Positions 1-28,527 of a stretch of 28,527 bases of DNA are shown piece by piece (the stretch's first letter is position 1; each line of letters starts with the position of its first letter). This DNA comes from a virus. The notes beneath the pieces are model-generated. The model was not told the DNA's origin. It was given only the letters and a program-made list of their open reading frames with translations, and did not search any database. The position numbers were made by a program, and so were the translations under genes. The DNA lies in IMG/VR virus record IMGVR_UViG_3300040801_002812, positions 1 through 28,527 of that record; one strand, 5' to 3'.

Positions 1-1884
1 ACCTGCAATAACTGATGGATGTTTTAAAGCACCAAGGAAACCACCAGTCAATGATCTTCCAATCATTCCTGAGATACCACCACTGAATATTGGTCCTAAT
101 AATCCCATTGCGCTTGACAACAATCCCTTTACAATACCGCCACCACCAGACAAGAATGCGAAAAATGATCTACGTTCTTCTCTATCATTCATCTCATCTG
201 TTAAATCTAGAATTCTTTCAGATGCAAGCATTGTATCTTTTTGATATTCAAGTTGTTTTTTCTGAGCTTTTTTCGCAGCTTTATCAATAGGCGTAACGTC
301 AAAGACAGGCATGGCATCTTCATCTTCAATTACTCTAATAAAAGCATCAGACATTCCAGTTAAAGACCTGACTCCTGTGAATCTTTCATCATCATCTGAT
401 TGTTTTTCTTTTCCATAAACAGATTCTCTAAATTTTCTAGTTTCTAATTTATTAAGAAGTGATGTTACAAAGAATTCTCTTTCTTCTGTTAATTTTTCGC
501 CTAATCCTTTTCCTTTTTCCCATGCTTCTTTTCCAAATAACAATCCACCGACAACAGGAGGTGCCCATTTTGCTATAAAATTTGTAAATGTTCTTGCAAG
601 TCCTAATAAAGACCATGTCCCTCTTGGCGCTCCTTCAAGTGGAGGATATTTAGCTCCAGTTAATGCTGAAGACATATCTTGTGTTGCTCTTGCTGTTGCT
701 CTTGTGAATGCTGCAATATTATCTAATCTCCACATTCCTTCAGCATAGATCAATCCTGTGTTTTCAGCAGTTGCTTCCATTGGATTTTTTGATCTAGATA
801 GTTGACCAGCATATCCACCCCTACTTTTTGTTAATTGATATACTAAATTGACTGGAGTCCCTATTAGGTTTTTCATTGAATTTAGAGCAAACATCATATT
901 TCTAAATGTTGGATGCTCTACTAACATTTTCTGCCATACTTGTGGCCATGTTCCAATTGTTGCGCCCATACTATCTTGAATTGCAAGGACAGCACGCAAC
1001 ATTCGTTTTTCAGCAGGTTGTGTATGACGAGTTTGAACATCACTTAAAGCTCTTACGAATCCTTTAAATAGACCAACCTTTTCCATATGCTCAACACCTT
1101 GAACATATGTATGCATTCTCGCCATAGTTTTTAGTTGAGCTTGTTTAGAAATATTAGCAAGTTCTTTTGTTGTATCAATACTCTCATCGATTTTTTCAAG
1201 AACTTTTTCAATTGGCATTACAACTTCAGCGGGGTGAACATATGCAAGACCAGCTCGTTCAACGTAACCACCTGATTGCATCTTAGGAACAGCGCCTTCT
1301 CCAGCAGTTTTCATTGTTCTTAAATCTTTATCTACTCTTCCCGATGTTGTTCCTTTTTCTTTACTTCCGCCTAATAGTCTTCCGAACCCTTGTTTGAATT
1401 TAGATGTGACGCTTCCTAATGCATCAGCAATATTCGCTTTCATTTTTTCTTTTGCTGATTTAAACACATCTGTCTCAACAAACTTAGCTGCAAAATATCC
1501 AAAGATGGGGCTGCTTCTTGCTAGAGCCATAGCAACAACATTTTGTTTATTAAAACTTATATCTTGTGAAATAGCTCTTCCATATTGTTGTACAGCATCT
1601 TTACTTGCTTGTGCCGTATCACTTGCAACTCTAGCAAACCCTTGCCCAACTGAACCAATCGTATTGGATAGATTGCTCAAAACTTTAATCATTGAGTTTT
1701 GAACTTCTTCTATTCTTTCGTAATCCCCAACATTAACTTGTGTGTCTGAAAGTTCCTGATTAACCTTTTTTTGCATTTGATTAATCGTTCGACTTACATT
1801 ACTAACTTCGGATATTCTATCACCTGATTCGTCAGCTTTTTGTGTTATGCTGCCTGGAATTTTAGGCGTTTTTTCATCTGCCAT
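1..1884 (-). CDS. Tail tape-measure-like protein (N-terminal 628 residues, cut by left edge)
   Basis: Open reading frame from ATG at 1884 to the left edge without a stop, so the gene is partial. The start is supported by an AGGGG ribosome site overlapping the stop of the upstream gene. The N-terminal ~100 residues are hydrophilic and helical. Residues about 205-222 read GGYVERAGLAYVHPAEVV, resembling the short GG...G.A.VH..EVV segment that recurs in tail tape-measure proteins. The last visible ~60 residues are rich in Gly, Leu, Ile and Phe (for example FFAFLSGGGGIVKGLL), like the membrane-interacting hydrophobic segments of tape-measure proteins. It lies downstream of hub and terminase genes, in a virion block. 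Tape-measure proteins set tail length and enter the host envelope during DNA delivery. The call rests on one motif, composition and context; another large virion protein cannot be excluded. Confidence 0.55.
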   Translation of the reverse strand, partial: MADEKTPKIPGSITQKADESGDRISEVSNVSRTINQMQKKVNQELSDTQVNVGDYERIEEVQNSMIKVLSNLSNTIGSVGQGFARVASDTAQASKDAVQQYGRAISQDISFNKQNVVAMALARSSPIFGYFAAKFVETDVFKSAKEKMKANIADALGSVTSKFKQGFGRLLGGSKEKGTTSGRVDKDLRTMKTAGEGAVPKMQSGGYVERAGLAYVHPAEVVMPIEKVLEKIDESIDTTKELANISKQAQLKTMARMHTYVQGVEHMEKVGLFKGFVRALSDVQTRHTQPAEKRMLRAVLAIQDSMGATIGTWPQVWQKMLVEHPTFRNMMFALNSMKNLIGTPVNLVYQLTKSRGGYAGQLSRSKNPMEATAENTGLIYAEGMWRLDNIAAFTRATARATQDMSSALTGAKYPPLEGAPRGTWSLLGLARTFTNFIAKWAPPVVGGLLFGKEAWEKGKGLGEKLTEEREFFVTSLLNKLETRKFRESVYGKEKQSDDDERFTGVRSLTGMSDAFIRVIEDEDAMPVFDVTPIDKAAKKAQKKQLEYQKDTMLASERILDLTDEMNDREERRSFFAFLSGGGGIVKGLLSSAMGLLGPIFSGGISGMIGRSLTGGFLGALKHPSVIAG

Positions 1885-1895
1885 TTATATACCCC

Positions 1896-2780
1896 TTAAG
1901 CTATAATTTGAAATAGCTTTTTAATAGAAGGATCTAATGGTTTCATTTCAGATAAAACACATGCAACTTCTGACATTGAAACCAATTCTTGAATTGGTGT
2001 TGTATATTTATTTTGCTCTCCAAATGCATCTTGATATGCTTTATTTAATGATGTAAAAACCATAGAAAACTTTCCAGCATTTCTCATTAGAGAATTCATG
2101 CTCAAAATAAATAATTTTGAAGCAACAATCATATTTGTTACCCTTGCTCTAAATTCATTATTATCTAATTTAGAATCATTCATAAACAATTGTTCAATTA
2201 ATTTATAATAATTTGCTAATTGTGAATTTGCATATCCGGGTCCACGTTTTTCAAAAGGAATAAGAAATTTTAAAATTTCGTGGATCTTCTTTTGATTTAT
2301 ATTTTCAATTTTTAAATAATCAGAATAATATGCAGAATAATATTTCATTAAATTTTTATGAAATACCTGAAAGAATTTTTGTAGATTTCTTCCTGCAACT
2401 AAATGCATACATTCATGCATTGTTGTAGATGTCAATTCATTATTTGATGATGTCCCAAATATCGTTGAACTGTTATCTATGATAACAACAACCTTTTTAT
2501 CTTCTACTGCATAAAATGCCATTATGTATTTATTATCACTTGTTAATTTATGTTTGATAAATGAAAGAATATTTTTACTTTTATAACAAGGGATAACTAT
2601 TCCTTTGTCAACTAAAGTGTCAATTTGTTTTGCAATATGTTTTCCTTTAGAAGATTTCATAAATGCAATAACAAAATTCTTCTTTAATTTATCAGAAGAA
2701 TAAAACGTAAGATTGTCCATTTGATATGCAGGTTTTAACCCGCTTGGAACTGAGAATAGTTCTTGTAATTTTTCTTCCAT
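1896..2780 (-). CDS. Putative HExxH zinc metalloprotease in the virion gene block
   Basis: 294 residues. Residues 118-127 read STTMHECMHL; HECMH at 122-126 has the HExxH form of zincin metalloproteases, in which the two His bind zinc and the Glu is the catalytic base. It follows a run of beta-like segments (YIMAFYAVEDKKVVVIIDNS, about 85-104), as in many zincins. A third ligand is not certain; a Glu in the C-terminal segment MSEVACVLSEM (about 269-279) is a candidate for a gluzincin-like arrangement. There is no signal peptide or membrane segment. The start ATG has AAGGGG five bases upstream, and the gene begins 2 bases after the terL stop. Placement between terminase and tape-measure-like genes suggests a structural or maturation role. 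No specific family is recognised. The motif is seen; protease activity is inferred. Confidence 0.55.
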   Translation of the reverse strand: MEEKLQELFSVPSGLKPAYQMDNLTFYSSDKLKKNFVIAFMKSSKGKHIAKQIDTLVDKGIVIPCYKSKNILSFIKHKLTSDNKYIMAFYAVEDKKVVVIIDNSSTIFGTSSNNELTSTTMHECMHLVAGRNLQKFFQVFHKNLMKYYSAYYSDYLKIENINQKKIHEILKFLIPFEKRGPGYANSQLANYYKLIEQLFMNDSKLDNNEFRARVTNMIVASKLFILSMNSLMRNAGKFSMVFTSLNKAYQDAFGEQNKYTTPIQELVSMSEVACVLSEMKPLDPSIKKLFQIIA

Positions 2781-2782
2781 CT

Positions 2783-4432
2783 TTACCCCTTAAAAAATGA
2801 TAATGTATCTACAAATCCAGTCATTTCATCTCTATTTTCTTTAACGTATCTCATAATATCTTTATCTGTAAATCCATGTCCAACTGTTTCATTATTCATT
2901 CCCATAATTGAAGTCATTTCATCCGATAATCCAGTCATGATTGCAGAATCTATCATAACAGGTGGATCATATTTTCTAACATACATACAAACGGCTGCTG
3001 ATAAAGCAATATCGTCTGAACAGCCAGAATCAGCTTCAACTTTACCACTTGTCTTTGAAACTAATCCTGTTAATTCAAGGGCAAGTCTTTGTGATTTAAC
3101 AGACTCTGGATATTGTGTCATATATGAATATAAAGCATCGATCATCAATGGTCTTGTTTTTGCATTTGTTGATAATCCAGGAATATATGTATTCTTTCCT
3201 CTCTTTTCTTTATACAACATATGAGAGAATTCACTTGCATTTAAATGTTCAACAACCTGGTTTCCATATGAGTTTGATTCTACAACAATTAACCCTGGAT
3301 ATTCTGATGCTGCAACTTTTACAACTTTAACGAAATCTAATACTTTACATTTTCCTTGATATTCCCATACTTCTTCAAGAGTTTCATAATCCCAAATAGA
3401 AATTGCAGATTTATCGACTCCATGTTCAGGCGCAGTATCAACCCCAATTATATAATAACGACCTTTAACAGCTTGAGCAAATTTCCAGACTTCACCATTG
3501 TAAATTTTTATTTTTTCAATTGGCTCTTGAGCTGCATTTTGCATTGCCTCAACTGTATCAGCTTCAAAGAATGATCCTTCGGTTGGCAAGAATTTTAGTT
3601 CTAATTCCTGAGCAATTCTCTTTTGATCATAATCAAATAGAGCGCATTGTGTGTTATACCAATCAGGATCGTCTGCTAATTCTGGAATCATTTTCCAATG
3701 AATTACAAAAGGTTGAAAAATATCATCATTTGCAATTGCTTTTAGATATCTTTCAAAATACCATTGGCCAACACCTACAGTTTTGTTTGGTGTTGAAAGA
3801 ACAATTGTTCCATATGGAATTCCTGCTTTCTTTGCTTGCATCTGATTTGTTGATAAAGCTGGAACCATAGAAGTCCAGGCAGAACTAATATGATTAACAA
3901 ATGCTGCCTCATCGATAACCAAAAATGTAAGAGCCTTACCACGAAGGGTTTTATCTGGAGCATTTGGGTTAACAGGAGAAGCATAAACTTTACTTCCGTT
4001 TGTTAAAATAAATGAACGCTCAGTTCTTTTTGCAAAACCTCTTCCTAATAAACCCCCTACTGGTTTCATCCAATCAGGAAGTTTTTCAACAATACCACGA
4101 ATAACTCTTGCAAAGTCTGTAGCTTCAGCACCATCTTTTGAAATAATTCCGATAACAACATTATCATAAAATACAGTTAGCCATGCTGCATATGCTTGAA
4201 CAATTGTTGAAATTCCAATCTGACGACTCTTTAATACCAAAACATATTTCTTTCTGGTAATTGTATCAATCAATTCAACTTGTTTTGCATATGGACTTAA
4301 TAAAACATCTTTACCAGGTAGTTCAAGATATACATAATTTGTACAAAAGTAATTGAAATTTACACGACACTGTAAAAATTCCGCAACGTACTTATTCGCT
4401 AATGACTTTAATTGTACTGGTTTTGATGCCAT
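2783..4432 (-). CDS. terL: Terminase large subunit (DNA packaging ATPase and nuclease)
   Basis: 549 residues, typical for T4 gp17-type large terminases. The N-terminal ATPase has a Walker A-like P loop KSRQIGIST at 68-76, Walker B FLVIDEAA at 170-177 with catalytic Glu175, and the coupling motif LSTPNK at 212-217. The C-terminal RNase H-like nuclease carries IIGVDTA (Asp332), LIVVESNSYG (Glu385) and CSDDIAL (Asp473/474), the expected metal-binding acidic triad. It cuts concatemeric DNA and pumps it into the prohead at the portal. Start ATG with AAGGA five bases upstream. It lies 27 bases after the baseplate hub gene and just before the HExxH gene. No small terminase, portal or capsid gene is in the window. 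The full motif set makes the call firm. Confidence 0.96.
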   Translation of the reverse strand: MASKPVQLKSLANKYVAEFLQCRVNFNYFCTNYVYLELPGKDVLLSPYAKQVELIDTITRKKYVLVLKSRQIGISTIVQAYAAWLTVFYDNVVIGIISKDGAEATDFARVIRGIVEKLPDWMKPVGGLLGRGFAKRTERSFILTNGSKVYASPVNPNAPDKTLRGKALTFLVIDEAAFVNHISSAWTSMVPALSTNQMQAKKAGIPYGTIVLSTPNKTVGVGQWYFERYLKAIANDDIFQPFVIHWKMIPELADDPDWYNTQCALFDYDQKRIAQELELKFLPTEGSFFEADTVEAMQNAAQEPIEKIKIYNGEVWKFAQAVKGRYYIIGVDTAPEHGVDKSAISIWDYETLEEVWEYQGKCKVLDFVKVVKVAASEYPGLIVVESNSYGNQVVEHLNASEFSHMLYKEKRGKNTYIPGLSTNAKTRPLMIDALYSYMTQYPESVKSQRLALELTGLVSKTSGKVEADSGCSDDIALSAAVCMYVRKYDPPVMIDSAIMTGLSDEMTSIMGMNNETVGHGFTDKDIMRYVKENRDEMTGFVDTLSFFKG

Positions 4433-4459
4433 AATAGTCCTTTTAATATTTGTTCTAAA

Positions 4460-5695
4460 TTAGGTTATCATTCTGTTAGTTCTGATTAGATTCATAACTG
4501 CTGATGATTCCCAGTCTTTTGATTTATTAAATCGAATTTCACTAGTTCTTAAAATATATTTACCTGCTAATCTATCTTGTTCATTTGTTTTAGATGTTAC
4601 TAATACACATTCTCCAACGTTCATAAGATTTAAAATTTTTAGGCTTCTTTCAACGGATGCATTTAATTGAGTAACATTCATAATTTTCGTTGACATGTTT
4701 GCATTTATAAATGAAGAATCAACTTCATATCCCGTATGATCTTTATGAATTGATACTCTTGTATCTGTTTTTAATGCTTGTTTGTCAAAGAAAATAGTTT
4801 TATTTTTATCTATTAACCCTTTTGTTCTTGCAAATTCTTCAAGGTTAACTTGAATATTTTGAAATAATCTATCTCTTGGTTTGACAACATAAATTTGTGT
4901 TGGGGCTAACAGTGCAAATACTGAGTTTCCTTCATATTTAGTTGATAACGGCATGGTAGTATAAAAATGTTTTCCGTCATTACATTTATCAATTGTTTCT
5001 GTATTATCGGAATCCGTTGCTAATTGATATAATGTAAATGTTTGTGCTTGTCTCATTTTGTTTGTCATATTTTTGATATGGACAACATTATCATGACTAC
5101 AATATATAGCAGGAGCCCCATCATAAATACCCCAAGTCCTATTTATATATTGTAGCGTTTTATATAATGTGCTTGGTGGTATTAGAATTTGATCTATCGT
5201 TTCACTATTTTTTCCGTTTGAGTCATAATTAATTGATGCCCCAACAGAAGAAATCATTGAAGAAATTGCATTCTCAACAACAGTCCCTTGATGTATAGAA
5301 TTAACAATTGTATTCATTGTTATATATGCAGATCTAGAGACAGCAGAAATTGTTATTTGAGTTCGATCCTTTTGATATGTAGCAGGGTCTTGTATTTGTG
5401 TTTGCATATCCATATTCGAATTCAAATACATTAATTCAAAATTAATTGTTTCTAGAGGAATTTGTTCCGTACCCAATAAATAACTTGTTAATTGAATTGA
5501 TTTTTGACCAAAAATTTCTTCTGTGATAAAATCAACAGGATCGACGAAAAATGTCATAAGAAATGTTTGGTACGGAAGATCTACGGATGTTATGATGTTT
5601 AAACTAATCAGGTCGTTTGATAAATCATATCCACCGACCTTTACTTTAAACTCATATGTTCTGGAAGGACTCCAATATGTATTATTATCTACCAT
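4460..5695 (-). CDS. Baseplate/tail hub protein, gp27-like
   Basis: 411 residues, beta-rich, no signal peptide. The N-terminus (YEFKVKVGGYDLSNDLISLNI) resembles the first barrel of tail hub proteins. Around residues 175-190, LIPPSTLYKTLQYINRTWG matches the IPP.TL...L.yi....G segment of gp27-type hubs, in which a peptide follows that positions the domain on the spike. The C-terminal KYILRTSEIRFNKSKDWESS fits the terminal G.Y.I....... strand pair. Hub proteins form the trimeric centre of the baseplate that holds the spike and joins the tube. It is the first gene after a strong terminator; 56 AT-rich bases between terminator and its ribosome site (AGGGA, about 8 bases before ATG) probably hold a promoter, but no convincing -35/-10 pair with 17-base spacing is visible. 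Assigned from sequence pattern and virion context. Confidence 0.75.
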   Translation of the reverse strand: MVDNNTYWSPSRTYEFKVKVGGYDLSNDLISLNIITSVDLPYQTFLMTFFVDPVDFITEEIFGQKSIQLTSYLLGTEQIPLETINFELMYLNSNMDMQTQIQDPATYQKDRTQITISAVSRSAYITMNTIVNSIHQGTVVENAISSMISSVGASINYDSNGKNSETIDQILIPPSTLYKTLQYINRTWGIYDGAPAIYCSHDNVVHIKNMTNKMRQAQTFTLYQLATDSDNTETIDKCNDGKHFYTTMPLSTKYEGNSVFALLAPTQIYVVKPRDRLFQNIQVNLEEFARTKGLIDKNKTIFFDKQALKTDTRVSIHKDHTGYEVDSSFINANMSTKIMNVTQLNASVERSLKILNLMNVGECVLVTSKTNEQDRLAGKYILRTSEIRFNKSKDWESSAVMNLIRTNRMIT

Positions 5696-5751
5696 TTAAT
5701 TTCCCTACCTATCGCACTCTAATTTATTATTTGTTCCAAAAAAATCAAGAC

Positions 5752-5781
5752 AAAAAAAAGTTTGGGGCGGTTAGCCGCCCC
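5752..5781 (-). terminator. Intrinsic terminator after the DUF932-like gene
   Basis: Read on the minus strand: GGGGCGG, loop CTAA, CCGCCCC, AAAC, then eight T. Stem arms are at 5764-5770 and 5775-5781 and the U-run comes from 5752-5759. It begins seven bases after the stop codon of the gene at 5788. This is a standard rho-independent terminator and the only one in the window with a clear U-run, so it probably separates the upstream region from the virion block. Confidence 0.9.
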
Positions 5782-5787
5782 TCCCTT

Positions 5788-6708
5788 TTATTGCGTCTGA
5801 AGACGATCAAGTACCTGAAACATTCGTTGTGGGATAACCAGAACGCTTTCTGCTGCATTTTCCATTAACCTTTTTGCGTTCAGGTTTTCTTCAAGGCTAC
5901 TGTATCGAACAATTGCCAAAAACATTTGCCATGCAGATGGTAGTGGCGGCTCTTGTCCTTCTACAGCAGGAGGATTCATATCGGCTAAGAATTTTGAAAC
6001 TTCTTCTCTGCGTTTCTTGCCAATTTTCTCAATTAGATCAAGAGTTCCCAGCATTTGTTCTTCGGTAATTCTCGATTCAAAACTTCCTGATACCATATTG
6101 GCAATATCAGATGAAAACACCTCCATGTATTCTGAAATTGCTGATGCCATTTGAGTGGAGGCATTCACGATATGAACCTGACGCATTGATCCAAGACCAA
6201 ATGCAAAAACAACTCTTTCATTGTTCACACGGGTTGTAATACCAAATGTTACCATTGCTGCTTTACTTCCATCATAGCTATTTTCAACAATCATTACTGG
6301 TAATACGTCCCCAACATGCGGGACTGACTGTGAACTCTCAATGATAATTTCATTTCGCATACGGGTCAAATTGTCTGATCGAATAACATTTTCCCTTACG
6401 ATTGGCAATCCAACCTGAGTGATTGCTTGACGAATGCTTTGATTCAGCACTTCATTCCCAATGAATTGATAAATATCTGAAACGAATCCACAATATTTGA
6501 ATTCTGCCTCTGGGTTATCTGAAGGTCTTGTGTATATTGCTTGAATTGGTGCAACTTGTGCATCTGTCGGATGAGCTTCCATTCCTGGCATTGTAGTTAA
6601 TTGTCGATAAACAACTTCACCAAATCGATCTGAATATGATGCCATTAGTTTTCCGGCATTATATTCCAGCCCCATTTCTGTGGCTCTTTCATTAAACGGT
6701 GTTCGCAT
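5788..6708 (-). CDS. DUF932-like phage protein
   Basis: 306 residues, cytoplasmic, function unknown. The layout fits DUF932/phage-plasmid-like proteins: an early F.YCGFVSDIYQFIGNEVLN segment (about 70-90) where such families have a 'value versus current state' strand pair, then HVGDVLPVMIVENSYDGSKA (about 131-150) followed by a strand with FGITTRV; the VGD.....NSYDGS.A pattern is characteristic. The C-terminal half is helical. The proteins are common in large phages and plasmids but have no established biochemical role. The gene is clearly richer in GC than its neighbours (27 of 60 bases G or C at 5941-6000), has a good ribosome site (AAGGGAG) and is followed at once by a strong terminator, all suggesting high expression. 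Start and upstream stop overlap as TAATG. Family assignment is from pattern memory, not a search. Confidence 0.6.
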   Translation of the reverse strand: MRTPFNERATEMGLEYNAGKLMASYSDRFGEVVYRQLTTMPGMEAHPTDAQVAPIQAIYTRPSDNPEAEFKYCGFVSDIYQFIGNEVLNQSIRQAITQVGLPIVRENVIRSDNLTRMRNEIIIESSQSVPHVGDVLPVMIVENSYDGSKAAMVTFGITTRVNNERVVFAFGLGSMRQVHIVNASTQMASAISEYMEVFSSDIANMVSGSFESRITEEQMLGTLDLIEKIGKKRREEVSKFLADMNPPAVEGQEPPLPSAWQMFLAIVRYSSLEENLNAKRLMENAAESVLVIPQRMFQVLDRLQTQ

Positions 6709-7052
6709 TATCTACTCCCTTCACGTTTTATTACTTCTCGAATTGCTTCAACAACTTTTTCTTTGAAATGTTCTTGAAACATTGACATTCTATCATTGAA
6801 TAAATTTCTTGATAACATATCGGATAATAATACAACCACTTCATTTGGGGGGATATCACTTTTAGTTTCTCCCCATCTGTTTTTTAAATATGATATTTTA
6901 CCTTGTTGATCTATTGTGATAGCAACATTGGCTTTGGATAATACATCAAGCATTGGACTTTTTGTCTCATGCAAACCAGGAACATATGGTTTATATCTTG
7001 GAGATCCACCACCACCAATTGTTACTGATTTTGAACAAATAAGACTTTTCAT
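6708..7052 (-). CDS. Small hypothetical protein
   Basis: 114 residues, not recognised. The N-terminal third is Gly/Pro-rich and likely disordered (VTIGGGGSPRYKPYVPG), a middle segment looks like a short beta pair (VAITIDQQGKISYLKNRWG), and the rest is charged helix ending KEKVVEAIREVIKREGSR. No signal peptide, membrane segment or Cys cluster. The ATG overlaps the stop of the methyltransferase-like gene (ATGA), with GGAGAG seven bases upstream, and its own stop overlaps the next start (TAATG), so it is translationally coupled on both sides. Likely real because of coupling and ribosome site; function unknown. Confidence 0.75.
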   Translation of the reverse strand: MKSLICSKSVTIGGGGSPRYKPYVPGLHETKSPMLDVLSKANVAITIDQQGKISYLKNRWGETKSDIPPNEVVVLLSDMLSRNLFNDRMSMFQEHFKEKVVEAIREVIKREGSR

Positions 7053-7690
7053 CAGATTCTCTCCGCAATGAACCTCATATAAATGTCACGCCCGTCGAAT
7101 TCAAAATCAGGGTTTATATCTTCGTCATTTATTTTAAATCGTTTTTCTATTTCCCAAAACAATTTAGCCCTATATGGAGTCCATATTGATGCATGTGGGC
7201 ATGAGGGTTCATTTAACAGTTCTGTTGTTAGCTGAATATTCCAATTTTCAAAGTTTCTGTATGTATTTCCCTGTGTTGTTCCACCGAAGATTTTATCTTC
7301 TTGTTGAATCATTTCTGCTAGAACTTTGTAATTGGGAACTATAATATCAACTAAAGCACCCTTTTTTGTTACTGTTGATACAAGATATATAAAATACAAC
7401 ACTTGTGTAAACGATACATGTTCGAGAAATCGATAAATCGCAACACGATCAAATTTTAAAACTGTTCGTTCCATAAATTCAAATGCATCAGCATTTAAAT
7501 ATCTAATCATTGAAACTCGGTCAGCATTATATTCCCAACTTTTTGCTTGTGTTTCAATTGCTTCAACTGGAGTTGTGTTGTAATGGCCTGTATCAACATT
7601 TATTTCAAATGTTGGAAGGAACCCTGTTTTCTCTACATCCGTTAATGGCAAATGTTCAAATTTTCCACCTGCTATATTTAATACTAACAT
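7052..7690 (-). CDS. Class I SAM-dependent methyltransferase-like protein
   Basis: 212 residues. The opening MLVLNIAGGKFEHLPL resembles the first strand and Gly loop of Rossmann methyltransferases, though degenerate; EINVDTGHY (about 29-37) provides an acidic residue at the end of the second strand; LNADAFEFM (about 65-73) and FDRVAIYRFLEHVS (about 79-92) resemble motifs III and IV, followed by a long helix and GALVDIIVPNYKVLAEMI, the usual fifth strand and helix. The substrate cannot be read; small methyltransferases of this kind in phages may act on DNA, glycans or small molecules. The ribosome site is GAGG four bases from ATG. It lies one base after the stop of the polymerase-palm-like gene. 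The weak glycine motif leaves open a non-catalytic relative. Confidence 0.55.
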   Translation of the reverse strand: MLVLNIAGGKFEHLPLTDVEKTGFLPTFEINVDTGHYNTTPVEAIETQAKSWEYNADRVSMIRYLNADAFEFMERTVLKFDRVAIYRFLEHVSFTQVLYFIYLVSTVTKKGALVDIIVPNYKVLAEMIQQEDKIFGGTTQGNTYRNFENWNIQLTTELLNEPSCPHASIWTPYRAKLFWEIEKRFKINDEDINPDFEFDGRDIYMRFIAERI

Positions 7691-7691
7691 T

Positions 7692-8423
7692 CTACCTCAC
7701 ATTCTCGAACACGATACTTTTTGAGAACGGTTCGATAAAAAATTTGAAATATCTTTCTCGGTCAACGTCTTCTGTGTCCATTATTCGTAGAGTTGATTTG
7801 GAAATTTCTAATTCTCCATAACCCTTTAGAAAAATTATAAATTTATCATTCTTTGTTGGAATACCAAACAACTCAGTATCTTCTGAATTAAAAAATAAAT
7901 CTCTTATTTTTTGTAATCTTGTCAACATTGGGCCTTTTTCTATTGTTGCAATATTACATAAATCTTTGTAAATCTTATCGATTTTAGGATATCGATGTGA
8001 AATACCTTTGATTGAATATTCAAGATTGTTATCTTTTGCAATGAATTTTCTTCTGTCAATCGATGATAGAAAAGTGTTAAATGTCCTTCTTCTTTCCAAA
8101 GGAATATGTCCGATATTTGTACACCCCAACTGTCGTGTTACAATGATACCATCATATTGACGTATAACAATCTCATTTTCCTGAATGTTATTCTTTACAA
8201 TATAATCATTTATAATTGATTCAGTAGTGGTTCGTAACAGCCATGTTAACCGAGGATTATCACGCATCATTTGACCTATTTTTATATTTCTACCCAATTT
8301 ATCATTTGGGTCAATATCTCTGAGATCAAATCCTAAATTATTCAATATTGTATAATGACACGCTTCAATGTCATATACATGAATGTCTTTTAATATTAAT
8401 CTTAAATTTTTATTTATTTCCAT
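7692..8423 (-). CDS. Hypothetical protein with possible polymerase-palm-like motifs
   Basis: 243 residues, not assigned to a family. Two segments recall nucleic-acid polymerase palm motifs: HVYDIEACHYTIL (Asp18, Glu20, Tyr24), like a motif A strand with aspartate, and EIVIRQYDGIIVTR (Tyr90, Asp91), like the hairpin of motif C; between them LGRNIKIGQMMRDN (about 43-56) supplies basic residues on a helix where motif B would lie. The C-terminal 140 residues are mixed and unrecognised. If this is a palm it starts almost at motif A and lacks fingers and exonuclease parts, so it would be a fragment or a specialised priming or repair protein. There is no Shine-Dalgarno sequence before the ATG; a long stem ends nine bases upstream, so translation may depend on RNA structure. 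The polymerase resemblance is an inference of low certainty. Confidence 0.7.
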   Translation of the reverse strand: MEINKNLRLILKDIHVYDIEACHYTILNNLGFDLRDIDPNDKLGRNIKIGQMMRDNPRLTWLLRTTTESIINDYIVKNNIQENEIVIRQYDGIIVTRQLGCTNIGHIPLERRRTFNTFLSSIDRRKFIAKDNNLEYSIKGISHRYPKIDKIYKDLCNIATIEKGPMLTRLQKIRDLFFNSEDTELFGIPTKNDKFIIFLKGYGELEISKSTLRIMDTEDVDRERYFKFFIEPFSKSIVFENVR

Positions 8424-8432
8424 AATAGTAAC

Positions 8433-8508
8433 GGGGTTGAGCGTTACCTACTTGGGAGCCGGACCGTGATGAATACAATGTACCCCTTTCGTGTAACACT
8501 CAAACCCC
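8433..8508 (-). other. Long stem-loop between two genes (3' end or leader RNA structure)
   Basis: Left arm 8433-8447 GGGGTTGAGCGTTAC and right arm 8493-8508 GTAACACTCAAACCCC are nearly perfect inverted repeats (one bulge and one mismatch or wobble) around a 45-base loop containing GGTCCGGCTCC, which may form inner pairing. On the minus-strand transcript it starts 10 bases after the stop of the 8519-9241 gene and ends 9 bases before the ATG at 8423, which has no ribosome site. No U-run follows, so it is not a typical terminator; RNA stabilisation, processing or translational control are more likely. Confidence 0.6.
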
Positions 8509-8518
8509 TCCCTACTGG

Positions 8519-9241
8519 CTACCCAAGCGTATCGATAATCACGTTGTCAATCTGTAGGTGATGATTGACATCCGATATATCGGTTTGCCTTTCAAGTAGC
8601 CACTTTACAGCATCCAGGTTGGTTACCAACCCTTCCGCTTTTGAACTTTGTTTGTATCGAAGCTGAAGCGCTTCAATATCCAATGGATTTGACAAATGAT
8701 TTCGAACAATATCTGAATCCGCTGATCTGATTTCAATCTCTGTATCTTTCTTCTTTGAGCGAACCACTTCATAAGGAATCAACATATCATCGATGTCATG
8801 GCAAAATACTGACACCAGTCCTGTACGGATTCCGTAACTTTTTACAAATACACCCATTCCCAAATCGTAAATGATTCGGAAACCATTGTTGTAGATTTGC
8901 ATATCGATTGCGGATGCATTCAAAACTGGAGTTTGATCTGCATTGTCGAATACCATCAACTTTCTTTTTTCTACACCATCTTCCACACCAACAAGAAGTG
9001 TGATAATCAACTGCTTTGTCGGATCGACGCCCTCAAGCGAAACTGTCGGTTTCTTGATATTTGGAAAGTTTCCGACGTTTGTGCTGAACCAATCAGCAAG
9101 GGCAACGATTTCAATCATTGAAGCAGTTTGATCATTTTCTGGCGCTTCTTCTGTCTCCACTGGAATGTCCAGATCGTTTTCTGAGAAAACAGCTTCCGGT
9201 GGTGTTCCTTCTTTAACCATCTGTGCTAAATTTTCTGACAT
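8519..9241 (-). CDS. Hypothetical protein, probably well expressed
   Basis: 240 residues, not recognised. The first ~40 residues are acidic and Glu/Asp/Pro-rich (LDIPVETEEAPENDQTA), probably disordered; the middle is beta-rich with clear alternating strands (LIITLLVGVEDGVEKRKLMVF, GFRIIYDLGMGVFVKSYGI); the C-terminus is helical and polar. There is no signal peptide or membrane segment. Like the DUF932-like gene and the ubiquitin-like gene, it has a raised GC content (27 of 60 bases at 9001-9060), a strong ribosome site (AAAGGAGAA, about 9 bases before ATG) and a large hairpin behind it. That combination suggests an abundant protein. The function is unknown. Confidence 0.85.
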   Translation of the reverse strand: MSENLAQMVKEGTPPEAVFSENDLDIPVETEEAPENDQTASMIEIVALADWFSTNVGNFPNIKKPTVSLEGVDPTKQLIITLLVGVEDGVEKRKLMVFDNADQTPVLNASAIDMQIYNNGFRIIYDLGMGVFVKSYGIRTGLVSVFCHDIDDMLIPYEVVRSKKKDTEIEIRSADSDIVRNHLSNPLDIEALQLRYKQSSKAEGLVTNLDAVKWLLERQTDISDVNHHLQIDNVIIDTLG

Positions 9242-9262
9242 GTTTAAAAGTTCTCCTTTAAA

Positions 9263-9619
9263 TTATTTTTTCCACTTCACTAAATCTTCTTCTGAATTTT
9301 CTCTCCATCTTTCCGGGTCAATATCAGTAAATGTTTCTAACGCCGCTCCCGCTAATGTGAAGATTTTAATTAGTTCTTCGTACGCCTTTTCTGGCGCGGA
9401 TCCCTCTTGCATTTCCTTGCAATTTTTTAGCCATTCTGAATAAGTGAATTCGGGTTGCCAAGGGCCACAATATGCCTTTTTACTTTTTTCGATATACGTT
9501 TCAATGAATAATAAGAAGCTTGCTAAATTCAGAGAATTTAATTCTTCGTATTCTCCAAAACAGCATGTTTGATATTCTCTCTCTTTTTGATATAACTTAA
9601 ATAATGTTTCTAGTTTCAT
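9263..9619 (-). CDS. Small helical hypothetical protein
   Basis: 118 residues, predominantly helical. The arrangement of an early acidic helix (FGEYEELNSLNLASFLLFIETYIEKSKKAY, about 21-50) and a later one (APEKAYEELIKIFTLAGAALETF, about 74-96) is reminiscent of all-alpha NTP pyrophosphatases (MazG-like), where acidic residues of two such helices bind magnesium, but the exact EExxE and ExxD motifs are not present, so no enzyme is claimed. The central YCGPWQPEFTYSEWLKNC is Trp/Cys-containing and distinctive. Start ATG has AGGAG five bases upstream; it begins eight bases after folE2, suggesting joint expression and possibly nucleotide metabolism. Confidence 0.75.
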   Translation of the reverse strand: MKLETLFKLYQKEREYQTCCFGEYEELNSLNLASFLLFIETYIEKSKKAYCGPWQPEFTYSEWLKNCKEMQEGSAPEKAYEELIKIFTLAGAALETFTDIDPERWRENSEEDLVKWKK

Positions 9620-9627
9620 ATCATCTC

Positions 9628-10485
9628 CTAAAGATAACGATTTCCATTGAAACCGTTTGGGATTCCCTTCCAGTTTACAGCGATTGCTTCTGATGTGTGA
9701 ATTGATTCTTCATGAGAACATTTTACAATCCAATCATTGATGCCTGGAATATTATCAAGAACATCTGAAATCTTCCGAATTGCATCTTCAACAAACATTG
9801 GATTTTCTGCTGCTCGTCTTGCAATCTCTTGTTCATCAACTCTTTTAATTACTGGATATGGGAGTGTAACTAATCTTTCTTCCACAGCTTCGATAATATC
9901 TTCTAACCATATGTAATGGGTTTCGCTGCCACATTCAATTAATATGTCAGCGAATGATCTTTGGTTGTGCGGATAACCTGCTTTTGAATTTTCATTTAAG
10001 TGTGAGCACAACTCTGCTGAACACGGACAATATGAAGCATATTGAATTTGAACGCCTTGATAGAATTTAAATTCTGAATCCCCAACTAATTGTCCTTCAA
10101 ATCTACATTTATAATACAACGGAAACTCATTATCTGATAGTATTGAAGATTTTAATAATGGCATTCGAAATTCAAACTTCATGAAACTTTTTGAACACTC
10201 CAAATTTCTTTTTAAGTCCTCTAAAATGTGTTTGATCAACCTTTGTTTCAGCGGTAAAGCTAAATATGGTTTTAATGTAAGAAGGAGTCTTGACATTGAG
10301 ATGCCTTTTGTATCAGCATCTAAATTTGTTCTCATTGAAACATTTGCATTGAGATGGTGAAATCCTCCACGTTTCATTTCAAGAGAAAAAGGCACCTCAA
10401 CATTTTCGACTCCAACTTGCATGATTGGTTTTGTTATTTCTGGTGTTGTACATTGAATATCAGGTAAACACTCTTTATCTATCAT
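9628..10485 (-). CDS. folE2: GTP cyclohydrolase I type IB (FolE2)
   Basis: 285 residues, near the usual FolE2 length. It converts GTP to 7,8-dihydroneopterin triphosphate, the entry to folate and to 7-deazaguanine (preQ0/queuosine) pathways. Family signatures are clear: RGGFHHLNANVSM (about 39-51), KGISMSRL (60-67), SYCPCSAELC (151-160, with the Cys expected to bind the metal), PHNQRSFADI (172-181), PVIKRVDEQEIARRAAENPMF (211-231) and HEESIHTSEA (258-267). Start ATG follows GGAGG at 7-9 bases. It lies between a small gene coupled to rpoB and a small helical gene. No other pathway enzyme (QueD, QueE, QueC, DpdA) is visible here, so the end product (modified DNA base, tRNA base or folate) is open. 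Confidence 0.95.
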   Translation of the reverse strand: MIDKECLPDIQCTTPEITKPIMQVGVENVEVPFSLEMKRGGFHHLNANVSMRTNLDADTKGISMSRLLLTLKPYLALPLKQRLIKHILEDLKRNLECSKSFMKFEFRMPLLKSSILSDNEFPLYYKCRFEGQLVGDSEFKFYQGVQIQYASYCPCSAELCSHLNENSKAGYPHNQRSFADILIECGSETHYIWLEDIIEAVEERLVTLPYPVIKRVDEQEIARRAAENPMFVEDAIRKISDVLDNIPGINDWIVKCSHEESIHTSEAIAVNWKGIPNGFNGNRYL

Positions 10486-10499
10486 TAATACTTCCTCCG

Positions 10500-10817
10500 T
10501 TATACATCGAGATTTTCTGGATCAAACATTAAATCTGTCTTATCTTCAGATTTTTTTATTGTTGGCGGGGCTTTTAATTTTTCCATAATTTTTTGAAATA
10601 GTAAATCTTCATCTAATTGTATTTCAGCGATTCTTCGATAAGGTTCTTTTGGTCTTTCAACCTCCCCATTTATTTTAACCCTCATATCTCTTTGAATTAT
10701 ATATTCTGATCTATATGGATTTGGCTTTATTTTGTTAGTTGTTGTGCTTGAGACACTATATTTATAAGGTTCCCAAAAGTAATTATGATGAAATGATTCA
10801 TCACCCATTTTATTCAA
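10500..10817 (-). CDS. Small hypothetical protein coupled to rpoB
   Basis: 105 residues, not recognised. The N-terminal third is rich in aromatic residues and polar Ser/Thr (HHNYFWEPYKYSVSSTTTNK), the middle is basic (YRSEYIIQRDMRVKINGEVERPKEPYRR), and the C-terminus is a charged helix followed by an acidic tail. The first ATG (10817) overlaps the last eight bases of rpoB and has AGGGA five bases upstream; a second ATG at 10808 is too far from that site. Overlap with rpoB makes it a candidate polymerase-associated protein, but nothing in the sequence shows this directly. It does not resemble alpha, omega or a sigma factor. Confidence 0.75.
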   Translation of the reverse strand: MNKMGDESFHHNYFWEPYKYSVSSTTTNKIKPNPYRSEYIIQRDMRVKINGEVERPKEPYRRIAEIQLDEDLLFQKIMEKLKAPPTIKKSEDKTDLMFDPENLDV

Positions 10818-13812
10818 TCCCTATTACAGTAAGATATGAATTTAAAAGTTTAACTGACTCTGGAATTGTATCGATTTCTTTTTTATCATCTGTATAATTT
10901 GGATCAATGTGATTTCTAATGTATTGATTTTTTAGATCGATACAATCTGATTTTGTTGTAAGAAATTCAAATAAATTTATTGGAGCATCATGACCAATAA
11001 TACATGCTGTTTCCATCTCGCCGCATCTTTGGCCACCCTTATTTTTTCGACCGCCTAATGGCTGAAGAGTTCTTTTTGCGTATGTACCAATTCCACGTGC
11101 TGCAATTTTTTCTTCTGCAATATGAACCATTCGCAAAAAGTAAATATACCCTGCTGCAACTTTATTATGTAAATGACTTTTTGATAGAGGGTCGAAAATT
11201 TTATATTTAAAATCTGTATTTGTATATTTTAAAGCATTCTTCACATCATCTAATTTACATGATTCAAACGGAGGTTGTAATATTGATAGTTCATCAATGA
11301 ATCTTTTATCGATTGTTTCTGGCATCTGTGCAGCAAATTGTTCAGAATACCATCCTCCATTTGTATTATCAACGATTTCAATGTATTTCATCAAATAATT
11401 TTTGATGTCGCCTTGATCTGTTTCATCTTTAAGCATATTATACATATTTTGTTTAAGGTCATTCAATGACATTGCCATATGTAACTCAAACATTTGACCG
11501 ATATTCATTCTGGAAATGATGCCCAATGGATTAATACAAATATCCATATGACGACCATCTTCCAATTGTGGCATTTTTTCATGTGGAACGATTCTTGAAA
11601 TAACACCTTTATTTCCGTGTCGGTTTGCTAATTTATCTCCAACCTTTACACGTCTAAAATGAACACCAACCAAATTAATATGGATTCCATTGATCTTTTC
11701 TTTTTTGTTTTTATATTTACCAACAAATGAATAAACATCCACCCCATTTTCACGAATGAATGTTTTAGCAATATCTTTTGGTAATTTATCTTTGAGGATT
11801 TTTCTTGTTGCTGATTCTTCCTCTTGTTGAACTTGAATTTTCTTTTCAACCCATTCTGCAAATTCAGGAATTTCATCATTCCATTCATTTGCATAAATAC
11901 TGCTTTCTGAAATGATGAAATTTCTTTCAGACTCTAATGTGATTGGTTCACTGAATACTGAATATGGATCCTCAGTATTCATTGTTTTTATAATTGCGTA
12001 TGGGTCTCCAGCATTTATATTTTCAAGTTCTTCCGGTAATGGTTTATATTCATCTTTATTTAATGATAACAATACTTTGTGTGGAGGCAACGTAAATGAC
12101 AAGTCTTTAAAATGGACTGATGTTAAAACATCTTCGTTTACAAGTCGATCAGAGACAACAATTCCATCTTCATAATTATTGCCATAATACACCATAACAC
12201 CTGTCAGAAGATTCTGACCGAATTTAATATTTCCATTTTGGCAGAAGTTGCTTTCAGCAAGAATTTCTCCTGCTTTAAATTTGTCGCCTGGTTTAACATA
12301 TATATTCATAAAGTCCATGTGTTCAACATAGATCTTTCTGTAACCAATATCAAATATATCAACTTCATTATCTTCATATACAACAATCATAAATTTTTTA
12401 TCAATATGAAGGACTTCTCCTTTTTTCTTTGCACGTTTAATAAATTGTGTTTGATCTGTATATAAATGCTCACACCCTGATTTCATCATTGGCATTTGAA
12501 AGTTTTTCAGTAAAATAGCTTGTCGCATCTGTGAAGATGCCATTTGTAATCTTGTTTGGTCGTCATGCTCAAGAAACGGAACCATTGAAACTGGAATTGA
12601 AATTGGTTGTTTATCCAAAAACTCATCTGAAAATTTCCAAGATTCGTCTAACTTTACATTTGGTATAAGGTTTTGTAAAACGCCACAATTGTCCCTATCT
12701 GGTGTGTCAACGGGGCAAATTCTTCCAAACATGCTAGGGCAAATATCTCTAAGATGTTTGGGGATATTTTCTCTTTTGAACCCACCTGGACCCAAAAGGC
12801 TAATTCTTGATAACTTTGTTAATTCCTCAATTGGATTAATTGAGAAATCGAACTGAACAATATCTGAAACATTACATTCACTTAATACTTGTGTTGAGTT
12901 GATATTGAATTTGGGTTGTCTTGCTGTTCGGTTCGAATAACATAAATCAAATATGATCTTTGATAATTTTGCAAAAATCATATATTCAAAACAACGAACT
13001 CTTTTGTTTGTAAATAATGTATCATCTACATGACCAATTTGTAATGCATATAATATTTCTTCTATAATTGAACCTGTATGAAGAAATCTTGTTGTAATTG
13101 GATCAATTTTTGGAATTAAATCAAGGGCATACATAACATCCTCACCCTTTGATTTTGCATTATATTTTGAATATTGTCTTCCCACTTCTACGATAAAATC
13201 ATCTTGTGTGTAACCTTTTGATTCCTCATAGAATAATTTTAAATCTTGTAATAGCAATTCCATTAGATTTTCTTGATCAAGAATTTTAAATGTTGGTAAT
13301 GCAAATCTTTTTACCAGCTCATCCATTCCGTAATAAGCAAGCATTAATAATGAAAGAGCAATTTTCTTGCCAAGGAAGCTAACACTAATATGTGGCATTT
13401 CTTTTTCTTTTGTCACCATCAATGTTGCTACGTTGGTTCTTAATTTAATTGTTTCACCTCTTGTTACTAAAGGAATATCAAACAATTGAAACAATGGAAT
13501 TTTCTTTCTTCCGTTAATCATAATATAATTGTTTTCCACCAATTTCGGAATAAAGAAACTTAAATCAATATTTGAAGTTCCTTTTTGAAGTCTTATCACA
13601 AGACTTTTCTTTATTGTTTTTGATAATTCTCCTGATGAAAATCTTGAATCTCTTAAATCTAATTCTGTTATATTAAATCCTATTTCTTGGACTGGTTCGA
13701 TAATTTGTCTAACCAAAGGTAAAATATTTTCATATTCTATTTGTCTTAAAGCGAAAATATTCGCTTTGTTATCTTGAATTGAAAAGTTCGGATTAATTAT
13801 ATTTATGGTCAT
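10810..13812 (-). CDS. rpoB: Phage-encoded RNA polymerase beta subunit
   Basis: 1000 residues, shorter than bacterial beta (about 1200-1340) but intact as one chain. Conserved parts are easy to read: GPGGFKRENIPKHLRDICPS then FGRICPVDTPDRDNCGVLQN (about 340-380, the region flanking the active centre in bacterial beta), NYEDGIVVSD, KVGDKLANRHGNKGVIS with the two catalytic-centre lysines, LGIISRMNIGQMFE, and GGRKNKGGQRCGEMET near the C-terminus that contacts beta'. With beta' it forms the catalytic core that transcribes phage genes. Its ATG overlaps the rpoC stop (ATGA) and has AAAGGGGG about nine bases upstream. No alpha, omega or sigma gene is recognisable in the window. The bacterial-like unsplit form differs from phiKZ-type phage polymerases, whose beta and beta' are divided. 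Confidence 0.97.
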   Translation of the reverse strand: MTINIINPNFSIQDNKANIFALRQIEYENILPLVRQIIEPVQEIGFNITELDLRDSRFSSGELSKTIKKSLVIRLQKGTSNIDLSFFIPKLVENNYIMINGRKKIPLFQLFDIPLVTRGETIKLRTNVATLMVTKEKEMPHISVSFLGKKIALSLLMLAYYGMDELVKRFALPTFKILDQENLMELLLQDLKLFYEESKGYTQDDFIVEVGRQYSKYNAKSKGEDVMYALDLIPKIDPITTRFLHTGSIIEEILYALQIGHVDDTLFTNKRVRCFEYMIFAKLSKIIFDLCYSNRTARQPKFNINSTQVLSECNVSDIVQFDFSINPIEELTKLSRISLLGPGGFKRENIPKHLRDICPSMFGRICPVDTPDRDNCGVLQNLIPNVKLDESWKFSDEFLDKQPISIPVSMVPFLEHDDQTRLQMASSQMRQAILLKNFQMPMMKSGCEHLYTDQTQFIKRAKKKGEVLHIDKKFMIVVYEDNEVDIFDIGYRKIYVEHMDFMNIYVKPGDKFKAGEILAESNFCQNGNIKFGQNLLTGVMVYYGNNYEDGIVVSDRLVNEDVLTSVHFKDLSFTLPPHKVLLSLNKDEYKPLPEELENINAGDPYAIIKTMNTEDPYSVFSEPITLESERNFIISESSIYANEWNDEIPEFAEWVEKKIQVQQEEESATRKILKDKLPKDIAKTFIRENGVDVYSFVGKYKNKKEKINGIHINLVGVHFRRVKVGDKLANRHGNKGVISRIVPHEKMPQLEDGRHMDICINPLGIISRMNIGQMFELHMAMSLNDLKQNMYNMLKDETDQGDIKNYLMKYIEIVDNTNGGWYSEQFAAQMPETIDKRFIDELSILQPPFESCKLDDVKNALKYTNTDFKYKIFDPLSKSHLHNKVAAGYIYFLRMVHIAEEKIAARGIGTYAKRTLQPLGGRKNKGGQRCGEMETACIIGHDAPINLFEFLTTKSDCIDLKNQYIRNHIDPNYTDDKKEIDTIPESVKLLNSYLTVIGIE

Positions 13813-16478
13813 TCAATTTTTTCCCCCTTTAGGATTTTATCCATTATTCCTGAGTATCTACCTTCATTCATGATCCCTTGTAAAATACTTCGTTTTGGGT
13901 TTGAAAATGCCATTGCCAAAATCCAACTTTCCTGATTTGGAACTGATTGGATACTAAAATATTTAGGAGCAAGCTGGTCACGATTCGGCATCAATCTCCA
14001 TTTCTTTCCATTGCTCGTCCACATTAATTGTGCAACAACACATTCAAAATGTACATGATATATATCTTTATCATATACATCAAACAATTCATCGGTAATA
14101 TTGATGTATGTTTTCCCTTTAAACTTGTGGAGTAATTGTGATACTGATGCGAGATCTCCAATGATATCTTTTTGTTTCATATCCTCATGATCTGATTCTT
14201 GACCTTTTATAATAGCTGAACCTGATGTGTGGAATGTTCTTAAAACAAGCTGTGTACCTCTCTCGCCGAGAGTTTGTGCTGCAATAATACCAACAAATCT
14301 TGTATTTAATTTTTTAAATAATTCTCCATAACATTTTGTACATATTTTTGGAGATTTACAAAGAATTGGACTTCTTACATAAACAACTTTACCGATTAAT
14401 TCTTTATAATTATTTGGGGTGATCAATTGTAATGCGCCTTCATTATCATACCATCTATTGACCAACATTCTTGCTTTCTTGTCATTTTTGACATTTACTT
14501 GTAATAGCTCAGTTGTCCCACAGTCCTCAAGGTTTTCATCTATTTGTAAATTGGCACATGTGAATATTAATTTTCTTGAAAGATAACCTGATGTTCCTGT
14601 GTTCAATGCAACATCAAGCAGACCTTTTCTACATCCGTATGTTGAATAGAAAAATTCTTCTTGTGTTAATCCTTCGACCAAACCATGTTGAATTGGTAAC
14701 GGTAAAATTTCTCCATCGAAGTTTGCAATGAAACCTCTCGTTAGAATCATCTGTTTTGCTTGATCCCAACTTCCTCTTGCTCCTGATTCGATCATATATG
14801 AATAAGGGAATTTCTCTCTTAGGATATCTGTTAAGTCTGGGTTGTTTACAGCAGCTAATTGATTTCTTATATCATCATCTTGATATAATGAATCTCTTAA
14901 TTCTGCTGCACCTTCAAACCCAAAGTCATCAAGTGAAAGAGTTGAACCAACAAGAGTTGCATATTTAAAACCAACTCTTTTAATGTTATCCAATACTTTA
15001 ATTGTAACGACATCTGGATATGTATCTTTAACTTCATTTAATATTTTCATCAACACTTTTTTATCGACTGTTTCTTTTACTTCTGGATAATCATCTGGCA
15101 GACATTCATTGAAAATTTTCAAACCTTCTTCTTTATCCCAATATTTTTCTGATGTAATAAAATAAATGCCAAGAACAATATCTTGACTTGGAGTTGTTGT
15201 TAAATCCTCATTTGCAGGACTATGAAGGTTTTTAGTGATAAACATCTTATCTCTAATTTCCTGTTTTGCTTCATCTGTAACAGGAACATATACAGCCATC
15301 TGATCCCCATCAAAATCTGCATTGAATGGTGGGCATACCAATGGGTGAATTTTAATGACTTTATCCAATGTCATTTTAATGTTAAAACCAAGCATTCCGA
15401 GTTTATGGAGAGATGGTTGTCTGTTTAATATACATACTTCATTTTTAATTATTTCCTCACATACCTTATATAACGCGGGTGAATCAAGCTCAATACAACG
15501 ATCAACAAAGTCCATTGCTTTATTCAACAGCTTGAATTTGCCCAACTCAATAATTCTTTTTGCGATTGGTAATTTATAAATTTCTAGAATCATAACATAT
15601 GGCAAAATACATTCATCAAGAGATAATGTTGGGTCAGGGGTAATTACAGCCCGACCTGAGAAGTCAATTCGTTTTCCCAAAATGTTTCCACGAATCAATC
15701 CCTCTTTCTTTGCCATTTTTTCTAATATTCGATGATATAATTCATTTACATCTTTTTGAATTTGTTTGAAATATGTATAATAGAGATTTTTATCTCTGGC
15801 TAAATCGATGACCGTTTCCCTCATGATTTCTTTTTTTGTCAATATTTGCACATAATATCTATTGATTTTATCCATCAATTGTTTACCACCCGAAACTGCT
15901 GATGATGGTCTCAAGTCTGGTGGTAATACGATAACATGATCAATCAATAGATTTTCAATGTGATCGTATATTAATTTCCACTTTTCATTTCCTTCATCTG
16001 CAAATATCTTTGAGAAATCATATACTAATTTATAAATTGCATCTGTTTTTTCGTAAACCTCTACTCCTTCAGGAGGGGTTCCGTCTGTTGCCAATACATG
16101 TTCATCACCATCCATATACATAAATGATTTTTCATTTCTCATTAATTGATTGACTGCGTCTTTCATGTTTCGCCCGCCTGTCTCGATAAGCAAATCATAA
16201 AAGATTGGACTTACAACTTTGAATGGTAATTGAATTTTTGCGAATCTTTTTCGCCTTACATCACTGTTGACAATATCAACATTGCATAGCGAACATTTCC
16301 CTCCCGATTTAGAAACACCATAATATGTCCCACATTGACATGTATAATTTTTCAAAGGACCGAATATCTGTTCTGAAAATAATCCTTCGGGATGAAATTT
16401 TCTTTTGCTGAATACTTTTAAGGAAGTTACTTCTTCCAGGTCTTCACAAAACTGTGAATAATTCAATAGTTTGGGCAT
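13809..16478 (-). CDS. rpoC: Phage-encoded RNA polymerase beta' subunit
   Basis: 889 residues, compact versus bacterial beta' (about 1200-1400). The N-terminal zinc ribbon is present with Cys47, Cys49, Cys62 and Cys65, in the CxC-x12-CxxC spacing of bacterial beta'. NILGKRIDFSGRAVI (265-279) and ILNRQPSLHKLGMLGF (350-365) are followed by the absolutely conserved NADFDGD at 386-392, which binds the catalytic magnesium. The bridge helix region SGARGSWDQAKQM (565-577), a second Cys cluster (Cys641, Cys707, Cys713, Cys716) and the trigger loop AAQTLGERGTQLVLRTFHTSG (about 733-753) follow. All catalytic parts are kept, so the enzyme should be active. An AAGGAGG site lies about 12 bases before ATG. 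It is upstream of rpoB in the operon, the reverse of the bacterial order. Confidence 0.97.
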   Translation of the reverse strand: MPKLLNYSQFCEDLEEVTSLKVFSKRKFHPEGLFSEQIFGPLKNYTCQCGTYYGVSKSGGKCSLCNVDIVNSDVRRKRFAKIQLPFKVVSPIFYDLLIETGGRNMKDAVNQLMRNEKSFMYMDGDEHVLATDGTPPEGVEVYEKTDAIYKLVYDFSKIFADEGNEKWKLIYDHIENLLIDHVIVLPPDLRPSSAVSGGKQLMDKINRYYVQILTKKEIMRETVIDLARDKNLYYTYFKQIQKDVNELYHRILEKMAKKEGLIRGNILGKRIDFSGRAVITPDPTLSLDECILPYVMILEIYKLPIAKRIIELGKFKLLNKAMDFVDRCIELDSPALYKVCEEIIKNEVCILNRQPSLHKLGMLGFNIKMTLDKVIKIHPLVCPPFNADFDGDQMAVYVPVTDEAKQEIRDKMFITKNLHSPANEDLTTTPSQDIVLGIYFITSEKYWDKEEGLKIFNECLPDDYPEVKETVDKKVLMKILNEVKDTYPDVVTIKVLDNIKRVGFKYATLVGSTLSLDDFGFEGAAELRDSLYQDDDIRNQLAAVNNPDLTDILREKFPYSYMIESGARGSWDQAKQMILTRGFIANFDGEILPLPIQHGLVEGLTQEEFFYSTYGCRKGLLDVALNTGTSGYLSRKLIFTCANLQIDENLEDCGTTELLQVNVKNDKKARMLVNRWYDNEGALQLITPNNYKELIGKVVYVRSPILCKSPKICTKCYGELFKKLNTRFVGIIAAQTLGERGTQLVLRTFHTSGSAIIKGQESDHEDMKQKDIIGDLASVSQLLHKFKGKTYINITDELFDVYDKDIYHVHFECVVAQLMWTSNGKKWRLMPNRDQLAPKYFSIQSVPNQESWILAMAFSNPKRSILQGIMNEGRYSGIMDKILKGEKIE

Positions 16479-16479
16479 A

Positions 16480-16704
16480 TTATGTTGATTCCTCCTTGAA
16501 TTTTTCTATAATAAATTCGGCTATTTCAACGAAATGATGCTTGATTCTTTTTGAAACCATCAAATCGACTTCGTTGATTATTGAATGAACAATAATTTGT
16601 GCATCTGCTTCTGATACTTCAACATCTCTTTTTCTGAGTTCGTCTAATATAAGACTTCGTAAATAATCTTCAAGTTGGTTAACCTTTGTTTCTTCTGCCA
16701 TCAT
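16480..16704 (-). CDS. Small helical protein between the E2-like gene and rpoC
   Basis: 74 residues (73 if the second Met is used), acidic and helical throughout, with heptad-like spacing in LEDYLRSLILDELRKR and IIVHSIINEVDLMVSKRI. It does not show the omega-subunit or delta patterns. Start choice: the upstream ATG at 16704 overlaps the E2-like stop (ATGA) but is only one base from AGGAGG; the next codon, ATG at 16701, sits four bases away and is more plausible. The gene links the ubiquitin-like cassette to the polymerase operon. It could be an adaptor or polymerase accessory; this is position-based inference. Confidence 0.75.
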   Translation of the reverse strand: MMAEETKVNQLEDYLRSLILDELRKRDVEVSEADAQIIVHSIINEVDLMVSKRIKHHFVEIAEFIIEKFKEEST

Positions 16705-17165
16705 TCCTCCTGATTGAGCTGTATGCTCATAGATTTTAGCGGCTTATAAGTAACATATTGTTTTGTAGGTTGAAAATAACAATCATCTAAGTAATAGATT
16801 TTTAACGTATCAAGAAATAACTCAAAATATCTTTGAGTGAATTTCTTTCCCTTTCTATATTCTGGCAAACAATATAATTTTGTTTTTGGGTCTACATTTG
16901 GATGAATACCCATTATCATAATATTTTTAACTAATTCATTTTCTGTTAAAACAACTAATCCTCCTATTACTAATAGAGGATGTAAAAATGTTATGTCATA
17001 TGCTTTTCTACTTTTAATCATTGTTGTTGGCGTGATTTGCCCTTCGTAAATATGATATTCTTGATAAAAAGGCAAATCATCGCCAATCGGTCTTATAAGA
17101 TTTCTACTTTCTATATAATCTAATTTCTTATTATGCAGCACCCGTTTCTTCAAGTAACTCGACAT
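16701..17165 (-). CDS. Candidate ubiquitin-conjugating (E2-like) protein
   Basis: 154 residues, close to the length of a stand-alone E2 core. HPN at 88-90 is followed eight residues later by Cys99 in HPNVDPKTKLYCL; in classical E2 enzymes the HPN asparagine stabilises the thioester-attack intermediate and the catalytic Cys lies seven residues on. A beta-rich region (about 30-85) precedes and helices (TQRYFELFLDTLKIYYL, about 110-126) follow, as in the UBC fold. It would accept an activated ubiquitin-like protein from an E1 and pass it to a target. The gene overlaps the upstream E1-like gene by 35 bases, yet a good ribosome site (GAGGGGAT) nine bases before the ATG inside that gene supports this start. 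It ends in an ATGA overlap with the next gene. The rest of the sequence is divergent, so the call rests on motif, length and context. Confidence 0.55.
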   Translation of the reverse strand: MSSYLKKRVLHNKKLDYIESRNLIRPIGDDLPFYQEYHIYEGQITPTTMIKSRKAYDITFLHPLLVIGGLVVLTENELVKNIMIMGIHPNVDPKTKLYCLPEYRKGKKFTQRYFELFLDTLKIYYLDDCYFQPTKQYVTYKPLKSMSIQLNQEE

Positions 17166-18027
17166 ATTTTAAATCCCCTCTACGTTTAACAGTAACTATA
17201 AAATTTGAAACTCCGGGTTGATCAGAGACAATTTTTGATAATGCTTTTATAACATCAAACGAATTTTCTAAACTGTTTTGTGGGAAAACTGAACGTCTTG
17301 ATTCATTGAAAAATGGATCGCTTGCAATTGGAGGCCTTTCTCCAACAAAGACTTCTACTTCTTGTTGCTGATTTAATGTTAATATTGGAGTTACATTTTC
17401 TTCAATGCAATACATTCTTTGTACGGCATCGGATGTTTCATATATCATATCGATTCTGTTATTGACTGATTCTTCTATTGATTCGCTCATTGCATGTCTT
17501 AAAATGTTTAAATCGATTCTTTGCACTAATCGATTGGCAATCATGTTTTCAATCTGATTACTTTCAACAACCTGAGATGCAAAGAATGCTGCTTTTCGTA
17601 TTTCATTTTTTGTTAAATTTATTGAATATCCTCTACTGTATTCACATGCCATCTGTGTATTTTTTCTGCAGTCGATGATTAAATTTCGGTCTGAAATATA
17701 AAACCTAACATCAATTTGTGTGCCTCTATTACAAACTATATCACGACAGTCAATCACTAAATCGCTTTTTGGTAATAATGTTATCCCTTCAATATAAGAT
17801 TCTTTTATTTTAGTGACAGTAACATCATCTCCAATCATTTCTGCAAGAGCATCAACTTTGTATTCACCAATAGAGGACGAGTTATAGATTGATGTGAATA
17901 CATTTCTTCCTTCTACTATATCATGATCAACAATTATAATTTCTTTTGTTGAATCTAATTCTGAAATATTTCTACATAAAAAACCACCGAGAGTACCAAC
18001 TCCGATGACTGTCACTGTTTCATACAA
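17131..18027 (-). CDS. Divergent E1/ThiF-like ubiquitin-activating enzyme
   Basis: 298 residues. The nucleotide-binding Gly loop is IGVGTLGG (8-15); IIVDHDIVEGRN (31-42) gives Asp34, Asp36 and Asn42 of the E1/ThiF/MoeB adenylation site, SIGEYKVDA (52-60) supplies the usual Lys57, and DLVIDCRDIVCNRG (89-102) matches the later D..D strand. The Arg normally found after the Asn is absent (NVFTSIY instead of a .N..RQ pattern), so activity may be altered or rely on a partner. The C-terminal half is unlike MoeB/ThiF and may bind another protein; a catalytic Cys cannot be picked. The start is a TTG with AAAGGAG eight bases upstream; a nearby ATG at 18023 is out of frame and stops after three codons. 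It follows the modifier gene after a hairpin region, overlapping the E2-like gene. E1-type enzymes adenylate the C-terminal Gly of ubiquitin-like proteins. Confidence 0.75.
   Translation of the reverse strand: MYETVTVIGVGTLGGFLCRNISELDSTKEIIIVDHDIVEGRNVFTSIYNSSSIGEYKVDALAEMIGDDVTVTKIKESYIEGITLLPKSDLVIDCRDIVCNRGTQIDVRFYISDRNLIIDCRKNTQMACEYSRGYSINLTKNEIRKAAFFASQVVESNQIENMIANRLVQRIDLNILRHAMSESIEESVNNRIDMIYETSDAVQRMYCIEENVTPILTLNQQQEVEVFVGERPPIASDPFFNESRRSVFPQNSLENSFDVIKALSKIVSDQPGVSNFIVTVKRRGDLKYVELLEETGAA
17173..17180 (-). promoter_or_regulatory. Ribosome binding site for the E2-like gene, inside the E1-like gene
   Basis: GAGGGGAT on the minus strand, nine bases from the last G to the ATG at 17165. 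Its presence inside the coding sequence of the upstream E1-like gene supports the 35-base overlap between the two genes as real, rather than a later start. Confidence 0.7.
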
Positions 18028-18035
18028 TTATGTGA

Positions 18036-18042
18036 CTCCTTT
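18036..18042 (-). promoter_or_regulatory. Ribosome binding site for the TTG-started E1-like gene
   Basis: AAAGGAG on the minus strand, eight bases before TTG at 18027. It decides the unusual start, because the nearest ATG (18023) is in another frame and ends at once. It lies just downstream of the GC-rich hairpin at 18057-18086. Confidence 0.75.
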
Positions 18043-18056
18043 CACCAACCGAGATT

Positions 18057-18086
18057 GGGGGACCCCAACCGGAGTCCGGGTCCCCC
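18057..18086 (-). other. GC-rich hairpin between modifier and E1-like genes
   Basis: Nine-base perfect stem GGGGGACCC (18057-18065) / GGGTCCCCC (18078-18086) with a 12-base loop. No U-run follows on the minus strand, so it is not a standard intrinsic terminator; an mRNA-stabilising or processing hairpin behind the ubiquitin-like gene, or partial attenuation, fits better. Confidence 0.75.
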
Positions 18087-18096
18087 ATACTGCTAA

Positions 18097-18113
18097 GATG
18101 CTATTCTAGCATC
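18097..18113 (-). other. Small hairpin over the stop codon of the ubiquitin-like gene
   Basis: Perfect 7-base stem GATGCTA / TAGCATC with a 3-base loop GAA on the minus strand. It includes the last Gly-Cys codons and the TAG stop of the ubiquitin-like gene. It lies 10 bases before the larger hairpin at 18057-18086. Together they make a structured 3' end, possibly limiting the transcript or protecting it from decay. Confidence 0.6.
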
Positions 18114-18585
18114 CCTTTTTCCCGGCCGGTTTGAGGAATTCCAGATTGTCGCCCGGTTGCAGGACGTAATCCGCTGGAATTTCCTTGCCGTTGACCAGCC
18201 CGGTGGACAGTTTGTCCACGTTCAGGACCTCACGCAGGAACTCACCGACTTCCTTCACGCTACGGCCGGCAACCGGAAAAGCTCCGGAAGATGCACCGCA
18301 GGATACCTGAATGGTCGTGGTGGTTTTCTGACCGAAAGGTGCCGAAGGTTTGGTCAATGTGCTTTGGGCCTGGAATTCAACACCCTTGATTGCTTCGGGT
18401 TTAGCGGCCGCGGTGGGCTTGGAAATGGATGCCGGTCCGGAGGTTCCGTATTTGGCCAGGATGGCCTGAATGACGGTTTCCTTGTCCTTTTTGGTCAGAC
18501 CGGGCAGGGCCAGTTCGTAGACACACATGTTTTTCAGCTCTTTTGCGGTTTTTGCTTCCAGTTGTTCGCGTGTAAAAGTTGCCAT
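18106..18585 (-). CDS. Ubiquitin-like modifier fused to an N-terminal SAP/Rho-N-like domain
   Basis: 159 residues. The C-terminal ~70 residues (about 89-158) form a beta-grasp ubiquitin-like domain: TTTIQVSCGA, the helix SVKEVGEFLREVLNV (109-123), then LVNGKEIPADYVLQPGDNLEF (120-140), the VNGKEV..D..L..GD.LEF pattern of ThiS/MoaD and PRTRC-C-like proteins. It ends LKPAGKKGC: a penultimate Gly158 plus a Cys159 that would be trimmed, or kept, before adenylation. The N-terminal 5-47 (LEAKTAKELKNMCVYELALP... and helix KETVIQAILAKYG) resembles a SAP/Rho-N nucleic-acid-binding helix pair, joined by a Lys/Ala/Pro/Ser linker (48-87). Its GC content is very unlike neighbours: 34 of 60 bases at 18421-18480 versus 11 of 60 at 15721-15780. 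AAAGGAG lies nine bases before ATG. It sits between the two E1-like genes, as expected for a modifier. Confidence 0.85.
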   Translation of the reverse strand: MATFTREQLEAKTAKELKNMCVYELALPGLTKKDKETVIQAILAKYGTSGPASISKPTAAAKPEAIKGVEFQAQSTLTKPSAPFGQKTTTTIQVSCGASSGAFPVAGRSVKEVGEFLREVLNVDKLSTGLVNGKEIPADYVLQPGDNLEFLKPAGKKGC

Positions 18586-18594
18586 GTTAAAATT

Positions 18595-18601
18595 CTCCTT
18601 T
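18595..18601 (-). promoter_or_regulatory. Strong ribosome binding site of the ubiquitin-like gene
   Basis: AAAGGAG with nine-base spacing to ATG at 18585, within the 48-base gap after the second E1 gene. The same AAAGGAGAA sequence and spacing precede the other GC-rich unknown gene (9241), in line with high translation of both. Confidence 0.75.
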
Positions 18602-18633
18602 AGGTTTGTTTGTTTTACTTCACAGTTGTCAGT

Positions 18634-19308
18634 TTACTTCAAGATTCGAATCTTGGAATCCGAGTTCATTGTTTGGATATCAAAATAAACTTCGGATCGG
18701 TCATGTTGATCTTTCACAACAGAATTGTAAAATAACCAACACATTAGCGTAGCTACGCCCAAGTTTGTAAAATACAACTGGGGCTCTGATTTAGATAGTT
18801 CTTCACAAGACATTTCGTCTGGCAACTTATCGTCCGGGTTTGCAATTTCCGGATGATATGCACAAAGGTCAGGTGTTAATTCTTTCCCCCCTTTCTTGAC
18901 ATATAGCTGTGCATTTCCATCCGTTAATTCATTCCCACCAGAAATTAAAGTAACATCCGAAAGATTTCTACAGTAATTGTTAATGACCATTCTGGATTTG
19001 TGATTGTCAACACAGATGAATACAACATTCCCATTTTGAATTACACTGTCTATATTCTTTTCATTGATATATTCCTGGAATGCATCGAAGTCAATATTAC
19101 GAAATTTGACTTCTAGTTCATCTGCTTTTACATCGGCTTTATTCCCGATTTTAATAAATTCTTGTCTTTCATAATTCTTTGGTTCATACTGATCGCCGTC
19201 AACAAGCAATATTTCGGGTTCTTCAAACCCTCCATAATTTATGAAACGGCATACTTTTTCAGCAAGAATTGACCCGACTCCTCCGAGTCCAATGATTACG
19301 ATCTTCAT
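18634..19308 (-). CDS. E1/ThiF-family ubiquitin-like activating enzyme (PRTRC ThiF-like)
   Basis: 224 residues. A complete adenylation centre is visible: IGLGGVGS (6-13), LLVDGDQYEPKNYERQ (34-49) with Asp37, Asp39, Asn45, Arg48 and Gln49, GNKADVKA (55-62) with Lys57, and FICVDNHKSR (97-106) with Asp101. It should bind ATP and adenylate the modifier C-terminus. Cys149 (LCAYHPEI) and Cys168 (MSCEELS) are candidates for the catalytic thiol; the end of the protein (EPQLYFTNLGVATLMCWLF) matches the C-terminal helices of short ThiF proteins that accompany PRTRC and E2-type systems. It overlaps the JAMM gene stop by four bases (ATGA) and has GGAGG five bases upstream. Located directly before the modifier gene. 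The better preserved of the two E1-like genes and so the most likely activator. Confidence 0.88.
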   Translation of the reverse strand: MKIVIIGLGGVGSILAEKVCRFINYGGFEEPEILLVDGDQYEPKNYERQEFIKIGNKADVKADELEVKFRNIDFDAFQEYINEKNIDSVIQNGNVVFICVDNHKSRMVINNYCRNLSDVTLISGGNELTDGNAQLYVKKGGKELTPDLCAYHPEIANPDDKLPDEMSCEELSKSEPQLYFTNLGVATLMCWLFYNSVVKDQHDRSEVYFDIQTMNSDSKIRILK

Positions 19309-20879
19309 GCGTTACCTCCCCTTTTTCCTCCGAATGCTCGTTTGAACATTTCAATAAGGCTTGCATCTTTCTTCCGTGGAGGAATTGGGATTGTTCCTTT
19401 TTCTGGATCCGGGATAAATTCTTCTGCTGCTGCGGCTTGCCTCAATGCTTCTTCGTTCGCTTTTTCAGCTTCTTCATCAAGACCTTGACGATTTGCTGGA
19501 TCTTGTGGATCATATGATTGACATGCAAGCTCATTTTCAATATCTTTTGCTGATGGCAACACCGCTTGACAAAATGGACAATTCGTATCACTTCTATAAA
19601 CTGGAAATGTTGCCTTACAGCTATAACATCGATATACACCTAATACATCAGGAACATCTGATGATGGTGCTCCTTTTAATTCTTCTGTTGAAGCTCTTTC
19701 ATAACTATCAACTAATTCTGTTTCTGTGATTTCATTTAAATGCTCATCTGTTTTGCATGTTGGGCATTCAAGAGGGTCAGAATCTTCACTGATAATGATG
19801 CCGCATTTTTCACATTTATACATAATATCATCAAATGCATCTTCTTCTTCTAATAATATTTTTTGATCTCTGTGCTTGCATGTCAAACATGCAATTGTAT
19901 CATCAGGCATTTGTGGTGCAATACCTGTGATTTGTGTTTTTCCGGGAGGTAACGCAAGCGGTTTTTGTTGCTGTGGTTTTCCTGTGCCGACTTTGCGATA
20001 ACCTGCCCATGCTCCTGAGTCGTAATTGTCACCCCAATAATTTCCGCCGAGATAATTTCCCCAGCCATAATTTCTTGCACGACCATATACATATTGATAC
20101 GTTCCCTTTTCCACAAGAGACATCCAATTTTGATTGAATTGGCGTTTGCTTGGGGTAACTGTTGTAATATATCGTTTATCAAATTTTCTTGTTGTGTATG
20201 CACTTCTAGCTGTAGCTTTTTCATCAACAACAAGTTTTCCTAATGTATTATCATAACGATAAATTTTATGAACGCTTTTCTTTTCGACTGTATCAATATC
20301 AACAGTCTTTTTTATTCCCAATATATAATCCATTGGATCAACCATAAAACGATAACCATTTGAAACAATTGACCCAGACAGACTAACATCTTCATCAGCA
20401 ACGTTGCCAATTGTGATGTGAAGACCATCAAATGAATTTTCATCATCATCATCAACACCTGAATGAAATGCTGACATTGAACCGTGGCTGTGAATATCCC
20501 CAACCATCGTATAACCTTCAATTGTAAGATTTCGATCATAGTTGATTCCGCCATATGTTACTGACTGTTTTGGCGGTAGGATTCGATATTTTCCTGTTGA
20601 CTCATTGTAAAACAAAAGCACAATCGCTTCTGATGTGTATTGACGATGAACTTCACGAAAGAATTCAATGACCTTTGCAAATGAAGCTGCTGGTATCGGG
20701 TTGATATTCATTCGTGCGCTTGCTGATACCGATTCAAGAATTGATATATTCTTAACCGGTGCTATACTTTCCATAATACCCAACTTTTTCTTTAAGAAAA
20801 TGCCCTCTTTTGCAACGATATAGCAGATATCATCGGAGGGCATTTCGCTTTGACCATCATTCACATGAACTTTGAACAT
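19305..20879 (-). CDS. JAMM/JAB protease with C-terminal zinc ribbons (PRTRC-A-like)
   Basis: 524 residues. A JAMM metalloprotease motif is complete: Glu84 (TSEAIVLLF), His130 and His132 (GDIHSHG), Ser140 and Asp143, matching E...HxHx7SxxD. Proteins of this type cleave ubiquitin-like modifiers from targets or trim their C-termini; the order and pattern resemble PRTRC-A. Residues about 262-297 are Tyr/Gly/Trp/Asn-rich (NYGWGNYLGGNYWGDNY), likely flexible or self-associating. Then come five CxxC pairs (331/334, 356/359, 372/375, 418/421, 434/437), forming two or three zinc ribbons that could bind substrate or nucleic acid. The tail is Glu/Ala-rich, then a basic FGGKRGGNA end. Start ATG directly follows the upstream stop, with AGGGGA seven bases away. 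No signal peptide or membrane segment. Fits a role as deconjugase or modifier-processing enzyme; the zinc-ribbon part may act as an E3-like adaptor, unproven. Confidence 0.88.
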   Translation of the reverse strand: MFKVHVNDGQSEMPSDDICYIVAKEGIFLKKKLGIMESIAPVKNISILESVSASARMNINPIPAASFAKVIEFFREVHRQYTSEAIVLLFYNESTGKYRILPPKQSVTYGGINYDRNLTIEGYTMVGDIHSHGSMSAFHSGVDDDDENSFDGLHITIGNVADEDVSLSGSIVSNGYRFMVDPMDYILGIKKTVDIDTVEKKSVHKIYRYDNTLGKLVVDEKATARSAYTTRKFDKRYITTVTPSKRQFNQNWMSLVEKGTYQYVYGRARNYGWGNYLGGNYWGDNYDSGAWAGYRKVGTGKPQQQKPLALPPGKTQITGIAPQMPDDTIACLTCKHRDQKILLEEEDAFDDIMYKCEKCGIIISEDSDPLECPTCKTDEHLNEITETELVDSYERASTEELKGAPSSDVPDVLGVYRCYSCKATFPVYRSDTNCPFCQAVLPSAKDIENELACQSYDPQDPANRQGLDEEAEKANEEALRQAAAAEEFIPDPEKGTIPIPPRKKDASLIEMFKRAFGGKRGGNA

Positions 20880-23468
20880 TTAAAGTCCCCTATCGTTTAT
20901 TAGTAAATATTTAGATGTTTGATCTTCTGCAATTAGACAATTTCCATGAAAATCTGGAAAGCCGTATTTATAACCAAGCTCACCCTGATTTTTTGGGCCA
21001 AGTCGTGGAGCAGGAATACAATCGAAAATAGAATCAGCTTGAAAATATCGATCAAATGAATATGAATCTGGATACCCACTATACACTTCAAGGGGTGTCG
21101 CTCTTAATTGTCTTGTTATCTCACCTGATAGTAAAAACCCAAGAGAGCTTGTATAATTTCTCTGCCCTACGATTATATCACCTGCTTGAAATTTAATCTT
21201 CGATAGATCCAGCGGGACATGCTGTAATGTAGCCCACTTCTTAGATTTCATTGTTACTTTTTTGAATTTTTCTATTACATCAGAATACCATAATGTACAA
21301 CCATTCGAACACAATACCAATGGTTCAAAAGGACCATCAATTATAATAGCAACGACGATATTCACATCTTTCTTCGGGAAGCAATATATACCTGCTTCTT
21401 TTGCAATAATTTTTGTGCCCACTGATAATTTTTCAAATTTGTTTGTTACCTTTCTTACTTTTCCTACATAGATTGCACCACTTCTTTGTAAATCAACATA
21501 TACCACTTCTGATAATTTTTCACTTTTATCTGTAAGAATAAATGATATTTTTCCATTTCCTTCATCAACTTTAAATCCACATATTGTTTTGACATTTAAA
21601 ACATCTAGAGGATTTTTCCAATCTGCGTGGACAACCTTATCTCCGATTTCAAATGTAATATCTCCATCAACGCCAACAACATGAAATTTGTTATCCACAA
21701 CTAAATCTTTGAGATTACTGATATGTGGCGATGACCATCTATAATTTCCTTGAATAAAAACTCTTCCATTGTATGCCATTGCTGCATTTTCAACTGGATC
21801 ATCATTCCACATCCCACATTTTAAATTTCTTCCGACTCTAAATATTTTTGGCATTGGTTTTGCATCAGAAGCTTTAATAATTTTTTGTCTTGTGCTTCTT
21901 AATGTATTTGTGCCAAGTCGAACTGTTTTATAATCACTTTTTATATATTTATCTTGACATTTAAATTTTACAACAATGTTATCTGATCTTTCTTCAACAT
22001 CAAGAGAATGAAATTTATATATACCACCATGATTCATTGCACTTTCATTAACATCAGTAGAGACAATATATAAAACATCTTTTTCAATTTCAACACCAGA
22101 TATTTCTGGTTTCTCAACATCGAATGGTTTTGCATCTAAAATATTTGAGAAATAATAAGAATTTCCTATTCTTACTTCGTGAAGATCTGGATTGTCTCCA
22201 CGACTCCTTCTGATGTATTTTACTTTTTTGTATTCCTCTTTGCCGTTTCTATTAATGACAATGATATCATTTGGTTTAATTACCGATCCATTTTTTAATT
22301 CCACTTTACTTAACATTCTTTGATCTTCTATATTTTTTCTTAAAAATCTTTCTGCACTACCATGATATTTAAGAACTAATTGTTTTCCTTTATAATCAAG
22401 ACCAATATATTTAACTTCTCCGCCATCCATAAATCCGATGAACGTATCAACGTATGCAAACTCTCCATTTTTTAGCTGAATTGTATCACCAACGTTTAAA
22501 TAAATATCATTATTAAGATAAATACCTTGGCATATATCGTAGAATAATTTATGTTTCTTTCTTCCTGTTGCTTTTACTTTTGCTTCTTTTCCTGTATCTT
22601 GAGGTTCATAGAATAATCTTTCGAGATCTTTAAAAGACATTCCACGCTCTCGCCCCTGCCTATCTTCCATTATTCCTCTCATTATGCGTAATTGTTCTGC
22701 TATTGTTGCATACTTAATCCAATCTGCTGTATATACAAACATTGGGTCAACTTTCGACATGTGTGCCCATTCAAGATAATTACCAAGAATAGGAACATCT
22801 CTATACGCTGAATAATTATATGTATAATCTGGGTTAAACGTTGCAGACCAGAAAACCATAATGAGATTTGATACTGCTGCTGATAATGATCTTTGTCTGA
22901 TATGCCCTTGATCTCCGAAGCATATTGTTTGAGAATCTGATATATTTAACATCGGCATTTTACAAACAAAATCTGATGTGCCTGACATTTGAGCTGGTCT
23001 TACAAATGCACGACCTTGTAGCATACCATATGAATTATCAATATAAAACATAAATATGACATACGGAAGGGCAAGCGTAAAGGACTGAGTTTGTCTTGAG
23101 GAATATTTGCCAAATTTATTATGGTATTCTGTTTGCTCAATAATCCCTCTTGTTTGCAAATCATTCCATTCTCTTTCAAAGTTTTTTGATATTGAAATTG
23201 TTCTCATTGCAGGTGGTTCTTCAATTATTAACATATAACCATGTGGAGTCTTTTCTAGATATCTACAGTTCACAGGCATTACTTCATTACCAAGAATTGA
23301 ATCTTGTGCCATTCTTTTTAATAGATCTTCTGTAAAGAGTGTTTTCTTTTTTATTTCTGGAGTAGTTTCATCTTTCGCATCATCGGTAGTACTAGGAGCA
23401 CATTTGATATGATGCGAATAACGTTGACTTAATCGAATTTCCTCAATTAAACCATCACCAATTGCCAT
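20880..23468 (-). CDS. Large Prok-E2_D/PRTRC-B-like protein with beta-rich C-terminal region
   Basis: 862 residues. About 75-200 resembles the E2-like domain of PRTRC-B/Prok-E2_D proteins: IIEEPPAMRTISIS (81-94), LALPYVIFMFYID (132-144), a GRAFVRPAQ strand, then MPMLNISDSQTICFG (171-185), the P..N.....C.G signature with candidate catalytic Cys183. The long rest (about 320-860) is almost all beta strands with repeated short barrel-like units, for example LNVGDTIQLKNGEFAYVDTFIG and KPNDIIVINRNGKEEYKKVKYI, suggesting SH3/KOW-like or other small barrels that bind proteins or nucleic acid. The length is far above PRTRC-B. It opens the ubiquitin-like block, ending directly before the JAMM start; ribosome site CGAGG six bases from ATG. 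A dedicated E2 with built-in target recognition would fit, but the remote family match cannot be confirmed by eye. Confidence 0.65.
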   Translation of the reverse strand: MAIGDGLIEEIRLSQRYSHHIKCAPSTTDDAKDETTPEIKKKTLFTEDLLKRMAQDSILGNEVMPVNCRYLEKTPHGYMLIIEEPPAMRTISISKNFEREWNDLQTRGIIEQTEYHNKFGKYSSRQTQSFTLALPYVIFMFYIDNSYGMLQGRAFVRPAQMSGTSDFVCKMPMLNISDSQTICFGDQGHIRQRSLSAAVSNLIMVFWSATFNPDYTYNYSAYRDVPILGNYLEWAHMSKVDPMFVYTADWIKYATIAEQLRIMRGIMEDRQGRERGMSFKDLERLFYEPQDTGKEAKVKATGRKKHKLFYDICQGIYLNNDIYLNVGDTIQLKNGEFAYVDTFIGFMDGGEVKYIGLDYKGKQLVLKYHGSAERFLRKNIEDQRMLSKVELKNGSVIKPNDIIVINRNGKEEYKKVKYIRRSRGDNPDLHEVRIGNSYYFSNILDAKPFDVEKPEISGVEIEKDVLYIVSTDVNESAMNHGGIYKFHSLDVEERSDNIVVKFKCQDKYIKSDYKTVRLGTNTLRSTRQKIIKASDAKPMPKIFRVGRNLKCGMWNDDPVENAAMAYNGRVFIQGNYRWSSPHISNLKDLVVDNKFHVVGVDGDITFEIGDKVVHADWKNPLDVLNVKTICGFKVDEGNGKISFILTDKSEKLSEVVYVDLQRSGAIYVGKVRKVTNKFEKLSVGTKIIAKEAGIYCFPKKDVNIVVAIIIDGPFEPLVLCSNGCTLWYSDVIEKFKKVTMKSKKWATLQHVPLDLSKIKFQAGDIIVGQRNYTSSLGFLLSGEITRQLRATPLEVYSGYPDSYSFDRYFQADSIFDCIPAPRLGPKNQGELGYKYGFPDFHGNCLIAEDQTSKYLLINDRGL

Positions 23469-23854
23469 TATTCACCTCGTAGGAATTTAAGTTTCATAGC
23501 ATATTGAGTCAAGATTTTGTTTGGCTTGAACTCGTTTATTTCCCAAACTTTTCTGCGTCTGGGAGGAATTGTGTCTTCTAGATTTTCTTCGTTTATTCTG
23601 TACTTTTCTAATGTGTAATAAACAACAACATATCGTTCTTCGTCTTCTCTTTCTAATGTTAAAAATCCAATTTCTTTATCATTTCTTCCTGGAACTTCTA
23701 ATGCTAAAAATATCAATCCGCCTTTTGGTGCAAGGGTTTCATATTGAAGTTTTGGTTTTTCTTGTTCCATTATTTTATCACATATCTGTCTTGTCTGTTC
23801 TGTTATATCAGATTTTATATTAATTTCTTTCAAAAGAATATCAATAATTCCCAT
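23468..23854 (-). CDS. Hypothetical protein preceding the E2_D-like gene
   Basis: 128 residues, not recognised. A short N-terminal helical part (MGIIDILLKEINIKSD, KIMEQEKPK) is followed by strand pairs (LAPKGGLIFLALEV, KEIGFLTLERED, ERYVVVYYTLEKY), suggesting a small alpha/beta fold, and a basic segment IPPRRRKVWEINEFKP; the C-terminus is YAMKLKFLRGE. No Cys clusters or membrane segment. Start ATG has AAGGGG about nine bases upstream; its last base overlaps the first base of the next gene, so it is coupled to the E2_D-like gene and may belong to the cassette. Confidence 0.75.
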   Translation of the reverse strand: MGIIDILLKEINIKSDITEQTRQICDKIMEQEKPKLQYETLAPKGGLIFLALEVPGRNDKEIGFLTLEREDEERYVVVYYTLEKYRINEENLEDTIPPRRRKVWEINEFKPNKILTQYAMKLKFLRGE

Positions 23855-23868
23855 ATTTCACATACCCC

Positions 23869-24204
23869 TTATCTTTTAAACGGTCTTATTTTATATCGTT
23901 GGTTTCCAGCTTCCATCCAATCAACTTTATCAAATGGAACTGATCTCCAATCTTTTTTCTCCAAATCGTAAACATGAATTATCCCGCTGTTTTTCATCAA
24001 CTTTAAAATTTTTGACATATCAACTTTTTTAGGTTGTTTTGTTTTCGGGATATATGTAAAATTTAGAGTTGCTTTCATAATTCTAATTGTGCCGTCTTTT
24101 TTGACAAATTTAATTGTAACAACATCTTCATCATAAATCTTTCTCCAGAAATCAATGGCGTTTCTGATGATATCTGTATCGGCTTGAATATTTTGATCTG
24201 GCAT
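23869..24204 (-). CDS. WYL_2 / Sm-like SH3-barrel protein
   Basis: 111 residues. The core VVTIKFVKKDGTIRIMKATLNFTYIP (about 28-53) and IIHVYDLEKKDWRSVPFDKVDW (about 75-96) matches the pattern v.F.K.dG..R.m..Tl....IP ... i.VyDl...gWRs...d.v of WYL_2 (Sm-like SH3 barrel) proteins, common in large phages. The N-terminal ~25 residues are helical and the C-terminus is basic. Such small barrels often bind nucleic acid or single-stranded ends, but this family's function is not established. A strong AGGAGG lies nine bases before ATG. It lies between the radical SAM gene and the unknown protein that precedes the E2_D-like gene. Confidence 0.7.
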   Translation of the reverse strand: MPDQNIQADTDIIRNAIDFWRKIYDEDVVTIKFVKKDGTIRIMKATLNFTYIPKTKQPKKVDMSKILKLMKNSGIIHVYDLEKKDWRSVPFDKVDWMEAGNQRYKIRPFKR

Positions 24205-24208
24205 TTAA

Positions 24209-25288
24209 TTATTCCTCCTGTAGGAAATCTACTACTCTTTTATCTACATGTATAAGACTACCAACATCTTTTGAATTCTTGTTAAGATGCTGACTCATCA
24301 TTAAACAAGAATGATTACAAAGTTGACAGTATCTTTTCTTGTCTATCATTAATAATTGATAGAATTCATTTGTTACACCTTTTGATCGATCTGTGATTTC
24401 AAATATATCGCTCACATGAATTGTTGGCGTAACAACCCCTCTGATTCTCAAACACAATCGCATTGTGCCATCAGCATCAACTGTGACATTATGAACGCTG
24501 TTTTCCAGACAACAATCGAAATTTGATGGTAATGTATCAAACATCCAAGGAAGCAAAACATCTTTCATATGAATTAATAAATGATCATTCTCCAACATTC
24601 TATTAAGCATCTTAGCCAATTCAAATGTTGGTTTCACAAGAAAGTCTTCATTCGTTACATTGGAAAAATCATAATATGGGCTTTTAGCAATATCAACAAA
24701 TGTGATATCACTATAGATTTCATTTCGACTTAATTCTGTTACAAGAGCTTCTAAGAACTTCCAATTTTCATTTGTTACTGTTATTTCAGCAACAACATCT
24801 TTGACTAATTTTGCTGCTTGTAATTGTTTTAATCTTTTAAGCCCTTCTGTACTTTTCTTTATAATATCTAAAGCACTCATATCAATATAATCCGGCATTT
24901 TCATTAATGCTATTGGGTCAACTGAACTTGTAAATCCTTCTATATATTTCACCTTATTAAATAAATCTGTTATTCTTTTCTGAATTTCAGGTGTATTGTT
25001 ACTGATGATTGTATAATATATTTCATTGTCATTGCAAAAGTTAATGATATCTGCAAGATCATTTCTTAATATTGGTTCGCCGCCATAGAAGATGTGAAAC
25101 ATATCTGGGTTTAAAATTTTAAAATTTGCTAATGCATTCAGAACTGTTTCTGTTGACATTTCTTTATCTTTATAATGTTTCATGTTCGGATACTGTTCAG
25201 GCATCCCATAATAATCTTTTACGATTGCACAGTAATCACATTTAAGATTACATCGTCTTGTTAATATCCAATTTACAATTTGGATCAT
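24209..25288 (-). CDS. Radical SAM protein with SPASM/twitch-like auxiliary domain
   Basis: 359 residues. CNLKCDYC (13-20) gives Cys13, Cys17 and Cys20 in the CxxxCxxC iron-sulfur site of radical SAM enzymes, and YGGEP (68-72) matches the SAM-binding GGE motif. The C-terminal part carries Cys260-x13-Gly274-x4-Cys279, the CX9-15GX4C hallmark of SPASM/twitch domains, followed by Cys321, Cys324 and Cys328 (YCQLCNHSC) that may complete an auxiliary cluster. Members with these domains mature peptides or proteins (cross-links, thioethers) or act as other modifying enzymes, so it is a candidate protein-modifying enzyme. It starts 9 bases after the gene of the Ser-rich protein at 25298; ribosome site AAGGAG five bases from ATG. 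Substrate is unknown. Confidence 0.9.
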   Translation of the reverse strand: MIQIVNWILTRRCNLKCDYCAIVKDYYGMPEQYPNMKHYKDKEMSTETVLNALANFKILNPDMFHIFYGGEPILRNDLADIINFCNDNEIYYTIISNNTPEIQKRITDLFNKVKYIEGFTSSVDPIALMKMPDYIDMSALDIIKKSTEGLKRLKQLQAAKLVKDVVAEITVTNENWKFLEALVTELSRNEIYSDITFVDIAKSPYYDFSNVTNEDFLVKPTFELAKMLNRMLENDHLLIHMKDVLLPWMFDTLPSNFDCCLENSVHNVTVDADGTMRLCLRIRGVVTPTIHVSDIFEITDRSKGVTNEFYQLLMIDKKRYCQLCNHSCLMMSQHLNKNSKDVGSLIHVDKRVVDFLQEE

Positions 25289-25297
25289 ATGTTCTCC

Positions 25298-25681
25298 TTA
25301 TCCATAATAGACTTGTTTAACCAAATCTCCATACTGCTCTTCAAATTTTTCATTAACATTTCTATCTATTGATGCATAAATCACAGTCTCTCCTTCTTTC
25401 AATATTTCAAGGGCTGCATTGTATTGTGCTTCACTAAAATATTCAAATCGTGGCCCTGTTGGTTTTTGTGCCCAATCAAGGGGCTCCCCACCATTTGTAA
25501 ATACTTGTAAGGTTTCAATATCATTGAATTCTTCTCTTATATCAACACCTTCATTTGCTGCCATTGGATCATTATCCAATGCTTGTATAAATTCTATTAA
25601 GCCATCATAATCATCATCAGAAACACCAATGATATATGATGAACTTGAACTGTTTGTTACAAAATCTGTTTTGATTTTCAT
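25298..25681 (-). CDS. Small acidic protein with a TNSSSSSY N-terminal motif
   Basis: 127 residues, strongly acidic. It begins MKIKTDFVTNSSSSSYIIG, a conserved-looking N-terminal start that I remember from unrelated small proteins of bacteria and phages; its function is unknown to me. The rest contains acidic helices and strands (YDGLIEFIQALDNDP, TVIYASIDRNVNEKFEEQ). There is no signal peptide. The gene overlaps the next one by four bases and is directly before the radical SAM/SPASM gene, which could act on it as a substrate. The start is supported by the motif and by AAAGG ten bases away; a GGAG is closer but only one base from the ATG. Confidence 0.8.
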   Translation of the reverse strand: MKIKTDFVTNSSSSSYIIGVSDDDYDGLIEFIQALDNDPMAANEGVDIREEFNDIETLQVFTNGGEPLDWAQKPTGPRFEYFSEAQYNAALEILKEGETVIYASIDRNVNEKFEEQYGDLVKQVYYG

Positions 25682-25917
25682 ACTCCAATGACCTTTCCAA
25701 CTTTAAATCCATACTTTGGTAAATCATCTAGTGTCAAAGATGTTAACACTTCGGATGGAATATTAATGATATTTAATACCCCTTTTTTTAAATCATCCAT
25801 ATTACTAATTTGTGGGTTTGCAATCAGAATGTTTTGTGCTGCCATTCGATGCATTTCCGAAGGCCATTGAACACCATCAGGCAAACCCATATCAACCATA
25901 TCGTCAAGTATGTACAT
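25678..25917 (-). CDS. Small hypothetical protein
   Basis: 79 residues, acidic, not recognised. It has a Met-rich N-terminus (MYILDDMVDMGLPDG), a helix MHRMAAQNILIANPQ, and two possible strand-helix units ending DDLPKYGFKVGKVIGV. Start ATG has AGGAGA six to seven bases upstream and its stop overlaps the next start. Coupling to the Ser-rich and radical SAM genes suggests a shared operon. Function unknown. Confidence 0.7.
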   Translation of the reverse strand: MYILDDMVDMGLPDGVQWPSEMHRMAAQNILIANPQISNMDDLKKGVLNIINIPSEVLTSLTLDDLPKYGFKVGKVIGV

Positions 25918-25926
25918 TCGTTTCTC

Positions 25927-28113
25927 CTATGTAAAAGAAAGATGCTCATCATTTTCTAACTGTTCTTGATTTTGATGTGAAATAATAACTATCGATTTAC
26001 CCTTTTTGATTTTATTTAAAACTTTTGATACATAACCAACATTCTCGTAATCTAAAGCATCGAATATTTCATCAAACAATAAGATGTTGAATTTAACATC
26101 ATTGATTGTTGATTGAAGATCCCCAAGAGTTAAAATTGTTGCAATGTCAATAATTCGTGTTTGGCCTCCCGAAAGTTGGACTCTTGAGTTCCCCTTTGTA
26201 TGTGTATCAATTACACGAACCGATATCTTATCTCTGAATTCTCCTGATTTTGTTTCTCCAAGAGTATCAAATGAAACGATATACCGTCCGTTTGTAATCA
26301 TATCTAAATATTCAGATACTTTACTATTCATAAATGGAATTGCTTCATCAATCAACATTGATGGTATTCCAGATGATGAAAAACCAACTTTCCAAAATTT
26401 CAATATTTCTATGTCAGAGTCAATTGATTTTATTTGATCTGCGTCCATTGAAATCTGGAGTTTTAAATCTTTAATTTTCTTCTTATATGAAATGAGTTGT
26501 GCTTCATCATATTCTTTTATTTCTGTTTCAGAAATTTTATTTTTGTCACGATCAATTTGTCTTTCAATCTGTTGAACTGTTTCCTCAATATTTTTAATCT
26601 CTTGTGCAACCTTTTCTGCTTTCTCTTTCAATTCTGCAAGGTCGACTTGTTTCTTTATCAATTGTTGGATTTCTTCTTGTCTTGTTTTTTCAATTTCATT
26701 TCTTTGTGCTACTGCAATTTTCTCTATTTGTTTACTTGCATCTTGTAATCGGGTTTGAATTGATTGTAACTGATCTTTTTCATCAGCTTTAATCATTCGT
26801 TTTTCATTTTCGATTGCTGCAATTTTTTGATTTTCTCTTTCTGCTATTTGAATTAATTCTCTTGAAAGAGCTTTTGCTTCATCTGTTAATATTTTTTCTT
26901 TTTGTACATTTTCTGCTATTTTGATTTCATATGATTTAATCTTTTCAACCAAATTGTTTTTTGCTTCTTCGGATACTTCCTGATCGCATGTTGGACATTT
27001 TCCATCCAACTTTCGAAGACTTGCTTTTATTTCATCAGCCCATGAGCGGGCATTTTGAGCTTCTGTGTATATAGCAATTGCTTCATTTTCCTTTTTATTT
27101 TTCTTTGCTTGAATATCATTTATGATATCTTGTAATTTTTTTGATATATCTTCTTTATCTTTTTGTAATTTTTCAATCTTTTTTGATACTTCTGTTTGTA
27201 ATGTTATTTGTGCTTCGGATGCCTGTTGTTTAATTTCAGAAATTTTTGCATCCTTCTTTTGAATCATATCTTTAACTTCTGAATCAATTTGATCCTGAAG
27301 TTTATCAATCTGTATTTCGAGCGTTGACAATTCTTTTTCGATTCTGGTTAAATCCAATTCATCTACTGTTAAATTGTCAATTTGATCTTTCCATTTTTTT
27401 AGAAGTCTTTCATTTATTGTAATCGACTCTTGTAATTTTTTTATATCTTCGTCTTTTTCAATATAGAAGTTTTTCTTTTGTTCCTCAAGAAATGCAATTT
27501 GTTGTTTTGCATCTTCGATTAAACCTGTGTTCAAATCAATTTTTCGTTGCACTTCTAATTTTATATCATCAAATGTTTTTAAATCTTCTGTTACTTGTTT
27601 GTAATATACTTCATATTGCTCTAACCCTAATATTTTTCTAAAGATTTCTTTCTTATCTGAATCAACAAGGTCTGTAAAGAAATCTTTAACTTTCTGCCCG
27701 AACATTAATGTATTCATAAATGCTTTTTGTGAACACACTAATCGTTCAACTTCAGGAACAACTTCACGGTGCCCCTTTTTTGTATCGACTCCATTTTCAT
27801 TAAGGATTACTGTATTACCTAATTTTGAATATTTATGATATCTTGTCACAATATATTGGGTATCATTAATTTTAAATTTAACCCATGTCTTACAATTCTT
27901 CCCGACTTTATTGTTTACAACATCATCGCCTTTTGCTTTCTTACTCGTAATTCCATATAATGTAAATGGAATTGCATCAAGCGACATTGTTTTTCCGATT
28001 CCATTTGGTCCTGTCATTAAAGTCAATGTATCATTTTTAAATTCTAAAACCATTGGATCAATATAAGGACCATAATTTTTCATACCGACTTCTTGAAATT
28101 CAACATTTCTCAT
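25927..28113 (-). CDS. sbcC: SbcC/Rad50-like recombination ATPase (T4 gp46-like)
   Basis: 728 residues, an SMC-type ATPase close to T4 gp46 in layout. Walker A is TGPNGIGKT at 34-42. A long coiled coil (about 180-575) is broken by a zinc hook, Cys373 and Cys376 in GKCPTCDQE, which dimerises the arms. The signature LSGGQ is at 647-651, Walker B NILLFDE at 676-682 with Glu682 as the catalytic base, and ISHQNQ (711-716) supplies the switch His. With the SbcD-like partner it resects and cuts double-strand DNA ends, feeding recombination-dependent replication in phages. The SbcD-like stop lies two bases upstream; GAGG site before ATG. A complete family motif set gives high confidence. Confidence 0.95.
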   Translation of the reverse strand: MRNVEFQEVGMKNYGPYIDPMVLEFKNDTLTLMTGPNGIGKTMSLDAIPFTLYGITSKKAKGDDVVNNKVGKNCKTWVKFKINDTQYIVTRYHKYSKLGNTVILNENGVDTKKGHREVVPEVERLVCSQKAFMNTLMFGQKVKDFFTDLVDSDKKEIFRKILGLEQYEVYYKQVTEDLKTFDDIKLEVQRKIDLNTGLIEDAKQQIAFLEEQKKNFYIEKDEDIKKLQESITINERLLKKWKDQIDNLTVDELDLTRIEKELSTLEIQIDKLQDQIDSEVKDMIQKKDAKISEIKQQASEAQITLQTEVSKKIEKLQKDKEDISKKLQDIINDIQAKKNKKENEAIAIYTEAQNARSWADEIKASLRKLDGKCPTCDQEVSEEAKNNLVEKIKSYEIKIAENVQKEKILTDEAKALSRELIQIAERENQKIAAIENEKRMIKADEKDQLQSIQTRLQDASKQIEKIAVAQRNEIEKTRQEEIQQLIKKQVDLAELKEKAEKVAQEIKNIEETVQQIERQIDRDKNKISETEIKEYDEAQLISYKKKIKDLKLQISMDADQIKSIDSDIEILKFWKVGFSSSGIPSMLIDEAIPFMNSKVSEYLDMITNGRYIVSFDTLGETKSGEFRDKISVRVIDTHTKGNSRVQLSGGQTRIIDIATILTLGDLQSTINDVKFNILLFDEIFDALDYENVGYVSKVLNKIKKGKSIVIISHQNQEQLENDEHLSFT

Positions 28114-28115
28114 TG

Positions 28116-28527
28116 TTATACCTCACATTTTTCAATAGATCTTTGAGCTGCTGTAATATATACATTTTGCTTCTCTTGAGCTATTTGTCTTATTTCAAGA
28201 TATTTTTGTAATTTATCTTGTAATGACATTGATGATGTGATTCCGCGATCTGTTATGTCTTGTTCTGTTTTATCAATAATGTTGAATTCGCCTTTAACGC
28301 TGGTTAAATCAACAATTTCTTTCATTAAAACTTTTACGTGATCTCCCGATTCCTTTGCTTTTCTTGCAAGCTCAATTACTTCATCAAAGCTTTCAGGAGT
28401 CAATTCAAGTTCAATGTGTTTTTTGTAACTTTGAATTGGTATGCTTTGAACATCCATTGTATCAGAATCAACAACAAGAAATCTTTTTTCATCATTCTTT
28501 TCGCCCCAATCTAATTGAATTGGTGAC
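28116..28527 (-). CDS. sbcD: SbcD/Mre11-like nuclease, C-terminal part cut by the right edge
   Basis: Open to the right edge with no stop, so about 136 C-terminal residues are visible; the ATG at 28457 is internal. The visible N-terminal end reads SPIQLDWGEKNDEKRFLVVD, matching the Y.GSP.Q.d.gE....gf...d strand pair at the end of the SbcD/Mre11/gp47 phosphoesterase domain, followed by VQSIPIQSYKKHIELEL. The last part is helical (YLEIRQIAQEKQNVYITAA). The metal-binding catalytic residues lie outside the window. It ends two bases before the SbcC-like ATG. Pairing of the two genes in this order is standard. Confidence 0.85.
   Translation of the reverse strand, partial: SPIQLDWGEKNDEKRFLVVDSDTMDVQSIPIQSYKKHIELELTPESFDEVIELARKAKESGDHVKVLMKEIVDLTSVKGEFNIIDKTEQDITDRGITSSMSLQDKLQKYLEIRQIAQEKQNVYITAAQRSIEKCEV

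What the first reader, a model, noticed from the sequence alone, without database searches (positions are those of the whole stretch)
16701..23468. A complete ubiquitin-like conjugation cassette in a phage genome
Contiguous, co-oriented genes encode a beta-grasp modifier, two E1/ThiF enzymes, a candidate HPN-type E2, a Prok-E2_D-like protein and a JAMM protease, with ATGA overlaps or short gaps. This resembles PRTRC cassettes and bacterial Bil-type systems but contains architectures I do not know from either, including a SAP-like-tagged modifier and a very long E2-like protein. Function may be protein modification of phage or host factors, or counter-defence.
Basis: partly seen in the sequence, partly recalled or inferred. 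Interest (0 to 1): 0.96.

Follow-up and report, generated by a model that had tools for sequence, protein, structure and literature searches.

The report
Phage ubiquitin-like conjugation operon beside RNA polymerase
A large uncultured group of phages carries, as a core operon just upstream of its own RNA polymerase genes, what looks like a complete reversible ubiquitin-like protein-tagging pathway, with a nucleic-acid-binding domain on the tag and a second E1/E2-like pair; protein tagging may therefore be part of normal phage biology and not only of bacterial defence.

Summary
Six co-oriented minus-strand genes at 16701-23468 encode a Prok-E2_D-type E2 with a ~600-residue extension, a JAMM protease with zinc ribbons, an E1, a Rho_N(SAP-like)+beta-grasp modifier, a second ThiF protein and a small HPN...Cys E2. 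The window is a tailed phage (terminase, RNA polymerase beta and beta').

The order is not accidental. In a scan for RNA polymerase relatives, made without reference to the cassette, 59 of 62 contigs with at least 5 kb upstream carry all six genes in this order. Catalytic signatures are invariant: JAMM E/H/H/S/D, E1 ATP site plus Cys168, Cys of both E2s. The modifier always reads ...K-G, followed by stop, a single Cys or another short extension; one relative has a tandem double modifier. Both imply maturation by cleavage after Gly.

It is PRTRC-like (Iyer type 6d) in its core but not PRTRC: scores lie below the curated cut-offs and no ParB was found in large relatives. The second module (E1b+E2) has no counterpart that I found. 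E1b lost the E1 arginine and cysteine and ends in a conserved ...G-A-A/G-G-A tail.

Best explanation: a core, reversible modification pathway, probably acting on phage gene expression or replication. Targets are unknown.

The parts
20880..23468 (-). E2long: E2-like protein of the Prok-E2_D (PRTRC_B-like) kind, 862 aa; invariant Cys183 (window residue); conserved C-terminal extension of about 600 aa of unknown fold
   Evidence: Pfam Prok-E2_D 0.017 here, 25/32 relatives, best 3.6e-6; Cys183, Asn175, Pro135 46/46
19305..20879 (-). JAMM/JAB metalloprotease (PRTRC_A-like) with five CxxC knuckles (zinc ribbons) in the C-terminal part, 524 aa
   Evidence: Prok-JAB 6.9e-6, PRTRC_A 1e-14, below its cut-off; E84, H130, H132, S140, D143 in 52/52 relatives
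18634..19308 (-). E1a: ThiF/E1-like adenylating enzyme with complete ATP site and candidate catalytic Cys168, 224 aa
   Evidence: ThiF 4.7e-20; PRTRC_ThiF 9.3e-12; PDB profile hits to UBA5 2.4e-7 and BubCD 8.8e-6; GxGGxG, D37, R48, Q49, K57, D101, R106, C168 invariant
18106..18585 (-). Ubl modifier: N-terminal Rho_N/SAP-like domain, linker, C-terminal ThiS/TGS-like beta-grasp domain ending ...AGKKG-C, 159 aa
   Evidence: K157 and G158 in 46/46 relatives; end variants
17131..18027 (-). E1b: second ThiF-like protein, 298 aa (TTG start); lacks the Arg/Gln, Asn and Cys of E1a; conserved C-terminal tail ETGAA
   Evidence: ThiF 2.6e-9; AF2 model, Cap2 Z 15.6 over residues 1-189; residue comparison; tail
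16701..17165 (-). E2cand: small E2 with HPN...Cys motif (H88 P89 N90 ... C99), 154 aa
   Evidence: H88 and C99 40/40; AF2 model pLDDT 86, top structural matches are E2 enzymes, Z 4.8; only PDB profile match is an E2 at its active site, E about 1
16480..16704 (-). p74: small helical protein of unknown function between the cassette and rpoC, usually conserved
   Evidence: present in 47 of the 62 rpoC loci tested
23468..23854 (-). p128: conserved gene of unknown function directly upstream of E2long, 1-nt overlap, with a Cys (C25) and Glu (E32) invariant in relatives
10810..16478 (-). Viral RNA polymerase beta' (13809-16478) and beta (10810-13812), directly downstream: genomic context
   Evidence: RNA_pol_Rpb1/Rpb2 domains; adjacency

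Best explanation
This is a phage-encoded, reversible ubiquitin-like conjugation pathway, inherited as a core operon of a jumbo-phage lineage together with its RNA polymerase. Proposed steps: (1) JAMM trims the modifier precursor after the C-terminal Gly (removing Cys or another short extension) and can later cut conjugates; (2) E1a adenylates the Gly and forms a thioester on Cys168; (3) the modifier passes to the Cys of an E2, Cys183 of E2long and/or Cys99 of E2cand; (4) E1b, a degenerate E1 paralogue, acts as a partner or E2-docking subunit (like the non-catalytic half of dimeric eukaryotic E1s), coupling E1a to E2cand; (5) the modifier is attached to lysines of phage or host proteins. Because the modifier carries a Rho_N domain, each tag also brings a nucleic-acid-binding domain to its target, and because the operon is fixed beside the viral polymerase, the likeliest targets are proteins of transcription or genome handling. 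Shown from sequence: the gene set, its conservation and the invariant catalytic residues. Inferred: every reaction, the pairing of enzymes, and the targets.
For: Six-gene order kept in 59/62 contigs retrieved by rpoC alone and in most of those retrieved by E1a or Ubl. Catalytic residues invariant in JAMM (52/52), E1a (50-51 of 51) and E2long Cys (46/46) and in E2cand His/Cys (40/40), although E2cand otherwise drifts to about 25% identity. Ubl has K-G in 46/46: 26 end there, 14 add one Cys and 6 add other 1-8 residue extensions; tandem double Ubl in L059: a pattern expected for processed precursors. Structure models and profile matches. Distances of E1a, E2long and Ubl track rpoC (Spearman 0.82, 0.81, 0.76), which fits long co-inheritance.
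Against: No experiment. E2cand: Foldseek alone gave no significant match and Z 4.8 is modest. E1b and E2cand occur in L140 without E1a, JAMM or Ubl found on its 91.9-kb contig, which speaks against an obligatory E1a-E1b pair, though the contig may be partial. L142 has the polymerase with no cassette within 10 kb and no E1a or Ubl on its 43.7-kb contig. No E3 was identified and no target is known. Nothing tested links the pathway to transcription except gene position and the Rho_N domain.
Confidence: 0.62

Rival explanations
1. Two separable pathways: the core four genes form one cascade with Ubl as modifier, and E1b+E2cand form a second one in which the C-terminus of E1b itself (tail ...G-A-A / G-G-A) is the conjugated tail, much as cGAS is conjugated by Cap2 in CBASS.
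For: E1b ends in Ala in nearly all relatives (68 of 69), also where its gene does not overlap E2cand (gaps +1 to +24 nt), so the tail is selected as protein. In CBASS the C-terminal residue of conjugated cGAS is conserved as Gly or Ala while the penultimate ones vary (PMC10097602). E1b+E2cand occur without the core (L140) and the core without E1b+E2cand (L062/L146, L064-L066, L068, L069, L073-L075).
Against: E1b keeps a ThiF fold and part of the ATP site but lost the Arg and Cys, so something else would have to activate it; no homology of its C-terminal part to the Ubl beta-grasp was detected; the C-terminal domain was not searched alone by structure.
Confidence: 0.2
2. A sulfur-carrier pathway: Ubl is a ThiS/MoaD-like thiocarboxylate carrier activated by E1a, serving thiolation of a nucleoside, cofactor or DNA.
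For: The beta-grasp domain matches ThiS and MoaD models; FolE2 and a radical SAM protein are encoded nearby.
Against: Two E2-like proteins with invariant Cys; the JAMM; a Rho_N domain on the modifier; no rhodanese or sulfurtransferase seen in the annotated genes.
Confidence: 0.1
3. A counter-defence or host-targeting module that tags and disables host antiviral proteins or host RNA polymerase.
For: Phages are known to modify host proteins; bacterial defence systems use similar enzymes (PMC10097602).
Against: Nearly universal presence and fixed position in the lineage and strong conservation of E1a and Ubl look like a core function; counter-defence genes are usually patchy.
Confidence: 0.12
4. 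A virion-maturation module: JAMM and Ubl act in particle assembly, as proposed for the lambda tail-assembly proteins TAPI and TAPK, and the E1/E2 folds are non-catalytic.
For: Known JAMM-Ubl pairing in phage tails (PMC1779556).
Against: Complete E1 ATP site and Cys, E2 cysteines invariant; no NlpC/P60 domain; the cassette lies with polymerase and SbcC genes and not with recognised tail genes.
Confidence: 0.04

Closest known systems
PRTRC cassette / Iyer et al. 2006 operon type 6d (Ub-like, JAB, E1-like, E2-like)
   Same: E2-D, JAMM and ThiF in the order E2-JAMM-E1, with a Ub-like protein; profile matches to PRTRC_A, PRTRC_ThiF and, in some relatives, PRTRC_B
   Different: Scores far below the PRTRC cut-offs; no PRTRC ParB match in lineage members of 149-248 kb; modifier shows no Prok_Ub match and carries a Rho_N domain; E2-D has a ~600-aa extension and lacks the invariant His reported after the Cys in 6d; JAMM has zinc ribbons; extra E1b + HPN E2 + fixed place beside phage RNA polymerase
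CBASS Cap2/Cap3 (E1-E2 and JAB acting on cGAS)
   Same: E1/E2/JAMM chemistry; E1b is structurally closest to the E1 domain of Cap2 (Z 15.6); conserved C-terminal Ala/Gly tail on a non-ubiquitin protein
   Different: Separate polypeptides, a dedicated Ubl, no nucleotidyltransferase or effector among the annotated genes, located in a phage
Bil and Bub ubiquitin-like systems of bacteria
   Same: Ubl + E1 + E2 + JAMM; E1a matches Citrobacter BubCD (8.8e-6)
   Different: Two E1-like and two E2-like proteins, all separate polypeptides, in a phage core operon
Unannotated E2-JAMM-ThiF trios in cultured phages (Salmonella phage Arash, Vibrio phage D69, Bacillus phage KLEB27-3) and in large plasmids
   Same: Same three families and order
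   Different: No E1b, HPN-type E2 or Rho_N-tagged Ubl found there, and not next to RNA polymerase

Membership tests
PRTRC system | PRTRC_A JAMM over curated cut-off (TIGR03735) | tested here: not met
   E 1e-14 but 54.6 bits against a cut-off of 101.8: related, not a member
PRTRC system | PRTRC_ThiF over curated cut-off (TIGR03736) | tested here: not met
   44.8 bits against 144.75
PRTRC system | PRTRC_B / Prok-E2_D protein | tested here: inconclusive
   Prok-E2_D in 25/32 relatives; PRTRC_B only in 6/32, best 0.0065
PRTRC system | Prok_Ub (PF14454 / PRTRC_C) modifier | tested here: inconclusive
   No hit in window proteins or in the Ubl relatives, but the search rang in no control genome
PRTRC system | ParB-family PRTRC protein in the same element | tested here: not met
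   TIGR03734: no match in the window, in six records of 149-248 kb of the RNA-polymerase lineage, or in a 210-kb core-cassette record; one match below the cut-off in the 459-kb record. Records may be incomplete.
Iyer 2006 type 6d | Ub-like, JAB, E1-like and E2-like encoded together | tested here: met
   definition from PMC1779556
Iyer 2006 type 6d | Absolutely conserved His C-terminal to the E2 Cys | tested here: not met
   No His among invariant or nearly invariant columns of E2long after C183 in 32-50 relatives
UBC-fold E2 (E2cand) | HPN motif and catalytic Cys | tested here: met
   H 40/40, P 39/40, N 38/40, Cys 40/40; loop between them varies in length in a few relatives
UBC-fold E2 (E2cand) | UBC fold | tested here: inconclusive
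   AF2 pLDDT 86; E2/UEV entries fill nearly all of the top of the VIA list, best Z 4.8, 101 residues, 3.6 A, but Foldseek E not significant; UQ_con 0.0059 in 1/39
E1/ThiF superfamily (E1a) | Complete ATP site (GxGGxG, D, N-R-Q, K, D-N, R) and Cys | tested here: met
E1/ThiF superfamily, active enzyme (E1b) | Rossmann ThiF fold with complete ATP site and Cys | tested here: not met
   Fold met (Z 15.6); Arg, Gln, Asn and Cys168 equivalents lost
Ubiquitin-like modifier (Ubl) | Beta-grasp domain with C-terminal Gly | tested here: met
Bil/Bub defence systems | Match to the described system components and a defence function | not tested
   PADLOC library was not searched; BubCD only as a PDB sequence relative

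The most novel reading that the evidence does not exclude
A phage lineage uses its own ubiquitin-like code as a core regulator of viral gene expression: a Rho_N-tagged modifier tethers tagged proteins to nucleic acid, and a second, independent cascade conjugates the Ala-terminated tail of a degenerate E1 (E1b) through a dedicated HPN-type E2.
Probability: 0.15. Interest if true: 0.95.

Novelty: new variant of a known kind. Interest (0 to 1): 0.82.

Why it matters
Bacterial ubiquitin-like systems are known mainly from plasmid cassettes and antiphage defence. Here the pathway belongs to phages, as a near-universal core operon beside their RNA polymerase. It gives a complete, compact, testable set (modifier, two E1-like, two E2-like, deconjugase) with new architectures, a built-in nucleic-acid-binding modifier, and an E2 with a eukaryote-like HPN active site outside eukaryotes. 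It opens the questions of what a virus tags and why, and of how the viral versions relate to PRTRC and to the ancestors of eukaryotic ubiquitin signalling.

Tried and rejected
Direct relatives of the 862-aa and 524-aa proteins in viral contigs by single-sequence peptide patterns: none; the E1a and Ubl alignments worked instead. Cultured phages: no match for E2long, E1b or Ubl. Bacterial/archaeal genomes: Ubl none; E1a one contig in an archaeal MAG that has the whole phage order, so probably a mis-binned viral contig and no evidence of host. HH comparison of the E1b C-terminal part with the Ubl beta-grasp, and of E2cand with E2long: no similarity. Foldseek of E2cand against PDB and BFVD: nothing significant. 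E2long extension: no PDB profile match and no Pfam domain shared by relatives. The idea that the E1b tail is conserved only because it overlaps the E2cand gene was rejected (gaps). The idea that the terminal Cys of Ubl is a recoded or tandem stop was rejected: it is a real TGC/TGT codon and other lineages have other extensions. The apparent second Ubl in L116/L137/L156 is a Rho_N-only protein without a beta-grasp domain. Literature: the 2021 overview of 224 jumbo phages mentions no such system and full-text searches found no phage-encoded cascade; most subscription papers and preprints were not covered.
Full report
WHAT IS THERE. The window is a 28.5-kb virus record. All main genes are on the minus strand. 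It is a tailed phage: terminase large subunit (phrog_2, 2.1e-36) and a two-gene RNA polymerase (beta' 889 aa, beta 1000 aa). In the direction of transcription the genes read SbcC-like ATPase, small genes, radical SAM protein, WYL_2 protein, p128, then the six cassette genes, p74, rpoC, rpoB, FolE2. The 'Prok-E2_D-like' and the 'very long E2-like' protein are one gene.

EACH PROTEIN. E1a: ThiF 4.7e-20; nearest solved relatives UBA5 and BubCD; the ATP site and Cys168 are invariant in about 50 relatives. JAMM: Prok-JAB over the gathering score, PRTRC_A 1e-14; the five JAMM residues are invariant in 52/52; the C-terminal part holds zinc ribbons whose number varies among relatives. E2long: weak Prok-E2_D in the window, but 25/32 relatives match, best 3.6e-6, and the Cys is 46/46; about 600 residues follow with many conserved positions and no recognisable fold. 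Ubl: Rho_N (32/44 relatives, best 3.8e-13; Rho itself in the PDB, 0.0026) plus ThiS/TGS beta-grasp. E1b: ThiF in 39/40 relatives; the model (pLDDT 85) matches the E1 domain of Cap2 with Z 15.6 over residues 1-189. It is a paralogue of E1a (HH probability 98%) that lost the Arg-Gln, the Asn and the Cys. E2cand: no family hit alone, but the HPN...Cys motif is kept in 40 sequences (His and Cys 40/40) that otherwise share about 25% identity; the model (pLDDT 86) has E2 enzymes in nearly all top structural ranks, though with modest Z (4.8) and no significant Foldseek hit; the family profile finds one PDB sequence at E up to 5, an E2 (E2-21 kDa), exactly at HPNVNFKTGEIC (E about 1). Together these make a true E2 likely.

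CONSERVATION. Scans with E1a and Ubl alignments returned 51 and 23 viral loci, on contigs up to 459 kb. Their order is overwhelmingly E2long-JAMM-E1a-Ubl-E1b-E2cand-p74-rpoC-rpoB. To avoid circularity I scanned with an rpoC alignment: of 62 contigs with related rpoC (48-76% identity) and at least 5 kb upstream, 59 carry all six genes in order (56 exactly, 3 with an added Rho_N-only gene). Exceptions are informative: L146 (same contig as L062) has only the core four; L140 only E1b+E2cand, with no E1a or Ubl found on its 91.9-kb contig; L142 nothing. More distant phages (L064-L066, L068, L069, L073-L075) have the core, with a Ubl lacking the Rho_N domain and a shorter E2, and no detectable E2cand in the records searched. 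The core and the E1b-E2cand pair are therefore separable modules, and the second was probably added later (inference).

THE TWO TAILS. Ubl always has K-G near its end: 26 of 46 stop there, 14 add one Cys (codon TGC/TGT), and six add R, F, LA, DRKGC, IDVGL or FEKMCFFY; one relative has two Rho_N-beta-grasp units in tandem joined after ...RKG. This is what a processed precursor would show, with JAMM the obvious processing enzyme (inference). E1b ends in a conserved tail, mostly ETGAA or .GGA, with Ala as last residue in 68 of 69 loci, also where its gene does not overlap the next. In CBASS, cGAS proteins that are conjugated end in a conserved Gly or Ala (PMC10097602). Whether the E1b tail is likewise conjugated, or docks to a partner, is open.

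MECHANISM. The simplest reading is a maturation-activation-transfer-removal cycle: JAMM trims Ubl, E1a activates it, one or both E2s carry it, and JAMM reverses it; E1b acts as partner or E2 adaptor. The Rho_N domain would give each conjugate a nucleic-acid-binding handle. Fixed adjacency to RNA polymerase, strong conservation of E1a and Ubl (median identity to the window 0.60 and 0.56, rpoC 0.69) and parallel distances (Spearman 0.82 and 0.76 with rpoC) favour a core role, most likely in transcription or genome handling. All reactions and targets are inferred.

COMPARISON WITH THE KNOWN. The core matches type 6d of Iyer et al. 2006 (PMC1779556) and the PRTRC cassette in composition and E2-JAMM-E1 order, but PRTRC scores are below cut-offs, PRTRC ParB was not found in large lineage members, and the 6d His after the E2 Cys is not conserved. 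So: works like PRTRC/6d, not a member of PRTRC. Shorter E2-JAMM-ThiF trios occur unremarked in Salmonella phage Arash, Vibrio phage D69, Bacillus phage KLEB27-3 and several large plasmids. I found no report of a phage-encoded cascade of this completeness in the open literature searched.

LIMITS. No host is known. The window and most relatives are fragments. Only E2cand and E1b were modelled. The C-terminal domain of E1b and the E2long extension have no assigned fold. Absence from the literature searched is not proof of novelty.

Noticed in passing
window 24209-25288: Radical SAM protein in the same operon, conserved in nearly all relatives; NCBIfam's best but sub-threshold model is the prokaryotic viperin family (5.3e-11, 42 bits against 180).
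   Followed up: partly
window 25298-25681: Small protein starting MKIKTDFVTNSSSSSY, present in one to several tandem copies in most relatives; no family match.
   Followed up: no
L059:10713-11672: Tandem double modifier: two Rho_N + beta-grasp units joined after ...KPAGRKG, like a polyubiquitin precursor.
   Followed up: partly
L116:3140-3520, L137:3777-4115: Extra gene between p128 and E2long encoding a Rho_N domain with an acidic tail and no beta-grasp domain.
   Followed up: partly
L140:8349-9652: E1b and E2cand beside rpoC without the other four cassette genes found on a 91.9-kb contig.
   Followed up: partly
L033:11189-11755, L070:11222-11788 and others: In a subset of relatives one or two further conserved genes of unknown function lie between Ubl and E1b (about 450-1000 bp).
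   Followed up: no
L001:1519-4539 (Salmonella phage Arash), L002:9053-11813 (Vibrio phage D69), L079:5606-8705 (Bacillus phage KLEB27-3): E2_D-JAMM-ThiF trios in cultured jumbo phages, mostly annotated as hypothetical or structural proteins; they would be convenient laboratory models.
   Followed up: partly
L078:4052-8853, L074:16339-17580, L066:18534-19346: Second copies of the E2long gene, in tandem or elsewhere in the locus.
   Followed up: no
window 9628-10485: FolE2-type GTP cyclohydrolase (3.1e-63) downstream of rpoB in nearly all relatives, possibly for 7-deazaguanine or folate synthesis.
   Followed up: no
L082: A contig with the complete phage order is binned in an archaeal MAG (Thermoplasmatales CSMAG_1140); probably mis-binning, but a host hint worth checking.
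   Followed up: no
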